Shown in pieces: positions 1-64,000 of a DNA stretch of 64,000 bases. The translations under genes were made by a program, and so were the position numbers. Within the stretch, counting starts at the first letter, position 1. Each line of letters opens with the position of its first letter. The notes beneath the pieces were generated by a model, which searched no databases, had not been told where the DNA came from, and was given only the letters and a program-made list of their open reading frames with translations. This DNA comes from Halioglobus sp. (lineage in GTDB: Bacteria > Pseudomonadota > Gammaproteobacteria > Pseudomonadales > Halieaceae), in assembly GCA_029246385.1 (NCBI GenBank), contig JAQWNG010000015.1:1-64000 (forward strand), written 5' to 3'.

Positions 1-638
1 GCAGCTCGCTTTTCGCGCGACAGGCGCTTTGCTCCGGCCAAGCCCGCTATCGCTGATATAAATAACCAAGCAGCGGCAGGAAGAGGCACTACTGATGCAT
101 TGGAGGTATTAATCACACCAGCATCGACAACCTGACCTAACGAATTTACGTCAATCGAGTAGCCGACAAAATCAAATGCCGTACCGGTTAGTCCAATTGC
201 GCTGAGCAAATTAGTGCTTAATTCAGAAGCCCCCTCGGCGCTAAAAAAATTGAGGGTGTTGGTATTACTATAATCATACAAAAAATCATCCATCGTACCG
301 CTAAGCAGTGTCTGCTTCTTAGTAATGCCTAAACCCTTAACCTTCCCTTCAATACTCAACGTCTCTGTCGCAGTGTTGAAACTCATAACCCCCTTTTTAA
401 CCTTATAAGAACCATCTGCCGATGATCCTGCAATCGTTAGCGCACCAATGTTGATATTCGCGCCTATTAATTCACCGCCGCTGGGTGAAAACACAAACGA
501 GATATCACCGCCGAATCCGGCAGTCCCGGTTCCAAAAGTGATCACCGCCGCTGCTGCATTAAAAGACGCCGAGCCAAGGGCGACAAAGCCCAGCAGTGCT
601 GACATCTTCACTAATTTTTTTACTGTTTTAATTGCCAT
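1..638 (-). CDS. VPLPA-CTERM sorting-signal secreted protein (C-terminus cut by window edge)
   Basis: Reading the minus strand from the ATG at 638 gives 212 codons that run off the window with no stop. Residues 1-31 form a signal peptide (Lys-rich start, hydrophobic core, small residues ending NAAAA). The middle is rich in Gly, Ser, Thr and Asn with no cysteine. Near the end is VPLPAAAWLF (residues 184-193), a hydrophobic stretch, then a Lys/Arg cluster (204-211), so only a few residues are probably missing. This three-part tail is the VPLPA-CTERM variant of the PEP-CTERM sorting signals, recognised by exosortase-type enzymes in exopolysaccharide-making Gram-negatives. A GGAG lies just upstream of the ATG. 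The ligand and function are unknown; no exosortase gene is in the window. Confidence 0.7.
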   Translation of the reverse strand, partial: MAIKTVKKLVKMSALLGFVALGSASFNAAAAVITFGTGTAGFGGDISFVFSPSGGELIGANINIGALTIAGSSADGSYKVKKGVMSFNTATETLSIEGKVKGLGITKKQTLLSGTMDDFLYDYSNTNTLNFFSAEGASELSTNLLSAIGLTGTAFDFVGYSIDVNSLGQVVDAGVINTSNASVVPLPAAAWLFISAIAGLAGAKRLSREKRA

Positions 639-1053
639 GTTAACTATCTCCACTGCTATGCATGGGCTGCATTTCTTGTGTGGTGCTAAATTCTTCGGGC
701 AGCCGGCCACGACGAAACATGTATAGGTACTTTCCTAGCTTGTGACTTTACGCGCGCAAATCAGCGCTGCCATTGTACTTTTGGGCAGATTTTGGATTTA
801 TTGTGACCTTATTTAGAAACTACGACCTAATACGGCTGCTAAGCCCTATTGGAAACCCAATAGGGGATTCAACTTATCGTAAGACGCTGATTTAAAGAAG
901 TATTAGTCGGATTCGCCACAGCGGAATGAGCAGACCTAACTCAATGAGTACCGGAGTGAGTTTCTGGCACTGCTTTTTAGTAAGCTGATAATGGTTGGCC
1001 GGCATACAACGCGGTATTACACAATGCGGGCTGTCGGCAGAAGATCCTGTGTT
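639..1053. other. Intergenic region with one short inverted repeat
   Basis: This gap separates the VPLPA-CTERM gene, which starts at 638 and reads leftwards, from the 3' end of ung. I see no credible gene or RNA in it. The promoter of the VPLPA gene should lie here, but no convincing -35/-10 pair stood out. Its one clear structure is the hairpin listed at 844-865. Confidence 0.5.
844..865. repeat. Perfect 9-bp inverted repeat (hairpin)
   Basis: CCCTATTGG (844-852), a 4-nt loop AAAC, then CCAATAGGG (857-865). The arms pair perfectly. No T-run follows on either strand, so it is not a typical Rho-independent terminator. It could be an operator, or a weak terminator or processing site about 190 bases past the end of ung. 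Confidence 0.4.
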
Positions 1054-1764
1054 TTATCTCAGCGGAGCCTGGCAAGGTAAACGCCAGTCAACAGGTGCAA
1101 TTCCCCTGCCCCGCAGATAGTCATTGGTCATAGAAAAATGCCCGCAGCCAAAAAAACCGCGATAGGCACTTAGCGGTGAAGGGTGCGGCGCCTGCAGCAC
1201 ACAGTGGCGCGCGCGGTCGATGAGTGATCCCTTGCGCTGGGCGTAGCTGCCCCAGAGCAGGAACACGACCCCTTGTCTATCGCGATTAATGACCTCAATA
1301 ACACGATCTGTAAAGGTTTCCCAACCTCGGCCCTGATGTGATGCCGGCCGTCCAGATTGGACCGATAAGACGCTATTGAGCAATAGCACCCCCTGCTGCG
1401 CCCAGGTCGTGAGATCTCCGTGAGAGGGTATTGGCAGGTCAAACTGCGCGTGTAATTCCTTAAAAATATTTTTTAACGAGGGCGGTACGCCTACGCCGGG
1501 TTTGACCGAAAAGCAGAGCCCATGCGCTTGGCCTTCTCCGTGATAGGGATCCTGACCCAAAATGACAACTTTTACTGTCTCCAAAGGGGCATAATGAAAG
1601 GCACTAAATTGCTCATCAATGCTAGGAAAGATAGTCTTACCAGCCTTCTCCTCCGACAGCAAAAAAGCCTGCAATTGCTGCATGTACGGTTGCTGAAATT
1701 CTGCAGCGAGCGGCTTTAACCAACTCGGCTCTAACTCAATTCTCCTGTTGGTCTGTGTGGTCAT
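1054..1764 (-). CDS. ung: Uracil-DNA glycosylase (family 1)
   Basis: Removes uracil from DNA to start base-excision repair in the cytoplasm. The 236-residue length is normal for the family. The water-activating loop GQDPYH is at residues 70-75 (catalytic Asp72). The DNA-intercalation loop [17 protein letters not shown] is near residues 190-207, and LLLNSVLSV is also present. The gene begins 11 bases after the stop of fbiC on the same strand, so it is probably the last gene of the F420 operon or is read through from it. I see no functional link between uracil repair and F420; the pairing may only reflect shared transcription. Ends at a stop in the 5' part of the 639-1053 gap's border. Confidence 0.95.
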
Positions 1765-1775
1765 TTCGTGCGGCG

Positions 1776-4322
1776 TCAGTTGCAGGCCGCCATCAACACC
1801 ACACTTTCATACACGGTGCGATCGTGTGACTCATGAATCCACTTCACTTCCAGCGTGTCGGGTGCGTCAAGCGGTTTTTCTATTACTGATAAACGCTTGC
1901 TGCGCTGTTTCTTTGCCGCGGAAGCACCGAAAACGTCGGACAGCGGCGCCGCATTAAGGGCTGCATCGCGACGCTCTTGGGCAGCATCACCATAAAGGGT
2001 CGTGCGCATTCGCGGCTGACGTCCGGCCGCATGAATCTGCGCTTCGATCTGCTCGGGCACCCACTCCTGCCCATGGCCAGAACCTGCTGCGCGGGTGATA
2101 CTTTCGTTCATCAAAGAACCACCGAGGTCATTGACGCCTGCTTTCAAACAGGCAGCAACACCCTCTTTGCCCATCTTGACCCAAGAGGCCTGAATATTCG
2201 CTATCAGCCCGTTAAACACCAACCTTGCCACCGCGTGCATCAGAATTGCTTCGCGAAAGCTTGGCCCACGTCGTGCCTTGCCCTTCAGATACATCGGCGC
2301 TTCCATGTGCACGAACGGCAGAGGTACAAACTCGGTAAAGCCGCCGGTACGTTGTTGCAAAGCTCTGATGTGTAATAGATGGGCCGCCCAGTGTCGTGGG
2401 CGATCGATGTGTCCATACATAATCGTGGCCGTAGTGCGCAGGCCTGCATCATGGGATGCCGCCATAACCTCCAACCACTGCTCAGTGTTGAGCTTATCGG
2501 GACACAGATTTGCGCGAACCTCGTCGTGTAAAATTTCCGCCGCGGTGCCCGGCAGCGTATTCAGCCCTGCCTGCCGCAACTGTCGTAAGAAGGCCGGGAC
2601 AGTAACGCCAAGTGTCGCTGCGCCCTGCCACACCTCTAACGGGGAAAATGCATGAATATGCATGCCCGGCGTTGCACTGCGAACAGTATTCACGATATCC
2701 AGATATGTCTGGCCGGTATAGTCGGGGTGGATGCCGCCCTGCATACACACTTCGGTCGCACCGCGACTCCACGCCTCACTGCAACGCTGAGCAATATCCT
2801 CACCGGTAATATCGTAAGGCCTACCACGCAGATTTTCGCTTTGCTTGCCCTTCGAAAAAGCGCAGAATTGGCATTTAAAATAGCAAACATTGGTGTAATT
2901 GATGTTCCGGTTAACGACATAGCTGACCGCATCGCCATTGACGTGTTGACGCAGTTGATCCGCCTGCTCGACGACATAAGAAAAATCTGCCCCGCGGACA
3001 TCGAATAGTCGGGTAACGTCGACCTCCGTTAGCGCGCCAGTCTTTTCGCAGCGAGCGACAATGTCTAGCACGTCGAGGGATACCGCATCGGATTTCACAT
3101 CAGCTGCCAACAATTTTACTTCAATCGCAGGCACAACATGCTCTTCGCCCGGCACCCAACTGTCACGTCGCGCAAACCCCGCAGCGTCTGACAAACGCAG
3201 CACCGAGGTCTGAACGTTGTGATCCAGCCAGCGCTCACCGTCGACGACATAAGCCGGATAAACCGTAAGCCTCTGTTCAAGGAATTTTCCTGCGGCGTCG
3301 GTCTCCTTAGCCAATCGCTCCAAATGCGGCCAAGGGGCCTCTGGGTTCACATAGTCGGGCGTTATTGGCGAGACACCACCCCAATCATTAATCCCTGCCG
3401 CAACCAATTGCGGCAGCACGCCCGGACTGAGGTTGGGCGGTGCCTGAATATTCATTTGCGCGCCGAAAATCAGGCGTGAAACCGCAATAGTCCACAGTAA
3501 TTCGTTGAGGTCCGGCTCTGGGGCTGCGGACATCAGAGTCCCTGCCTTCGCGCGGAAATTTTGAATAATGACTTCCTGCAAATGACCATGTCGCTCATTG
3601 ACCTGACGTAACGCCAGCAATGACTCGATGCGCTCGCGACGCGTTTCACCAATACCAATGAGTATGCCAGAGGTGAATGGTACTGCCGCCTGCCCCGCTA
3701 ATTCTAAAGTCTGTAATCGCCGAGCAGGCTCTTTATCCGGAGAGCCATAATGGGGCATACCTTTTTCGCATAATCGCTGCGATGCAGACTCCAGCATAAT
3801 GCCCATCGACGCACTCACCCGCCGTAGTCCTGCAATTTCATCTGCGTTCATACAGCCAGCATTAATGTGAGGCAGCAATCCGGTCTCCGCTAAAACTCTA
3901 CGAGCCGTCTCCTTGACATAATCAAGCGTACTAGAAAAACCCATTTCTTCTAGGGCTCGCCTAGCAGCGCTATAACGCAGCTCCGGTTTTTCACCCAGCG
4001 TAAACAAGGCTTCCTGACAGCCCATGCTCGCTCCCTGATGGCACAGTTCAAGGACATCTTCGACCCGCATGTAAGGCTGTGCAATCTTTTTGGGGGTGCG
4101 CGCAAACGTGCAGTAGTGACAGACGTCTCTGCACAAATGCGTTAATGGAATAAATACCTTACGTGAATAAGTGATCACATTTTGATGCCCCTGATCCCTT
4201 AGGACTGAGGCCATACGGACCAACGCTGCGGTGTCATCAAAATCGGCTAACGACAGTGACTGCTCATCACTAAGCATTTCGCCCTGCAGCAGTTGCTCTT
4301 GCAAAAATAGCCAATCTAGCAT
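1776..4322 (-). CDS. fbiC: FO synthase, fused CofG-CofH (FbiC type)
   Basis: Makes the deazaflavin chromophore FO (7,8-didemethyl-8-hydroxy-5-deazariboflavin) from tyrosine and the flavin precursor 5-amino-6-ribitylaminouracil by two radical-SAM reactions. At 848 residues it is nearly the length of mycobacterial FbiC. The N-terminal CofG half (about 40-370) carries the CX3CX2C iron-sulfur motif at Cys64, Cys68 and Cys71 (CRDVCHYC). The C-terminal CofH half (about 440-800) has a second motif at Cys480, Cys484 and Cys487 (CYFKCQFC). Both are intact, so both half-reactions are expected. The start codon overlaps the cofC stop (TGATG), which implies translational coupling. The fused form is typical of bacteria; archaea usually have separate cofG and cofH. 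Confidence 0.96.
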
Positions 4323-5071
4323 CAGCGTGCAATTCCTCGGTTTACGTTGTCAAACAAATCTGGGCTACTTGATGCTGTGCCATCCACCATCGATGTCAAC
4401 GCTCGGGTCACGCGCGCACCAAGCTCAGTATTATAAAGCAACTGTGCGGTGTTACTGCTCGCCCCGCTCAAATGCAGCTGTTCCATAATACGCCTTAAAT
4501 CTACCGCCTCATCTACATCCAAACCTATCCCTGACCTTTGCATTACGCGCACAGGAATACCCGAGCTTTTTACGCTAGCAACATGCTGTGAGCAACTATC
4601 GACGCCAAAACAAAAAGCCGGCGTGCTGGCGGCATTAAATGCCAGCAGATTAGTACCCTCGCCTTTTGTGTCACAACCCACTATTAGCCCGTTCAGCTTC
4701 TGTTGGCTCTCCAATACCGCACTGATGTCTTCACTGCTCAGCAAAGGCAGGTCGCCATGCAATACGATAAGCGGCGCTTCTCCAGTCGCCAGCAAACGTT
4801 CGCTGGCACACTGTATCAGGGGATTCAGACCACGACACCCCAGGGATTTCTCTGTCCAACAATCAGCCCCATGCTTTTGCGCCAAACTAGTCGCTCCCGG
4901 GTCATCGGACAGCAGCGTGATTCGAACAATATCTTTATGGCAACTTAAAACAGCGAGCACATCCTCAACCATAGCCTGAGCCAGTAAACCACGTTCGCCA
5001 CGGGTCAATACGCCAGACAGGCGTGACTTAGCCAGCACCAGATCTTTTAGTGGAACCAATGCCTGCGCCAC
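4322..5071 (-). CDS. cofC: Phospholactate/phosphoenolpyruvate guanylyltransferase (CofC/FbiD)
   Basis: Activates a three-carbon phospho-acid with GTP to give the nucleotidyl donor used by CofD. The family uses 2-phospho-L-lactate in archaea, phosphoenolpyruvate in mycobacteria and 3-phosphoglycerate in at least one betaproteobacterium; which applies here cannot be told by eye. The protein (249 residues) opens with LVPLKDLVLAKSRLSG, the nucleotide-binding start of CofC/MobA-like folds, and has VLHGDLPLL (about residues 95-103) for metal and nucleotide binding. It sits between cofD (5-base gap) and fbiC (1-base TGATG overlap), so its role follows from both sequence and context. Confidence 0.9.
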   Translation of the reverse strand: MAQALVPLKDLVLAKSRLSGVLTRGERGLLAQAMVEDVLAVLSCHKDIVRITLLSDDPGATSLAQKHGADCWTEKSLGCRGLNPLIQCASERLLATGEAPLIVLHGDLPLLSSEDISAVLESQQKLNGLIVGCDTKGEGTNLLAFNAASTPAFCFGVDSCSQHVASVKSSGIPVRVMQRSGIGLDVDEAVDLRRIMEQLHLSGASSNTAQLLYNTELGARVTRALTSMVDGTASSSPDLFDNVNRGIAR

Positions 5072-5076
5072 GCGAC

Positions 5077-6036
5077 CTACTCCACTAAGTCCAGAATAAA
5101 CCGTGCCAAGCGTTTTTTGTCGTCCCGGCTTGTCATTACAGTAGGGGCAATAGCCACGTTTACTCCCAGCTTAGCAATCTCGTCTACTAGTTTAGCGTCA
5201 GTTTCATCGATTACAAAATAATCCAACAAATCTGGATAAAGATCACAGTAATGCTGCGCCACTCCCAATGCCGTAACGGGCATCCCAAGTTCAACCATCA
5301 TTTTTGCAGCGGGCCCTTTGATCGCCATACCTGACACAATGGGAGAAACCAGTACCAAGGGCGCGGCACAATCGCGCAAGGCTGTCCACATTCTTGGGAT
5401 CTGCAATATAGGATCAATACTCACAAACGGGTTAGACGGGCACACGACAATAGCAGATAACGCCTCGCTAGCGAGCAGCATCATCACTTCGGGGTTGGGA
5501 CTAGCCTGATCAATCCCGTCAAAGCTAAAGCCTGTCACTGCCGGCTTACACTGCTCGCGAACAAAATAGTGCTGAAATGCCAGGTCACGGCCTTCGCTGT
5601 GAACGGTTGTACTGACCAATTCCTCACACATAGGATGAATATGGCTGACAATGCCTAACTGCGCTGCAAGCTTGCCCGTGACATCCAAAAGACTCACGCC
5701 ATCCGCAAGCTGTGCCGTTCGCCATAAATGGGTCGCTAAATCGTTATCTCCGAGGCGAAACCAGGTCTCCCCCTGCAACTGTTCGAGCGCCGCCATTACC
5801 GTCCAGGTCTCATCCGCCAAGCCCCAACCGAGAGATTCGTTAGATTTGCCTGAAAGCGTATATAGGAGAGTGTCGATATCGGGGCTAATGTGAAGGCCCA
5901 GATGTTTGAAGTCGTCGCCCGTGTTAGCCAGCACATGCAACTGCCCTGCCGCCACCGAGTCTGCCAAGCCCAACGCCAACTTAGCGCCGCCGACCCCTCC
6001 AGACAGCGCAAGGACAGATTTTTGCATCACAGCCAT
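5077..6036 (-). CDS. cofD: 2-phospho-L-lactate transferase (CofD/FbiA)
   Basis: Transfers the activated phospho-acid from the CofC product onto FO, giving F420-0 or dehydro-F420-0. The 319-residue protein begins with LALSGGVGGAKLALGLA, the Gly-rich nucleotide-binding loop of this family, followed by NTGDDFKHLGLHISPDIDTLLY, which includes the conserved D-D and SPDIDT elements. HIHPMCEE and VVCPSNPFVSIDPIL are further CofD-type segments. The start ATG overlaps the cofE stop as TGATG. A second Met at codon 4 is a possible alternative start. Complete and without visible defects. Confidence 0.95.
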   Translation of the reverse strand: MAVMQKSVLALSGGVGGAKLALGLADSVAAGQLHVLANTGDDFKHLGLHISPDIDTLLYTLSGKSNESLGWGLADETWTVMAALEQLQGETWFRLGDNDLATHLWRTAQLADGVSLLDVTGKLAAQLGIVSHIHPMCEELVSTTVHSEGRDLAFQHYFVREQCKPAVTGFSFDGIDQASPNPEVMMLLASEALSAIVVCPSNPFVSIDPILQIPRMWTALRDCAAPLVLVSPIVSGMAIKGPAAKMMVELGMPVTALGVAQHYCDLYPDLLDYFVIDETDAKLVDEIAKLGVNVAIAPTVMTSRDDKKRLARFILDLVE

Positions 6037-6803
6037 CAGCGAAACATATCGAGTGATTTATCGCGCAGCAAGCCTGCTGAACCACCATCTGAGTGTGCAA
6101 GGCTTGCACCGCGGGCGACCACCACTGGGCAACCCTCAGCGGCCTGCCCCATAACCAGAGAAGCACCCGCTGCCAATTCATCTGCTACCGCGGGCTCTGT
6201 CACCTCGAGGGTATTACCAAACAGATCGGCTTCACCTATTTGGTTGTAAAGTGGCGCAACACCTGCAGTACCAATGGCCAAACCCACCGTGCCATTGCGC
6301 CAAGCCCTTCCCATACTGTCATTAATAATCACCTGCGGAGCAACAGCACCGAGGTTCGCAATGCCATTGCGCAGCGATCGCGCTGATGCGTCAGGATCTT
6401 CCGGCAGCAGTAGCACGCGAGGATCCTCTGCATCGATGCAAATATTGGATTTGTCGATGCCCGCATTGGCATGAATATATCCGTTGCGATGCTCAACAAT
6501 AATCACGCCCGGGCGAACGCGAATGACTTCATTGCTCTCGCGTAAAATAAGCTCTACCTGACGAGGATCTTTACCCGCTTTTTCGGCGAGAGCTTGTGCC
6601 TCAGGACTGGCCGTAACATCCGCCAGTCGTACGTAACGATTTTCTGCTTTGGAGATAATTTTTTGAGCTACCACAAGGACATCGCCCGACTGCAAGCTAA
6701 GGCCATTTGCTTGCAGGGCGTCCATGATCAGCGCTACAAGATCATCGCCCGGTTCCACCAACGGAAAATGCAACAGAGGAATCAATCTCAGACCGGCTGT
6801 CAT
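6036..6803 (-). CDS. cofE: Coenzyme F420-0:L-glutamate ligase (CofE), stand-alone
   Basis: Adds L-glutamate to F420-0 in a GTP-dependent reaction, building the gamma-linked tail. The 255 residues cover only the CofE domain. They include SGDVLVVAQKIISKAENR (about 38-55), IHANAGIDKSN (about 110-120) and INDSMGRAWRNGTVGLAIG (about 160-178), which bind GTP and metal. In mycobacterial FbiB this domain is fused to a C-terminal FMN nitroreductase-like domain that reduces dehydro-F420; that domain is absent here. The gene abuts npdG with no gap (TAG then ATG) and overlaps cofD by one base. Part of the F420 operon. Confidence 0.95.
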   Translation of the reverse strand: MTAGLRLIPLLHFPLVEPGDDLVALIMDALQANGLSLQSGDVLVVAQKIISKAENRYVRLADVTASPEAQALAEKAGKDPRQVELILRESNEVIRVRPGVIIVEHRNGYIHANAGIDKSNICIDAEDPRVLLLPEDPDASARSLRNGIANLGAVAPQVIINDSMGRAWRNGTVGLAIGTAGVAPLYNQIGEADLFGNTLEVTEPAVADELAAGASLVMGQAAEGCPVVVARGASLAHSDGGSAGLLRDKSLDMFR

Positions 6804-7490
6804 CTAGTGTGTGTCGTCCAGCCCACTAATTTTTATGCCAGCATGGCATCCATACTGTTTATTAATGGTAATTAACACCGATGTAAGCGCTTCGGCTGCA
6901 GCAGCATTATTGATCATACCCGCGTGAAAACCCCGCATACCGGCTGCTTCAATCAAGGTTATCACCGCTTGCCGAGCTACTTTCTTATTGCCCGTCACCA
7001 ACACGTCGCACTCTAACCCACGACCCTCCTGTAGATGCGCAGCAGCCACGTTTTGGAAAGCCGACACCACATAAACATCTTCGCCGAGCAATTCCTGTGC
7101 AATCTGACCCGCGCTGCCCTGCGGTGGCAGTTGCACTCGAGCTACTTTGGGAGGCACCAGAGGCACCGTGACATCAATGAGTATCTTTTCCTTCAAAGCC
7201 TCTTTAACCAGTTCAAGCGTACTCGCCTGATGACTGAAAGGAACGGTGAGGGTAACAATATCAGCGGCCTCTGCCGCAGCCAAATTCTCCATTGCACGAA
7301 CACTGATCTCAGCGACACCTCGTTCCGCCATTACTTCCCGTAAATCTGCGACGGCAGCCTCGGCCTTGTCCTGGGTGCGCGAACCAATGATGACGTCATA
7401 GCCAGCCTGCGCCCAGCGCCGGGCCAATCCTGTTCCCAAATCTCCAGTGCCGCCGAGGATGGCAAGCACTGGCAAGCTTTCTGTTGTCAT
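6804..7490 (-). CDS. npdG: NADPH:F420 oxidoreductase (NpdG/Fno)
   Basis: Passes hydride between NADP(H) and coenzyme F420, linking the F420 pool to cell metabolism. The 228-residue protein has the dinucleotide motif ILGGTGDLGTGLARRWA (about 11-27) ending in IIGSR, whose Arg is expected to hold the NADP 2'-phosphate. VTLTVPFSHQ, VTVPLVPP and VVSAFQNVAA match the F420-binding fold of Fno. It is the first gene of the minus-strand operon. The start ATG at 7490 has an AGGA about 9 bases upstream. It is the only enzyme in the window expected to use F420 itself. Confidence 0.92.
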   Translation of the reverse strand: MTTESLPVLAILGGTGDLGTGLARRWAQAGYDVIIGSRTQDKAEAAVADLREVMAERGVAEISVRAMENLAAAEAADIVTLTVPFSHQASTLELVKEALKEKILIDVTVPLVPPKVARVQLPPQGSAGQIAQELLGEDVYVVSAFQNVAAAHLQEGRGLECDVLVTGNKKVARQAVITLIEAAGMRGFHAGMINNAAAAEALTSVLITINKQYGCHAGIKISGLDDTH

Positions 7491-7540
7491 ATCACTTATT
7501 CCTAATCGAGTAGAGTTGAGGTAATACAGCCAATTTTACG

Positions 7541-7555
7541 CAGCTGTGACAGCTG
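7541..7555. promoter_or_regulatory. 15-bp perfect dyad between the F420 operon and the divergent SDR gene
   Basis: CAGCTGT-G-ACAGCTG is a perfect 7-bp inverted repeat around a single centre base. It lies 50 bases upstream of the npdG start and about 140 bases upstream of the SDR start, in the only intergenic space of this divergent pair. On the minus strand a TAAAAT (possible -10) follows it. The position suggests an operator for the F420 operon, the SDR, or both. The LuxR-type protein at 8503-9675 is one possible binder, but nothing in the sequence proves it. Confidence 0.4.
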
Positions 7556-7697
7556 GCGCCTCTGTACCAACACAAAATTTCCTGCCAGTGCATTTTGGGT
7601 TAGGATACAGACGGCCCGAGCATATTATGTAAATCATAGCCTGATCTCAAGCACAGAAATGTCTCGTGCTTATTTCAACTATATGGAGACACTTACC

Positions 7698-8474
7698 ATG
7701 GACAAAATACTGGATTTAGATGGAATGGCTGTCATTGTCACTGGTGGCGGCAAAGGTGTCGGCCGCGGCATCACCGAGTGTTTTTTAAAAGCCGGTGCCA
7801 ATGTCGTCATTTGCGGCAGAACGGAGCCTGAATCCCTTCCCGCACACAACGGTCGCACAGCGCTGTTCACCGCCTGCGACGTCCGCGACTATGAGCAGAT
7901 TGAGAGCTGCGTCGACCTTGCATTACAGCAGTTTGGCCGTGTCGATGTGTTGGTTAACAATGCTGGGGGGGCGCCCTATGCCGAGGCTGCAACGGCGTCT
8001 CCGCGCTTTTCAGAATCTATTATTCGGCTCAATCTGATTGCGCCATTGAACTTTAGTCAAGTGGCGAACCGCGTAATGCAACAACAGGAAGCAGGAGGCT
8101 GCATCATCAATATTGCCAGTGTAAGCACCATTAGACCTTCACCAGGCACCGCAGCCTACGGGGCGGCCAAGGCCGGCTTGGTCAATCTCGGAGCTTCTTT
8201 GGCCATCGAGTGGGCGCCAAAAGTGCGAGTCAATGCGCTGGTTGTGGGGCTCACAAAGACCGAACAAGCACACCTGCACTATGGTGATGAGGATGGCATA
8301 GCCGCTGTTGGCGCGACCATACCGCTGGAGCGTATGGCCGTGCCAGAGGATGTGGGTAACGCCTGCCTTTTCCTAGCATCTCCGCTTGCATCCTATGTCA
8401 GCGGCACTAACTTTGCCGTTCACGGTGGCGGCGAAAAACCTGCCTTTCTGGAGGCCGCTAATGCCAGTTCATAA
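7698..8474 (+). CDS. SDR-family oxidoreductase
   Basis: A classical short-chain dehydrogenase/reductase of 258 residues that should use NAD(P)(H) on an alcohol or ketone. It has VTGGGKGVGRG (14-24), VNNAGG (86-91), the catalytic Ser141 in NIASVS, and Tyr154/Lys158 in AAYGAAK. I chose the ATG at 7698 because GGAG lies 8 bases before it; in-frame ATGs at 7659 and 7683 have no such site. It is transcribed away from the F420 operon and followed after 28 bases by a LuxR-type regulator. SDRs are not known F420 enzymes, so a link to the cofactor is only positional. Substrate unknown. Confidence 0.88.
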   Translation: MDKILDLDGMAVIVTGGGKGVGRGITECFLKAGANVVICGRTEPESLPAHNGRTALFTACDVRDYEQIESCVDLALQQFGRVDVLVNNAGGAPYAEAATASPRFSESIIRLNLIAPLNFSQVANRVMQQQEAGGCIINIASVSTIRPSPGTAAYGAAKAGLVNLGASLAIEWAPKVRVNALVVGLTKTEQAHLHYGDEDGIAAVGATIPLERMAVPEDVGNACLFLASPLASYVSGTNFAVHGGGEKPAFLEAANASS

Positions 8475-8502
8475 CCGCGCGTCATAATGCGATCCAGCGC
8501 TA

Positions 8503-9675
8503 ATGCAATCCAAACTCAATGACAACGATCTCAGCGAACTGATAGGACTTATCTATCAGGGCGCGTTAGAACTGCAGCCTTGGCAAAGCGCACTTCCGGC
8601 TCTGCGCGAAGCGCTGGATGCTCAGGTTGTCTCGTTGGTGCTGCGTCCACCGTCGGCTGACGATCAAGGCGTTATCCTAAACTGCGTTCGGCAAGATCAG
8701 AATGTAGACAATAGCAATGTGACCTTGGCCGACCCTAACGACTGGGAAGTCAGTGCCTATCGAGAGCAGTTTTTCTCTCTGGATCCCTTCGTAAGTTTGC
8801 CTCTAGACAAAGTTATCGCACTAGAAGACATACTGCCCGACAAAGAATTGGTCACGTCTGACTACTACCTGCACTACCTTAAACCTATTAATCTTTTTCG
8901 CATCCTAGGAGTAGATACCTCCGAGCCAGGCGGCATGCTCGCGAGACTACGTTTTTCAAGACGCGCCAGCGAGGCACGTTTCAAAGCAACAGAACGGCAG
9001 TTACTCACGCTTCTTACACCGCATCTGTGCCGCGCAATCGAAATTTATGCCAAGCTTAATCGCATGACGTCGGAACGGGATGTTTATGCAGGCGCTGTTA
9101 ATCAGTTATCAGTTGCCAGCATCATTCTAGACGAACAAGGCCGAATGTTGACCACCAATGCGGTGGGCCGTGCCCTACTGGATCAAGGCGAGGGCCTCAG
9201 CCTGCGCGACGGTCACCTGTATATCGAAGGACGCGATATCAACAAGGAATTACAAGAGGCATTAACCACCATTATAAGAGCTCAACAACAAGGGGAGACA
9301 TCGGTAGTGCGCGCATTGCGGGTGCCGCGCCCGGGCGGCCGCTCTGACCTCGGTTTGGTTGTGCGGCCGGTACCCGCTTCACAGTGGAGCGAGGGCCAGT
9401 CGAGTCCCTCTGCTGCCGTCTTCATAAGCGACCCTGATCTGCAGGAGTCGACGTCGCGACCCATTTTGGGAGAACTGTTTGAACTCACCCCAGCAGAAGC
9501 GAATCTTGCGACACTGCTGGCCCGCGGACTGAGTCTAGCGCAGGTTTCCGTCGCCCAAAATATATCGCAGCACACTGCCAGAGCACAGCTCAAGTCTATT
9601 TTCGCCAAAACAGGTGTATCGCGGCAGGCAGAACTCGTTCGGCTAGTGCTCAAGAGCGTTGCCGCACTCGCCTGA
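8503..9675 (+). CDS. LuxR-type HTH transcriptional regulator
   Basis: A 390-residue protein whose last 65 residues form a LuxR/GerE-type helix-turn-helix: FELTPAEANLATLLARG, then LAQVSVAQNISQHTARAQLKSIFAKTG. The first 190 or so residues look like a sensory domain of unknown ligand, and the centre (about 190-310) resembles a PAS-like region. This layout matches uncharacterised proteobacterial LuxR regulators rather than acyl-homoserine-lactone receptors. There is no phospho-acceptor receiver domain. It probably shares a transcript with the SDR 28 bases upstream. It is a candidate regulator of the divergent F420 operon; the target is inferred from position only. Confidence 0.85.
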   Translation: MQSKLNDNDLSELIGLIYQGALELQPWQSALPALREALDAQVVSLVLRPPSADDQGVILNCVRQDQNVDNSNVTLADPNDWEVSAYREQFFSLDPFVSLPLDKVIALEDILPDKELVTSDYYLHYLKPINLFRILGVDTSEPGGMLARLRFSRRASEARFKATERQLLTLLTPHLCRAIEIYAKLNRMTSERDVYAGAVNQLSVASIILDEQGRMLTTNAVGRALLDQGEGLSLRDGHLYIEGRDINKELQEALTTIIRAQQQGETSVVRALRVPRPGGRSDLGLVVRPVPASQWSEGQSSPSAAVFISDPDLQESTSRPILGELFELTPAEANLATLLARGLSLAQVSVAQNISQHTARAQLKSIFAKTGVSRQAELVRLVLKSVAALA

Positions 9676-9690
9676 CACCCGGTATGCCGC

Positions 9691-10374
9691 CTAGTCTATC
9701 CATGGATAGTGCAAGTTCTGGCCACAACCTCGATATCCACGGCCGTTAAGCGTCACAACAACCGTATTAGGAAGCGTGCTCTCGCTAGTGGCATCGACAC
9801 AGGGCAGGTCTAAGATCTCAACCCTCAAATCCTGCGCTGCCGTGGTTCCAGCATAAATCTGCGCCTCAGGCTCCGTATGATTAACCTCCTCCGGCACCAG
9901 TATCCTCTGCGTGTCGTTATCTGACATAAACAGTAATTGACGCCCCTTGCGTATTTCAAGCGACCAATCTGGATCGCTGCCGACTCCGCGAAAATCCACA
10001 CCCCGGCGTCGAGCTTCCTCCCAAACGGCTCGATGGGGCAATAGATGACAATTTTTGTGATCCTCCCCATCCACCGTTAACATGCCCTCATCACCCTTGC
10101 TCCAGAACGACACCTCCCCCTCCCGGTACAGCGTACCCGATGCGCTGCGGACCTGCGATAAAATGACGTAGCGTTCGGGTAGCCACAGCGCCATTTCACC
10201 GGGTCCCAGACGAGCGACAAACTCATAGTCATTGCAGGTAAACACTAACGTCGTGGCTATGGGGCGCTCATCCGGTTTGAAATCGAGAGGCTCTGCAGAG
10301 GCGCTGTGACGACTGGCGTCGCCTCCACACGCAACCAACGAGAGAACAATAAATACGGTATAAAACAGTTTCAT
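9691..10374 (-). CDS. Lipoprotein with MliC-like and COG3650-like domains
   Basis: The N-terminus (hydrophobic stretch then LVAC-GG) is a lipoprotein signal with the lipidated Cys at about residue 16. The first domain (about 40-115) reads VFTCNDYEFVARLG, then LSQVRSASGTLYREGEVSFWSKGDEGMLT. This is the MliC/PliC C-type-lysozyme-inhibitor pattern, including SASG and the FW.KGDE element. The second half (about 130-227) has DWSLEI and ends GYRGCGQ, as in COG3650 proteins. It is probably an envelope protein that could protect against lysozyme. I start it at the ATG at 10374, which has GGAG 8 bases upstream; a TTG two codons earlier is less likely. It is convergent with the LuxR gene, 15 bases apart. 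Confidence 0.75.
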   Translation of the reverse strand: MKLFYTVFIVLSLVACGGDASRHSASAEPLDFKPDERPIATTLVFTCNDYEFVARLGPGEMALWLPERYVILSQVRSASGTLYREGEVSFWSKGDEGMLTVDGEDHKNCHLLPHRAVWEEARRRGVDFRGVGSDPDWSLEIRKGRQLLFMSDNDTQRILVPEEVNHTEPEAQIYAGTTAAQDLRVEILDLPCVDATSESTLPNTVVVTLNGRGYRGCGQNLHYPWID

Positions 10375-10607
10375 TGACAAAACTCCAAATCAAAAAGGTG
10401 CTTAAACCCACCTCTTAGCACCACAGGGCCTTATAAAAAAAGCGTCACCGCTGTCGATAATATCAAGATAAAGCCGACATCAGCACGATCAACAGGACGT
10501 CTCCTGCCATACCGATGATCGCAGCCAAACAAGAGGTAACAAAGACTGTTGGCACCAGCAACGCTTCGCTCAATAGGCCCTCCGATTTAAATGATAAAAA
10601 GATAAAT

Positions 10608-10636
10608 TTTACCTGCTCCCTCGGCAAGTCTACACT
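10608..10636 (+). promoter_or_regulatory. Candidate sigma70 promoter of the first P450
   Basis: TTTACC (10608-10613), a 17-base spacer, then TACACT (10631-10636). Transcription would start near 10643, giving a leader of about 30 bases before the ATG at 10674. Other than this promoter, the 299 bases between the lipoprotein and P450 starts hold nothing I can identify. Confidence 0.4.
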
Positions 10637-10673
10637 GAACAGAATGTTCTTGAATAAAAAGGCTGCCTCTAGA

Positions 10674-11906
10674 ATGACTCTTACAGACCGACCTGATGAT
10701 GGCGATAACGGTGCAGTTCCTGGATGGTACGGGGTGGACCCCAACAAGACAGATCTGAAGCCAAACCCCCATGCACACTACAAACATCTGCGACAGGTGC
10801 AGCCGGTTAATCTTACTCCAGTCGGAGACTGGCGCTTGTCAAATTATGTTGATATTCAGAAGCTTTTTAAGCACAGCCACAGTGGCATGCGCGACATGGA
10901 GGGACTGATTCCAGGGGAAACACGCGAACAGACCAATGCGTCCAAATTTATGCTGCGAATGGACCCACCGGATCACGGTCGCTTGCGCAGCTTGGTCAGC
11001 AAAGCCTTTACACCAAAAAGCCTGAACACTCTGCGGCCGATGGTTGAAACAGTAGTTGCGGCCGAACTCGATAGCGTTTCCCCACGGGGCACCATGGACC
11101 TGGTATCAGATCTGGCACTGACGGTCCCTGCCGCGTCCATGTGCGCGATGCTCGGCGTCCCGTTCGAAGATCGCCACAAGCTCACGGACTTAGTTTCTCT
11201 AGTCACCTACCGGCTTGCCAAACAGGCGTATCCCCATCTGCAAGAACAGTCCGAAGCTGCAATTATCGAACTTGCCCAATACATGCTCGTACTCATCGAA
11301 GAACGGCGAACTACCCCTACTAATGACATCTTAGGACAATTGGTAATGGCCGAAGAAGCCGGCGATCGGCTGAGTAACGACGAGCTATTGCAGCAAAGTA
11401 TTGGCCTGCTTGTTGCTGGATTGGAGACCACGATCGGTCTGATTGCTAACGGTATGGTGTGTTTTTCCCGCTACCCTGAAGAATTTGAAAAATTGGCGGC
11501 CGACCCGACACTGGCGCTGTCGGCCGTCGAAGAATGCTTGCGTTTTGAGCCGTCAGTTCCTATCACACTCAGAATATTGTGGGAGGATACGGAGTTTGGC
11601 GGCGTCACAATACCTGCCAACGCCAATGTCTATGCACTTTTAATCGGTGCCAATCGAGATCCACTGCATTTTACCGAACCAGACCGCTTTGATATTCATC
11701 GCAGCGAGGCCAAGCACTGTTCTTTTGGGGGCGGCATACACTTCTGTCTGGGATCACATCTCGCACGCATGAACGCCGAAATCGCGTTCCAGCAGATGGC
11801 CCGACGCTTTACCGCTATCGAGATTGATGAATCGAGCATTCAGTGGGCACCCTCGCTGTTTCGGATACCCGGAAGTATTGCCGCACGCTTTCAGCGTCGC
11901 CGCTAG
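10674..11906 (+). CDS. Cytochrome P450 (family unassigned)
   Basis: A soluble bacterial class I P450 monooxygenase of 410 residues from the chosen start. The oxygen-binding I-helix motif is LLVAGLETT, the ExxR is in EECLRFEP, and the heme loop is FGGGIHFCLG with thiolate Cys358. In-frame starts exist at 10515 and 10644. The first 43 residues from 10515 look non-coding and would overlap the likely promoter, so 10674 (AAGG upstream) or 10644 is preferred. DPPDHGRLRSLVSKAFTP is a normal C-helix region. No ferredoxin or reductase gene is adjacent, so it must borrow electron partners. Substrate unknown; the sequence is not clearly CYP153- or CYP125-like, unlike the other two P450s here. Confidence 0.93.
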   Translation: MTLTDRPDDGDNGAVPGWYGVDPNKTDLKPNPHAHYKHLRQVQPVNLTPVGDWRLSNYVDIQKLFKHSHSGMRDMEGLIPGETREQTNASKFMLRMDPPDHGRLRSLVSKAFTPKSLNTLRPMVETVVAAELDSVSPRGTMDLVSDLALTVPAASMCAMLGVPFEDRHKLTDLVSLVTYRLAKQAYPHLQEQSEAAIIELAQYMLVLIEERRTTPTNDILGQLVMAEEAGDRLSNDELLQQSIGLLVAGLETTIGLIANGMVCFSRYPEEFEKLAADPTLALSAVEECLRFEPSVPITLRILWEDTEFGGVTIPANANVYALLIGANRDPLHFTEPDRFDIHRSEAKHCSFGGGIHFCLGSHLARMNAEIAFQQMARRFTAIEIDESSIQWAPSLFRIPGSIAARFQRRR

Positions 11907-11930
11907 CGCGTTTACGTGACCCGAGCAGCG

Positions 11931-12947
11931 CTAGCCCATCGGATAAGGAATATCCCGTGAGACCGCATCAATTTGCTTGAGGGCTTCATGACTCAGTGTC
12001 ACCTCTGCTGCCGCTAGCAACTCGGGCACCTGTTCCGGCGTCGTAGCACCGACAATCGTAGATGCGACAAAATCATGCTGTTTGCTCCAAGCAATCGCCA
12101 TCGTGACCAGGGACATCTTCAACTCTGCGGCGATCGCTTGGTAGCGGCGAGTAGACTCCAGCGTTTTTTTATTAACGAAGCGATGCATCATGGCCTGCTG
12201 TCGTTTAGGAGATTGCTGATACATAGAAAAGCGTGCGCCCTCTGGGAAAGCTCCGTCGTTGTACTTACCACTCAAGACTCCACCTCCTAGAGGCGAATAC
12301 GGCAGCAGGCTAACATTTTCTTGACGACAGGCCTGAGCGAGTTCATCTTCAAAGCGACGATTATTCAGACTGAAGTTGTTCTGAATAGTGTCGTGGCGCG
12401 CGAGGCCATGAATGTCAGAAGCCCACAGACTCTTTGTTAGCCCCCATGTGGATTCATTGCTGCAGCCCAAAATTCTAACCTTACCCGAGCGCACCAGTTC
12501 GTCCAGCGCCATCATCGTCTCTTCTAGGGGATAATCTGCGTCGGGCCAGTGGGTCTGATAGAGGTCGATATAATCCGTACCCAGTCGCCGTAAACTGCCC
12601 TCCACTGCCCTCACAATATGGTGCCTATCAAGGCCCGTCTTACCTCCTCTAAAGGGCGCTGTGATCCAAACATGGCTGGGGCCGGCCACCTTTGACGCGA
12701 TAATCAATGACTCGCGGTCTTTTGTCTTCATCCACCGACCAACGATCTCTTCCGTCTCTCCAGCGTATTTGGCATCGGGAGGTACCGGATACATTTCCGC
12801 GGTATCGTAGAAGTCTACCCCAGCGTCGTAGGCCATATCCATAATACGAAAAGACGATTTTTCGTCTGCCTGATTACCGAAAGTCATGGTTCCCATACAA
12901 ATATCAGAGACCGTTATAGAACTTTTACCCAGCCGGTTTTTCTTCAT
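11931..12947 (-). CDS. Aldo/keto reductase (Tas/YghZ-like)
   Basis: An NADPH-dependent carbonyl reductase of the aldo/keto reductase superfamily (338 residues, TIM barrel). DTAEMY (about 49-54) supplies the catalytic Asp and Tyr, IIASKVAG (about 80-87) the Lys, and LYQTHWPD (about 130-137) the His. The C-terminal STIVGATTPEQV binds the cofactor phosphate. The insert between the Tyr and Lys segments resembles E. coli Tas and YghZ. It is the last gene of the minus-strand run of catabolic genes (45 bases after the aldolase), so it may act on an aldehyde or ketone of that pathway. Exact substrate unknown. Confidence 0.9.
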   Translation of the reverse strand: MKKNRLGKSSITVSDICMGTMTFGNQADEKSSFRIMDMAYDAGVDFYDTAEMYPVPPDAKYAGETEEIVGRWMKTKDRESLIIASKVAGPSHVWITAPFRGGKTGLDRHHIVRAVEGSLRRLGTDYIDLYQTHWPDADYPLEETMMALDELVRSGKVRILGCSNESTWGLTKSLWASDIHGLARHDTIQNNFSLNNRRFEDELAQACRQENVSLLPYSPLGGGVLSGKYNDGAFPEGARFSMYQQSPKRQQAMMHRFVNKKTLESTRRYQAIAAELKMSLVTMAIAWSKQHDFVASTIVGATTPEQVPELLAAAEVTLSHEALKQIDAVSRDIPYPMG

Positions 12948-12992
12948 ACTGACCTCTCGAAACTATATTATTATTTGTATATCGCCCCTTAT

Positions 12993-14024
12993 TTAAACAG
13001 CATCTCTTGCCTTCGCCATATCTAGCGCGAGATCTTCAATCATATCTTCCTGACCACCGACTGTTCTACGCCGTCCTAGTTCAACCAAAATATCGCGACT
13101 GGACAATCCATATTTCTCGGCGCTGCGCTTGGCAAACAGCAGGAAGGACGAATATACACCTGCATAGCCAAGCGTAAGCGCATCGCGATCAACACGCACC
13201 ATCTGATCCATCATTGGCACAACAAGGTCTTCCGCAATATCCATCGCTTTAAACAAATCAATGCCTGTTTCGGCACCCATCCGATCACACACAGCAATAA
13301 AGACTTCCAGCGGCGTGTTACCTGCACCTGCCCCCAGCCCCGCCAGAGAACCATCGATTCGATTAGCGCCTGCGTCAACAGCAGCCAGAGAGTTAGCGAC
13401 CCCCATCGCCATGTTGTGGTGCCCATGAAAGCCGAGTTCAGTTTCGGGCCTTAGCTTCGCTCGCGCCAGTGCAACTCGCTCGGTCACATGACCGGGCAGC
13501 ATATAGCCTGCTGAGTCAGTGATGTAAACGCAGTTGGCTCCAAAGTCCTCCATCATTTTTAATTGTTGCACCAGTTCTTCAGGGCCTACCATATGCGCCA
13601 TCATAAGAAACCCGACGGTATCAAGGTCAGGGTATTTAGCCGCCATTGCTAAATGCTGCTCAGCAACATCTGCTTCAGTGCAGTGCGTCGCCACTCGAAT
13701 ACAAGCGATGCCGCAATCCACAGCCATTTTTAGATGATCAACGGTACCGATGCCCGGCAACAGCAAAGCAGACACCTTTGTGTGATTCACCTCTTTACAG
13801 ACAGCGGTCAAGTACGCTTCATCACTGGCCGCAGGAAAGCCGTAATTCACCGAAGCGCCACCCAGCCCATCGCCATGCGTAACTTCAATCAGCGGTATTC
13901 CTGCCTCGTCCATGGCTTTGGCAATCGTCACCATTTGCTCGACGGTAATCTGATGCTGCTTGGGATGCATGCCATCACGCAGACACATATCATGAATGAT
14001 AATTTTCTTTCCCATTAGATCCAT
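12993..14024 (-). CDS. mhpE: 4-hydroxy-2-oxovalerate aldolase (class II, MhpE/DmpG type)
   Basis: Cleaves 4-hydroxy-2-oxoacids to pyruvate and an aldehyde (acetaldehyde or propanal). [16 protein letters not shown] near the start holds the metal-binding Asp and Arg. [13 protein letters not shown] and [15 protein letters not shown] carry the HxH metal ligands, and [18 protein letters not shown] closes the barrel. I chose the ATG at 14024 (343 residues, family-normal), which has GAGAG 7 bases upstream; an upstream in-frame ATG at 14105 would overlap the aldehyde dehydrogenase gene. In this family the aldolase channels its aldehyde to the acylating dehydrogenase encoded 34 bases upstream. Confidence 0.96.
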
Positions 14025-14058
14025 TATCTTGCTCTCTCGTGTTTGCTGTCGACGGAAT

Positions 14059-14967
14059 TCAGGCCATAGCAGGTACAAACGTGCCCGCCAAAATCTCTTG
14101 TGCATACATCTCCGCAGTGCGCAAACCGGCTGCGGTCATGATGTCCAAATTACCGGCATATTTGGGCAAAAAATCGCCCAATCCCTCTACTTCCATATAA
14201 ATTGACACGCGGTTGCCATCGAACACTGGCCCGTTCTTCAATGTATAACCGGGGACGTATTTTTGCACCTCGGCAAGCATTTCGTGCACGGACTTCATAA
14301 TTGCCGCCTGATCAGGCTCGTCCACCGTTAGGCAATGAATGGTGTCGCGCATAATCAGCGGAGGCTCTGCAGGATTGATCACAATAATAGCTTTGCCACT
14401 TTTTGCACCACCCACTTTTTCAATGCCGCTTGCGGTGGTACGCGTGAACTCGTCGATATTTTTGCGCGTACCGGGGCCTGCTGATTTACTGCTCACCGTC
14501 GCAACGATTTCGCCATACGCGACGCTCTGGATACGACTAACAGCCGCCACCATCGGGATAGTGGCCTGGCCCCCGCAGGTTACCATGTTGACGTTCATTG
14601 CTTTGGCCGCAACAGCTTCGCTCAAATTGACCGGAGGCACACAAAACGGCCCAATCGCTGCTGGCGTCAGATCAATCATAACCGCGCCTTGAGCGTTGAC
14701 CTTGCGACTATTTTCAGCGTGGACGTAGGCAGATGTCGCGTCGAAGCAGACCTGTACGCCATCCTCCACCATGGTGGGCACCATCCCGTCTACGCCCTCC
14801 GCCGTCGTTTTGAGGCCCATGTCTAGAGCTCTCGCCAGACCGGGTGAATCCACATCCACACCCACCATCCATACAGGTTCAATCAGCTCACTGCGCATGG
14901 CCTTCATCAGCAGATCTGTACCGATATTGCCGGGACCAATTATTGCTGCCTTTACTTTGTTACTCAT
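14059..14967 (-). CDS. mhpF: Acetaldehyde dehydrogenase, acylating (MhpF/DmpF type)
   Basis: Oxidises acetaldehyde or propanal with NAD+ and CoA to acetyl-CoA or propionyl-CoA. The 302-residue protein starts [17 protein letters not shown], the NAD-binding loop, and has [13 protein letters not shown] with the catalytic Cys (about residue 130) and [14 protein letters not shown]. It lies directly upstream of its partner aldolase; the two form a channelling complex in known systems. Size and motifs are all normal. Confidence 0.96.
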
Positions 14968-15060
14968 GTTGTATCTCTGTGTTTTGTCAGGTTCTAGTAT
15001 GTGCCCCGACGATTACACCAGCGCACTGCTTTGACATACCATCTCATCAAGACAGCACCG

Positions 15061-15852
15061 CTATATAAATTTGCAGCTACAACCTCCCAACCCGTCAATC
15101 ACCAGTGACATCTCGTCTCCGGCAACCACTGGAATCAAAGGTACCAGCGAGCCAGAAAGTATTATTTCGCTTGCTTTAAAGGGTATGCCAAATTCGCCCA
15201 AGGTATTCGCCAGCCACGCCACTGCAGTCAGTGGGTTACCCTGCACGGCACTGCCCAAACCCTGCGCTATGACTTCGCTATTTTTTAACACCGTCATCTT
15301 TAAATTCGGCAAATCAAAATCGTGTGGATCAACTTCATTCTTACCCAGCACATACACACCACAGGATGCGTTATCAGCGACCGTGTCTTGAATCTTTATA
15401 TTCCAATTATGAATTCTGGAATCGACAATCTCAAAACACGGCATAATACTCTGTGTCGCATCCAGCACATCACGCTCTGTCACTCCCGGACCCACTAAAT
15501 CTTGTTTCAAACGGAACGCAATTTCGCCCTCGGCCCTAGGCTGAATCATATTGCCTGCGATGGGGATATTGGCGCCATCAGCGTATTCCATCTTATCAGT
15601 CAAGAAACCAAAGTCAGGCTGAAATACGTTTAACATGTCCTGCACAGGCTTACTGGTCACACCGATTTTCTTGCCTACAATACGCTCGCCATCGAGGTTT
15701 AGGCGCTGATCCACCATCCGCAAAGAGATATGGTAAGCATCCTCAATGGTGATATCACCTTCCCGCGCGGTCAGCGGCTCTATTGTGGACTGAGCCCGGA
15801 GAGCTTGATAAAGCTCATCTCCCAGTTGATTTATCCGATCTTTGTGCATCAT
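15061..15852 (-). CDS. mhpD: 2-oxopent-4-enoate hydratase (MhpD/DmpE family)
   Basis: Adds water to 2-hydroxypenta-2,4-dienoate to give 4-hydroxy-2-oxovalerate, the step before the aldolase. IVGKKIGVTSKPVQDML and RAEGEIAFRLKQDLVG hold the family's active-site and metal-binding acidic residues, and ILSGSLVPL is the usual near-C-terminal element. Two adjacent ATGs (15852 and 15849) follow GGCGAGG; either gives about 263 residues, as expected, while the open frame reaching 15972 adds about 40 residues with no family resemblance. A close relative, 4-oxalocrotonate decarboxylase, shares the fold, but no decarboxylase partner gene is present, favouring the hydratase. Confidence 0.92.
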   Translation of the reverse strand: MMHKDRINQLGDELYQALRAQSTIEPLTAREGDITIEDAYHISLRMVDQRLNLDGERIVGKKIGVTSKPVQDMLNVFQPDFGFLTDKMEYADGANIPIAGNMIQPRAEGEIAFRLKQDLVGPGVTERDVLDATQSIMPCFEIVDSRIHNWNIKIQDTVADNASCGVYVLGKNEVDPHDFDLPNLKMTVLKNSEVIAQGLGSAVQGNPLTAVAWLANTLGEFGIPFKASEIILSGSLVPLIPVVAGDEMSLVIDGLGGCSCKFI

Positions 15853-16051
15853 AGCCTCGCCTACCTTTTGTAAGGCGGTGATTTTACACGCCTTCGGAGA
15901 TTTACCAGTACAATAGTTTATTCGACCAGCATTAAACTCTTGGCGCTGACAATGGATGTTTTTTCTCAGCAAAACACTGCTATCGGATTCGGGGCGACAT
16001 GACGCTTACTGCATTTGCCAGGTAACGCAAGCGTATTGATCCAACGCGCAG

Positions 16052-16885
16052 TTAGCCATGCTGAAGAAAGTCTAAACAGTAACGATTAAACATCGCTTCA
16101 TGCTCAACCATCACCCAATGACCGCATTCCGTCGCCAGAATCAGGCGTAAGTGCTTAATGTTCTTGGCCATGGCCATAATGCCATTTTCAGGCATCATCT
16201 TCTCATCCATACCCCAAAAGCCCAGCACGGGGCAGTCAATCTCGTGCAAGCGTTCTACTAAGTTAGGTACCTGCATGCTCGCCATCACATGGCCATTCAT
16301 GATACCCATGATCTGCATACGTTCTTCAACCAACTCGTCAGTAGCATGAGTCGAGTCGTGCATCAGCCCTGTGGCGAATAGATCCTTCATTACCGCCGGT
16401 GTCACAGGCTCACCAGATCCGAAAACGTTGAATACTTTCTGCATACCCGGCATTTGCTGGTATTCCGGCAACTCGCTTAAGCCGCCCGGAGCCATCAGAA
16501 CGAGCTTCTCCACCAGCTGCGGATACTCTAATGCCAATCCCAACGCGACCGCTCCGCCTAACGAATTGCCCACCAGCGTACATTTTTTTACTTCCGCCAC
16601 ATCAAGCGTCTGCTTGATACACTCTACAAAAAACGACAAGGGGTGATCAACGTCACTGGGCTTGTCTGAAAAGCCATAGCCAATATGATCTGGAATAATG
16701 CAACGATAACCGGCACCCACCAGATCTCGGTAATTACCCTTGAAGTTGCTATAGCCACTTGCGCCAGGACCTGACCCATGCAAAAAAACGACGACTTCGC
16801 CGTGTCCCTCGTCTAAATAATGAATACGATAGCCATTCGCACAGGTAGCATAGTGGGCCTCGGGTAAGCGTCCTTTTAACTTCAT
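16052..16885 (-). CDS. Alpha/beta hydrolase, meta-cleavage product hydrolase type (BphD/DmpD/HsaD-like)
   Basis: Probably hydrolyses the C-C bond of a ring-cleavage product to a carboxylic acid and 2-hydroxypenta-2,4-dienoate, which the next enzyme hydrates. The 277-residue protein has the oxyanion loop HGSGPGASG (36-44), nucleophile Ser108 in GNSLGG, Asp227 in WGMDE and His256 in CGHWVMVEH. The GSGPGASG signature and the gene order hydrolase-hydratase-dehydrogenase-aldolase support this role over a general esterase. No extradiol dioxygenase is adjacent, so the aromatic substrate (monocyclic, biphenyl-like or steroid ring) cannot be named. Confidence 0.85.
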   Translation of the reverse strand: MKLKGRLPEAHYATCANGYRIHYLDEGHGEVVVFLHGSGPGASGYSNFKGNYRDLVGAGYRCIIPDHIGYGFSDKPSDVDHPLSFFVECIKQTLDVAEVKKCTLVGNSLGGAVALGLALEYPQLVEKLVLMAPGGLSELPEYQQMPGMQKVFNVFGSGEPVTPAVMKDLFATGLMHDSTHATDELVEERMQIMGIMNGHVMASMQVPNLVERLHEIDCPVLGFWGMDEKMMPENGIMAMAKNIKHLRLILATECGHWVMVEHEAMFNRYCLDFLQHG

Positions 16886-17035
16886 AATATCTCCCGCGCA
16901 TAATCAGCGCCTTAGATGGCAAGTTTGCCTTGTTTTTTCCACACAGGTTTCTACCAAGACTACCGGAATCAACAACAAGCAACCACCGTCTTGCAGGCCC
17001 CATAAGGTTCTCATCGCTCATCCAGAGTATCAAAA

Positions 17036-17899
17036 CTATTCCACGATTGCCTTGCCGTAGGTAGTAGGGCCGCCAAAAAAGGCCCGGTGAGATGGTGGAC
17101 TGCGACCGTTGACATCGGCGAGGCCGTACTCCTGCGCCAATTCTGCACCAATAAGCACTTTTCCACTCTTGCTCATGAGGTTAGGATCTTTGGCCAATCC
17201 GTCGATTACCCTGCCAGTGAACTCGGGGGTTTCAGCAGTCGCAACTAGATCGGCGTATTTCTCTGGTTCCGCATCAAATACGCGCTGCGTCCGCTCCGTC
17301 AACAGAAGACCCATCCAGATTGAAATAACTGCGACGTTATGAGGGCGAAAGTCGATCGCCATATCGTGTGCCATCTTATCTACTGCGGCTTTTCCGGCGC
17401 CATAAGCTGGACCGTGCATATAGATACGACCGCCAAAGGACGAGGTGTTTACAATCAGGCCTTCGCCGCTCGCCAACAGGAGAGGAGCCGCATGCCACGC
17501 CGCGGTGTAGTGTGAACGCATACCCACCTCCCAAAGCTCCGTAAGCGCCAGCGGTTTTTCCCAGAACGGACCGGTTTGCGTCATCGCATCGTGCAGGCTA
17601 GTAGCGTTATTGACCAGAATATCTAGACGACCTTGCTCAGAGGCTACCTGCTTGAACAGTTTTTTAACACTATCGTCCTCGCCGTGATCGCAGTAAACCG
17701 ATATACCCTTGCCTCCTGCCGCCGTGACCGCGTCTGCCGTGCGTTGCACGGTGCCTGGCAGAGGCGCATCCCCCTCGCTCTTTGTACGACCGGTCACGTA
17801 AACAGTAGCACCGGTAGCGCCAAGCGCTAACGCTATGCCCTTACCTGCACCGCGACTGGCACCGGTAACTACCACCACTCGATCTTGCAAAAGACCCAT
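17036..17899 (-). CDS. SDR-family oxidoreductase (DHRS1-like)
   Basis: A 287-residue short-chain dehydrogenase with VVTGASRGAGKGIALALG (11-28), LVNNAT and AYGAGKAAVDK (the YxxxK catalytic pair). Its extended nucleotide-binding region (VTGRTKSEGDAPLPGTV) and long C-terminus resemble the DHRS1 group, known for carbonyl and steroid reduction in animals; the bacterial members are uncharacterised. The ATG has GAGGAA about 7 bases upstream. It is the first gene of the minus-strand catabolic run, 150 bases before the hydrolase, so it may be co-transcribed. Substrate unknown. Confidence 0.87.
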   Translation of the reverse strand: MGLLQDRVVVVTGASRGAGKGIALALGATGATVYVTGRTKSEGDAPLPGTVQRTADAVTAAGGKGISVYCDHGEDDSVKKLFKQVASEQGRLDILVNNATSLHDAMTQTGPFWEKPLALTELWEVGMRSHYTAAWHAAPLLLASGEGLIVNTSSFGGRIYMHGPAYGAGKAAVDKMAHDMAIDFRPHNVAVISIWMGLLLTERTQRVFDAEPEKYADLVATAETPEFTGRVIDGLAKDPNLMSKSGKVLIGAELAQEYGLADVNGRSPPSHRAFFGGPTTYGKAIVE

Positions 17900-18193
17900 A
17901 CGCTATTTCCTCAATTGTGTTTCATCTCCACGATCTCGATAGGCTATCGCGAGTGCTCAATGCTCAAGTGACATATCACTACTGCAAAGCCCTCATCAAG
18001 CCAGCTTAATCTCCGAACAAGGCCCGGGGAACTTTACCCAATAGCCTCTGTCTGAACATCTGCAGATTGGGACTTTTTAAACAAACCCTGCTTTTCAAAA
18101 CGTACATTCGACAACAAACCAAGCATACGAAAATCGTTGCAGGGTGGCTCTGCAGCGTTTTTCGCCATAGATAAAGCGTAAAGGTATCTTCTT

Positions 18194-19837
18194 ATGAAAA
18201 TGATCAAAACACAATTAGCATTCGTTGCAGGTGTTACCGCAATGAGTCTGTCCATCGAGTCTTTTTCACACGGGTATGTTTCACAACCAGAAAGTCGCTC
18301 TTATCTATGCAAGTTAGGCGAGAATACTGGTTGTGGCGCCGTTCAATATGAACCTCAATCTGTGGAAGGCATGGACGGCAGCCCACGCTTCCCAGTGGGC
18401 GGCCCGGCTGATGGCACCATTGCTGCAGCGGGGAGTCCCGCTTGGTCAGAGCTGAACGCGCAAACTCCCGCTCGCTGGTCGAAGAATGACATTTCTGCTG
18501 GAACTAACGTTTTTACTTGGACGTTTACTGCCAACCATACCGCTCGCGATTGGCGATACTTCATTACCAATCCCGACTGGGATCAATCACAACCCTTGTC
18601 GCGCTCCGCGTTTGAACTAAGCCCCTTTTGCGAATATGACGGCGGCATGATGCGCCCACCAATGACCGTGCAACATTCGTGTGAAGTCCCAGCTCGCGAA
18701 GGTTATCAGATCATCTTAGCGGTATGGGATGTCGGCGATACGGCAGCATCCTTCTACAACGCGATTGACGTGAACTTCGACGGCGGCGACATGGCGGTAA
18801 TCGAAGACAACGCCTTTCTAGAAGTGGGCACCATCTCGGGTGCAGTTGCACTTAGCCCAGGGGACACTGTCTATACACGCGTAATGGATGAAAATGGTGA
18901 GAATGCCGCACTGTCTGTGACCTACACAGCAACCGTTGCCACCACCGGCGCAGCTGCAAGCCTGGAACTCGCGCGAGCCATCAACGCACAAGGATATTTC
19001 TTCGCAGGTGAAAAATCAGGTGACACGTTTACCCCAATCGCTGGCGCGAACAAAATTTATGCCATGGGAAATGACGACATTCAATCCATTCAAGTCGCCA
19101 TTGAATTTGCAAACGCAGAAGCGGAATACCAGGTCACTCTGTCGAACGTAGATTCCCCTGTAGACATAAACAGCTTGGGAATGGCTGATGTCAACTTTAC
19201 GGTATCGACGAATGGCGCAATGGACATTGTCGCCACACTGTTCGATGCTAGCGGTGCGACAGTCACCAGCGATACCTTTAGCCTAGATGACACCATGCCA
19301 ATTCCTGATAACGTCGGTTCCTGTGATTCACCTGAGCCAGGCCTTCCCATGCAACCTACTGATCTAAAGCTGCACGTGCACGAAGCCTTTGCGGGTGACT
19401 ATACGCTGGTTATTGTTGCTACAGCCATTCAAGGTAATGCGACCATTCAAAATACCGCGAACGTAACCTTGGTAGGTTCAGGTGCAGAAACCCCTGCAAT
19501 CGACGACGCAGGTTCTTGCGGTATCTCTGACCCCATGGCTTCTATGCAGCCGGCCTTTAACTTATCCACTGTCTACACCGGCGGAGAAGTGGTCAGTTAC
19601 AGCGGCCTGATCTATAAAGCAAAATGGTGGACTGTTGATGTTGCTCCTGACGCGACGAATGCATTCGAACTAGTGTCTGATATTCGTCTAGACTATTCTG
19701 ACTCCACCATTTTTCTTGAAGGTGCAGAGGCGATATTCGAAAGTGACGTTTACCGCGCCAACTGGTGGACACTTGGATACTCGCCAATGGAAGACCCTGA
19801 TGCATGGTCGTTGATTGGCCCTGCTCCGTCATGTTAA
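18194..19837 (+). CDS. Secreted AA10 lytic polysaccharide monooxygenase, GbpA-like
   Basis: A copper-dependent oxidative enzyme that should cut chitin or cellulose. After a signal peptide (1-25) the mature protein begins with His26 in HGYVSQPESR. With His115 in TANHTARDWR it forms the copper histidine brace. The catalytic domain spans about 26-205. The next segment, from LEVGTISGAVALSPGDTVYTRV, resembles the second domain of the Vibrio colonisation factor GbpA. The C-terminus has two short Trp-rich modules (YKAKWWTVD near 490 and YRANWWTLG near 525) like CBM5/CBM73 chitin-binding domains. It is a single-gene unit with a terminator right after it. Regulation not visible. Confidence 0.92.
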   Translation: MKMIKTQLAFVAGVTAMSLSIESFSHGYVSQPESRSYLCKLGENTGCGAVQYEPQSVEGMDGSPRFPVGGPADGTIAAAGSPAWSELNAQTPARWSKNDISAGTNVFTWTFTANHTARDWRYFITNPDWDQSQPLSRSAFELSPFCEYDGGMMRPPMTVQHSCEVPAREGYQIILAVWDVGDTAASFYNAIDVNFDGGDMAVIEDNAFLEVGTISGAVALSPGDTVYTRVMDENGENAALSVTYTATVATTGAAASLELARAINAQGYFFAGEKSGDTFTPIAGANKIYAMGNDDIQSIQVAIEFANAEAEYQVTLSNVDSPVDINSLGMADVNFTVSTNGAMDIVATLFDASGATVTSDTFSLDDTMPIPDNVGSCDSPEPGLPMQPTDLKLHVHEAFAGDYTLVIVATAIQGNATIQNTANVTLVGSGAETPAIDDAGSCGISDPMASMQPAFNLSTVYTGGEVVSYSGLIYKAKWWTVDVAPDATNAFELVSDIRLDYSDSTIFLEGAEAIFESDVYRANWWTLGYSPMEDPDAWSLIGPAPSC

Positions 19838-19844
19838 CGGACGT

Positions 19845-19866
19845 GGAGAACTTCGTTCTCCGTTTT
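19845..19866 (+). terminator. Rho-independent terminator of the LPMO gene
   Basis: GGAGAAC (19845-19851), loop TTC, GTTCTCC (19855-19861), then G and TTTT. The 7-bp stem is perfect and sits 8 bases after the LPMO stop codon. The T-run is short, so termination may be partial. Confidence 0.75.
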
Positions 19867-20028
19867 CAAGTTATATATTTTAATGCTGCGATCCTTCCTA
19901 TGCGTACCTTAGCACCAAGGGAGGAATGAGCATCGCAAATAGTAGCGTTAGTTATTGCGCCTATTTTTACTTAAAAAAACGCACTCTGCTAATGCAAATT
20001 TTGTGCTTTGCCTTATACTTTCGACGAT

Positions 20029-20341
20029 GCGACCCTTGTTCGAAAATAATCTCGATCTGAACCGTATAGGCATTGCTCCGACAATCATTGCGTCTGTTAT
20101 GAACTTAACCTTTCTCGCTGTGTCGGGTGCATTGGCTGCACGTCCAGCCGTCGCGCTCAAATTTTCTGTTACTACGACAGACCTGCAAGGGGTTATCAAC
20201 GGTTACGCGCTTGCGGCTTTCTTGAGGGTAAGTCACCAGCGTGCTGATCTTTTAGCCACAAAAATCCGACCATTGATGGAGGCAGCATTTGCAGGCCTGG
20301 CTTCGTTAATTGACAGTGCGCCAGGCTCCCGGGCAGAGTGA
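20029..20341 (+). CDS. Possible small hypothetical protein overlapping the protease gene
   Basis: An open frame of 103 residues from the ATG at 20029 (an in-frame ATG at 19955 is also possible). I recognise no family. Residues about 18-45 are hydrophobic and Ala-rich and could cross a membrane. Its stop overlaps the GTG start of the protease as GTGA, the pattern of translational coupling, which is the main reason to list it. Against it: no clear ribosome-binding site, no family resemblance, and a remnant gene or chance frame is quite possible. The rest of the 19867-20337 stretch holds nothing I can identify. Confidence 0.25.
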
Positions 20342-21081
20342 CGCCCCAGCGAAAATATTCAGCGACCCTGTTAATGCTATGTTGCCTGTTGTTGCCAAGT
20401 GCAGTTGGCTCGGCGGACTCGCGGCAGGTGCTTACCGCAGCGTCCTCCCCATGGCTGCGCGCTGTGGGCAAACTTCAGGTGCCAGGACAGCGCTATCGCA
20501 ATGGCCATAGCTCACACTATTTAGAAGATTGCAGCGCCACTCTCGTTTCCAGTGCCACGCAACGCGATGCCAATACCATCATCACTGCCTGGCACTGTCT
20601 GGAGCTCTATGGGGACCTGAGCAAGCCGATCCTCTTTACGGCAGTAACCGTTTCGGGAGAGTCATTAGAGCGAGAGGCTTTGCGCTTAGCCGATGGTGGC
20701 GGAATGCACGCCGATTGGGCTATCTTACGCCTGCGCCGCAAGATAAGTTCACAGCAGATTATTGCTTTAAATGTTCACCCTCACATTGCCGACCCGGATC
20801 AACCAATAACCATGGCAGGTTACTCTAGCGACAGCGGAATAGGCAACTCAGGGCAGACCTTAACCTTCGACCCCGCCTGTGCCATATATCAGCAGCAGCC
20901 CAGGCTTGGCGATACAAACTGTGTGGCGCACAAGGGCGCCTCGGGTGGTGCAGTAGTGCAACTCTCTGAAAGTGGTCAGCCGCTGATATGCGGCGTCATC
21001 TCGCAAGGCAATGGTGAAGGGCGCAGCACTTTTGTTCCAGTAAGTAGATTCAGAAATGCTATTAATCTTTACCTGCAATAA
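20338..21081 (+). CDS. Secreted trypsin-like serine protease
   Basis: A 247-residue protein with a signal peptide (PQRKYSATLLMLCCLLLPSAVGSA, about 3-26). The S1 triad is visible: His in ITAWHCLEL (about 84), Asp in HADWAILRL (about 127), Ser in HKGASGGAVV (about 202). Several cysteines could form disulfides. I keep the GTG at 20338 as start because it supplies the basic n-region of the signal peptide; an ATG at codon 13 would remove it. It is convergent with trhO. Target proteins unknown; the LPMO gene upstream suggests a shared extracellular setting only. Confidence 0.82.
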   Translation: MTPQRKYSATLLMLCCLLLPSAVGSADSRQVLTAASSPWLRAVGKLQVPGQRYRNGHSSHYLEDCSATLVSSATQRDANTIITAWHCLELYGDLSKPILFTAVTVSGESLEREALRLADGGGMHADWAILRLRRKISSQQIIALNVHPHIADPDQPITMAGYSSDSGIGNSGQTLTFDPACAIYQQQPRLGDTNCVAHKGASGGAVVQLSESGQPLICGVISQGNGEGRSTFVPVSRFRNAINLYLQ

Positions 21082-21112
21082 TCGCCAGTGACTTCAGAGC
21101 AAAAAAAATCGA

Positions 21113-22066
21113 TCACTCGACGTCAATTTTTACTTTAGACAGCTGACGCTCTGGCGGCGGCGCTCCGACATGAATCTCACCTCGCAGCGCGGCTAGTTCT
21201 ACTTGCTTTTGGCGCTCTCTGAAGCGCGTTGCTTGATCTAGCGTCAGACCGTCGTAGCAATATGGACAGCACACTCCCACTTCATACTGGCCAGAATGCT
21301 TGTCCTCTTCAGTAATGGGGTGACGGCAACCAAAGCACTGGTCATAACGGCCTTTGTCTAGTTGGTGATCAACCGAAACTCTGTTATCGAAGACAAAACA
21401 CTCGCCCCTCCAAAGGCTATCTCGCTGCGGCACGTCCTCGAGATATTTCAAAATCCCCCCTTGCAGGTGATACACCTCCTCAAAGCCTTCACTCAGCATA
21501 AAAGCAGAAGCTTTTTCACAGCGAATTCCTCCAGTGCAGAACATCGCGACTTTCTTATGCTTGTCAGGGTCAAGATTCGTACGCACAAAGTCCGGGAATT
21601 CTCGAAAGTTTTGAGTACGCGGATCAACGGCGCCACTAAAACCACCAATGTCGCACTCATAATCATTGCGCGTATCAATCACAAAAACATCAGGATCGCT
21701 GATAAGATCATTCCAATCGCGAGGGCTGACATAAGTCCCGGCACGCGTATTCGGATCAATACCTGGCAAACCCATCGTAACAATTTCTTTCTTCAGCTTG
21801 ACCTTCATACGATGAAAAGGCACGTGATCATCGCAAGACTCCTTGTGATCTAAGTCAGCGAGGCGAGAATCACTGCGCAGGAAGGCAATCACATCGGCTA
21901 TGCCTTCCCTACTCCCTGCGATGGTCCCATTAACCCCCTCTCGCGCCAGCAGTAACGTTCCTCGCACACCTGCCGTCACGCACGCGTCCAGCAGTGGCTC
22001 ACGCAACTCCTGATAATCTTCTAACGTGACAAATTTATACAGCGCTGCAACGACGACTGATTCCAT
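21113..22066 (-). CDS. trhO: tRNA uridine(34) hydroxylase TrhO (YceA family, rhodanese domain)
   Basis: Uses oxygen to hydroxylate uridine 34 in certain tRNA anticodons, an early step toward 5-carboxymethoxyuridine-type modification. The 317-residue protein has an N-terminal ferredoxin-like domain (about 1-95) with [15 protein letters not shown], and a rhodanese domain with the active-site Cys in [12 protein letters not shown] (about 180). The C-terminus is Cys-rich ([15 protein letters not shown]), as is common in the family. AGGG precedes the ATG. It follows bolA by 9 bases and is surely co-transcribed with it. Confidence 0.95.
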
Positions 22067-22075
22067 TATTTCGCC

Positions 22076-22399
22076 CTAGGTTTGATCTGGCTTACTACCA
22101 CCGAGGCATTTTGGCGAAGCATGCACTGCCTGCTCTCTTTGCTCCCATTCGACAGCAGTGTGCGTATGCAACGCAAGCGCATGCACTGGCCCAGCAAGTT
22201 GCGGCGCTAACACAGCATAGACCTGTTGATGTCGAGCGACTCTGGAAAAACCGTCAAAGCTACTACTAACCACAACGACCCGAAAATGAGTTTCTGAATC
22301 CGCTGACACGCTGTGCATATGACTTTCATTAAAAACTTCTAGGAATGCTGGAGCAAAGCTGCTCTGAAGTTGCTGCTCTATCTGTTGCTGTATAATCAT
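22076..22399 (-). CDS. bolA: BolA-family protein
   Basis: A 107-residue BolA/IbaG-type protein, a partner of monothiol glutaredoxins in iron-sulfur handling and a stress and morphology factor. FNESHMHSVSADSETHFRVVVVSSSFDG and VYAVLAPQLAGPVHALALHTHT are the family core, including the conserved His used in cluster binding. It has a proper AGG before the ATG. The bolA-trhO pairing occurs in many Pseudomonas-like bacteria. The last 20 residues are unconserved. Confidence 0.93.
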   Translation of the reverse strand: MIIQQQIEQQLQSSFAPAFLEVFNESHMHSVSADSETHFRVVVVSSSFDGFSRVARHQQVYAVLAPQLAGPVHALALHTHTAVEWEQREQAVHASPKCLGGSKPDQT

Positions 22400-22479
22400 A
22401 ATAGACCTGCTAACAATGGCAAAGGAATCAAAACGTCTAAATTATAACCAAGCTTAGAGCGCGGTGACAGCTGCAAACT

Positions 22480-23520
22480 TCAGCCTTTACTGATGCGGCG
22501 GCTGGCGCGAAACTGTCCAGGTGTCTGTAGCGTCCATTTTTTGAATGATCGATGAAAGGCACTAGGGTCAGTGAACCCCATCTGCAGCGCGACCTCATTA
22601 ACTGACAATTCCGGCCGAATAAGGCACAGTTTGGCGGCTTCGCAGCGGGCTTGGTCCTTGAGTTGCTGGAATGTTGTGCCCTCGCGCTTCAATCTGCGCC
22701 GAAGCGTCGGGGCAGACATCTTCAGTGCACTGCTTATGGTTTCAAATCCCGGAAACCCGTCACTAAAATCGTGGCCTATCATGGCTTTTACCTGCGCAGA
22801 GGTGTTATTCGCCTCTGGGCTAGTCTCCATCATGAGCAACTGATACGGAGCAGTGCGTAAAAACTCACGCAGAGAATGTTCCGTATGCACAATAGACCAA
22901 CCAAGACATGCGCTATCAAAATAAAGCAAGTCGTGCGCCTGATTGAAATATAGCGGACAACCAAACAACGTTTCGTATTTCTCTAATCGCTCAGGAGTGT
23001 CTCCAGAGAAATCCACTCGTTTTAACTCTATCGGCCGTCCGCAAAGCCAGCCGAAAAAACGGTGCCACATAGACAATCCGTAGGCGTCTGCTGCCTCGAC
23101 GCGCGGCCGATCGTGTCGCACCATAGTGCGATAACCTACTCGAGCGAACTGATCACTGAAGTTAGCGTATAGCTGACTGGCCTCCCCAAAAAATGTTCGA
23201 TAAAATTCTGCCGCACGCTGAATTGCCTGCCCGAGGTTGTCGCATGAAATAATGCAATAGCACATCATGCGAAAGGCCCCAGGCGCGACTAACTCACTGC
23301 CCGTCGTGCCGAAGGTTTCATCCTGTAAAAGCCTCAAGACGCTCTGGTAAATGCGAGAATATTGTATGGCACTGATCTCGCTATCATATGCAGGATCAGA
23401 GTCATTCAGTGGGTCAAAATCTAAACCGGCATCACTGAGAACAAGACTAAAATTGTAGCCCTTATCCCCTACCATACGTAGCAGTGTCTTGACGAATCGA
23501 GTTGGAACGCGGTTACTCAT
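22480..23520 (-). CDS. AraC-family transcriptional regulator with N-terminal AraC_N-type domain
   Basis: A 346-residue regulator. The N-terminal two thirds match the ligand-binding domain found in OruR/ArgR/VirS-like AraC proteins. The C-terminal 100 residues contain two helix-turn-helices (FETISSALKMSAPTLRRRL and SVNEVALQMGFTDPSAFHRSFKKW). Members of this group often control lipid, steroid or amino-acid catabolism. It stands alone, 80 bases upstream of bolA on the same strand and 152 bases from the divergent hypothetical gene. Target and ligand unknown. Confidence 0.9.
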   Translation of the reverse strand: MSNRVPTRFVKTLLRMVGDKGYNFSLVLSDAGLDFDPLNDSDPAYDSEISAIQYSRIYQSVLRLLQDETFGTTGSELVAPGAFRMMCYCIISCDNLGQAIQRAAEFYRTFFGEASQLYANFSDQFARVGYRTMVRHDRPRVEAADAYGLSMWHRFFGWLCGRPIELKRVDFSGDTPERLEKYETLFGCPLYFNQAHDLLYFDSACLGWSIVHTEHSLREFLRTAPYQLLMMETSPEANNTSAQVKAMIGHDFSDGFPGFETISSALKMSAPTLRRRLKREGTTFQQLKDQARCEAAKLCLIRPELSVNEVALQMGFTDPSAFHRSFKKWTLQTPGQFRASRRISKG

Positions 23521-23672
23521 GAAAATACAATCTTACAGATCAATGGAACTAGTCTAGCAGAAGCTGGTCACTAGGGCAGCCATAAACCGTGCGGGCTATA
23601 ACTAGGAATCAGACAAGACCCTATTAACAGTAAACCGTATACTACGATCAATAACTCAATGAGACCGAGGCA

Positions 23673-24356
23673 ATGACAGAGCGCTACAACGTTTATTTCG
23701 CCGGCCGGCTAGTGGAGGGACATGATCTAGACACTGTCCGGGAAGAGCTAGCCAAACTGTTTAACGCGGATCAACAGACCCTAGACAAATTATTCAACGG
23801 CGAAGTCCAGTTGATTAAAAGCGGCTGCGACAAAGCGACCGCCATAAAATACAAGATTGTAATGCAGCGAGCCGGTGCAGAGCCTACTTTGGCCAAGGTC
23901 GCGTCTGCGTCCAAGCAGGCTAATGATGAATCTATAAAAGCGCACACTGCGGAGACGAAAATCGCGGCGCTGGCGGCTGCTCCCGTCAACAGAAGTTTCG
24001 ATACACCAGGATCCATCGTAAAGACACCTACCATGCCGCAGGAAGCCACGCCAGCATTAGATGGGATTGGCCTGTCGCCTGTTGGAACAGACGTCTTGCA
24101 AATCAATGAACGTGCCGCGCCGATAAACCTTAGCGTCGATACCTCTGCGCTAACATTGAATACCTTGGGGCAGCGCTTATCGCAGAAATCGTCATCGCCT
24201 CCTGCCATGCCCGACACTAGTCACCTCAAAGTAGCAAAAGTCGGTGACATCATTCCCAACTTGCTGCCGCCCACAAAGCCGGCTTCACCCAATATCGACA
24301 ACCTTATGCTGTCGCCGTTAAACTTCGACTTTAGGGACGACAGGATACTCGAATAA
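23673..24356 (+). CDS. Hypothetical protein with a conserved N-terminal domain and Pro-rich repeats
   Basis: A 227-residue protein with no signal peptide or membrane segment. Residues 1-75 (YNVYFAGRLVEGHD...LFNGEVQLIKSG...AGAEPTL) match a small domain that I recall at the start of several uncharacterised gammaproteobacterial proteins, some of them membrane proteins. The rest is low-complexity, Ala/Pro/Ser-rich and probably disordered. It repeats a theme: LSPVGTDVLQ near residue 133, then PDTSHLKVAKVGDIIP near 188. Related proteins carry similar 'PDTSHL.LA..G' tails. Function unknown. It is divergent from the AraC gene. Confidence 0.75.
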   Translation: MTERYNVYFAGRLVEGHDLDTVREELAKLFNADQQTLDKLFNGEVQLIKSGCDKATAIKYKIVMQRAGAEPTLAKVASASKQANDESIKAHTAETKIAALAAAPVNRSFDTPGSIVKTPTMPQEATPALDGIGLSPVGTDVLQINERAAPINLSVDTSALTLNTLGQRLSQKSSSPPAMPDTSHLKVAKVGDIIPNLLPPTKPASPNIDNLMLSPLNFDFRDDRILE

Positions 24357-24466
24357 AAGTCCTTGCTGCAGGATTTAACAGCATTGCCTGTTACACCGTC
24401 TAAGGGGCTGATTGGGCTTCCTTAAAGCTTTGGCGCGCTGGCGAACCCTATTTGGCAAATAGTGTG

Positions 24467-25846
24467 CTAAGGCAGTTCGACTTTGACTCGCAAACCTGGA
24501 TTGTTGTTGGCCAACTCTACAGAGCCATAATGATACTGCGCAATCGCTTGCACTAGACTAAGGCCCAAACCATGCCCCGGATGCTCCCCGCGACTGGATT
24601 CCACACGATAGAAGCGCCGAAATACGTGGTCACGTTCCAAGAAAGCAATACCAGGTCCAGAATCAGAAATAACAACGCAATGCCTGCGACTGCCGTCAGC
24701 TGTCAGCTTTGTGCTCATCTGCACCCGAATATGGCCGAGCGACTGTGTATACTTAACGGCATTGTCCAGCAGATTAGCAAACATTTGGAACAATAAATCT
24801 GTATCCCCTTTGCACACCTGCGGCTCGGGAGCCTCCAACGCGAGGTCAATAGACCGTTGCTCCGCCAGTGGCTCATAGAGTTCTACTACATCTCGAAGCA
24901 AAGCTCGCAACTCAACGTCGCTGCCGCCGGCCAAGCGGCTGCCCGATTCCAAGGTGGAGATTCGCAATACCGCGTTAAATGAAGACAAAAGTTCATCACA
25001 TTCCTCAATAATACGCTCCAGTTGCCCACCCTCCTCTTGGCGTGATCGGTCCCGAAGTTGACTAAGATCGTTGCGCATCCTCGTCAAAGGTGTCCGCAAA
25101 TCATGCGCTATGTTGTCAGAGACACGCCGTACCCCCTGCATCAGCGCCTCCATCTGCTCCAGCATCTGATTCATGAACATAGCCAATACGCGAATATAAC
25201 CCTTCTCCTCCTTTACCTGCAGTCGTTCGTTTGCGCCCCCTCGAATGATGCGGGAAACCTCCAGATTCAGGCGTTCGACTCGATCTAACGTCCGCGCCGC
25301 ACTAAAAAACCCCCCTATGACACCCAATATCCAGGTCGCAATTAAAAATCTAAAGAGCGTCGTAAATACTAGCTCTGCGCGATCAACAATATCGGCATAA
25401 TCACGCGCCACCATGACTTCGTAGCCGTCTCCAAGCAACATGGGATAGGCTAAGAACTCGACATCAATCGACTGACCCCAATTCTGCAGCGCCAGTTCAA
25501 AGCCTAACCAACCGTCATCAAACTCCCGATAACTCGGGCGTGCGGGCAAGTCTCCAGCAATTTTTATGCCTTCAGCGTCAGTCACCAGATAATAAAACCG
25601 ATGGATTGACGACGATGCCAACTGATCATCGATATACTGAGTGACGCCGGCTAGAGACTGGCCGCTATAAACCACCTCAAGCGTTTCAAGTTCACTCATA
25701 ACGCTTTCACCCAGCGTACGAAAAGAGGTATAGCTGAAATACAAATAAACAGCGCCCAATAGAAGAAACACAATAGCGCTAAGAGCTGTCACATAGGTAA
25801 CGATGCCACGAAAAGTGAGGCTTCTAACGACGTCCCTTGTTTTCAT
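24467..25846 (-). CDS. Sensor histidine kinase
   Basis: A 459-residue inner-membrane kinase. Membrane segments lie at about 13-36 and 163-182, enclosing a periplasmic sensor domain (about 40-160). A HAMP region follows (about 184-240). The phospho-acceptor is His248 in NIAHDLRTPLTRMR. The ATP-binding domain has FANLLDNAVKYT, VISDSGPGIA and GHGLGLSLVQ. It is encoded 10 bases after its response regulator, so the two form one signalling pair. The signal is unknown. Confidence 0.94.
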   Translation of the reverse strand: MKTRDVVRSLTFRGIVTYVTALSAIVFLLLGAVYLYFSYTSFRTLGESVMSELETLEVVYSGQSLAGVTQYIDDQLASSSIHRFYYLVTDAEGIKIAGDLPARPSYREFDDGWLGFELALQNWGQSIDVEFLAYPMLLGDGYEVMVARDYADIVDRAELVFTTLFRFLIATWILGVIGGFFSAARTLDRVERLNLEVSRIIRGGANERLQVKEEKGYIRVLAMFMNQMLEQMEALMQGVRRVSDNIAHDLRTPLTRMRNDLSQLRDRSRQEEGGQLERIIEECDELLSSFNAVLRISTLESGSRLAGGSDVELRALLRDVVELYEPLAEQRSIDLALEAPEPQVCKGDTDLLFQMFANLLDNAVKYTQSLGHIRVQMSTKLTADGSRRHCVVISDSGPGIAFLERDHVFRRFYRVESSRGEHPGHGLGLSLVQAIAQYHYGSVELANNNPGLRVKVELP

Positions 25847-25856
25847 CGCGCTATGC

Positions 25857-26546
25857 TCAGTCGTCCAACTGAGGGCCGAGACGATACCCCTTCCCCCTCA
25901 CTGTAGAGAGTAAAGCATGGTCGAAACCTTTGTCGATTTTCTGCCGCAGGCGCGACACGTGAACGTCGATTACATTCGTCTGCGGATCAAAGTGGTAACC
26001 CCAGACGTGTTCCAACAACATTGCCCGCGTCACAACTTGGCCCGCGTGGCGCATTAGGTACTCCAATAATTTGTATTCTCGGGGTTGCAACGTGATATTG
26101 ATTGCTTGACGTTGCACATGCTGACGCAGCAAGTCCATGGATAGATCAACCACCACCAGAGTGGTTTCCGATTCACCCACAGCCGCAGAGACGCGACGGT
26201 GCAGCACGTCCAGTCTTGCCAACAACTCCGGCATAGCAAATGGCTTTACGAGGTAATCATCGGCCCCGCAGTGCAAACCCTGCACCCGATCGTCAACTTC
26301 ACCAAGAGCACTGAGTATAATCACTGGCGTGTTGTCCCCGGCGTCTCGCAGCGCATTGATTAACGCCAATCCATCCATTTGCGGCATCATCCGATCGATT
26401 ACCATGACATCAAAGGTTGCATTTTGCGCAGCTCGAAGCCCCGCGGCACCGTCGATCTCGCGGACACAGTGATGGCCTACAGCAGTCAGCTCAGTGGCAA
26501 TAAAGTCACCGACCTGCTGATCATCTTCTACTAGGAGTACATTCAT
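25857..26546 (-). CDS. OmpR-family response regulator
   Basis: A 229-residue DNA-binding response regulator and the partner of the kinase downstream. The receiver has the acidic pair in LLVEDDQ, phospho-acceptor Asp51 in MVIDRMMPQMDG, and the Lys in DDYLVKPF. The C-terminal winged helix includes LQPREYKLLEYLMRHAGQVVTRAMLLEHVWG and TVRGKGYRL. I use the ATG at 26546; a TTG five codons earlier is less likely. It is divergent from the RDD gene, so the shared intergenic region may hold its own operator. Confidence 0.94.
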   Translation of the reverse strand: MNVLLVEDDQQVGDFIATELTAVGHHCVREIDGAAGLRAAQNATFDVMVIDRMMPQMDGLALINALRDAGDNTPVIILSALGEVDDRVQGLHCGADDYLVKPFAMPELLARLDVLHRRVSAAVGESETTLVVVDLSMDLLRQHVQRQAINITLQPREYKLLEYLMRHAGQVVTRAMLLEHVWGYHFDPQTNVIDVHVSRLRQKIDKGFDHALLSTVRGKGYRLGPQLDD

Positions 26547-26649
26547 ACGCGCAGACCCCAAACCATGGTGTTAATGTATCATGAGCATGAAGTTGCTCTC
26601 AATTTACATTTCGTTAATACTTTCATTCAATAATGTTAAACTTCAGCCT

Positions 26650-27111
26650 ATGCAAGACAATAATCGATTTTCTAGTCCCTCATTATTGCGACGTTTGACA
26701 GCCATGGTGTATGACACGCTATTGGTCATAGCCCTGATCGCGGCAGTCAACGGACTTGCATTGGGTGTCTTGGTTAAAGCGACAGGCGGGGAACAGCAAA
26801 TTCTCAGCGCACAACTGGCGCAATTTCTGACATCACTGAGTGTCGTATTTTTCTTCAGTATTTTTTGGGTTAAAAGCGGTCAAACGCTCGGTATGCAGAC
26901 GTGGCGTATAAAGCTAGTTGATTTCAAGGGCCATCCGCCCACAATAGGCAAATCCATACTTCGCTGCCTTGGCGCATTTCTATCGGCAGCCTGTCTAGGA
27001 TTTGGCTATCTGTGGTGCTTGGTCGATAGGAACGGTCGCTATTGGCATGACTATATCTCCGGCACCGAGTTGGTATTACTGCCCAACCCGGGAAAGTCGG
27101 AAGAGACTTGA
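26650..27111 (+). CDS. RDD-family membrane protein
   Basis: A 153-residue inner-membrane protein of the RDD family, named for its conserved Arg-Asp-Asp. It shows LLRRLTAMVYDTLLVIALIAAV with the first segment, a second at about 60-80 (FLTSLSVVFFFSIFWVKSGQTLGMQTWRIKLVD) and a third near 110-130. RNGRYWHDYISGTELV ends the family core. Some RDD proteins have been linked to ion or osmolyte transport; no role can be assigned here. An in-frame ATG at 26581 would add 23 residues, but the ATG at 26650 gives the usual length. Confidence 0.85.
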   Translation: MQDNNRFSSPSLLRRLTAMVYDTLLVIALIAAVNGLALGVLVKATGGEQQILSAQLAQFLTSLSVVFFFSIFWVKSGQTLGMQTWRIKLVDFKGHPPTIGKSILRCLGAFLSAACLGFGYLWCLVDRNGRYWHDYISGTELVLLPNPGKSEET

Positions 27112-27207
27112 AACTTAACACTTGAGGTTGCCGTTGGCTTTTTCAGTTCAGTTTAAGCGCCAGCCAGCATAGACTAGAGAATTTTAACTCCTCTGAGGAA
27201 TATATTT

Positions 27208-28701
27208 ATGACCGCTATGACGTTCATCGCAAGAGACGTAGCAGATGCCGCTACTGCCGCCAGCCAATGTGCCATCTTGCCCCTGTTCCAAAACACAAAA
27301 TTAGCAAGTGCAGCCTTAAAAATCGATAAAGCTACCTCAGGTTCGATAACCGCGGCACTTGCGCTCGGCGACTTTAGCGGCAAACGGGGTGAGAGCCTCA
27401 TACTGCCGGGCACAGATGCCGCCAAACGCGTATTACTGATTGGCTGCGGCGACGCAAAGACGTTTGATCGAGAAGGGGCCAGAAAATTCAGTCAAACCGT
27501 CTATCAGGCCTTATTGGGCAAGCAAGCCAGTGAAGCAATGTTGCACCTGGCAGGGCTAGGCCTAAAAGAAAACGCAGCCAAGTGGATGCTGGCGTACTTG
27601 GCCCGATACCTCATCGCTGCGTCATATCGATATACCGAAACTATTTCCAAACCCAAGGCAGCAATAAAACTAACTCGCTTGGTCATCAACACCAAAGGTG
27701 CCATAAAGCCACGACTGGCAAGTAATGCGCTGAGCGAGGGTAAAGCCATTGGTCGAGGCATTGCTGAAGCTGCCAACCTCGGCAATCTACCGGGCAATAT
27801 TTGTACTCCTTCTTACCTAGCAGGACACGCCCGAAAATTAGCGCGCAGCAGTGGCAAGTTAAGCGTCAGCATAGTGGACGAAAAGCAAATGCGAGCGTTG
27901 GGCATGGGCGCTTTGTTATCAGTGTCCACCGGGAGCGAACAACCTGCCAAGCTCATCGTGATGAACTACAAAGGCGGTAAAGCCGCAGCCAAACCTCAGG
28001 TGCTAGTGGGCAAAGGGATCACTTTTGATAGCGGCGGAATTTCTCTAAAACCTGGCGCAAAAATGGACGAAATGAAGTTTGATATGGGGGGTGCAGCAAG
28101 TGTGTTCGGTACCATGCGTGCAATTACGGAGTTGGCGTTACCGCTAAACGTTGTAGGCATTGTCGCGGCTGCAGAGAACATGCCGGACGGCAGTGCAACT
28201 AAGCCCGGCGATGTCGTAACCAGTATGTCAGGCAAAACCATCGAAGTACTTAACACAGATGCCGAAGGACGATTGGTGCTGTGCGATGCTTTAACCTACG
28301 CGGCGCGATTCAAACCCGCAGCGGTCATCGACATAGCAACGCTCACGGGGGCATGTGTAGTGGCCCTCGGGTCCCATGCCACCGGACTCTTTGCCAACGA
28401 GGACGCCTTAGCAGATCAATTGCTGGCCGCGGGTACCGATTCGCACGACCGCGCTTGGCGTATGCCATTGTGGGACGACTATCAAGCGCAGATCAAAAGC
28501 AACTTCGCGGATTTAGCCAATATCGGCGGCGCCGGCGGCGGCTCCATAACCGCTGCATGCTTTTTATCATGCTTTGCAAGCGACTACCGGTGGGCTCACC
28601 TCGACATTGCGGGGTCGGGCTGGAATAGTGCGCCAAAAGGCGCAACCGGACGCCCGGTAGCACTCCTAACACGTTATCTATTGGATCGCGCAGGCCTATA
28701 A
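27208..28701 (+). CDS. pepA: Leucyl aminopeptidase PepA (M17)
   Basis: A cytosolic two-metal aminopeptidase that removes N-terminal residues from peptides. In some bacteria it also binds DNA in site-specific recombination and carAB control. The 497-residue protein has the metal-binding segment GKGITFDSGGISLKPG (Lys269, Asp274), KFDMGGAA and the signature NTDAEGRLVLCDAL. An excellent GAGGAA lies 8 bases before the ATG. It is followed after 2 bases by holC, the normal arrangement in gammaproteobacteria (pepA-holC-valS). Confidence 0.97.
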   Translation: MTAMTFIARDVADAATAASQCAILPLFQNTKLASAALKIDKATSGSITAALALGDFSGKRGESLILPGTDAAKRVLLIGCGDAKTFDREGARKFSQTVYQALLGKQASEAMLHLAGLGLKENAAKWMLAYLARYLIAASYRYTETISKPKAAIKLTRLVINTKGAIKPRLASNALSEGKAIGRGIAEAANLGNLPGNICTPSYLAGHARKLARSSGKLSVSIVDEKQMRALGMGALLSVSTGSEQPAKLIVMNYKGGKAAAKPQVLVGKGITFDSGGISLKPGAKMDEMKFDMGGAASVFGTMRAITELALPLNVVGIVAAAENMPDGSATKPGDVVTSMSGKTIEVLNTDAEGRLVLCDALTYAARFKPAAVIDIATLTGACVVALGSHATGLFANEDALADQLLAAGTDSHDRAWRMPLWDDYQAQIKSNFADLANIGGAGGGSITAACFLSCFASDYRWAHLDIAGSGWNSAPKGATGRPVALLTRYLLDRAGL

Positions 28702-28703
28702 AA

Positions 28704-29123
28704 ATGACGTTGGTAGGTTTTTATATTGTGCAAACTTGTGATCCGCACCAGAAGCTGCTTGTTGCTGCGCGTATAGCTGACAAAGCCTTCCAGCGCGGGC
28801 ATCGCATCTTCATCAATGCAACCGATGAGACGCAGGCGAACGCAATCAGTGAACTCTTGTGGAGCTTTCGACCTGCCAGTTTTCTTCCACACGGGCTCCA
28901 CGGGCAAAAGCACTCCGAGACGATTGCTATAGGCTGGGGGCAAGAGCCAGAGAACCACAACGATCTTTTGATTAATTTGCAGTTGGCGATCCCATCCTTC
29001 TTCAGTCGGTTTGCGCGCGTTGCCGAGGTCGTGACACAGGAAACCGACAGTCTCGCGGCGCTGCGAAAATCTTGGATATTTTACAAGGAACGCGGGTATC
29101 AACTGGAAAAGCACGATCTTTAG
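28704..29123 (+). CDS. holC: DNA polymerase III chi subunit
   Basis: The chi subunit links the clamp loader to single-stranded-DNA-binding protein at the replication fork. At 139 residues it has the usual size. VGFYIVQTCDPHQKLLVAARIADKAFQRGHRIFI is a typical HolC start, and LWSFRPASFLPHG is the segment near the SSB-binding face. It is placed 2 bases after pepA and before valS, as in E. coli. Confidence 0.92.
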   Translation: MTLVGFYIVQTCDPHQKLLVAARIADKAFQRGHRIFINATDETQANAISELLWSFRPASFLPHGLHGQKHSETIAIGWGQEPENHNDLLINLQLAIPSFFSRFARVAEVVTQETDSLAALRKSWIFYKERGYQLEKHDL

Positions 29124-29157
29124 TTGCAGCGTATCAGAACACTTAAACGTACTGTGA

Positions 29158-29186
29158 TTCCGATCAGCGGGCGACTATCGTATAAT
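29158..29186 (+). promoter_or_regulatory. Candidate valS promoter
   Basis: A perfect TATAAT at 29181-29186 with a poor -35 (TTCCGA, 29158-29163) at 17 bases. It gives a leader of about 60 bases for valS. The leader contains a short GC-rich inverted repeat (GCCGG/CCGGC) but no T-box, as expected outside Firmicutes. Confidence 0.4.
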
Positions 29187-29253
29187 CTAGCGGAACGCCG
29201 GCTAGGGACTTGACCCGGCTTAATGAGCCATTTTCTTTCGGATTCACTGCGTT

Positions 29254-32022
29254 ATGGATAAAACATTTCAACCCGCCAACATTGAAACCCGCTGGTACCA
29301 GGAGTGGGAAGATAAGGGATATTTTGCGCCCCAAGGTGGCGAAAAGACCTACAGCATTATGATTCCGCCACCCAATGTGACCGGCAACCTTCACATGGGA
29401 CACGGATTCCAAGAAGCCATCATGGACGCACTTATCCGATACCACCGCATGTCTGGCTACAACACACTTTGGCAGGCCGGCACCGATCATGCCGGCATAG
29501 CCACGCAAATGGTGGTTGAACGCCAGCTAGAAGCACAGGGAATTAATCGTCATGACCTCGGTCGCGAAAAATTCATTGAGAAGATTTGGGAGTGGAAAGA
29601 AGAATCGGGTGGCGCTATTACCCAACAGATGCGACGTCTTGGAGCCTCCCTAGACTGGTCTCGCGAACGCTTCACTATGGACTCAGGGCTGTCTGCAGCG
29701 GTACAGCACGTGTTTATTCGGCTTTACCGCGAAGGGCTCATTTACCGTGGCCAGAGGCTGGTCAACTGGGATCCAGTGCTTCATACCGCCATCTCTGATC
29801 TGGAGGTCATCTCCGAAGAGGAGCAGGGCAGCATGTGGCACTTCAACTACCCAATGGCTGGCGGTGAAGGCCACCTCACAGTCGCCACAACTCGTCCTGA
29901 AACGATGCTGGGCGACTGCGCAGTAGCGGTTCATCCAGAAGACGAGCGTTATGCACATCTGGTTGGGCGCACGATTAAGCTGCCGCTGTGCGATCGCGAA
30001 ATACCGATAATTGCCGATGACTATGTCGACCGCGAATTTGGCACCGGTTGCGTCAAAATTACTCCGGCCCACGATTTCAATGATTACGAGATGGGTAGGC
30101 GACATGGACTGCCGATAATAAACATCTTAAACGATGACGCAGCGATTAACGATGCCGCCCCAAAAGCCTATCGCGGTCTTGACCGACTAGAGGCACGTCA
30201 ACGCGTGGTCGAGGATATGGACGCACTAGGGTTGCTCGACAAAGTCGCCGACCACACATTAAGCGTGCCACGTGGGGACCGCTCTGGCGTCGTGATCGAA
30301 CCGTACCTCACGGATCAGTGGTATGTCGACGCCAAAAAGATGGCCACACCTGCTATCGCAGCCGTAGAAAATGGGAATATCCAGTTTGTACCCAAGCAAT
30401 GGGAAAATACTTACTTTGCTTGGATGCGTGACATTCAAGACTGGTGCATCAGTCGCCAATTGTGGTGGGGGCATCGCATCCCTGCCTGGTATGACACCAG
30501 CGGCAACTTTTATGTTGGAGAGAGTGAGGAGGCCGTTCGCCAAGACAACGTGCTGGGCGACGAGGTGATACTAAGCCAAGATGAGGACGTTCTCGACACG
30601 TGGTTCTCTTCCGCACTCTGGACCTTTTCAACCCTGGGCTGGCCGAAAAAAACAGAGGCACTGGATATTTTTCATCCAAGCTCTGTTCTAGTAACCGGTT
30701 TTGATATCATCTTCTTCTGGGTCGCTCGAATGATTATGATGGCCTTACATCTGCTCGAAGAGGTGCCGTTTCATACTGTTTACATACACGGCTTAGTGCG
30801 CGACAGCGACGGGCAAAAGATGTCAAAATCGAAAGGTAATGTTATCGACCCCACTGATCTCATTGATGGCATTGAACTCGAGGAACTGATACTTAAACGC
30901 ACCAGCGGGATGATGCAGCCCCAGCTTGCGGCTAAGATTGAAAAATCTACGCGCCGGCAATTTCCTGACGGTATCGAATCGTATGGCACTGACGCACTAC
31001 GCTTCACCTATTACTCGCTGGCATCAACGGGCCGTGATATTAAGTTCGACATTGGTCGCATTGAAGGCTATCGAAATTTTTGCAACAAAATCTGGAACGC
31101 TGCGCGATACGTGCTGATGAACTGCGAAAACGAGGATTGTGGCACGCTGGATGATTCTGCGGTGGAATTGAGCCTAGCCGACCGCTGGATTAGAAGTAAG
31201 GTTCAGGAAACAACGGCAGACGTAACACGCGCTGTCGCTAACTATCGTTTTGATATGGCATCGCAGGCGCTTTATGAGTTCATTTGGAACGAATACTGTG
31301 ACTGGTATCTGGAACTGTCAAAATCTGTCCTGTGGGACGATGACGCTTCGCAGGAAGCGAAGCGCGGCACGCGTCAAACTCTGATTCGTGTACTGGAAAT
31401 ATGGCTACGGCTGTTACACCCCATGATGCCATTTATTACCGAAGAAATTTGGCAGTCAGTAAGGGCTTTAGCTGGCAAGCTAGGGCCTACTATAATGTTG
31501 CAGCCCTACCCCGAGTCTGATGAGCACAGTATAGATCCCCGGGCCAACGAAGATATTGATTGGCTTAAAGGGTTTATCGAGGGCGTCCGAAATATTCGCG
31601 GCGAGATGAACATACCTCCAGGGAAAGAGCTCTCGGTACTTTTACGTAAGGGCGATAGAAATGACCGACTCAGGCTTCCCAAAAATTCGCAATATTTGAG
31701 AAAGCTCGCTAAGATCACTCAGGTTGGCTGGCTGGCCGCAGATGATGCTGTTCCACCTGCCGCGACAGCGCTGTCCGGGGAATTAGAAATATTAGTGCCG
31801 ATGGCTGGCCTCATTGATAAAAAGGCAGAGAGCGCCCGACTGAATCGAGAGATTGGCAAGCTTGAAAGCGACCTAACACGCCTGCAAGGTAAGCTAGATA
31901 ATGCCGCATTTGTCGATAAAGCACCCGCCGCGGTGGTGGCTAAAGAGCAGGATAAAATGCAGGCGCAACGGCAGGCCCTCGAAAGTTTGCGGGAGCAATT
32001 ACAACGTATACTGGGGATCTAA
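29254..32022 (+). CDS. valS: Valyl-tRNA synthetase
   Basis: Class I synthetase that charges tRNA-Val with valine. The 922-residue protein has the HIGH-type motif HMGH (47-50) in [14 protein letters not shown], the KMSKS motif at 522-526, a central editing domain, and the C-terminal coiled coil (about 855-922, rich in Leu/Glu/Lys/Gln) that binds tRNA. All normal. No strong ribosome-binding site is visible before the ATG. Confidence 0.98.
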
Positions 32023-32116
32023 GCGTTGTGCTACTAGAACTTTTCATCGTTAGAACGCTTACTCACCGCACACCCAACATAATAAAATAAAATGCAAATC
32101 CGGGGGGGGGAGAAAC

Positions 32117-32329
32117 ATGAGTGATCGAATATGTGGCGCGGTAAAGTGGTTCAACAACGCCAAGGGGTTTGGATTTATTGTCAGTCAAGACAGTGAAGAG
32201 GACGTCTTTGTGCACTTTAGGTCAATACAGGGTGAGGGGTTTCGCACTCTCAATGAAGGCCAAGCGGTGGAATTTACGCTTACCGAGGGCCCTAAGGGGC
32301 TGCAAGCAGAGGATGTCTTAAAACTCTGA
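32117..32329 (+). CDS. Cold-shock-domain protein
   Basis: A 70-residue single-domain RNA/DNA-binding protein of the CspA family. [12 protein letters not shown] contains RNP1 and DVFVHF is RNP2. The ending ([15 protein letters not shown]) matches the sequence of the adjacent membrane-linked protein more than the CspA at 58295, so the two neighbours look like paralogues. Its Shine-Dalgarno site is at the end of a nine-G run (32102-32110), directly followed by AGAAAC and the ATG. Confidence 0.93.
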
Positions 32330-32534
32330 AAACGCCCATGTCTTCGCGCACCGTAAGCGCCGGCGTTTAAACAGGCAGAGTATTAGCGTATTGCGTCTTT
32401 GCGGGATGGCATTAAGCCTGCTGTCATACGACTTATTTTCTATGAGGCGTTCCCATAAGCGCCATTGATGTTAGAATGCGCTGCGTCACAAGTACCGTGC
32501 AATCCTGACACGGTTAATCATTGGGAGGAAACCG

Positions 32535-32978
32535 ATGAGTCTCATTACAAAATTGATTGTCAGTCTCGTTATTGCTGTCATAGCTGCTACGCTAACCAAG
32601 TTGGTTGGTTCGGGCAGCCTCGTTAACCCGCAAATGGATCTAGCGTTCCCGCAAATGCTTCTAGCGTTTTTTGTTGCCACCACAGCGACAGCACTCTTTG
32701 TTCGCGATAAGGGCGCCTCTTCTGCTTTAAATAAAGAGAATGTTACCCAAGGCGGGTCCACTTCAGACGCATCTCGCGACCGTGGAACGGTGAAATGGTT
32801 TAACATCTCTAAAGGCTTTGGCTTCATCACCAAAGACGACGGCGAAGAAATTTTCGTGCACTTCCGCTCTATCCGCGGTGAAGGCCGGCGCGGGCTGCGT
32901 GATGGTCAGAGTGTGAGCTTTATTGTCACCGAAAGCGACAAGGGCCCTCAGGCTGAGGATGTGCTGGGAGAAGACTGA
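32535..32978 (+). CDS. Membrane-anchored cold-shock-domain protein
   Basis: A 147-residue protein with two likely membrane segments (about 5-27 and 40-58), a Ser/Asn-rich linker, and a complete C-terminal cold-shock domain (about 83-147) with KGFGFI and EIFVHF. The RNA-binding face should therefore lie at the inner side of the inner membrane. GGAGG precedes the ATG by 7 bases, so this start, which includes the membrane part, is well supported. The cold-shock domain closely resembles the free protein 205 bases upstream. I recall CSD proteins with DUF1294-type membrane segments, but there the domain order is reversed (CSD first). Function unknown. Confidence 0.85.
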   Translation: MSLITKLIVSLVIAVIAATLTKLVGSGSLVNPQMDLAFPQMLLAFFVATTATALFVRDKGASSALNKENVTQGGSTSDASRDRGTVKWFNISKGFGFITKDDGEEIFVHFRSIRGEGRRGLRDGQSVSFIVTESDKGPQAEDVLGED

Positions 32979-32986
32979 CCTGAAAT

Positions 32987-33634
32987 TCAGTCAGCGCACA
33001 GCGCACTTTGCCAATACAGCTGCAACATACGTGCGCCCTCACTCAGCATGCTTTCAGCTGACAGTGAGTCCTCTTCCAGTGCCGCCTCGACAACAGCGTA
33101 AGTAGAAGCTATGGTAAGCCGCGCCTGAGTCATCATCAGTTCATCTACGGGCCGACAGAGAATCTCGGCAACAGCGGTTGCAAGTTGATTAGACGTCGAT
33201 TCATGCGCAGCAAGTCGAACTTCACGTAATGCCGCGACCGCCCGCACAGCCTGCACCACCTCCAAACCCCCTACCTGCTCTTGGGTGGCAGCGTAGATCC
33301 GCGCAAGCAAGTCGCCAATATTGTTGACTAACAACAGCAGATCATCCTGCCCTAGATGCTCGTCGACCCACTGTTGGACAACCGCAGTGTGTTTATCCAT
33401 ATATGCCGCACTCAGAGCGTTCAAGATGGCGTGTTTGTTAGGAAAATAACGATAAAGAGCCGGCACAGAAACGCGGGCTCTTTTGGCGACAATATTCGTC
33501 GAGAGACTTTCCACCCCGACCTCAACCAATAGTTCTGCCGCGGCGGTAAGAATCGCTGCGTGCGTGCGCTTAGCTCTTTCCTGCTTGGGCTTATACTTTT
33601 CTAAAAGCGCGACCCGCTTCCTAAACACAACCAT
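32987..33634 (-). CDS. TetR-family transcriptional regulator
   Basis: A 215-residue repressor type. The N-terminal DNA-binding domain reads AILTAAAELLVEVGVESLSTNIVAKRARVSVPALYRYFPNKHAIL (about 27-71). The all-helical C-terminus is unassigned. GGAGG stands before the ATG. It is convergent with the membrane CSD gene (8 bases apart) and 289 bases from the divergent methyltransferase. TetR proteins bind short dyads; the dyads in the P450 promoters at 41785 and 43973 are possible but unproven targets. Confidence 0.92.
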   Translation of the reverse strand: MVVFRKRVALLEKYKPKQERAKRTHAAILTAAAELLVEVGVESLSTNIVAKRARVSVPALYRYFPNKHAILNALSAAYMDKHTAVVQQWVDEHLGQDDLLLLVNNIGDLLARIYAATQEQVGGLEVVQAVRAVAALREVRLAAHESTSNQLATAVAEILCRPVDELMMTQARLTIASTYAVVEAALEEDSLSAESMLSEGARMLQLYWQSALCAD

Positions 33635-33923
33635 GCATGATTCCTCCTGTCACCCAAGAATCCTTATCTGAGCTTACAACAGTCATCGTATCCTAGCGAA
33701 CCGAGGTGATCCAGAGTCGTCATCTGACCCAATACGGCTACACAAGAACGGCCCAACAAGGCGCTGTGCATCGTCGGCTGCGTACCAACGGTAAGAAGAA
33801 GTTTTCTGGTTTCGCGGCAAATGTTGTGGACCCCGGCGAACAATACTTTTATTCTCGCACGCGGCAAGCCGGCGTCTAAGTGGCTGCCCCTGAAACTAAC
33901 CCTGCAACCAAAAAGGAATTACG

Positions 33924-34547
33924 TTGAACAAGAGTAAACCGAAAACAGGACACCGGTTTCGCGGCGTTACGATGCCCACCAGTTCTCATCCGTTAATGAG
34001 GCAGGTCAGACGCGAAGGCGTTAAACCCTCTATACACGGAAATAAACTTTGGAAGTCTAGTCGCCTGCTGATAGATTATTTGGGTAAAAATCGGCCAGAG
34101 CACTGCAAAAACATCATCGATGTCGGCTGCGGCTGGGGCATTTCTGGTATCTGGTGCGCTAAAACTCTTGGCTCGCAAGTGACTTCTGCTGACGCGGACC
34201 CCGACGTATTTCCATATCTGGAGGTATCCGCTAGTCTGAACGGAGTCTCCACCACACCTCTGGTGTCTACCTTTGAGAAATTAACTACCAAGCAGTTGTC
34301 ACAATTCGACATGCTTATTGCTGCAGACATTTGTTTTTGGGATGAATTAGTGGACCCCGTTTTCAATATGGTTAATCGCGCGGTCAAAGCCGGGGTAAAA
34401 CATATTGTGATCGCCGACCCAGAACGCTCAACCTTTTTTGACATGGCAAAGCGTTGTGAAGACCGTTTCTCTGCTGAAGTCATTGAGTGGAAGACGCTTA
34501 AGCCAATCACGGCGCGAGGCGCTCTCATGGTGTTACAAAACGCATAG
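33924..34547 (+). CDS. Class I SAM-dependent methyltransferase
   Basis: A 207-residue methyltransferase. Motif I is IIDVGCGWGISGIWCAK (about 64-80), the following acidic loop is SADADPDVF, and motif IV is LIAADICFWDEL. The pattern recalls the ETFB/nicotinamide lysine-methyltransferase-like group (COG3897), so a protein substrate is possible. The start is a TTG with AAGGA 7 bases upstream; an ATG at 33972 would shorten it by 16 residues. Substrate unknown. The 289 bases before it and the 296 bases after it hold no gene I can support. Confidence 0.82.
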   Translation: MNKSKPKTGHRFRGVTMPTSSHPLMRQVRREGVKPSIHGNKLWKSSRLLIDYLGKNRPEHCKNIIDVGCGWGISGIWCAKTLGSQVTSADADPDVFPYLEVSASLNGVSTTPLVSTFEKLTTKQLSQFDMLIAADICFWDELVDPVFNMVNRAVKAGVKHIVIADPERSTFFDMAKRCEDRFSAEVIEWKTLKPITARGALMVLQNA

Positions 34548-34843
34548 GCCTGCGGTCGAGCGCGCAGCCGGCCGAAATATCCATCTGGATACAATTTTAT
34601 TCAAAATAGTTGTCTTGTTCAGTGAATTTTAGTCAGCCATTGTGGTCTAAAGCGGATATCAGTGGTATAAATAACTTCGGTCTGCTCGATTGGCACAGTC
34701 AGTGCAATTTAGGCATGAGATGCGGTAGATGTTGAACCCATGGAGAGCCGCTCTGGCAAGACACTTATCTATTGGATAATTCGTCAGACCGCAGTATCTC
34801 CTGGCACGATAGCCGCATGCCCCCAATGGCCTCTTGAGAAATT

Positions 34844-36532
34844 ATGAAACAACTAGGAATACTAGACTCCGCGTTCGTCAATTTGGAGCAAACTAATACC
34901 CCTCAACATGTCGGCGGCTTGGGGATTTATGACCCATCAACGGCCCCCGGGGGGTTTGTTCGCTTTAAAGACGTCATTGCAAGCTTTGAGCGCCGCCTCG
35001 GGGGTCTGCCTTTGTTCCGAACACGATTGGTAGAAGTTCCCGGCGGCATGGACAGGCCCTATTGGATAAAAGACGCCAACTTTGACGTTGAGTTTCATCT
35101 GCGACATATTGCCCTACCTCAGCCTGGCGACTGGCGGCAGTTGTGCATCCAGACTGCCCGCCTCCACTCACGCCCGCTAGATATGTCTCGGCCCCTGTGG
35201 GAGGCCTATATTATCGAAGGCCTAGACAATATTCCCAACCTCCCTAAGGGATGTTTCGCCGTTTACACTAAAATGCATCACTCCATGGTCGACGGTGCCG
35301 GCGGCACGTCTTTTATAACGGCCCTGCACGATCTGATGCCGAACCCTGAGAAACAACCCAGCTGGGAGACTGAGCCGCGACTCGTAGATACAGCGCCTTC
35401 CGTTGCAGAGCTGATGACCAAGGCGACCCTTAACAGCGCGAAAAACACCCTACAGCTGCTTACAGGCACCGCTAGAAACGCTAAAGATCTCACCCAATAT
35501 GCCATCGATGTTGCCCGCAAGGAAATCCCTCCGCCGGATATATCCGCACCGAAAACAATTCTAAACAAGCCCGTTGGCCCTCACCGCGTATTTGATGCAG
35601 CAGAATTTCCCCTTGAGGGCTTCAAAGACATCAAAACTGCCGTCGATGCGACAGTAAACGACGTGGCTCTTAGCGTCATTAGCGGTGCTCTGCAGCGCTA
35701 TCTGACGGCCAAAGGCGAGGCACCAAAAAAGGGATCTCTTGCAACGACCATGCCGCTGAACATGCGTACGAGGCGTGGAACCACTGATCAGAACAATCAG
35801 GTTGGTTCAATATTTGCTTCACTGCATACGGATATTGATGACCCCATCAAACGCATCGCAGCAATTCAGCGGTCAACTGAAGAAGCGAAGATCAGTGGCG
35901 AAGCAAGCCCTATGGTAGATGCCTTGATGCTAGCAGGCGTGCTAGCTCCCGCCCTTTCGAAATCTGTCGCTAGCTTCTGGTCGCGCAACCAGCTTTCCAA
36001 GCACTTGCCAGTAAACATCTCGACCTGTATTTCTAACGTACCAGGCCCCAACTTTCCACTGTACTGTGCGGGTGCCAAAATGGTTGATTACTATGGGCTT
36101 GGCGTGTTGACGCCCGGTATGGGAATCTTCCACCTCGTCTTCAGCTATTCCGGCAAGCTGACGCTATCCGTGTTGGCGGACAGGGATATAATGCCTGACC
36201 CTGAGTTCTATCATGATTGCCTGGTGGCTGCCTATGAGGAGCTCTATGCGGCTGCGGCCAAACTTGAGCCAGGACGGCGTAAAACTGCGGCAGTTGCTGC
36301 AAAAGCCAAAATCCGGTCGCCCAAGCGAGCGCAAGGGCCTATTAGGCCAATAGGTGCCGTAGCTCCTAAGCTGCATTCTAAAACGCGCCTCTCGGAGAAT
36401 GCGACGGTAAAGCGGACAACGAGGCCCAAAAATCCAGTTAAAGTGGCGGCAAAAACTCGCAGCGCTGCGAAACCCAAAAAAACGACGAGCGCTGCGCTGA
36501 AAAAACGGACATCCACCAAATTAAAACCCTAG
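34844..36532 (+). CDS. WS/DGAT-family wax ester synthase/acyltransferase with basic C-terminal tail
   Basis: Transfers an acyl group from acyl-CoA to a long-chain alcohol (wax ester) or diacylglycerol (triacylglycerol), building storage lipid at the membrane. The acyltransferase motif HHSMVDG is at 145-151 (His146, Asp150). ANFDVEFHLRHIALP and MPLNMRTRRG, then VNISTCISNVPGP, are further family segments. The enzyme proper ends near residue 475. It is followed by an 85-residue tail (478-562) with 27 Lys/Arg and a single acidic residue, rich in Ala, Pro and Thr. That tail resembles histone-H1-like or PhaF-like tails and is not part of the standard family. GAGAAATT precedes the ATG. Confidence 0.92.
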   Translation: MKQLGILDSAFVNLEQTNTPQHVGGLGIYDPSTAPGGFVRFKDVIASFERRLGGLPLFRTRLVEVPGGMDRPYWIKDANFDVEFHLRHIALPQPGDWRQLCIQTARLHSRPLDMSRPLWEAYIIEGLDNIPNLPKGCFAVYTKMHHSMVDGAGGTSFITALHDLMPNPEKQPSWETEPRLVDTAPSVAELMTKATLNSAKNTLQLLTGTARNAKDLTQYAIDVARKEIPPPDISAPKTILNKPVGPHRVFDAAEFPLEGFKDIKTAVDATVNDVALSVISGALQRYLTAKGEAPKKGSLATTMPLNMRTRRGTTDQNNQVGSIFASLHTDIDDPIKRIAAIQRSTEEAKISGEASPMVDALMLAGVLAPALSKSVASFWSRNQLSKHLPVNISTCISNVPGPNFPLYCAGAKMVDYYGLGVLTPGMGIFHLVFSYSGKLTLSVLADRDIMPDPEFYHDCLVAAYEELYAAAAKLEPGRRKTAAVAAKAKIRSPKRAQGPIRPIGAVAPKLHSKTRLSENATVKRTTRPKNPVKVAAKTRSAAKPKKTTSAALKKRTSTKLKP

Positions 36533-36685
36533 ACGCGTGCACTCTTAACAACCACCCATAGATGCCGCATAAAGATAGTAAAGCGTCAATATTCGTAAAG
36601 GTATAACCAGTCTGATAACCGATAATGTTCATCCAGCCACATTCGTTAAAGCAGGTACCCCTGCAATATCAAGCAGTTATAAGCC

Positions 36686-37528
36686 ATGAGCAAGCAAAAG
36701 CGTCGCGATATTCCGCAGTTTAAGACACCGATCATAGAAACCCATTGCCATTTGGACTATCTAGATCAGGCACACTTGGACAGCATACTGGAAAAATCGC
36801 GCCACGTCGGTATAGAGCGCATTATCACTATCGCCGTCTCAGCGGGTAACCTGCAACGTGTTATGAAGCTTGCCACGTCCTGTGCAGACATATGGGGTAC
36901 TCAGGGAATCCATCCACATGAGGCCGAGTCCTATTCTGCAGAGATTGATACCACCATCCGAAAAAATGCCATGCACGCCAAGATCCTTGCAGTGGGTGAA
37001 ATCGGTCTAGACTATTATTATGATCACGCCGACCGAGCGGCGCAGCGTTCTGTATTTGAGCAGCAACTGCAGACAGCTGCAGAGCTTGATCTGCCAGTCG
37101 TTATCCACACTCGAGAAGCCGATGACGACATGCGCGATATACTAAAAAGTCACAGTGCCTGTCTCGCCCGCAAGGGCGTGATACACAGCTTCACCTCCTC
37201 CTTAGCACTGGCAGAATTCTGTCTCGCCGAGGGTTTTGTGCTGGGTTTTAACGGCATCACTACCTTTAATAGTGCTGATAACGTCCGGAAAGTTGTCGCT
37301 GCCACGCCCTTAGATCGGCTATTGTTGGAAACAGACGCTCCATATTTAACTCCTGTGCCCTATCGGGGCAAACCTAACGCACCCTACTATCTACCTTTCG
37401 TCGCTGAAACACTCGCCGCCATCAAGGAAGTAGATGTTGAAGACTTATTACAGCAGGCCTATCGCAATAGTCTGGAGGTTTTTTTCTCAGGCGCAAAAGG
37501 ACCGCAGGCAATAAAACCACAGCACTGA
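36686..37528 (+). CDS. TatD-family metal-dependent hydrolase
   Basis: A TIM-barrel metallohydrolase (280 residues) of the TatD group, which includes 3'-5' DNA exonucleases and D-aminoacyl-tRNA deacylase-like activities. Metal ligands: His20 and His22 in ETHCHLDYLD, Glu in VGEIGLDYYYD, His in VVIHTREADDD, His in IHSFTS, and Asp in LETDAPYL. RGKPNAPYYLPFV is the usual end segment. It has its own spacing from neighbours (153 and 104 bases) and may be read with rapA downstream. Exact substrate not deducible. Confidence 0.93.
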   Translation: MSKQKRRDIPQFKTPIIETHCHLDYLDQAHLDSILEKSRHVGIERIITIAVSAGNLQRVMKLATSCADIWGTQGIHPHEAESYSAEIDTTIRKNAMHAKILAVGEIGLDYYYDHADRAAQRSVFEQQLQTAAELDLPVVIHTREADDDMRDILKSHSACLARKGVIHSFTSSLALAEFCLAEGFVLGFNGITTFNSADNVRKVVAATPLDRLLLETDAPYLTPVPYRGKPNAPYYLPFVAETLAAIKEVDVEDLLQQAYRNSLEVFFSGAKGPQAIKPQH

Positions 37529-37632
37529 GTTAAAACTCGTAGCACTAGACTCAAGCTTATGCATGCTGTCAATGGTAAACTGCTGTGCGTTTCGACTGCA
37601 CTTCTCTTCAATAGCACAGGCAAACCGCTTTG

Positions 37633-40395
37633 ATGGACTACATTATTGGACAACGCTGGGTCAGTCATGCCGACCCCCAATTGGGGCTTGGTATTATTGT
37701 AGACATCGAAGGGCGTCGAGTTACTCTCGCATTTCCCGCCGTGGAAGAAGAGCGCACCTACGCTATCGAAAATGCCCCGCTCACACGATTGCGCTTTAAG
37801 GTAGGAGACCACATTTCTAACGTTGACGAAATTGAGTTGCTGGTAACCGATGTGAAAGAGCACGCGGGGCTATTGGTTTATTTTGGCACGGATCACCACG
37901 ATCAGCAGCTGACAATATCTGAACTGGAGCTTGACGCATTTATTCAGTTGACCACGCCACAACAGCGTTTACTCAATGGACATTTCGACAAGCACAGTGA
38001 ATTTGCCCTGCGCTTCGCAACCTTTATGCATATGGATAAGCTACAACGCTCGACAGTACGAGGCCTGACGGGTTCCCGCACAAACCTCTTGCCTCATCAG
38101 GTTTATATCGCGAATGAAGTCGGTCAGAGGCACGCCCCACGCGTGCTACTGGCGGACGAGGTGGGGCTAGGGAAAACGATCGAGGCAGGCATGATCATGC
38201 AGCAGCAGATGCTGACAGGACGCGCCTCCAGAATACTCGTATTGGTGCCGCCCAGCCTGCTGCACCAGTGGCTAGTGGAAATGCTGCGCCGCTTCAATTT
38301 GCATTTTTCTCTTTTTGACGCTGAGCGTTTAGCTGGAATCACCGAAGGCAATCCTTTTGAGACAGAACAATTGGTGCTCAGCACCCTCGAGCTGTTTGAC
38401 TCCCAGCCCGCGTTGCGAACCGAGGCGCTGGTGGCAGAGTGGGACCTCGTGGTGATCGATGAAGCCCATCACCTGCGCTGGACACAGGACGTACGAAGCG
38501 ATGACTATGCCTTCGCTGAAGCCCTAGCACTACAAACGAGCGGATTGCTGTTACTCACGGCCACACCTGAACAAACTGGACAGGCCAGTCATTTCGCGCG
38601 CCTGCGCTTGCTGGATCCGTCGCGCTTTTATGATTTACAGAAATTTAAGGACGAGGAGCAGCAGTACCGCAAATGGAGTGAACTGGCTGACGCGCTAGAA
38701 GCGGGCAAAGTCATTGATAAACTGCCTCTGGGACTGGACGCCAAGGCAACAACCGATGGCATCATCGAACAAATACTGGATCGACACGGTACAGGACGTG
38801 TTTTATTTAGAAATACACGCGCTGCCGTTGCAGGCTTCCCGCAGAGGATACTGCACCAGTACCCGCTAGCGACGCCAGAACAGTACTCTCATGCGAAGGT
38901 CGATCTCAGGGAACGCCTGTACCCGGAAACACCTTACATCGATGACAGCTGGCTTGCATTCGACCCCCGAGTCCTCTGGCTAGAGACCATGCTTAAAGAT
39001 CTCCGCCCTGCCAAAGTTCTGGTCATCTGCGCACACGCAGCCACCGCGGTTGCACTAGAACATTATTTACATCTGCGTGCCGGCATCCGCTCGTCAGCCT
39101 TTTATGAGGGCCTGTCGATCGTGGAACGAGATCGTGCCGCTGCCTATTTTGCAGATGAGGTAAACGGCGCACAGACCCTTGTCTGCTCAGAGATTGGAAG
39201 TGAAGGACGCAACTTCCAGTTTTCTCACCACCTCATATTATTCGATTTACCGATGAACCCGGACCTACTCGAACAACGCATTGGACGACTCGACCGCATT
39301 GGACAGCAATGCGACATAAATATTCATGTGCCGTACCTGGCGCAAACCGCACAGCAGTGGTTGTTTGAATGGTATAACCAAGGCCTCAATGTATTCCGCG
39401 ACAGCTGTTCTGCCGGCTACATGATTTTTGAAATGTTCCAGGATCGGCTTTTGCCAGAATTAGAACAGCGCTCTGCAACCTTTGACACCCTTTTGAAAGA
39501 CAGCGCAGCTTTCACTGCGAAAATGCGACAGGAACTGCGCGACGGTCGCGATAAATTACTGGAGCGCAACTCATGCAAGCCCGCGATCGCCAAAGCTCTG
39601 ATTAATGAAATCACAGCTATCGAAGCTACTAATACATTGGAGCCTTATCTGGAATCTCTGTGTGAAACTTTTGGTGTCGAGCAGGAATTTCACTCTGAAA
39701 AAACACTGATATTACGGCCCTCTGAGAATATGCTAATCGGGCATTTTCCGGGGCTAAAGGAGGACGGTATCACAATCACTTTCAACCGAGAAAAAGCTCT
39801 TGCGCGGGAGGATCTGGAGTTTCTGACGTGGGAGCATCCCATGATCCTTGGGGCAATGGACATAATCCATTCAACCGAAATAGGTAATGCTGCACTAGGC
39901 ACCATTAAACTAAACGGCGTGGCTCCAGGCACCATGCTATTGGAGGTACTGTATACCGTTAATTGTGTTGCGCCTAGAATCCTTCAACTTGAGCGGTTCT
40001 TACCGCTTAACCCCATACGCCTTCTTGTCGACGCCCGCGGAAAAGACCTTTCAGAGTTGGTGCCGCACGAGCGTCTCAATCAGCTCATCGAAAAAGTAAA
40101 GAAATCTACTGGCTTGGCCATCATCAAACAGGTACATGCGGAGGTGGAAGCTAAAATGTCGCTAGCATCAGCGCAGGCCGAGAAAAAACTGCAGGACATA
40201 CTCGGCGATGCTGAGACAACGATGCGCATAGACTTAGGAGCAGAATTAGACAGGCTGACCAACTTACAGATGGTGAACCCGTCCATTCGTCAGGAGGAGA
40301 TTGACCACCTAACCTACCGCATGGAACAGTGCTCCACTCATATTAAGCACGCCAATTTGCAACTGCAGGCGCTGCGCTTAATTATCACCACCTAA
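37633..40395 (+). CDS. rapA: RNA polymerase-associated SNF2-type ATPase RapA
   Basis: Swi2/Snf2 ATPase that binds RNA polymerase and helps it recycle after termination. The 920-residue protein has an N-terminal Tudor-like region (IGQRWVSHADPQLGLGIIVDIEGRRV), Walker A ADEVGLGKT (174-182), DEAHH (276-280), LLTATPEQ, and helicase motif VI EQRIGRLDRIGQ (about 550). The C-terminal domain typical of RapA follows. I start at the ATG at 37633; a TTG one codon earlier opens the same frame. Convergent with the P450 gene downstream. Confidence 0.96.
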   Translation: MDYIIGQRWVSHADPQLGLGIIVDIEGRRVTLAFPAVEEERTYAIENAPLTRLRFKVGDHISNVDEIELLVTDVKEHAGLLVYFGTDHHDQQLTISELELDAFIQLTTPQQRLLNGHFDKHSEFALRFATFMHMDKLQRSTVRGLTGSRTNLLPHQVYIANEVGQRHAPRVLLADEVGLGKTIEAGMIMQQQMLTGRASRILVLVPPSLLHQWLVEMLRRFNLHFSLFDAERLAGITEGNPFETEQLVLSTLELFDSQPALRTEALVAEWDLVVIDEAHHLRWTQDVRSDDYAFAEALALQTSGLLLLTATPEQTGQASHFARLRLLDPSRFYDLQKFKDEEQQYRKWSELADALEAGKVIDKLPLGLDAKATTDGIIEQILDRHGTGRVLFRNTRAAVAGFPQRILHQYPLATPEQYSHAKVDLRERLYPETPYIDDSWLAFDPRVLWLETMLKDLRPAKVLVICAHAATAVALEHYLHLRAGIRSSAFYEGLSIVERDRAAAYFADEVNGAQTLVCSEIGSEGRNFQFSHHLILFDLPMNPDLLEQRIGRLDRIGQQCDINIHVPYLAQTAQQWLFEWYNQGLNVFRDSCSAGYMIFEMFQDRLLPELEQRSATFDTLLKDSAAFTAKMRQELRDGRDKLLERNSCKPAIAKALINEITAIEATNTLEPYLESLCETFGVEQEFHSEKTLILRPSENMLIGHFPGLKEDGITITFNREKALAREDLEFLTWEHPMILGAMDIIHSTEIGNAALGTIKLNGVAPGTMLLEVLYTVNCVAPRILQLERFLPLNPIRLLVDARGKDLSELVPHERLNQLIEKVKKSTGLAIIKQVHAEVEAKMSLASAQAEKKLQDILGDAETTMRIDLGAELDRLTNLQMVNPSIRQEEIDHLTYRMEQCSTHIKHANLQLQALRLIITT

Positions 40396-40476
40396 GCGGA
40401 AGCGAGACCCCCCTTTTAGATACAGGGAAGCCCCCCGGGAACCCAAACCGCTGCGGGGATCTGGGGCACTCGAGGA

Positions 40477-41745
40477 TTACGCCGCAGCTTCTGAGGACTT
40501 CACCTCTGGGTCAAAAGTAATGTGCATACGCTTGATGCCATTGACGAGATTAGAGCGGGTGTAGGCAACATCACCCACTAGTTTAGGATTACGCAGACGA
40601 GGAATAATTTCCTCAAACATGACGCGCATCTCCAGTCGAGCGAGGTGCGTGCCTAAACAGAAGTGCTGGCCAATACCGAACGACCGATGTTGATTATAAA
40701 GATCCGGCATACGCTCTGCCCGTCGCACATCAAATTGCATCGCATCCGCCCCGAAGATAGTCTCATCATGATTAACCGTATGGTAGTGCATGATGACTTT
40801 ATCACCTTTCTTAATAAGCCTCCCTGCAACTTCAGTATCTTCAAGGCACTGACGACGCATCAGAGTAAAAGCGGTGTTGTAGCGCAACATTTCTTCACAG
40901 GCTCCAGGGATCTTATCGGGATGATCCACCAAATATTGCAGCTGCTCGGGATTCTCCATCAATAAGCGCATGCCCTGTGTCGTTATGGTGCGTGTGGACT
41001 CATTGCCGGCTGCAATCAACATCAGGAAAAACCAAACGAACTCATCGTCGCTCAAGCCATCGTCTTTGCCGTTGCCATCTATCAGAGCACCGATGATGTC
41101 TTTCTTAGGATCAGTTTTGTGCTGCTCCGCCAGCTTCATGGCGTATTCAATAACTTTAAAGGAAGCCGCCTCAGCCTCCTCTTGGCCCGCGGACATTTCC
41201 GGATCCTGGTTGAACATCATCTTATTCGTCCACTGGAAAAAGTCCTTACGATCTTCCGCTGGAATACCACAGAGTTCAAGAATTGCCAGCAAAGGCAACT
41301 CTGCCGCTACCTCCTCTACAAACTCACACTCGCCGCGACTGGCGACCGCGTCAACTATGTTGCGCGCATGCTGCCGAAAACTCGGCTCATACGATTCAAC
41401 TGCACCCGGCGTAAATGTCGCTCGCACAATTTTTCGCGACTTCATCTGTCTCGGTGGATCCTGATTAATGGTCATATTACGTTGGATAAGATTCATTTCA
41501 TCTTCTGAATATTCTTCTGCCAATGCGGAGCGCGACTCACTGGAAAACAGTTTTGGGTGCTTAGATATGAAATCGATTTCGTCGCGACCGGTTATCAGCC
41601 AGTAAGGGACGCCCTGATAGGAGCCATCCATGTAGTGGACGGGGCCCGAGGCGCGAACTTCAGCCAGCGTCTCGTAGGGCATGCCGTTAACGTATGTTTC
41701 GGGGTCGATCAAATTTGGGAACTCTGCAAATGGGCACTTGCTCAT
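40477..41745 (-). CDS. Cytochrome P450, CYP125/124/142-like
   Basis: A 422-residue class I P450. The I-helix motif is LIAAGNESTRTITTQGM, ExxR lies in EEMLRYNTAF, and the heme loop FGIGQHFCLG carries thiolate Cys363. The run ELPLLAILELCGIPAEDRKDFFQWTNKM, the stretch VIEYAMKLAEQ and the ending NLVNGIKRMHITFDP match what I recall of actinobacterial CYP125 (steroid side-chain C26/27 oxidase) and its CYP124/142 relatives, which oxidise terminal methyl groups of sterols and methyl-branched lipids. That substrate range is an inference from resemblance. GGAGTAGGTACCG precedes the ATG. No electron-transfer partner is adjacent. Confidence 0.93.
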   Translation of the reverse strand: MSKCPFAEFPNLIDPETYVNGMPYETLAEVRASGPVHYMDGSYQGVPYWLITGRDEIDFISKHPKLFSSESRSALAEEYSEDEMNLIQRNMTINQDPPRQMKSRKIVRATFTPGAVESYEPSFRQHARNIVDAVASRGECEFVEEVAAELPLLAILELCGIPAEDRKDFFQWTNKMMFNQDPEMSAGQEEAEAASFKVIEYAMKLAEQHKTDPKKDIIGALIDGNGKDDGLSDDEFVWFFLMLIAAGNESTRTITTQGMRLLMENPEQLQYLVDHPDKIPGACEEMLRYNTAFTLMRRQCLEDTEVAGRLIKKGDKVIMHYHTVNHDETIFGADAMQFDVRRAERMPDLYNQHRSFGIGQHFCLGTHLARLEMRVMFEEIIPRLRNPKLVGDVAYTRSNLVNGIKRMHITFDPEVKSSEAAA

Positions 41746-41784
41746 CGGTACCTACTCCTATGTTACAAATCAAGCTAACGGCTA

Positions 41785-41814
41785 CAGACTACTAGGCGTT
41801 AGTCTGACTGTCAA
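41785..41814 (-). promoter_or_regulatory. Promoter and 22-bp operator-like dyad of the CYP125-like P450
   Basis: On the minus strand TTGACA (41814-41809), a 17-base spacer, then TAGTCT (41791-41786). A perfect 7-bp inverted repeat CAGACTA-N8-TAGTCTG occupies 41785-41806, filling the spacer and covering the -10. A protein bound there would block RNA polymerase, so repression is likely. The leader to the ATG at 41745 would be about 35 bases. Confidence 0.55.
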
Positions 41815-41975
41815 CTATTATCTTTGGACACGCTAGACTCATCTATCTTTGACACTGCAGAAAACGCCGTCATGGGCCTCGCGCCCCTTTCAAACTGTGG
41901 TCACCTGCTGTGCCCGCCTCAGGCTTACGATCGCCTTTTCGGGACCTTATCAGCCTGCGGGATCCCAGCAACGAG

Positions 41976-43838
41976 TCAATGATTTGGCGGGTAGCCTATT
42001 CTTTTCAATGCCAGAGCAACCTCATCTAGAACGGTGGGGTCGTCAATCGTCGCAGGCACACTCCAACGATCCCCATCAGCTATTTTGCGCAGCGTGCCCC
42101 GAAGTAGTTTCCCTGAACGGGTCTTGGGCAGACGATCAACAACGGTACAGAGCTTAAAGGCTGCCACCGGACCAATCCTATTGCGAATCAGCTTGACGGT
42201 TCGCGCAATAATGGTGTCGTACGGCGTGGTGACGCCGCTATTCAACACTAACAATCCCAGTGGAACTTGACCTTTGATTGGGTCGGCGACCCCTATCACA
42301 GCACATTCCCCAACATCTTCATCATCAAACAAAACCTCCTCCATCGCCCCGGTCGATAATCGATGCCCCGCAACATTGATAACATCGTCTGTTCTTGACA
42401 TCACAAAGACGTAGCCATTGTCATCGATATAGCCGGCGTCGCCCGTTTCATAGTATCCTGGGAATGTGATGAAATAGTCCTCCACAAACCGCTCTGGTGC
42501 ATTCCACAGTGTAATAAAAGTACCGGGGGGCAGAGGCGTCTTGAGCACCAATGCACCAATATCGCCCGCTGCCACAGCACTGCCATCCTCGCCCAGCGCC
42601 CGCACTTCATAGCCGGGAACGGCTCGTGCAGGCGAACCAGCAACGATGGGTAATTGTTCTATGCCCAAGCAGTTAGAACACACCGGCCAACCTGTCTCAG
42701 TTTGCCACCAGTGGTCTATCACCGGCACCTCCAACTTCGCCTGCGCCCATCCCAAGGTATGCGGATCACAGCGTTCACCCGCGAGAAACAGGGCTCGAAA
42801 ATTCGATAGGTCGTATTTTGCCAGCTGCTGACCCTGTGGATCTTCCTTTTTGATCGCTCGAAATGCCGTTGGCGCGGTGAATAGTACACTGACCTTATAC
42901 TCTTCAATCACGCGCCAATAAGCGCCAGAATCTGGCGTCCCCACCGGTTTTCCCTCGTACATCAGTGCAGTGCAACCCGCGAATAATGGCCCGTAGACAA
43001 TATACGAATGTCCTACCACCCAGCCCACGTCAGAAGCGGCCCAGTAGACATCGCCGGGCGACACGTTATAGACGGCCTTCATGCTCCACTTGAGTGCCAC
43101 GATACTTCCGCCAGTATCGCGCACCACCCCCTTGGGCTGACCCGTGGTGCCAGACGTGTAGAGAATATAAAGAGGATTGTTCGCCTCGACGGACACACAC
43201 CCGACGGGCTCGGTCTCTGACATAACTTGCAGCCAGTCTAGGTCACGTCCCTCTATCATTTGAGCGCTAAGCATTGCGCGCTGCAAAATAATACAGCACT
43301 CAGGCTTATGCGCAGCAAGGTCGATGGCGTAATCTAACAGCGGCTTATACGCCACCAAACGAGACGGCTCGACGCCACAACTTGCCGCTACAATAACCAC
43401 GGGGGTCGCATCATTGATACGCTGCGCTAGCTCGTTGCTGGCAAAACCGCCGAATACCACCGAGTGAATAGCACCTATGCGTGCGCACGCAAGCATCGCG
43501 ATCGCGGCCTCTGGCACCATAGGCATATAGATCAGCACCCGATCGCCTTTGACGACACCTCTATCGACCAGTGCGCCAGCAAAGCGGGCGACCTCAGCCA
43601 ATAATTGCGTATACGTATATTGACGCTTGGTCGCACTAACCGGGCTATCGTAAATCAGCGCCGCCTGTTCTCCCCTGCCCAACTTCACCTGTAAATCTAA
43701 AGCGTTGTAGCAGGCATTTGTCACGCCGTCTGGAAACCACCGATTAAAAGGCGCGCGTGAGCTATCCAACACAATGCTTGGTCTCTCATACCAGAAAACG
43801 TCCTGCGCGGCCTGCCGCCATAACTCAAGATTATCCAT
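41976..43838 (-). CDS. prpE: PrpE-like propionyl-CoA/short-chain acyl-CoA synthetase
   Basis: ATP-dependent synthetase that forms propionyl-CoA or a similar acyl-CoA. The 620-residue protein has the P-loop-like LYTSGTTGQPKGVVRD (about 228-243), DHWWQTETGWP, GRTDDVINVAGHRLS-type A8 hinge and the catalytic Lys577 in PKTRSGK. The ending TIDDPTVLDEVALALKRIG is PrpE-like. Acetyl-CoA synthetases are longer at the N-terminus. I start at the ATG at 43838 (GGAGG upstream); an in-frame ATG at 43901 adds 21 residues. It lies between two P450 genes, divergent from CYP153, so it may activate an acid made by those enzymes or propionate from branched-chain or steroid breakdown. Confidence 0.9.
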   Translation of the reverse strand: MDNLELWRQAAQDVFWYERPSIVLDSSRAPFNRWFPDGVTNACYNALDLQVKLGRGEQAALIYDSPVSATKRQYTYTQLLAEVARFAGALVDRGVVKGDRVLIYMPMVPEAAIAMLACARIGAIHSVVFGGFASNELAQRINDATPVVIVAASCGVEPSRLVAYKPLLDYAIDLAAHKPECCIILQRAMLSAQMIEGRDLDWLQVMSETEPVGCVSVEANNPLYILYTSGTTGQPKGVVRDTGGSIVALKWSMKAVYNVSPGDVYWAASDVGWVVGHSYIVYGPLFAGCTALMYEGKPVGTPDSGAYWRVIEEYKVSVLFTAPTAFRAIKKEDPQGQQLAKYDLSNFRALFLAGERCDPHTLGWAQAKLEVPVIDHWWQTETGWPVCSNCLGIEQLPIVAGSPARAVPGYEVRALGEDGSAVAAGDIGALVLKTPLPPGTFITLWNAPERFVEDYFITFPGYYETGDAGYIDDNGYVFVMSRTDDVINVAGHRLSTGAMEEVLFDDEDVGECAVIGVADPIKGQVPLGLLVLNSGVTTPYDTIIARTVKLIRNRIGPVAAFKLCTVVDRLPKTRSGKLLRGTLRKIADGDRWSVPATIDDPTVLDEVALALKRIGYPPNH

Positions 43839-43970
43839 GCTTGTTCCCACCTCCCTTACTTCAGTCGTCAGACGATGACCGCGAGCGCGCTGCAGCAGCA
43901 AACTCGCCTGATATTATTCAAAGAATATAGCATTACCTCTTCAATCAGTAACCTCGGCGCGATAATGTGC

Positions 43971-44000
43971 TTGGCTATGATTCAGGACATAGCCTAAACT
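43971..44000 (+). promoter_or_regulatory. Promoter and 22-bp operator-like dyad of the CYP153-like P450
   Basis: TTGGCT (43971-43976), an 18-base spacer, then TAAACT (43995-44000). A perfect inverted repeat GGCTATG-N8-CATAGCC (43973-43994) sits between the two elements and overlaps the -35. The predicted start of transcription is near 44007, 25 bases before the ATG. The half-sites differ from those of the CYP125-like promoter but the 7-8-7 geometry and placement are the same. Confidence 0.5.
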
Positions 44001-44031
44001 GTATGTCTTTGCCATTACTGAGACCGTATTA

Positions 44032-45294
44032 ATGGAAGCGCTTGACCCACTTGCTGATGCCTTAAGCAGAGCTGATCTCGACCCCTGCAGCCTACCGCTC
44101 GAAAAAATCCAAATCGCAAACCCTTTTTTATTCGCTCGTGATACGCACCACGCTTGGTTCAAGCGCTTACGCGACGAAGCGCCTGTGCATTATTGTGCCG
44201 ATAGCTTTTTTGGGCCGTATTGGTCTATCACCCGTTACGCAGATATCGTCACCGTTGATACCTCTCACGATATCTTCTCCTCAGAGCCCGCTATTACTAT
44301 TGGCGATACAGAGAATACATTTCCCCTCCCCATGTTTATTGCCATGGACCGCCCCAAGCATGATGAACAGCGCAAGGTTGTTAGCCCAGTTACTGGAGCA
44401 GAAAATCTGCGTCACTTCGAACCCATCATCCGTGAGCGCACCATCGACGTGCTTGATCAACTGCCTGTCGGCAAGACTTTCGATTGGGTAGAACGCGTCT
44501 CTGTAGAACTGACCACCCGTATGCTCGCGACCTTGTTCGACTTTCCGTTCGAAGAGCGGCACAAACTAACCCGCTGGTCAGACGTCGCGACTGCCATTCC
44601 GGGAATGGGCGTCATCGACACAGAAGAGCAGCGTCATCAGGAACTCCTCGGTTGTCTGGAGTATTTTACTGAACTGTGGAATGAGCGGATCAATACGCCA
44701 CCGAAGAATGACCTTATTTCCATGCTGACCCATGGCGAGGCAACGCGAAATATGGCGCCAATGGAGTACTTAGGCAATCTTGTTTTACTGATTGTCGGCG
44801 GCAACGACACCACGCGCAGCACGATGACAGCCAGCGCCCTTGCACTACATCAAAATGCGCTTGAATTCGAAAAACTGGTCGCACACCCAGAGCTCATTGA
44901 TTCTATGGTCGCAGAGACCATCCGCTGGCAAACGCCTCTGGCGCACATGCGCCGCATCTGCAAGGAAGATACCGAACTAGGCGGTCAGCATATTAAAGCT
45001 GGCGACAAAGTCATTATGTGGTATGTCTCGGGCAATCGGGACGAGCGCTTTATGGAAAACCCAGACGCCTTCATCATTGATCGTCCAGATGTACGCCGTC
45101 ATCTTTCCTTCGGATTTGGCATCCATCGCTGTATGGGCAACCGTCTGGCCGAACTGCAGTTACGTATCTTGTGGGAAGAAATCCTGCTGCGCTTTGAGCG
45201 CGTTGAGGTGGTAGGGGACGCGCAACGCACGGTATCGTCCTTTGTACATGGGTTCACTGCCATGCCAGTAAAATTGCACCCCCTCCGGGGCTAG
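44032..45294 (+). CDS. Cytochrome P450, CYP153-like (alkane/fatty-acid terminal hydroxylase type)
   Basis: A 420-residue P450. The heme loop FGFGIHRCMGNRLAELQLRILWEE (thiolate Cys367), the ending VSSFVHGFTAMPVKL, and GPYWSITRYADIVTVDT with DIFSSEPAI are hallmark CYP153 segments. The I-helix motif is IVGGNDTTRSTM and ExxR is in AETIRWQTPL. CYP153 enzymes hydroxylate the ends of medium-chain alkanes, fatty acids or limonene-like terpenes and normally work with a ferredoxin and FAD reductase often encoded next to them; none is here. It is divergent from prpE. The product alcohol could feed the wax-ester synthase at 34844, an inference only. Confidence 0.94.
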   Translation: MEALDPLADALSRADLDPCSLPLEKIQIANPFLFARDTHHAWFKRLRDEAPVHYCADSFFGPYWSITRYADIVTVDTSHDIFSSEPAITIGDTENTFPLPMFIAMDRPKHDEQRKVVSPVTGAENLRHFEPIIRERTIDVLDQLPVGKTFDWVERVSVELTTRMLATLFDFPFEERHKLTRWSDVATAIPGMGVIDTEEQRHQELLGCLEYFTELWNERINTPPKNDLISMLTHGEATRNMAPMEYLGNLVLLIVGGNDTTRSTMTASALALHQNALEFEKLVAHPELIDSMVAETIRWQTPLAHMRRICKEDTELGGQHIKAGDKVIMWYVSGNRDERFMENPDAFIIDRPDVRRHLSFGFGIHRCMGNRLAELQLRILWEEILLRFERVEVVGDAQRTVSSFVHGFTAMPVKLHPLRG

Positions 45295-45364
45295 TCCGCC
45301 TCGCGACACATCGCAAGTCATTCGCCGAGGCTGCGCTGTGCAGACCTCGGCATCAGAACATCAC

Positions 45365-46240
45365 TTACAACTGGGGAATTTCTGCCTGATCGATGGGCAG
45401 TTCAGTGCGACCAATACGTGCCGCGCGGTCTTGCAGCGTGGCCTCCGCTTCCTCAACCCGAATCATGATTACGAAGCGTTTTTCCAGAATACCTTGCAAA
45501 CAGTAACGGGCAAGCTCATCTAAATCCTGAAACTCCAACGCCCAACCCGCTTTTTCAGCGGCCACCTTGAAATCCTCAACGGTTGGCACCGGATCATAAG
45601 GCTTCTCTCTTGCCAAGTCCTTGGGACGATTGCGATCAGTCGTCCAGATTCCAGTGTCGAGTAATCCGCCTGATGGATAGAAAATCGAAGCGGAAAGATT
45701 GGTACCCTCGCTTTGTAACTGGGCCTCAAGACACTCCGTAATGCAAGACACTGCTGCCTTACTGGAGGCATACACAGACTGGTAGGGCAATGGCGACACG
45801 CCACCATCGCCGGAAGAAGTATTGATCACATGCCCCTCTTCACCCGAGGCAATCATACGCGGTACGAAAGCCTGAATGCCATGCACAACACCGTGCACGT
45901 TAACACCATGCACCCATTTCCAGTCGTTATCCGTGGTTTCCCAGACGTTGGCCGAGGGCGCAGCAACCCCAGCATTGTTGAATAGCAGGTGGCAGGCACC
46001 ATGCGCCGCATACACTGTGTCAGCCAGTGCATTTACCGAATCAGAACTGGATACATCCGTAACGACAGTGAGCAATTCACCACTGCCGGAAAACTCTGCC
46101 GACACTCGATCAAGCGCCTTCTGCTCAACATCACCTATTACCACTTTGGCGCCTGCTGCCAGTAATTCCTTGACCAGTGATCGACCAATACCGCTAGCCC
46201 CTCCTGTGACGACTGCAACTTTCCCAGTAAAATCCTGCAT
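45365..46240 (-). CDS. SDR-family oxidoreductase
   Basis: A 291-residue short-chain dehydrogenase with VVTGGASGIGRSLVKEL (10-26), NNAGVAAP and YASSKAAVS (YxxxK). DVEQK after the second strand has an Asp that suggests NAD(H) over NADP(H). The C-terminal 90 residues are longer than the classical minimum and unassigned. GGGGAGGTCAAGC stands before the ATG. It is convergent with CYP153 (70 bases between stops), so it may oxidise an alcohol made by that enzyme; this is positional inference. Substrate unknown. Confidence 0.88.
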   Translation of the reverse strand: MQDFTGKVAVVTGGASGIGRSLVKELLAAGAKVVIGDVEQKALDRVSAEFSGSGELLTVVTDVSSSDSVNALADTVYAAHGACHLLFNNAGVAAPSANVWETTDNDWKWVHGVNVHGVVHGIQAFVPRMIASGEEGHVINTSSGDGGVSPLPYQSVYASSKAAVSCITECLEAQLQSEGTNLSASIFYPSGGLLDTGIWTTDRNRPKDLAREKPYDPVPTVEDFKVAAEKAGWALEFQDLDELARYCLQGILEKRFVIMIRVEEAEATLQDRAARIGRTELPIDQAEIPQL

Positions 46241-46332
46241 GCTTGACCTCCCCTCGTTAATTGAACTCCTTTTATGCCACAGTTTGCAGCGCGACTCCAG
46301 CGCCGGCGGATAGTGTAGTAAACCGTTTGCCG

Positions 46333-46344
46333 CTTTATATAAAG
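46333..46344. repeat. 12-bp palindrome upstream of glcD
   Basis: CTTTATATAAAG is a perfect AT-rich palindrome in the divergent gap between the SDR (start 46240) and glcD. It may be part of a -10 region or an operator. No better regulatory element was seen in the gap. Confidence 0.3.
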
Positions 46345-46484
46345 GGATAGATAAAGTAGGATTAAATTTTAACGCAGTACTTAGCGTTCACGTAGGGCTG
46401 CACTATCAGGAGAAGCACTTTATCTCGTTACCCGCCGTTACCACCCGAGCTGAACTAACACATCGCCTACAACAATGCCTCAGT

Positions 46485-47870
46485 ATGGATTGCATTATCG
46501 CGGAGGCCGAATCACAGCGTCCCTTTGAATGTGACGCACTGACTCTGTACTCAGACCTTCCGTTGCTGGTAGTGCTGCCAGAAACCGTGGAGCAGGTGCA
46601 GAGCGTGCTGCGTATCTGCCATCAACTCAGCGTTCCGGTGGTCGCAAGGGGTGCTGGAACAGGCCTGTCCGCCGGCGCCATGCCGCATCCAGAGGGAATA
46701 TTACTCTGCCTCAGCAAACTTGATCGAATTCTGGATATCGATGTTCTCGCGCGGACTGCGCGTGTCCAACCAGGCGTCAGCAACCTCCGTATTTCGGAGG
46801 CCGCTGCGCACCACCGTCTTTACTATGCTCCGGATCCATCCTCCCAGATAGCCTGCACCATTGGCGGCAACGTGTCTGAGAATTCCGGTGGCGTGCACTG
46901 CCTGAAATACGGATTGACCGTGCACAATATTCTTTCACTTGATGTATTGACCGTTGCAGGCGAAAAACTCACCATCGGCAGCATGGGTTTAGATAGCCCA
47001 GGCTATGATCTAATGGCACTTTTGACCGGCTCCGAAGGCTTATTAGGGATAATAACGGAAGTCACCGTGCGCCTTTTGCCGCTGCCAGAACGCGCGCAGG
47101 TGATCATGGCTGGCTTCGACAGCGTCAGCAAAGCAGGTGACGCCGTCGGCGCAATCATCGCGGCAGGCATCATACCGGCTGGACTGGAAATGATGGATCG
47201 CCTAGCGGTTCAGGCGGCAGAAGATTTCGCCCAAGCAGGTTACCCCAAAGAAGCTGCGGCTATTTTGTTGTGCGAAGTCGATGGCACCGCCGAGGAGGTG
47301 GCACAGCACACACAAGAGATTGCGTCTCTATTCGAGCAACACGCGGCGACTTCAGTGACAATCTCCCGCGATGAAGCCCAGCGCGCGCTACTATGGAAGG
47401 GTCGCAAGGCAGCGTTCCCTGCGATCGGCCGACTCTCACCTGACTACTATTGTATGGACGGCACCATTCCGCGTAGCCAGCTATCGTTTGTGCTAAGTGA
47501 AATTTATCGCCTGTCCGAGCAATACGCACTGCCAGTCGCCAATGTTTTTCACGCAGGAGATGGCAATCTACATCCTTTAATCATGTTCAATGCCAGTGAT
47601 ACAACGGCGATACATCGCGCTGAGGAATTCGGAGCAAAAATACTCGAACTGTCAGTCAGTGTCGGAGGTTGCATTACCGGCGAGCACGGCGTCGGTGTCG
47701 AGAAACTGTGCCAGATGACTAGCCAGTTCAGCACTGAGGAGTTGCTGCAGCTTGAAGACATAAAATACGCCTTTGATCCGGCGCTGAATCTTAACCCCGG
47801 CAAAGGCATTCCTATTTTGAAACGCTGCCAAGAATATAGGGCTCTGCCGGCTCGACACCAGCATGACTGA
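46485..47870 (+). CDS. glcD: Glycolate oxidase subunit GlcD (FAD-linked)
   Basis: FAD subunit of glycolate oxidase, which converts glycolate to glyoxylate in a complex with GlcE and GlcF. PVVARGAGTGLSAGAMP and YYAPDPSSQIACTIGGNVSENSGGVHCLKYG are the flavin-binding (PCMH) signatures; NVFHAGDGNLHPLI and GGCITGEHGVGVEKL are the C-terminal active-site parts. The first ATG in frame is 46485, but recognisable GlcD sequence continues upstream in the same frame (LTHRLQQCLS). E. coli GlcD has about 30 more residues. AGGAG at 46408-46412 is followed 9 bases later by an in-frame ATC (46422), not a standard start. The true start is therefore uncertain and probably near 46400-46425. Confidence 0.92.
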   Translation: MDCIIAEAESQRPFECDALTLYSDLPLLVVLPETVEQVQSVLRICHQLSVPVVARGAGTGLSAGAMPHPEGILLCLSKLDRILDIDVLARTARVQPGVSNLRISEAAAHHRLYYAPDPSSQIACTIGGNVSENSGGVHCLKYGLTVHNILSLDVLTVAGEKLTIGSMGLDSPGYDLMALLTGSEGLLGIITEVTVRLLPLPERAQVIMAGFDSVSKAGDAVGAIIAAGIIPAGLEMMDRLAVQAAEDFAQAGYPKEAAAILLCEVDGTAEEVAQHTQEIASLFEQHAATSVTISRDEAQRALLWKGRKAAFPAIGRLSPDYYCMDGTIPRSQLSFVLSEIYRLSEQYALPVANVFHAGDGNLHPLIMFNASDTTAIHRAEEFGAKILELSVSVGGCITGEHGVGVEKLCQMTSQFSTEELLQLEDIKYAFDPALNLNPGKGIPILKRCQEYRALPARHQHD

Positions 47871-48951
47871 GCGACCATACCCGCCCTGCAGCGACGACCG
47901 CAGTGAGCACATCATCAATGCGTTACAGCAGGCACGCGAGAGTAGCACTCCTGTCTATATCAAAGGTGGCGGCAGCAAGCAGCATCTGATCGGCCGCAGC
48001 TGTAATTATACTGTGTTAGACGTGGGTGGGCACAGAGGCATTATAGACTATCAACCTGAGGAACTGGTTATCACTGCGCGGGCCGGCACCCCCTTGGTCG
48101 ATATTATTGTTGCGCTTGAAGATGAGGGTCAAATCCTCTCTTTTGAGCCACCAGTATTCAATGGCGCAGCGACTCTGGGCGGCACGCTCGCGTGTAACCT
48201 GTCTGGCCCTGCTAGGCCCTGGGGTGGTTCCATTCGGGATATGGTTCTCGGAGTCAAGCTAATCAATGGCAAGTGCGAGCAACTCAACTTCGGGGGAAAA
48301 GTCATTAAGAATGTCGCTGGTTACGACGTACCTAGACTGCAAGCGGGGGCACTAGGAACACTTGGGGTCCTGTGTGAAGTGAGCTTGAAAGTACTGCCCC
48401 GTCCGGATAAGACGCTGACCCTATGTTATGACATGTCAGCCCAAGAGGCAGTGCAGCATATGAATCAACAAGCGGGCCAGCCTAAACCCTTATCCGGGGC
48501 TTTCTGGCTTAACGGCCAGTTGCATATGCGATTGTCGGGTACCACCAGTGCAGTGAATAGCACAGTGACGCAATGGGGGGGAGAAATTATGGCCAATGAT
48601 GAAGCGTTATGGCGACAGCTGCGCGAAATGACACTACCGTTCTTTGATGATGCAGGCGCACTGTGGCGCTTTTCGCTGCAGTCATCGGCAAAGGTCAGGA
48701 TTGACTTTGGCACAACACTCATCGATTGGTGTGGCGCCCAGCGTTGGGTGCATGGCGACCACTCGGGCGAGGCGCTGCAACAAGCCGCAGTAGAAGCAGG
48801 CGGCCATGTCTCGCTGTTCCGCAGTGGCGATCGCAATGCCGAAGTTCGATCGCCACTCAATAGCGTCGAGCAACATTTGCAGCAGCGTCTCAAAAAAGCC
48901 TTCGACCCGGACGGCATTCTCAACCCCGGACGGCTTTACAGTTGGCTGTAG
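47863..48951 (+). CDS. glcE: Glycolate oxidase subunit GlcE
   Basis: Second FAD-binding subunit of glycolate oxidase (362 residues). VYIKGGGSKQHLIGR, FEPPVFNGAATLGGTLACNLSGPARPWGG and VIKNVAGYDVPRLQAGALGTLG are the PCMH-type flavin segments. The C-terminus ends KKAFDPDGILNPGRLY, as in all family members. The start overlaps the glcD stop by 8 bases, so the two are translationally coupled. Confidence 0.95.
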   Translation: MTERPYPPCSDDRSEHIINALQQARESSTPVYIKGGGSKQHLIGRSCNYTVLDVGGHRGIIDYQPEELVITARAGTPLVDIIVALEDEGQILSFEPPVFNGAATLGGTLACNLSGPARPWGGSIRDMVLGVKLINGKCEQLNFGGKVIKNVAGYDVPRLQAGALGTLGVLCEVSLKVLPRPDKTLTLCYDMSAQEAVQHMNQQAGQPKPLSGAFWLNGQLHMRLSGTTSAVNSTVTQWGGEIMANDEALWRQLREMTLPFFDDAGALWRFSLQSSAKVRIDFGTTLIDWCGAQRWVHGDHSGEALQQAAVEAGGHVSLFRSGDRNAEVRSPLNSVEQHLQQRLKKAFDPDGILNPGRLYSWL

Positions 48952-48964
48952 GAGCAGATAAAAC

Positions 48965-50191
48965 ATGCATGTAAAACTGCACCCAACATTTGCAGACACC
49001 CGTTCCGGACAAGCGGCCAAAGCAATCACCAGCGCCTGCGTGCACTGTGGCCTCTGCCTACCGACATGCCCCACCTACCTCGACAGTCGAGATGAAAGAG
49101 ACAGTCCGCGCGGGCGAATTTACCTGATAAAAAACCTACTAGAAACGGGTGAGGCCAGCAGCCAAACCCAGTTACACTTGGACCGATGTCTCACCTGTCG
49201 CAGCTGTGAAACCCACTGCCCATCGGGCATGCAGTATGGAGAGCTGATCGATATAGGTCGCGATCTAATGGAACAGGCCGCGCCTAGGCCTGCAGCGCCG
49301 AGAGTACTGCGTTGGCTGTTGCGATTTATTCTATCGCGACCAAGATTACTGCAGTTAGGTTTAGCTGTTGCGCAGTTCCTGCGACCGTTGCTCCCTGCTG
49401 GCTTACGCCGCAAAGTGCCTCTCCGTCAGATCCAAAAAGCACTTCCCGCACACCAACACGCTCGCAAGATGCTAATATTCCAAGGGTGTGTTCAGAGCGC
49501 AGCGACCCCCAACACGAATGACGCGGTATATCGGGTACTGGACAGACTGGGCATCTCGCTCATTCAGGCACCGAAGGCGGGCTGCTGCGGTGCTGTCAAT
49601 TACCATCTGGCGGCACACGCCGACGGGCTTGACAACATGCGTCGCAATATCGATGCCTGGTGGCCTTACATACAACACCATGGCGCCGAAGCCATTATCA
49701 GCAGTGCCTCAGGGTGTGGCGCCATGCTAGTGGACTATGGTCGCCTTCTAGCTGATGACGCTGACTATGCGAAAAAAGCGCAGCGCGTTTCGCAACTCAG
49801 TCGCGATATTGGTGAAATACTGATTGACGAGGACATCAGCAGTCTGCCAATCAGCGCGCAAGTAGGAAAGGTTGCAATTCATAGCCCCTGTACTCTGCAA
49901 CACGCCCTACAGCAACCCGACCTGATCGCCACGCTTCTGCAGCGGGCGGGTTTTGACATTGCTATTACCACCGAAAAGCTTCTGTGTTGCGGGTCGGCCG
50001 GTACCTACTCTATTTTGCAATCTACAATCAGTGAAAAGCTGCGGGACAAGACCCTGCAAACGTTAGAACACGATGAGCCCGCGGTCATTGCGACCGCCAA
50101 TATCGGCTGCCAGCTACACCTGCAGGCTGCAGCGGGGATACCGGTCGTGCACTGGATAGAGTTACTGGATACTGAGAGCACCTGCAGCTAA
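48965..50191 (+). CDS. glcF: Glycolate oxidase iron-sulfur subunit GlcF
   Basis: Iron-sulfur subunit that carries electrons from the flavins to the respiratory chain. Two 4Fe-4S motifs: Cys25, 28, 31, 35 in ACVHCGLCLPTCP and Cys75, 78, 81, 85 in CLTCRSCETHCP. Two CCG-type domains follow (GCCGA near 205, HSPCTLQH and CCGSAG near 310-345). 408 residues, normal. It starts 13 bases after glcE. No glcG or malate synthase gene follows. Confidence 0.96.
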   Translation: MHVKLHPTFADTRSGQAAKAITSACVHCGLCLPTCPTYLDSRDERDSPRGRIYLIKNLLETGEASSQTQLHLDRCLTCRSCETHCPSGMQYGELIDIGRDLMEQAAPRPAAPRVLRWLLRFILSRPRLLQLGLAVAQFLRPLLPAGLRRKVPLRQIQKALPAHQHARKMLIFQGCVQSAATPNTNDAVYRVLDRLGISLIQAPKAGCCGAVNYHLAAHADGLDNMRRNIDAWWPYIQHHGAEAIISSASGCGAMLVDYGRLLADDADYAKKAQRVSQLSRDIGEILIDEDISSLPISAQVGKVAIHSPCTLQHALQQPDLIATLLQRAGFDIAITTEKLLCCGSAGTYSILQSTISEKLRDKTLQTLEHDEPAVIATANIGCQLHLQAAAGIPVVHWIELLDTESTCS

Positions 50192-50229
50192 GGCGCGCAC
50201 CCAGAAACTGACATTGTTGGACGACGGGA

Positions 50230-50385
50230 TCAAGCCGACACTGTCTCGGCGAACTGTGACTTAAACTGCATCCCACCAATGGCGTCAATCTTGCAATCGA
50301 TATCATGATCGCACTCTTCGAGTTTGTCTCCGTTGGCATCCGTCACGCCGGCACGCTCAGCAACAATTTCGGGCGCACCTATCAA
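50230..50385 (-). CDS. Possible small protein or gene remnant
   Basis: A minus-strand frame of 51 residues beginning with TTG. Its composition looks protein-like: GVTDANGDKLEECDHDID, then KIDAIGGMQFKSQFAETVSA. An in-frame stop lies two codons before the TTG, so it cannot be longer at that end without a frameshift. It could be a real small protein, or the surviving C-terminus of a decayed gene. I do not recognise the family. Confidence 0.3.
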   Translation of the reverse strand: MIGAPEIVAERAGVTDANGDKLEECDHDIDCKIDAIGGMQFKSQFAETVSA

Positions 50386-50389
50386 GGAT
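50377..50389. repeat. 13-bp direct repeat, copy 1
   Basis: ACCTATCAAGGAT, repeated exactly at 50489-50501, 112 bases apart. Copy 1 overlaps the start of the small minus-strand frame. Confidence 0.6.
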
Positions 50390-50488
50390 TACTCATGTGC
50401 ACACTCAGGATAAATATATAAGTTCCTGTCTCCACACGAATAAGTCGATTCACACAGCGAGTAGTGAGGTAAATTGCTCATCATTGAG

Positions 50489-50501
50489 ACCTATCAAGGA
50501 T
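50489..50501. repeat. 13-bp direct repeat, copy 2
   Basis: Exact second copy of ACCTATCAAGGAT. The sequence between the copies shows no insertion-sequence features. A regulatory site or the trace of a small duplication or insertion are both possible. Confidence 0.6.
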
Positions 50502-50730
50502 CAATTTAACAAGCCTTCGTTATCTGTGCGGGGCCGTCCAGCGTAAAATAATTATCGACTTATAAGCCCGATTTTGGTTCTATTTAGGGATGCTATCAGG
50601 GCCATGATTGCTGTATCACTTTGCCATTTAACAAAGGTGTACGCGCAACCCATACGTAAATAGCGCCTCCAGGGGCATCGCGACAGGGCTCGCCACCTTA
50701 AGGGACAAAATCTGCATCGGAGCATACTGT

Positions 50731-50934
50731 ATGAGAAGACAAAAACGTGATATGAATTCGAGAGCGTTTGACCGGGGCTATCAAGCTGGGGTCGGAGGCC
50801 GCAGCCTCGATTTCTGTCCACACAGAGAAGAAGGACAGCGGCAAAACTGGGTGACAGGATGGCGCGAGGGCCGCAGTGATCAGTGGGATGGCCTCACAGG
50901 CGTATCTGGGGTTCATAAGATACGAGCCATCTGA
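50731..50934 (+). CDS. rmf: Ribosome modulation factor
   Basis: Small basic protein that pairs 70S ribosomes into inactive 100S dimers in stationary phase. The first 50 residues closely follow E. coli RMF: RRQKRD, then RAFDRGYQAGVGGRS, CPHR, and NWVTGWREGR. At 67 residues it is about 12 longer than the E. coli protein because of an extra C-terminal stretch (DGLTGVSGVHKIRAI). GGAG lies 10 bases before the ATG. It is a single-gene unit. Confidence 0.9.
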   Translation: MRRQKRDMNSRAFDRGYQAGVGGRSLDFCPHREEGQRQNWVTGWREGRSDQWDGLTGVSGVHKIRAI

Positions 50935-51320
50935 CAGGTTCCCTCCTCCACATTAGCGGCCTTGATAGGCGCAAGCGCAAAAGTATAAGCTATGGGCTTA
51001 CGGACACACGGTTGCAGAAAATACTTTTTTGCAATGTTGAACGTCGTCTAGCGAATTCAAAATTGGCGAACGCGAACTAACGAACTGCGTCCGATCGACG
51101 CCTCTCACGGTTATTGCATTGGGTATATCTTGTGACACCCGTGGAACTTTTGACAGGTGGACCAGTCACAAGAATTATATGACATAGACCCGTAACAACA
51201 TACAAAGTGGATTTAACCGTATGTTCAGATACAATGCCGTCTCAGAAATACGGCACCTCGATCGCTTTTGACGCGGACAGCCGCAGGACCTTTTTTTTAA
51301 CACACCACACAGGAGCAATC
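50935..51320. other. Intergenic region upstream of the Bat operon
   Basis: A 386-base gap. It holds the candidate promoter at 51150-51178 and the 9-bp inverted repeat around it. A GTG at 51207 opens the MoxR frame but that leader portion looks non-coding. No other gene seen. Confidence 0.5.
51128..51178 (+). promoter_or_regulatory. Promoter of the MoxR/Bat operon with a flanking inverted repeat
   Basis: TTGACA (51150-51155), a 17-base spacer, and AATTAT (51173-51178). A perfect 9-bp inverted repeat, TCTTGTGAC (51128-51136) and GTCACAAGA (51165-51173), brackets the -35 with 28 bases between arms. The left arm is upstream of the -35 and the right arm lies between -35 and -10. Each arm contains a TGTGA-type half-site. 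Confidence 0.5.
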
Positions 51321-52277
51321 GTGGCGAACGCAGATATAAGAGCACTCGAGGACTGGCTTAGCGGGCAAATTATCGGCCAAAGCCATCTCGTTCAACGATT
51401 GGTTATCGCCCTTCTTGCCGACGGGCACCTGTTGGTAGAAGGCGCGCCTGGGCTCGCCAAGACCAGAGCCATTAAATCGTTATCCGAGGGCATCGAGGGC
51501 AGCTTCCATCGGATTCAGTTCACCCCCGACCTGTTGCCGGGCGATGTCACCGGCACAGAAATCTACCGGCCTCAAGAGGCCAGCTTTCACTTCCAGAAAG
51601 GCCCCATTTTCCATAACCTAGTATTAGCTGATGAGGTCAACCGCGCGCCCGCCAAAGTGCAGTCAGCTCTGCTCGAGGCGATGGCAGAACGTCAAGTAAG
51701 CGTGGGCAGCACGACTTACGCCTTACCCGATCTGTTCTTGGTCATGGCGACTCAGAATCCAATCGAACAAGAAGGCACGTACCCGTTGCCCGAAGCACAG
51801 CTAGACCGATTCCTGATGCATGTCAGTGTGGGATATCCCGATACCGCCGCTGAGACCGAGATCCTCAGGCTAACGCGCACCGAAGCAACTAAGGGAAACG
51901 GCAGCCCGCCTATACCCCTGACGCAACAGAGCGTCTTTGCCGCGCGTGAAGAGATACTGGCGCTGCATATGTCTGACACCGTTGAGCAGTACATGGTGCA
52001 GTTAGTCATCGCCACACGTTCTCCCGCGCTTTACAGCGCAGAACTGGCAAGCTGGATTGAATACGGTGGCAGCCCGCGCGCCACCATCGCTATTGATCGC
52101 TGTGCCAGGGCTCATGCGTGGCTCAAGGGTCGAGATTTTGTTAGTCCAGACGACATTCAGGCAGTCACCGCAGATGTGCTGCGCCACAGGCTAATACTGA
52201 GTTTCGAAGCAGAAGCCAACGGCATCACACCGGACAAAGTCATAGAAGAGCTGCTATCCACCGTTCCAGTGGGCTGA
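51321..52277 (+). CDS. MoxR-family AAA+ ATPase
   Basis: An AAA+ chaperone-like ATPase that usually works with von Willebrand factor A (VWA) proteins encoded next to it. The 318-residue protein has Walker A EGAPGLAKT (about 43-51), Walker B LVLADEVNRAP (about 99-109) and sensor 1 MATQNPIEQEGTYPLPEAQLDRF. I chose the GTG at 51321 because GGAG lies 6 bases upstream and the protein then has family-normal length; the GTG at 51207 adds 38 unrelated residues. It is the first gene of a six-gene operon. Confidence 0.93.
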   Translation: MANADIRALEDWLSGQIIGQSHLVQRLVIALLADGHLLVEGAPGLAKTRAIKSLSEGIEGSFHRIQFTPDLLPGDVTGTEIYRPQEASFHFQKGPIFHNLVLADEVNRAPAKVQSALLEAMAERQVSVGSTTYALPDLFLVMATQNPIEQEGTYPLPEAQLDRFLMHVSVGYPDTAAETEILRLTRTEATKGNGSPPIPLTQQSVFAAREEILALHMSDTVEQYMVQLVIATRSPALYSAELASWIEYGGSPRATIAIDRCARAHAWLKGRDFVSPDDIQAVTADVLRHRLILSFEAEANGITPDKVIEELLSTVPVG

Positions 52278-52285
52278 CCTTAAAC

Positions 52286-53227
52286 ATGCACTTGGCCGAT
52301 ATTAACGCTCCCGCTCGCGGCGCCTACGCAGAGCTGAACGACCTCATTGCCCTGCGCTTTCCAGCGAAGCAACTCAAGCTCGGGCGAAAAAAACGTGCTT
52401 TGAGCAATCTGGCAGGGCCCAATAAAACTAATTTCCGCGGGCGTGGTATCGATTTTGAAGAAGTGCGTCGCTACCAACCTGGTGATGACATTCGAACTAT
52501 CGACTGGCGCGTCACCGCTAGGACCGGCAGCGCACATACCAAGTTATTTCGCGAGGAACGGGAACGGCCGGTTATAGTCGTAGTCGACCAGCGCAGCAGT
52601 ATGTTCTTCGGCTCCAGCCATTGTTTCAAGTCGGTTTTAGCGGGGCAACTTGCCAGTCTACTGGCGTGGAGCGCGCTGAATGATGGTGACCGGGTGGGAG
52701 GGCTGGTGTTCAACGATGACGGGCATCAAGAAATTCGTCCCCGCCGCAGTCGAAAAACGGTGCTCACACTGCTGTCACAGATCGTCCACTACAATCAGGC
52801 TCTACCCCAGCATTCTCCTGAAGAGCACGACAGTTTTGCACGCATGCTTTCTAACTTGCGACGAATTGCCCGTCCCGGTACCAGCCTGTTTCTGGTTAGT
52901 GATTTTCGCGGTGCCTCGCATGAACGCGCCAGAGAGCATTTATTTGAGCTGGCCAAACACACGGAACTGGCAACAATCGCCTGCTCTGACCCGCTGGAAA
53001 CTGAACTGCCAAAGGCAGGCACCTACGCGGTCACTAACGGTAGCGAACGCAGCGAGCTGCGCACTGATGACCGTCGCCTGCGCTTAGCCTATAATGACCG
53101 ACTGCAGCAGCAACGAGACCTGCTCAGCAGCGATCTGCTGGGCTTGGGCGTACCCTTGCTGCAGGCGTCCACCGATCAAGCACCGTTTAGCCTGCTGCAG
53201 CAATACTACGGCGGCACGCGCCGATGA
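52286..53227 (+). CDS. DUF58-domain protein
   Basis: A 313-residue DUF58 protein, the normal second gene of MoxR/Bat operons. FRGRGIDFEEVRRYQPGDDIRTIDWRVTART with TKLFREERERPV is the DUF58 signature (about 50-95), followed by a VWA-like fold (VVVDQRSSMFFGS). No membrane segment is visible, so it is probably cytosolic. Its role is thought to be as a partner of the MoxR ATPase. It begins 8 bases after moxR and overlaps the next gene by 4 bases (ATGA). Confidence 0.92.
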   Translation: MHLADINAPARGAYAELNDLIALRFPAKQLKLGRKKRALSNLAGPNKTNFRGRGIDFEEVRRYQPGDDIRTIDWRVTARTGSAHTKLFREERERPVIVVVDQRSSMFFGSSHCFKSVLAGQLASLLAWSALNDGDRVGGLVFNDDGHQEIRPRRSRKTVLTLLSQIVHYNQALPQHSPEEHDSFARMLSNLRRIARPGTSLFLVSDFRGASHERAREHLFELAKHTELATIACSDPLETELPKAGTYAVTNGSERSELRTDDRRLRLAYNDRLQQQRDLLSSDLLGLGVPLLQASTDQAPFSLLQQYYGGTRR

Positions 53228-53700
53228 ACCCGCAGGACCCCTTAGCTGATTTGAACCCACTGAGGCAGCCCGAGCTGATCGGATGGTGGCCTCTTGCGCC
53301 GGGCTGGTGGCTATTACTAGTCGCCGCAATACTGTGTCTGGCGAGCTTGATCTTTGTCTTGACCAGGCGCTACAGACGAAATACTTATAGGCGCCGCGCC
53401 CTTATTCAGCTGCAACGTTTGCACACGGACTACGTGACGAAAAGCGAGTACAAACAGTACCTGAGCGAACTCAATACGCTACTCAAAAGCGTGGCTTTGG
53501 TCGCTTACCCTCGCGCCGACATCGCCGCTTTGCACGGTGAGGCCTGGCTCACATTTCTCAACACCAGTCTACCTCTGGAGAATCACTTTCAATCAGTGTT
53601 TAACGACGCGGTGTACCAAAAAACCTATCCTGAGCTAGACGTGGAGCAGTTACACAGGTCGGCACAGCACTGGATCAAGCGCCATAAGGCAGTTAAATGA
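53224..53700 (+). CDS. DUF4381-domain membrane protein
   Basis: A 158-residue protein with one membrane segment (about 25-45, LAPGWWLLLVAAILCLASLIFVL) following a conserved PELIGWWPLAPGWW. A basic cytoplasmic part follows. This is the DUF4381 pattern, found only in MoxR/Bat clusters as far as I know. ATGA overlaps join it to both neighbours, so all three are translated together. Exact function unknown. Confidence 0.9.
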   Translation: MNPQDPLADLNPLRQPELIGWWPLAPGWWLLLVAAILCLASLIFVLTRRYRRNTYRRRALIQLQRLHTDYVTKSEYKQYLSELNTLLKSVALVAYPRADIAALHGEAWLTFLNTSLPLENHFQSVFNDAVYQKTYPELDVEQLHRSAQHWIKRHKAVK

Positions 53701-54740
53701 TTGAATGGACCTGGCCGTGGTTAATACTCTTGGCACCGCTGCCCTGGCTAGTGCGCAGAGTAGCACCCACCGCGAGTAGTCAGGCGCCCGCACTGCGCGC
53801 GCCCTTTTATCAAGAGTGGCGACAGCTTAGCGAAGCACAGACGAGCCACACAGGGGGCGGGGCAATGACACCCTTGATACTACTGTGGCTGATGTGGCTG
53901 TTATTACTTACCGCTGCGGCGCGACCGTTGTGGATTGGTGAGGCCATTGAGCTGCCCAATAGTGGACGTGATCTAATGATGGCGGTCGATATATCAGGGT
54001 CGATGCAAATCGAGGATATGCAGGTAAGGCAATCCTTGGTACCTCGCATGGAAGCTGTAAGACAATTGGGCGCAGACTTTATCGGTCAGCGGACCGGGGA
54101 TCGGCTAGGTCTAATCTTGTTCGGCTCTAATGCTTATGTGCAATCACCGCTGACCTTCGATACGGCCACCGTCAAACGCTTTCTGCTAGAAGCGCAAATC
54201 GGTTTCGCCGGTAAGGAGACGGCCATCGGCGACGCGATCGGGCTAGCGGTAAAACGACTTAAGGATCAACCTGCAGAGAGTCGCGTATTAATCCTTCTCA
54301 CCGATGGACAAGACACTGCCAGCTCGGTAAAGCCTTTAGACGCAGCAAAACTCGCCGCCAACTTAGGTATTCGAATTTACACCATTGGCATTGGATCAGA
54401 CGCACTGAGTTTACCGGGCTTGTTCGGTTCAAGTTTCGGGAGCCGTCAGATCAATCCGTCGGCGGAGTTGGACGAAGCTGGACTGCAGGAAATCGCCCGT
54501 CTGACCGGGGGCCAATATTTTAGGGCGCGCAATCCGCAGGAACTCGCCACGATATACCAACTGCTGGACCAATTGGAGCCCCAGGAAAAATCAAGCGCAA
54601 CCTACAGGCCGACACAGTCTCTAAGCTACCTACCACTGCTTCTAGCGCTTCTTTTATCCTTCTTGGTAGCGCTACAGCACTGTTGGCATTCCATCGGTTG
54701 GCATAATGCTGCGCGGCACAATCCGCACAAGGAGTCCTAA
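53697..54740 (+). CDS. VWA-domain protein BatA-like
   Basis: A 347-residue membrane-bound VWA protein. Segments near residues 7-17 and 60-80 and a C-terminal one (YLPLLLALLLSFLVALQHCW) anchor it; the VWA domain faces the periplasm or cytosol between them. The MIDAS motif is complete: DISGS near residue 99 and TDGQD near 202. In Bacteroides the Bat proteins are linked to oxygen tolerance; in proteobacteria the role is less clear. It overlaps the next gene by one base (TAATG). Confidence 0.92.
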   Translation: MIEWTWPWLILLAPLPWLVRRVAPTASSQAPALRAPFYQEWRQLSEAQTSHTGGGAMTPLILLWLMWLLLLTAAARPLWIGEAIELPNSGRDLMMAVDISGSMQIEDMQVRQSLVPRMEAVRQLGADFIGQRTGDRLGLILFGSNAYVQSPLTFDTATVKRFLLEAQIGFAGKETAIGDAIGLAVKRLKDQPAESRVLILLTDGQDTASSVKPLDAAKLAANLGIRIYTIGIGSDALSLPGLFGSSFGSRQINPSAELDEAGLQEIARLTGGQYFRARNPQELATIYQLLDQLEPQEKSSATYRPTQSLSYLPLLLALLLSFLVALQHCWHSIGWHNAARHNPHKES

Positions 54741-56563
54741 TGGACATACACCTGATGCGACCCGAGTGGCTATGGACATTGGTGCCCGCCCTCGCCCTCA
54801 TTGTATTGCTATGGCGACACAGAGAACGAGCAGGTAGCTGGGACGCGGTCATTGCCCCTGAGCTATTGCGCCACCTAGTGGGAGACCGCGCCAGCTCTCG
54901 CGGGCGCAACTTGCTGCCTCTTGTATTGCTAGGCTGGATCATTGCAGCAGTCGCAGCCAGCGGGCCCAGTTGGCAAAAAATACCTCAGCCCGTTCATCAA
55001 AAACAGGATGCACTGGTGGTACTGCTGGATTTGAGCCGCTCAATGAAATCGGAAGACCTTGCGCCATCAAGGGTCGATCGCGCGCGTCAAAAGGTACTCG
55101 ACCTGTTGCAGCAGCGCGATGAGGGACAAACAGGACTAATTGCCTATGCAGGCGATTCTCATATTGTCACTCCACTCACTGATGACACTACCACCATCGC
55201 CAACCTACTACCTGCATTGAACCCTGACATGATGCCAATGCCCGGCAGCGACCCAGTCAGCGCGGTGAAACAGGCATTAGATTTGTTGCGCTCTGCAGGC
55301 ATCCGCCAGGGTAAAATACTTCTTTTGACCGACGGCGTATCCGACAGGGACCGTGACGCGATTGAAACGGTGATGGCAAATAGTCAGTCTCGATTGAGCA
55401 TTATCGGCGTTGGCACCGAAACTGGCGCACCTATTCCTTTACTCGGTGGTGGCTTTATTAAGGATGATACAGGCACAATTGTCCTGCCAAGGCTCGAGGA
55501 AAGAAGCCTACGTGAACTTGCAAAAGAAGTCGGCGGCAGTTATCGACGTATGCAAATAGACAACACTGACCTCGAATTTCTACAAGCCGAAAGCTTGCTG
55601 TATGAATCTGATGAAACACTGGCACTCGACAGGACTGCCGACGCTTGGGAAGATCAAGGCTACTTTCTGATATTAGTATTGTTACCTTTCGCGTTAGCGC
55701 TATTTCGGCGTGGCTGGATATTGACAGCCCTGCCGATACTGTTCCTGATACAGCCAGAACCAGCTACTGCTGGGACGTGGGATAATTTGTGGCTCACCCC
55801 TGATCAACAAGCGCAGCGAGCCTTGCAAAAGGGTAATGCGCAAGCTGCCGCCACGCTATTTGAGAATGCTGAGTGGGCTGGCACCGCTGCTTATCGCAGC
55901 CAAGACTATGAGTCGGCAGTGACTCATTTCAACGCTACTGACAGCGCCAATAGCACATACAATCGGGGCAATGCGCTGGCGCAGGCTGGTCAACTCGACG
56001 AGGCTATTGCCGCTTATGAAGAGTCACTCGCGCTTCAGCCCGATCGCAATGATGCACTGGAAAATATTGCGCTGCTGCAGAAGCTTAGGGAGCAACAGAA
56101 ACAACAGCAGCAGGACCAAGATCAACAGCAAGATCAACAGCAACAGCAAGATCAAGACCAACAGCAGCAAGATCAACAGCAGGATCAACAGCAAGATCAA
56201 GACCAACAGCAGCAAGATCAACAGCAGGGTCAACAACAAGATCAACAGCAAGATCAAGACCAACAGCAGCAAGATCAACAGCAGGATCAACAACAGCAGG
56301 ACCAGCAGGAGCAACAGGAACAGAACAGCGAATCTACGGATGAACGGGAGCCTCAGCAGGCAGAGACAGAGTCGTCCGAGGAGCCTCAGGAACTGTCACC
56401 CATCAGTGCTGCCGAGATCGGGGACGAGGAGCGCGACCAAGCGATGGAGCAGTGGCTGCGACGCATACCCGACGACCCATCAGGCTTGCTGCAGAGAAAA
56501 TTTCGTTATGAAAGCCTTCAACGACAAGAACAGGGCCTTGGGAGGGATGATGAGACCTATTAG
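54740..56563 (+). CDS. VWA-TPR protein (BatB-BatC-like) with Gln/Asp-rich repeat
   Basis: A 607-residue protein combining BatB and BatC roles. N-terminal membrane segments (about 10-25 and 55-75), a VWA domain with MIDAS DLSRS (about 94-98) and TDGVSD, more membrane segments (about 312-340), then tetratricopeptide units (AYRSQDYESAVTHFNATDSANSTYNRGNALAQAG and LDEAIAAYEESLALQPDRNDALENIALLQ). Residues about 451-530 are almost entirely Gln and Asp, encoded by a DNA minisatellite. A short acidic end follows. The TPR part should bind partner proteins and the repeat is likely a flexible linker. Confidence 0.92.
   Translation: MDIHLMRPEWLWTLVPALALIVLLWRHRERAGSWDAVIAPELLRHLVGDRASSRGRNLLPLVLLGWIIAAVAASGPSWQKIPQPVHQKQDALVVLLDLSRSMKSEDLAPSRVDRARQKVLDLLQQRDEGQTGLIAYAGDSHIVTPLTDDTTTIANLLPALNPDMMPMPGSDPVSAVKQALDLLRSAGIRQGKILLLTDGVSDRDRDAIETVMANSQSRLSIIGVGTETGAPIPLLGGGFIKDDTGTIVLPRLEERSLRELAKEVGGSYRRMQIDNTDLEFLQAESLLYESDETLALDRTADAWEDQGYFLILVLLPFALALFRRGWILTALPILFLIQPEPATAGTWDNLWLTPDQQAQRALQKGNAQAAATLFENAEWAGTAAYRSQDYESAVTHFNATDSANSTYNRGNALAQAGQLDEAIAAYEESLALQPDRNDALENIALLQKLREQQKQQQQDQDQQQDQQQQQDQDQQQQDQQQDQQQDQDQQQQDQQQGQQQDQQQDQDQQQQDQQQDQQQQDQQEQQEQNSESTDEREPQQAETESSEEPQELSPISAAEIGDEERDQAMEQWLRRIPDDPSGLLQRKFRYESLQRQEQGLGRDDETY
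56149..56285 (+). repeat. Minisatellite encoding a Gln/Asp tract
   Basis: Three perfect copies of one 35-base block start at 56149, 56194 and 56251 (periods 45 and 57), embedded in a longer run of CAA, CAG, GAT and GAC codons (about 56090-56320). All three forward frames and one reverse frame stay open through it, which is a composition effect. Such tandem repeats change copy number by slippage; all period differences here are multiples of three, so the reading frame is kept. Confidence 0.85.
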
Positions 56564-58241
56564 TAATGCACTAGCGGCTCTGTTTATATTTATGATGGCA
56601 CTGGGCGGCCCTGCGGCTATGGGCGCAATAACCGCCAGCTTGGATCGCGATAGGGTTTCTCTGGGTGACACGTTGCGACTCACCATTATCGCTACGGACA
56701 ATGAACAACTGAGGGACGCCGATTTAAACGAACTCAGTCAAGATTTCGAAATCGTCGGACGCTCAACCAATAGCAGCACCAGCATCGTCAATGGACGCCT
56801 CTCTCAGACTCGCAAAGTTATTATCGATCTGATGCCGAAACGCTTGGGCGAGTTATACATTCCTTCTATTCGTATAGGCCAGGCCAGCACGCAAAGCTTG
56901 CGCATTCAGGTCAATCCTGCCTCCGCGACACAGCCCGGCGAACAGACCGTCATGTTTGACGCAACAGTAGATAAAAAGAGCGTCTATGTGCAAGGTCAGA
57001 TTATTCTAACCTTGCGCATCCAGCAGTCTATTAACTTAGATGGCGCCAGTATTTCTGAGCTACAACTGGACAATGCCTTCGTCAAACCCTTGGAGCAACA
57101 TTCTTTTCAACGCGACATCGATGGACGCTCGTGGCGCGTCAATGAAGTACGCTACGCGATTTTTCCCGAACAAAGCGGGACACTTGAAATCCCCACTCAA
57201 GTTTTCTCTGGACGTCTTAGCCGTGGCCGGCAGAGCTTTTTCGACCTTGGCGGCGGGCAACTTCTGCGCCGCAGTAGCAAACCGCTGTCCATTAACGTAC
57301 TTCCTAAACCTAGCAGCTTTACCGCAGACACCTGGCTACCCTCACCCCGCGTGACACTGCAGGAAACATGGTCAATTTCGCCAACTGAACTACGCGTTGG
57401 CGAATCCGCCACTCGCACTATTACGATTGCCGGTAAAGGTCTACAGGGCGCCCAGTTACCCCCCATACGCTTTGCACCTATCGACGGCCTGAAATATTAC
57501 CCCGATCAACCCACAATAGAAGATCAAGAAGTCGCCGATGGCTTATTAGGCATTAGACAGGACAGCGCTGCAGTGGTGGCGATTCGGCCCGGCACCTATC
57601 AGATTCCGGAGATCCGTATTCCCTGGTGGAACACACAGACTGAACAGCTGGAATATGCGGTCTTGCCGGGACGCGAAATTACGGTGGCAGCGGCAGACAT
57701 CAGCGAGCTATCAGTCGACCCCTTACCGCTGACTGCACCTATAGACAGCGCAGCCGCACCACTGAACACTACCGCGCCCTCTTGGATTGACCGATCGGTC
57801 TGGAAACTCGTCAGCGTGGTCAGCCTACTGGGCTGGGCTCTCACCCTCGCGTACCTCTGGCAAGTGCGTCGCTCAAAAGCGCCTAATGCGCCCAAAACGT
57901 CTACAGCACCAGAGACTTTCGCCGAAAAACAGGTTTTCAAGCAGTTGCTCGCGGCTTGCGCGGACAATAATGCTGCTCGAGCACGCAATGCAATCATTGA
58001 TTGGACCGCCGCTTTCAGACCAATGGCCTCCCCTATATCGCTGGACGAAGTCGCAAACGTGTTTGCGGATAAGCGTTTCACCCAAGAGATAAAGGCACTG
58101 AACGTCTGTTTGTACAGCCCGGAGCAGACGCATTGGGACGGCACTGTGATGGCTGAGTGCTTAACCAGATTACGCTTGGCAGGCATAGAAACGGGAATTG
58201 GAGCGACAGAGCAACTAAAGCTCTATCCAAACGGAAACTAA
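56550..58241 (+). CDS. BatD-family protein
   Basis: A 563-residue BatD protein with a signal peptide (about 1-25), several immunoglobulin-like repeats (ITASLDRDRVSLGDTLRLTI, VDKKSVYVQGQIILTLRI, TLQETWSISPTELRVGESATRTITI) and a C-terminal membrane segment (about 412-432). It is thought to act in the periplasm with the VWA proteins. Two ATGs (56547 and 56550) follow GGAGG; the second has the better spacing. It overlaps the previous gene by 14 bases. The same frame stays open to 55971, but that part lies inside the repeat of the preceding gene and is not protein-coding for BatD. Confidence 0.9.
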   Translation: MRPISNALAALFIFMMALGGPAAMGAITASLDRDRVSLGDTLRLTIIATDNEQLRDADLNELSQDFEIVGRSTNSSTSIVNGRLSQTRKVIIDLMPKRLGELYIPSIRIGQASTQSLRIQVNPASATQPGEQTVMFDATVDKKSVYVQGQIILTLRIQQSINLDGASISELQLDNAFVKPLEQHSFQRDIDGRSWRVNEVRYAIFPEQSGTLEIPTQVFSGRLSRGRQSFFDLGGGQLLRRSSKPLSINVLPKPSSFTADTWLPSPRVTLQETWSISPTELRVGESATRTITIAGKGLQGAQLPPIRFAPIDGLKYYPDQPTIEDQEVADGLLGIRQDSAAVVAIRPGTYQIPEIRIPWWNTQTEQLEYAVLPGREITVAAADISELSVDPLPLTAPIDSAAAPLNTTAPSWIDRSVWKLVSVVSLLGWALTLAYLWQVRRSKAPNAPKTSTAPETFAEKQVFKQLLAACADNNAARARNAIIDWTAAFRPMASPISLDEVANVFADKRFTQEIKALNVCLYSPEQTHWDGTVMAECLTRLRLAGIETGIGATEQLKLYPNGN

Positions 58242-58246
58242 CTAAA

Positions 58247-58277
58247 AAATCAGCGGTGGCGAGACCACCGCTGATTT
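58247..58277 (-). terminator. Strong terminator between batD and cspA (bidirectional)
   Basis: AAATCAGCGGTGG (58247-58259), loop CGAGA, CCACCGCTGATTT (58265-58277): a perfect 13-bp stem. On the minus strand it ends in a run of six T, so it is best placed to end cspA. On the plus strand the T-run is only three long, but it should also hinder read-through from the Bat operon. The two genes are convergent. Confidence 0.88.
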
Positions 58278-58294
58278 GCTGCCAGATGCGCGTG

Positions 58295-58501
58295 CTACAT
58301 AGGCTTAACGTTGTTAGCGCAAGGACCCTTCTGGCCTTGGCCCACATCAAACTCGACTTCCTGACCATCATTCAAAGTCGCGTAACCGCCGCCTGACTTT
58401 ATCTCTGAATGGTGAACGAAAAGGTCCTTACCGCCATCTTCTGGGGTAATAAAACCGAAACCTTTGTCTGCATTGAACCACTTAACAGTACCTTTACTCA
58501 T
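58295..58501 (-). CDS. Cold-shock protein (CspA family)
   Basis: A 68-residue free cold-shock-domain protein. [18 protein letters not shown] (RNP1) and DLFVHHSEI (RNP2) are perfect. [10 protein letters not shown] at the end is typical of CspA/CspD-like proteins of Pseudomonas-type bacteria. It binds single-stranded nucleic acid. It differs more from the 32117 and 32535 proteins than they do from each other. The leader of about 90 bases before the ATG lacks a clear ribosome-binding site. Confidence 0.95.
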
Positions 58502-58589
58502 ATTACATACTCAAAATTGTTGGTGAACGATTGTAAGTCCCCACTTCGCATTCACCGGTACAAAGTGGAAATTCTTTAACGTTGGCGAC

Positions 58590-58754
58590 TTATACGCTGC
58601 TGTCTGACGCCGGCGCATCGGGCTCTGCCGGTATGGTACCACTTTCTTCCCCGGTATACCCATCGTCGGCCTTTCTCAAGCGCTTTTCTTCTTTTTTCTT
58701 CTTTTTTGCAAGCTCTTTCTGTCGTTTTTCGAACGCGTAGTTAGGTTTAGCCAT
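58590..58754 (-). CDS. Small lysine-rich conserved hypothetical protein
   Basis: A 54-residue protein beginning AKPNYAFEKRQKELAKKKKK. I recall this N-terminus from short hypothetical proteins in many proteobacteria, usually with the same PNY-FEKRQKEL core. The first 28 residues should form a basic helix; the rest is acidic and Pro/Ser-rich (EESGTIPAEPDAPASDSSV) and probably disordered. GAGA lies 7 bases before the ATG. It is 88 bases upstream of cspA on the same strand. Function unknown. The 219 bases between it and pepN hold nothing I can identify. Confidence 0.72.
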   Translation of the reverse strand: MAKPNYAFEKRQKELAKKKKKEEKRLRKADDGYTGEESGTIPAEPDAPASDSSV

Positions 58755-58973
58755 CGAAGTTCTCTTCTGTAAGTATCAACTATACGGTTATATTCGCCTG
58801 ATCAGCGGTCCCTGCAGTCTTTATCGCAACCGTTAAAGCCCGCGAACTGATGCTTCCACCCGTTTTAGCGGCGGGGCGAATACACGATTCAGCTTTAAAG
58901 GTAACATATCTGAGTCGCAATTACTTCGTGACAACGCGCGCTCATCCTCCCTCGCCAACTGAGAGGCAGCGCA

Positions 58974-61631
58974 TTACTGCAGAGATTTGCTCACGACCTC
59001 AAATACATCCGGCGAGAGCGCTGGCTCTGCAGACAGTCGCTCTAGCTCTGCACGCATCAACGTCCCTCTAGCAGGATACCGCTGCCATTTCGTCAATGGC
59101 GTTAATAATCGCGAAGCCAACTGAGGGTTAAGTCTATTGAGCTTGACCACGACATCACCGAGAAAACGATAACCGGAACCATCAAGATGATGAAAGTTGA
59201 CCAGATTCTGGTTAACGAACCCACCTACTAACGCGCGCACCTTGTTAGGGTTGCCCAGTTCAAAGTCTGCATGAGTCATGAGTGCCTTCACCCGTGAGAG
59301 TCCTTCCCTATCGGGAATAGCGGCTTGCACCTGAAGCCACTGATTTACAACCAGAGCTTCATGTCGCCACTTCTGGTGAAAGTTTTCCAGCGTGCTAGCG
59401 CGCAGTTTATGATCAGCATAAAAGGCAATTTCTTTCAGTGCTGCCTGCCGATCAGTCATATTAGTCGCCTCTCGATACTGAACAGTAGCCAGCGCAAGAT
59501 TATCCACATTTGCACTGACCAAATAGGCTAAGCACATATTACGCAAACTACGATCAGCGATTTGAGTTGCCTCTGGCGCATCGACTTGCTGAATCTCCAG
59601 ACCTTGGTAGCGCGCCAAAAACAGCGGGGCAAGTGCCTGACCCAATGCACTGCGCACCCAATCTCGAGCGTGGTGAATGGAGTCAACATTGGCGCCACCA
59701 GCTTGACTGGCTTGCTCGGCCAGATAATCTTCGCTTGGCAGACGAAACATCTCAGCCACCATTGCGGGGTCAAGAGAGTGGTCGCGCAAAAGATCGCTGC
59801 AGGCCTCTATCAACAGCTGATCGAGCACCACCGCCGCGCCTGACAACAACTGCTGTTCCACCTCAAAAATAATCCGTGTTAACAGCGTCTGAGCACTGTC
59901 CCAACGCACAAACCCATCACTATCACGCCGCATCAGCGCACAAAGATCCTGCGAGCTATATTCAAACTGCAAACGAACGGGCGCAGAAAGTCCCCGCAGC
60001 AGTGACGGGACCGGGCGCTCTGACACACCCTCGAACACGAATGATTGCTTAGGCTGATTGACGGTTAAAACTCTATGCGTATTGTCACTCGTTTCTATAT
60101 CCGCAGGCAAATCACGTAGACGCAAGGGTAAATTACCCGCCTCACCCAACAGACCCATAGCCAGAGGAATGACAAAAGGTAATTTTTTCGCCTGTCCCGG
60201 TGTCACGGGACAGGACTGCTCCACATGCAATGTGTAGCACTTAGCATGTTCGTCATACTCATCTTGCACATTGAGCTGCGGCGTTCCCGCCTGAGAATAC
60301 CAGCGCCGAAACTGCTGCAGGTTGACACCGCTGGCGTCCTCCATGGCCAGCACGAAGTCTTCACAGGTTACCGCCTGGCCATCATGACGCTCAAAGTACA
60401 GGTCTGACCCCCGTCGAAAACTTTCTGCACCCAACAGCGTGTGAATCATACGAACGACCTCTGCACCTTTCTCATAAACCGTGGCCGTATAAAAATTATT
60501 GATCTCGATAAACGACTCTGGCCGTATCGGATGCGACATAGGCCCTGCATCCTCGGCAAACTGCAAAGAACGCAGCAACGTCACGTCCTCCACACGCTTG
60601 ACGGTAGGCGAACCCACGTCGGCAGAAAATTGTGAATCTCGAAAAACAGTAAAACCCTCTTTGAGACTCAGTTGGAACCAGTCTCTACAGGTCACCCGAT
60701 TGCCACTCCAATTGTGAAAATACTCATGCGCCACAATCGATTGAACACGCTGAAAACCAAGATCTGTTGTGGTCTGCTGACTGCAAAGCACGCAGGAGGT
60801 ATTAAATATATTCAGGCTTTTATTTTCCATTGCGCCCATGTTGAAATCATCTACCGCAACAATATTAAAGATGTCCAAGTCATACTCTCGACCGTAGATA
60901 TCTTCGTCCCAGCGCATGGCTTGCTGTAGCGAGCGCATGGCATGGCCACACTTATCAATGTCCTTTTTCTCAACATAAATTCGCAGCGTAACCTCGCGAT
61001 TGCTCATTGTAGTGAAGCGATCTTCTACATGTTCCAGATCGCCTGCAACCAATGCAAACAGGTAGGCAGGCTTGGGAAAAGGATCATGCCAGACAGCGCT
61101 ATGCAAACCGTCAGCAAGCTGCTGCGCTTCAATAAGGTTGCCATTACTGAGCAACACTGGATAGCGCTCACGATCCCCTTCGATTGTTACGGTAAATACT
61201 GACATCACGTCGGGCCGATCAAGATAATAGGTAATTCGCCGAAAACCCTCTGCCTCACACTGCGTACAAAATAGATTTCGAGACTTATATAGTCCTGACA
61301 GCGCTGTATTCTCCTGCGGCCGAATACGCGTCTCGCATGCGATCACACACTGTTCAGGAACACGATGAATAACCAGCGATTCTGCGCTGACACTGTACTC
61401 TTCTTCTGCCAATCTGATGCCATCTATAGACACAGACAGTAGTTCCATTTCCTCGCCATTCAACGTGAGAGACGCATCCTGTGCCGATGCGGCACAGCGC
61501 AATAGATGAAGACGCGAGGAAACAATAACGTGGTCCTCGAGCAGGTGAAAATGTAATTCTGTTCGGTTAATCAGGTACGCAGACGGCTGATAGTCCTTAA
61601 GATAAACTGTCCTCAGGTTGCTAGCGGTCAT
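58974..61631 (-). CDS. pepN: Aminopeptidase N (M1)
   Basis: Zinc aminopeptidase of the M1 family, important for turnover of cytosolic peptides. The 885-residue protein has GAMENKSLN (about 266), the zinc motif HEYFH at His302/Glu303/His306 and the third ligand Glu325 in KEGFTVFRD. E. coli PepN has 870 residues and the same layout. I start at the ATG at 61631 (TASNLRTVYLKDYQPS), 4 bases after the DUF2797 stop; an earlier frame start at 61673 would overlap that gene. Last gene of the operon. Confidence 0.96.
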   Translation of the reverse strand: MTASNLRTVYLKDYQPSAYLINRTELHFHLLEDHVIVSSRLHLLRCAASAQDASLTLNGEEMELLSVSIDGIRLAEEEYSVSAESLVIHRVPEQCVIACETRIRPQENTALSGLYKSRNLFCTQCEAEGFRRITYYLDRPDVMSVFTVTIEGDRERYPVLLSNGNLIEAQQLADGLHSAVWHDPFPKPAYLFALVAGDLEHVEDRFTTMSNREVTLRIYVEKKDIDKCGHAMRSLQQAMRWDEDIYGREYDLDIFNIVAVDDFNMGAMENKSLNIFNTSCVLCSQQTTTDLGFQRVQSIVAHEYFHNWSGNRVTCRDWFQLSLKEGFTVFRDSQFSADVGSPTVKRVEDVTLLRSLQFAEDAGPMSHPIRPESFIEINNFYTATVYEKGAEVVRMIHTLLGAESFRRGSDLYFERHDGQAVTCEDFVLAMEDASGVNLQQFRRWYSQAGTPQLNVQDEYDEHAKCYTLHVEQSCPVTPGQAKKLPFVIPLAMGLLGEAGNLPLRLRDLPADIETSDNTHRVLTVNQPKQSFVFEGVSERPVPSLLRGLSAPVRLQFEYSSQDLCALMRRDSDGFVRWDSAQTLLTRIIFEVEQQLLSGAAVVLDQLLIEACSDLLRDHSLDPAMVAEMFRLPSEDYLAEQASQAGGANVDSIHHARDWVRSALGQALAPLFLARYQGLEIQQVDAPEATQIADRSLRNMCLAYLVSANVDNLALATVQYREATNMTDRQAALKEIAFYADHKLRASTLENFHQKWRHEALVVNQWLQVQAAIPDREGLSRVKALMTHADFELGNPNKVRALVGGFVNQNLVNFHHLDGSGYRFLGDVVVKLNRLNPQLASRLLTPLTKWQRYPARGTLMRAELERLSAEPALSPDVFEVVSKSLQ

Positions 61632-61635
61632 AGCG

Positions 61636-62472
61636 TTAACCCGTCGTCGACAACGAAATATCGTAGCCGCCATATTTACGCATATTGATGACTCCGCTAT
61701 CGAAGATCAAATATTGCCCTTTGATCCCCATCAACGTGCCACCAATCAGCGGCGTCTTGTCTAGATTGAACGAGGAAACCTTGGTCGGATATTCGAGTAC
61801 CGGGTACTTGATATGCGTCTCGGGCTCAAACGCTAGCTCAGTAATCGCTTGTATTCCAAACTCCTGCCTTAGCGCATCGATTCCCGAGGCACATTCTCGC
61901 ATTAGGCGCTGCCGCGCCTCCTCAAGATCACAGGGCTCGGCCTCACCTTTAAGCATCGCCTGCCAATTGGTCTTGTCGGCAATATGATTTTTAAACAGGC
62001 TCTCCACTAATCCAGAATATAGACGCGTGGACACACAAAAAATCGCCTTTGCCTGTGTCGCCCCCTGATCCATCCACCGCGTAGGGACCTGCGAACCACG
62101 CGTGATACCCACTTTAACGCCCGATGTGTTGGCAAGGTACACCACATGATCAACCATACAATGCTGTTCACCCCACTGAGGCTCACGACATGTTCCGGCA
62201 CTATAGTGGCACTTTTCAGGACTCACGATACAGCTGTCACACTGTGCAAGGCGTTTGAAACAGGGGTAACAATACCCCTGATTGAAACTTTTTTTGATCT
62301 TGCGTTCACAGTGGATACAGTAAATTTGTCCCTGAAAATCCAGCTGCAGCTGCCGGCCAAGGTAATCATTTAATGGGATTTCATGCTTCCCAAGCAGCAT
62401 TGTGTATCGCACGGTGCCTTCTAACTCGTTTCTCATTTTGCGCACAGCGCCTGCAGCTAAAACATCCGGCAA
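61636..62472 (-). CDS. DUF2797-family protein
   Basis: A 278-residue DUF2797 protein. It has two zinc-ribbon-like Cys pairs (CIHCERKIKKSFNQGYCYPCF and CDSCIVSPEKCHY), then HCMVDHVVYLANTSGVKVGITR, a stretch that looks like a GIY-YIG-type fold. Function unknown; nucleic-acid binding is likely. The start is a TTG with GGAG 6 bases upstream. An ATG at codon 13 would remove residues that still match homologues as I recall them (AVRKMRNELEG). It lies in the nadK-glpG-DUF1315-DUF2797-pepN operon. Confidence 0.9.
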   Translation of the reverse strand: MPDVLAAGAVRKMRNELEGTVRYTMLLGKHEIPLNDYLGRQLQLDFQGQIYCIHCERKIKKSFNQGYCYPCFKRLAQCDSCIVSPEKCHYSAGTCREPQWGEQHCMVDHVVYLANTSGVKVGITRGSQVPTRWMDQGATQAKAIFCVSTRLYSGLVESLFKNHIADKTNWQAMLKGEAEPCDLEEARQRLMRECASGIDALRQEFGIQAITELAFEPETHIKYPVLEYPTKVSSFNLDKTPLIGGTLMGIKGQYLIFDSGVINMRKYGGYDISLSTTG

Positions 62473-62481
62473 ATCAAACTC

Positions 62482-62736
62482 CTATTCTTTCCAGTTCAAA
62501 GGCGTCTCCAGCGGAGCATCAGCAGTTTCACCAACCTTTTCTTTTTTCTCGATATATCCAACACGATCCTGCTCTGACAGATGACTCTCACCCCAAGCAA
62601 TAATAGCTTGCATGGCATTTTCGCGCTGCTGAGGCGTCATACTTGCGCCGTCAGGCCACTTGCCCAACTCCACCGAGCGAACAAGGCTCTGGTAAATTTC
62701 TGGCGACATCTTTGTAATGAGTTGGCTATAGTCCAT
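62482..62736 (-). CDS. DUF1315-family protein (YeaC-like)
   Basis: A small protein of 84 residues with the DUF1315 core MSPEIYQSLVRSVELGKWPDGASMTPQQRENAMQAIIAW, similar to E. coli YeaC. Function unknown. A GTG four codons earlier (62748) is also possible. It lies 9 bases before DUF2797, a pairing common in related genera. Confidence 0.87.
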   Translation of the reverse strand: MDYSQLITKMSPEIYQSLVRSVELGKWPDGASMTPQQRENAMQAIIAWGESHLSEQDRVGYIEKKEKVGETADAPLETPLNWKE

Positions 62737-62768
62737 CGTTTTTTTCACGCCATTTAATGTGGAGGAGA

Positions 62769-63641
62769 TTATATCTTTGGGGCTGCAGTCTTGTCGCTAC
62801 TAAGTCTCGAAAACACCGCAAATAGCGCTCCTACGACACCACCGCAAAGGAGTCCGCCCAAGTGCGCGGCGTTGGCAACCGCACCGAAGCCCAGCACCTC
62901 TATCAGGCCAGACATACAAGCGAATAACCAACCGACCATGAAAATCATGATGGCCTTAGGCGGCTGTATAGGCCAGGCTGGCTGCAACTGCGGCGCTATC
63001 CAGGAAAACCCCAACAGGCCATAGACCACCCCTGACATGCCGCCGAACAGTCCTCCGCCTCCAAATGCAAACTGACTAGTGTTGGATACCAATGCAATTA
63101 CTAAAAATAGCATGAACATATTGAGATGTCCCATAATCTGCTCTATCCGTCGACCTAGATCCCATAACCAGAGACAGTTGAACACAATGTGCAACCAGCC
63201 AAAGTGCAGAAAGGCCGGTGTAATCAGTCGCCAATATTGCCCATCAATAGCCTGAACCAGGCTCTGGCTAACGTTAATCTGAGATGAAGAAAAACTAAAA
63301 CCGGTCACCCAACTTATGGGCGCATACAAATACATTAAAAAGCCACTGATACTTAACACTATCAGTGCCAGCGTTACGGGGGCGCTTAACACTGCAGGCT
63401 GCACCGATGTCGCTGTGTTTTGACGCGCATCACGAATAAGCTCAAGGCGCACTTCTCCAGAGCGCCAAGCTTGATAGAGATTCCCCACCTGCTGAGCTTG
63501 ATCCTCCCTACCGACCAACACGATCTGACGCCCACCCTCTTCAAAAATACGGTGTGTAATGCCGTGTTGATGCAAGAGTCCACTTAAAGGCAGCAGATCT
63601 TCCTCGAGGGCGACATTGAGAGCTTGAAAACTATCTTGCAT
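62769..63641 (-). CDS. glpG: Rhomboid-family intramembrane serine protease (GlpG-like)
   Basis: Cleaves membrane proteins within or near their transmembrane segments. The 290-residue protein has a cytosolic N-terminal domain (about 1-75), then six membrane helices. Catalytic Ser203 is in GGMSGVVYG, His260 in NAAHLGG, and the oxyanion residues His151 and Asn155 in HIVFN. It overlaps the nadK stop as TGATG and is followed by DUF1315 after 32 bases. Confidence 0.94.
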   Translation of the reverse strand: MQDSFQALNVALEEDLLPLSGLLHQHGITHRIFEEGGRQIVLVGREDQAQQVGNLYQAWRSGEVRLELIRDARQNTATSVQPAVLSAPVTLALIVLSISGFLMYLYAPISWVTGFSFSSSQINVSQSLVQAIDGQYWRLITPAFLHFGWLHIVFNCLWLWDLGRRIEQIMGHLNMFMLFLVIALVSNTSQFAFGGGGLFGGMSGVVYGLLGFSWIAPQLQPAWPIQPPKAIMIFMVGWLFACMSGLIEVLGFGAVANAAHLGGLLCGGVVGALFAVFSRLSSDKTAAPKI

Positions 63642-64000
63642 CAGTTAACCAGCGCATTGCTCCAGCGCAGCTTGTCTCTGCAACTGGCGTAAAAACTATG
63701 CCCTACAGGGTGCAGCAACGTGAGACGATAAGGATTCTTCCGAATATGCACTGAGTCGCCAGGCCGCGCCTTAATCTTAACCTGCCCATCGCAGGTAACC
63801 GCTGGATGAATACGATTACGTGCTAGTATATCTAATCGAATCTCACTGTTGCCATCGACTACAATAGGGCGGCTGCTGAGCGCATGAGGAAACATCGGCA
63901 CCAGTACGATAGCATCCAGCGTGGGATGCATAATAGGCCCGCCCCCAGACAAGGAGTAAGCCGTAGAACCGGTTGGCGTCGACACGATGAGTCCATCAGC
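63641..64000 (-). CDS. nadK: NAD kinase, C-terminal part (start beyond the window)
   Basis: Makes NADP from NAD and ATP. Only the last 119 residues are present; the frame is open to the window edge and begins [23 protein letters not shown]. This segment is the conserved substrate-binding part of NadK. The N-terminal GGDG motif lies outside. It is the first visible gene of the operon and overlaps glpG by one base. Confidence 0.93.

Follow-up and report, generated by a model that had tools for sequence, protein, structure and literature searches.

A predicted coenzyme F420 biosynthesis operon in Halieaceae and its co-occurrence with F420-dependent enzyme families

The window, a 64,000-nucleotide stretch of a Halioglobus sp. 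contig, carries five minus-strand open reading frames (ORFs) in direct succession, from position 7490 to 1776, in the order npdG-cofE-cofD-cofC-fbiC (Table 1). There are 0 bases between npdG and cofE, 1-base overlaps at cofE/cofD and cofC/fbiC, and 5 bases between cofD and cofC. Each of the five proteins scores above the curated cut-off of its NCBIfam equivalog model, by which identity was judged, and E-values of 6e-37 to 0 rule out chance for the five family matches. Both radical-SAM CxxxCxxC clusters are present in FbiC, at residues 64 and 480, and CofC carries GDLP and DVD motifs, CofD the motif GGVGGAK and NpdG the motif GGTGDLG. The closest solved relative of NpdG is 5n2i, an F420:NADP oxidoreductase (E 1.2e-37); CofD is related to 3c3d (E 2.6e-53) and 6uvx (E 4.9e-43); and CofE, a stand-alone protein of 255 aa that does not contain the FbiB nitroreductase domain, matches 7uld over residues 6-253 (E 2e-45). 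The solved relatives of these three proteins and of CofC agree in function with the assigned roles. With an FO synthase, CofC, CofD and CofE over their cut-offs, and NpdG as a feeding reductase, the locus qualifies as an F420 biosynthesis operon. A preliminary description of the window had recognized a five-gene minus-strand unit with overlaps or gaps of 0-5 bases, which the ORF coordinates and NCBIfam cut-offs bear out, and intact motifs, which we found in the four proteins examined (FbiC, CofC, CofD, and NpdG); we likewise find support for its reading as a complete gammaproteobacterial F420 operon from which F420 production can be predicted and tested.

Table 1. Coordinates of the predicted F420 genes and their flanking features in the window
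Feature	Position	Strand	Assignment and evidence
npdG (Fno)	6804..7490	-	NADPH-dependent F420 reductase, operon gene 1; TIGR01915 195.3 bits vs cut-off 149.8
cofE	6036..6803	-	F420-0:L-glutamate ligase; TIGR01916 265.7 bits vs cut-off 180.65
cofD (FbiA)	5077..6036	-	Phospho-acid transfer to FO; TIGR01819 267.0 bits vs cut-off 257.45
cofC (FbiD)	4322..5071	-	Phospho-acid-activating guanylyltransferase, GTG start; TIGR03552 127.2 bits vs cut-off 105
fbiC	1776..4322	-	Fused CofG-CofH radical-SAM FO synthase; NF006687 1135.7 bits vs cut-off 1018
ung	1054..1764	-	Uracil-DNA glycosylase; NF003589 345.6 bits vs cut-off 223
SDR gene	7659..8474	+	SDR-family oxidoreductase; NF005893 391 bits vs cut-off 255
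npdG/SDR intergenic region	7491..7658	.	168 bases, read directly; presumed promoter region

The ung gene begins 11 bases 3′ of fbiC, and 21 of 80 loci (L022-L101) share this arrangement of fbiC followed by ung in the same orientation, with a distance of about 590 bases in L051; no ung was found near fbiC at L076, a Halieaceae record. It is perhaps cotranscribed with the F420 operon, and we assign it no role in F420 metabolism. At the other end, the SDR gene is divergent from npdG, 168 bases upstream of it, and of the 43 loci that contain npdG and at least 1 kb of upstream sequence, 25 have a divergent SDR gene no more than 900 bases from npdG. A sigma-70-like match occurs on the minus strand of the intergenic region at 7650-7622, with such matches overall no commoner than in shuffled sequences (5 in positions 900-8600 versus a shuffle mean of 6.2); terminator matches numbered 11 versus 8.4, within one standard deviation. 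We did not detect any tRNA gene in the 64-kb window.

Genomes were screened for CofH at three taxonomic levels, and matches over the cut-off were detected in 10 of the 12 genomes sampled from the family, 80 of 293 from the order, and 4 of 398 from the phylum, two of the last four belonging to the order of the window itself. The 10 family genomes also have a strong CofD match, one of which (G261) falls slightly under the cut-off. The statement that proteobacterial F420 genes are scattered and few therefore holds across the phylum and fails within the order and family. A phylogenetic tree was constructed for FbiC, the one protein of the five so analyzed. The window sequence groups among Halieaceae sequences, with support of 100/100 for its grouping with the nearest of them and 100/99 for the order clade. 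Other transfers are visible in the tree: a second type with split genes within the order (L193-L195) and, nested in the clade of the order, a plasmid copy from a betaproteobacterium (L205).

The rarity of F420 genes in the phylum, from which the preliminary description had considered horizontal acquisition plausible, would be consistent with a recent horizontal gain of the operon by this strain, and the betaproteobacterial plasmid has the identical gene order npdG-cofE-cofD-cofC-fbiC with an FbiC inside the clade of the order; therefore, such operons do move. However, a recent gain is unsupported because FbiC lies within Halieaceae and because ung and the divergent SDR gene are widely kept neighbors, and it also sits poorly with the presence of CofH and CofD in most of the family and with a G+C content of 0.50-0.55 in the operon stretch versus 0.49-0.56 in the remaining window. 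We therefore rejected it as most unlikely on the FbiC tree, neighborhood, and distribution. Phylogeny was the check that had been proposed for this idea and, as run for FbiC, it gave the outcome that had been named as counting against it, an operon ordinary in its clade. Distances between the F420 proteins correlate with those between Ung proteins (Mantel r 0.54-0.69, p 0.001, 22 sequences). The operon thus appears, from sequence comparison, to be normal equipment of Halieaceae and no recent oddity, and it likely entered long ago from outside the Gammaproteobacteria. A phage carrier was also considered and rejected: viral contigs gave three pattern matches and no relatives.

The acid attached to FO was assessed from the CofC pocket. 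In the window CofC, the residue that aligns with Mtb FbiD G163 (numbering checked) is Gly; enzymes using 3-phosphoglycerate (3PG) have Ser or Thr there. Across 48 CofC sequences, comprising 47 relatives and the window, this position is Gly in 33, Asp in 14, Asn in 1, and Ser or Thr in none. Judged by this residue, the phospho-acid would be phosphoenolpyruvate (PEP) or 2-phospholactate rather than 3PG. If it is PEP, a separate dehydro-F420 reductase is needed elsewhere in the genome, and the best match there to the FbiB/FbiE-type reductase model TIGR03553 scored 30.9 bits versus a cut-off of 249.55; 12 of 14 control genomes also give subthreshold matches. The claim that all genes were present, reduction included, stands for NpdG; the reductase that the PEP route needs was not identified. 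A variant product such as 3PG-F420, which an excerpt of PMC8764529 reports from another proteobacterium, requires no dehydro-F420 reductase and would accord with a genome in which none is assignable, but the marker residue is Gly and no CofC of the 48 has Ser or Thr, on which grounds we rejected this product as very unlikely.

Candidate users of the cofactor are encoded in the genome at 24 places for the luciferase-like (LLM) family and at four for FDOR-A, a family not detected in any of the 14 control genomes. FMN can also serve as the cofactor of LLM enzymes. When 20 of the 24 LLM places were scanned, 16 ORFs scored over cut-offs of F420-dependent families and four over none. No F420-reducing sugar-phosphate dehydrogenase, including F420-glucose-6-phosphate dehydrogenase, was over the cut-off among these 20, so F420 reduction would rest on NpdG. 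Of the 293 order genomes, 63 of the 87 with CofD contain FDOR-A (24 lack it), versus 3 of the 206 without CofD, and TIGR03559 is over its cut-off in 68 of 87 versus 2 of 206, counts that take no account of shared ancestry. F420 is probably made and used by the host, because the F420-enzyme families track CofD across the order. Acyl-CoA dehydrogenases, an AMP-binding ligase, and a CoA hydrolase/transferase are encoded near two LLM genes, and a catabolic role would rest on these two neighborhoods out of six examined; another, that of L232, looks by eye like a chaperone/dapB housekeeping region.

The pathway might instead serve mainly to supply FO as a photolyase antenna, with the F420 steps secondary. 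Some organisms use FO as a chromophore of photolyase, according to passages of PMC8498797, and the gene adjoining fbiC downstream, ung, is a DNA-repair gene. Against this stand cofC, cofD, cofE, and npdG, which accompany fbiC in Halieaceae-type loci, and the FDOR-A and TIGR03559 enzymes, which follow CofD across the 293 genomes; a full-length FDOR-A match was found in just 1 of 31 FbiC-positive, CofD-negative genomes versus 3 of 3 F420-positive controls, with partial PF04075 matches of 22-38 bits, which reach the low cut-off of that family, in 12 further genomes of the 31. We regard the antenna role as extremely unlikely.

In relatives with a Halieaceae-type FbiC in which CofD was not found, 32 distinct loci were seen. 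In these, fbiC is followed by genes for an NAD-binding protein, a conserved hydrophobic protein, and a CDP-alcohol phosphatidyltransferase, a trio resembling lipid enzymes. FO otherwise leaks across membranes, and CofD-less bacteria might conceivably retain it by linking its ribityl alcohol to a phospholipid, giving a membrane-anchored deazaflavin cofactor in place of F420, an idea that we consider improbable. The specificity of the trio for FO is weakened by the transferase and hydrophobic protein also occurring without fbiC in 10 of 10 stretches of about 16 kb each (families f40 and f47). The hydrophobic protein of L239 was missed by ORF picking and placed by a separate search. In the order, 13 of the 14 genomes with the hydrophobic protein also carry FbiC or CofD.

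The reading that we favor, with a probability of roughly 0.87, is that the five genes form one F420-making transcription unit, whose reduced product is spent by LLM and FDOR-A enzymes, and that Halieaceae and related families of the order carry this unit as a stable trait passed on mostly by vertical descent. FbiC would combine tyrosine with a riboflavin intermediate to give FO; CofC would activate the phospho-acid (PEP or 2-phospholactate) with GTP, CofD would transfer the activated acid to FO, CofE would add glutamates, and NpdG would reduce F420 with NADPH. F420H2 would then be consumed by the LLM and FDOR-A enzymes of the same genome, perhaps when lipids, steroids, or further hydrophobic compounds are degraded.

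The confirmed F420 producers named in passages of PMC8498797 are alpha- and betaproteobacteria, with gammaproteobacteria not among them; the same passages assign the FDOR family to Actinobacteria and Chloroflexi and count the reason why Proteobacteria make F420 as an unanswered question. The pathway and matching F420-enzyme families are present in over one-quarter of the sampled genomes of the order, many members of which are marine by their record names. The question can thereby be put to strains in culture, for example Seongchinamella unica or Parahaliea mediterranea, and the order offers a natural contrast set made up of F420 genomes, genomes with FO only, and genomes lacking both.

Clusters from Paraburkholderia sp. 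PGU19, Aromatoleum aromaticum EbN1, Sinorhizobium meliloti, and Croceicoccus marinus were compared as alpha- and betaproteobacterial representatives. Like the window, all four have a fused FbiC, CofC, CofD, CofE, and NpdG close together, the S. meliloti cofE being an unannotated gene found as a tblastn match. The PGU19 gene order is identical to that of the window, with overlapping junctions except for a 90-base gap after npdG. These four clusters are plasmid-borne, whereas the contig that holds the window copy is at least 260 kb long, and this copy sits next to ung in a context common to its relatives. In Oligotropha and Paracoccus, F420 occurs in trace amounts and is given a minor or niche role in passages of PMC8498797. 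The Mycetohabitans 3PG-F420 cluster likewise belongs to a Gram-negative host and has a CofC/CofD-based side-chain step, but its CofC has Ser162 (excerpt of PMC8764529) where the window CofC has Gly. The FbiC fusion is common to the window and the actinobacterial fbi genes of Mycobacterium and Rhodococcus, as are, at the level of the genome, the cofactor-using LLM and FDOR-A families; the differences here are the stand-alone CofE in place of the FbiB fusion, the absence of an F420-glucose-6-phosphate dehydrogenase over the cut-off among the LLM places scanned (20 of 24), and the position of npdG inside the operon.

The operon npdG-cofE-cofD-cofC-fbiC of the window is a genuine and complete coenzyme F420 operon. 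All five proteins passed the curated cut-off of their NCBIfam equivalog models, with concordant Pfam assignments, and the genes are joined by junctions of 0 (npdG/cofE), -1 (cofE/cofD), 5 (cofD/cofC), and -1 bases (cofC/fbiC). A motif check of four proteins showed that FbiC has both radical-SAM clusters, CofD the sequence GGVGGAK, NpdG the Rossmann motif GGTGDLG, and CofC the motifs GDLP and DVD. The five genes, close junctions, and intact motifs of the preliminary description were borne out, as to motifs in the four proteins examined. The solved relative of NpdG is an F420:NADP oxidoreductase (5n2i), and those of CofD (3c3d, 6uvx), CofE (7uld), and CofC (7p97, 6bwg) have the expected functions; the best solved match of FbiC is aminodeoxyfutalosine synthase (6xi9, E 7e-43), covering the CofH half only. 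Among 59 loci with cofC just upstream of fbiC, which include L080 and L201, apparently one contig, the two genes form one open frame encoding a CofC-CofG-CofH protein in nine (L028, L030, L033, L042, L045, L071, L198, L199, and L203).

Features of the window and of relative loci with FbiC and no CofD found
Feature	Location	Strand	Remark
npdG, cofE, cofD, cofC, fbiC	window 7490-1776	minus	head to tail, in this order
ung	window 1054-1764	minus	starts 11 bases after fbiC
SDR gene	window 7659-8474	plus	divergent, 168 bases upstream of operon
P450-like gene	window 10515-11906		
Meta-cleavage type four-gene set	window 12993-16885		
GbpA-like protein	window 18194-19837		LPMO_10, GbpA_2, and CBM_5_12 domains
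Wax ester synthase/diacylglycerol acyltransferase	window 34844-36532		
P450-like gene	window 40477-41745		
P450-like gene	window 44032-45294		
VWA-TPR protein gene	window 54740-56563		
Second long frame	window 55971-58241		overlaps the VWA-TPR frame
Imperfect 12/45/57-base tandem repeat	window 56117-56314		inside the VWA-TPR gene; codes a Q/D-rich stretch
fbiC and following trio, no CofD	L067:9974-15106		
fbiC and following trio, no CofD	L043:9962-14958		
fbiC and following trio, no CofD	L190:499-5553		

The host assembly comprises 3.32 Mb in 45 contigs and is 99.99% complete. Two members of its family, G241 and G221, coincide in contig number, coordinates, and score of their CofD places with the genomes of L030 (Seongchinamella unica) and L033 (HTCC2148), and the host is on this ground termed Halieaceae-type; judging by named relatives, the order is probably Pseudomonadales. 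Proteobacterial F420 operons had been called scattered and few, which holds for the phylum, where CofH (TIGR03551) exceeded its cut-off in 4 of 398 genomes of a phylum-wide draw (the window's own genome, a second from that order, and two from other classes), but not for the order (80 of 293 genomes) or the family (10 of 12). CofD was over cut-off in 84 of the 293 order genomes. By these counts the operon is rare across the phylum, frequent within this order, and ordinary in its family. Three further genomes with CofD matches of E below 1e-30 bring the CofD-positive set to 87, eight weaker matches being discarded; of the order genomes, 78 have both FbiC and CofD, two have FbiC without CofD, and nine have CofD without FbiC, and four of these nine (G088, G092, G140, and G207) have FbiC-like matches under the cut-off with E of 2e-13 or better. 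The 80 named relative loci perhaps leave out the window's own record; their FbiC proteins closest to the window's share 91% identity and come from metagenome-assembled genomes (MAGs) named Halioglobus and Haliea. Two MAG records, L054 (titled Klebsiella pneumoniae) and L080 (titled Verrucomicrobiaceae), have FbiC falling among sequences of this order, and L080 is identical in the aligned columns to L201, which belongs to the window's order; both records are likely mislabelled. Among the best-ranked literature matches no title concerned F420 in this group, two papers contain both F420 and Halioglobus, and an earlier mention in the survey of Ney et al. 2017 is possible.

The strongest evidence, in our view, that F420 is made and used is the co-occurrence of CofD with two kinds of F420 enzyme. 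FDOR-A (PF04075) was detected in 63 of the 87 CofD-positive versus 3 of the 206 CofD-negative order genomes, and luciferase-like TIGR03559 passed its cut-off in 68 of 87 versus 2 of 206, counts that ignore shared ancestry. The exceptions are G149, where the match is weak, G200, and G286; these assemblies have 220-480 contigs and are 78-97% complete. The window's own genome has four FDOR-A places (PF04075 was found in 0 of 14 control genomes) and 24 luciferase-like (PF00296) places, one a fragment. Sixteen of the 20 luciferase-like places scanned exceeded cut-offs of F420-dependent subfamilies (TIGR03619, six; TIGR03559, four; TIGR03617 and TIGR03857, two each; TIGR03621, one; and TIGR03841, one, by 0.7 bits) and four exceeded none. 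None of the 20 passed the model for F420-dependent glucose-6-phosphate dehydrogenase, so NpdG is the sole F420 reductase identified.

Six stretches around luciferase-like and FDOR-A genes were fetched and ten neighbor genes scanned. One TIGR03559-type gene (L229) lies beside a nitronate monooxygenase, an SDR, two acyl-CoA dehydrogenases, and a hydrolase; near another (L231) are an AMP-binding ligase, an acetyl-CoA hydrolase/transferase, and a weak, sub-threshold thiolase-like match. The surroundings of a third (L232) resemble by eye a chaperone/dapB housekeeping region, which counts against a catabolic role. In the meta-cleavage type set of the window, 4-hydroxy-2-oxovalerate aldolase and acylating acetaldehyde dehydrogenase are over their cut-offs, the hydratase is slightly below, and the alpha/beta hydrolase is BphD/HsaD-like but far under both cut-offs. 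TIGR03559 is named for Rv3520c, a gene of the cholesterol region in mycobacteria. That F420 helps to degrade steroid-like or other hydrophobic compounds is a sensible conjecture and nothing firmer. Elsewhere in the window, the GbpA-like protein suggests chitin use and the wax ester synthase/diacylglycerol acyltransferase suggests storage lipid.

Patchy distribution had made horizontal acquisition plausible. The phylogenetic comparison, made with FbiC only (joined CofG and CofH halves, 50 rows, 735 columns, LG+G4, root chosen at two actinobacterial rows), placed the window's protein among Halieaceae rows, paired with a Haliea MAG (100/100). These rows belong to an order clade (100/99) of Halieaceae, Spongiibacteraceae, Porticoccaceae, Cellvibrionaceae, and further members of the order, within which the FbiC of a Paraburkholderia plasmid is nested, its operon having the same gene order as the window's. 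Six other plasmid copies from alpha- and betaproteobacteria fall outside this clade and actinobacterial copies further out. Protein distances correlated with those of Ung (Mantel r 0.69 for the CofG half, 0.58 CofH half, 0.54 CofD, 0.55 CofE, and 0.64 NpdG; 22 rows with all genes, 999 permutations, all p 0.001). Of 43 loci with npdG and sufficient upstream sequence, 25 retain the divergent SDR gene; of the 80 named loci (L022-L101), 21 have ung downstream of fbiC. From the tree, the Ung correlations, and the kept neighbors, we conclude that the operon probably entered the order long ago and then descended largely vertically within the family. Loci L193, L194, and L195, from three families of the order, carry a second type, in which cofG and cofH are not fused. 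In this type, L193 and L195 group with Leisingera and Paracoccus in the 50-row tree, as L194 does in another tree, and this type is a separate, second entry of F420 synthesis into the order.

In 31 of the 80 named loci, fbiC stands without cof genes in the available flanks, and CofD was detected at E 0.001 in none of these 31 genomes (completeness unstated) versus all three controls. The two order-sample genomes with FbiC and no CofD are G081, whose contig is that of L074, and the new G137, which brings the set to 32 distinct loci. The ten FbiC sequences of this set included in the tree cluster together (85/87), nested among the Halieaceae-type F420 rows; constraining the Halieaceae F420 rows to one clade was rejected (p 0.017), for a group named after the tree was seen. 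At 29 of the 32 loci (30 of 33 by another count), three genes come after fbiC in the same orientation. They encode an NAD-binding protein, a CDP-alcohol phosphatidyltransferase and, between these, a hydrophobic protein that has ~335 residues and matches no Pfam family; family assignments were made on one representative. Of the remaining three loci, L034 and L064 reach the contig end, and the set is absent from L061. Transferase and hydrophobic protein also occur together without fbiC in all ten stretches retrieved from families f40 and f47 (NAD-binding neighbor in seven), which weakens the tie of the trio to FO. The hydrophobic protein was found in 14 order genomes from three families only, 13 of them with FbiC or CofD. 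According to PMC8498797, FO leaks through membranes, so a lipid anchor for FO would make sense; anchoring of FO to lipid in this group is offered as a lead only. Full-length FDOR-A was found in 1 of the 31 genomes versus three of three controls. Another 14 have partial PF04075 matches of 20-38 bits (12 reach the low cut-off of 22), mostly at profile positions 42-103, many of them in frames ~200 residues long (G665, G670, G674-G677, G680, G684, and others); these may perhaps represent a distant split-barrel family able to bind FO. What is of interest is how F420 is made and used across the order, and this FO-only branch; the window itself shows no new mechanism.

Which F420 is made would depend on the CofC substrate. 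According to PMC8764529, Ser162 of Mycetohabitans CofC marks use of 3-phosphoglycerate and its counterpart in Mycobacterium tuberculosis FbiD is Gly163. At this position, located by alignment with the numbering checked, 48 CofC rows (the window and relatives) have 33 Gly, 14 Asp, perhaps through alignment shifts, 1 Asn, and no Ser or Thr. Glycine in the window, together with the lack of Ser or Thr among the 48 rows, points to PEP or 2-phospholactate as the likely substrate. A PEP route would require a dehydro-F420 reductase. In the window's own genome the best match to the FbiB C-terminal model scored 30.9 bits versus a cut-off of 249.55, and weak matches also occur in 12 of 14 control genomes. 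At the diagnostic residue, the window's CofC differs from the serine-bearing Mycetohabitans enzyme and carries Gly, as does M. tuberculosis FbiD.
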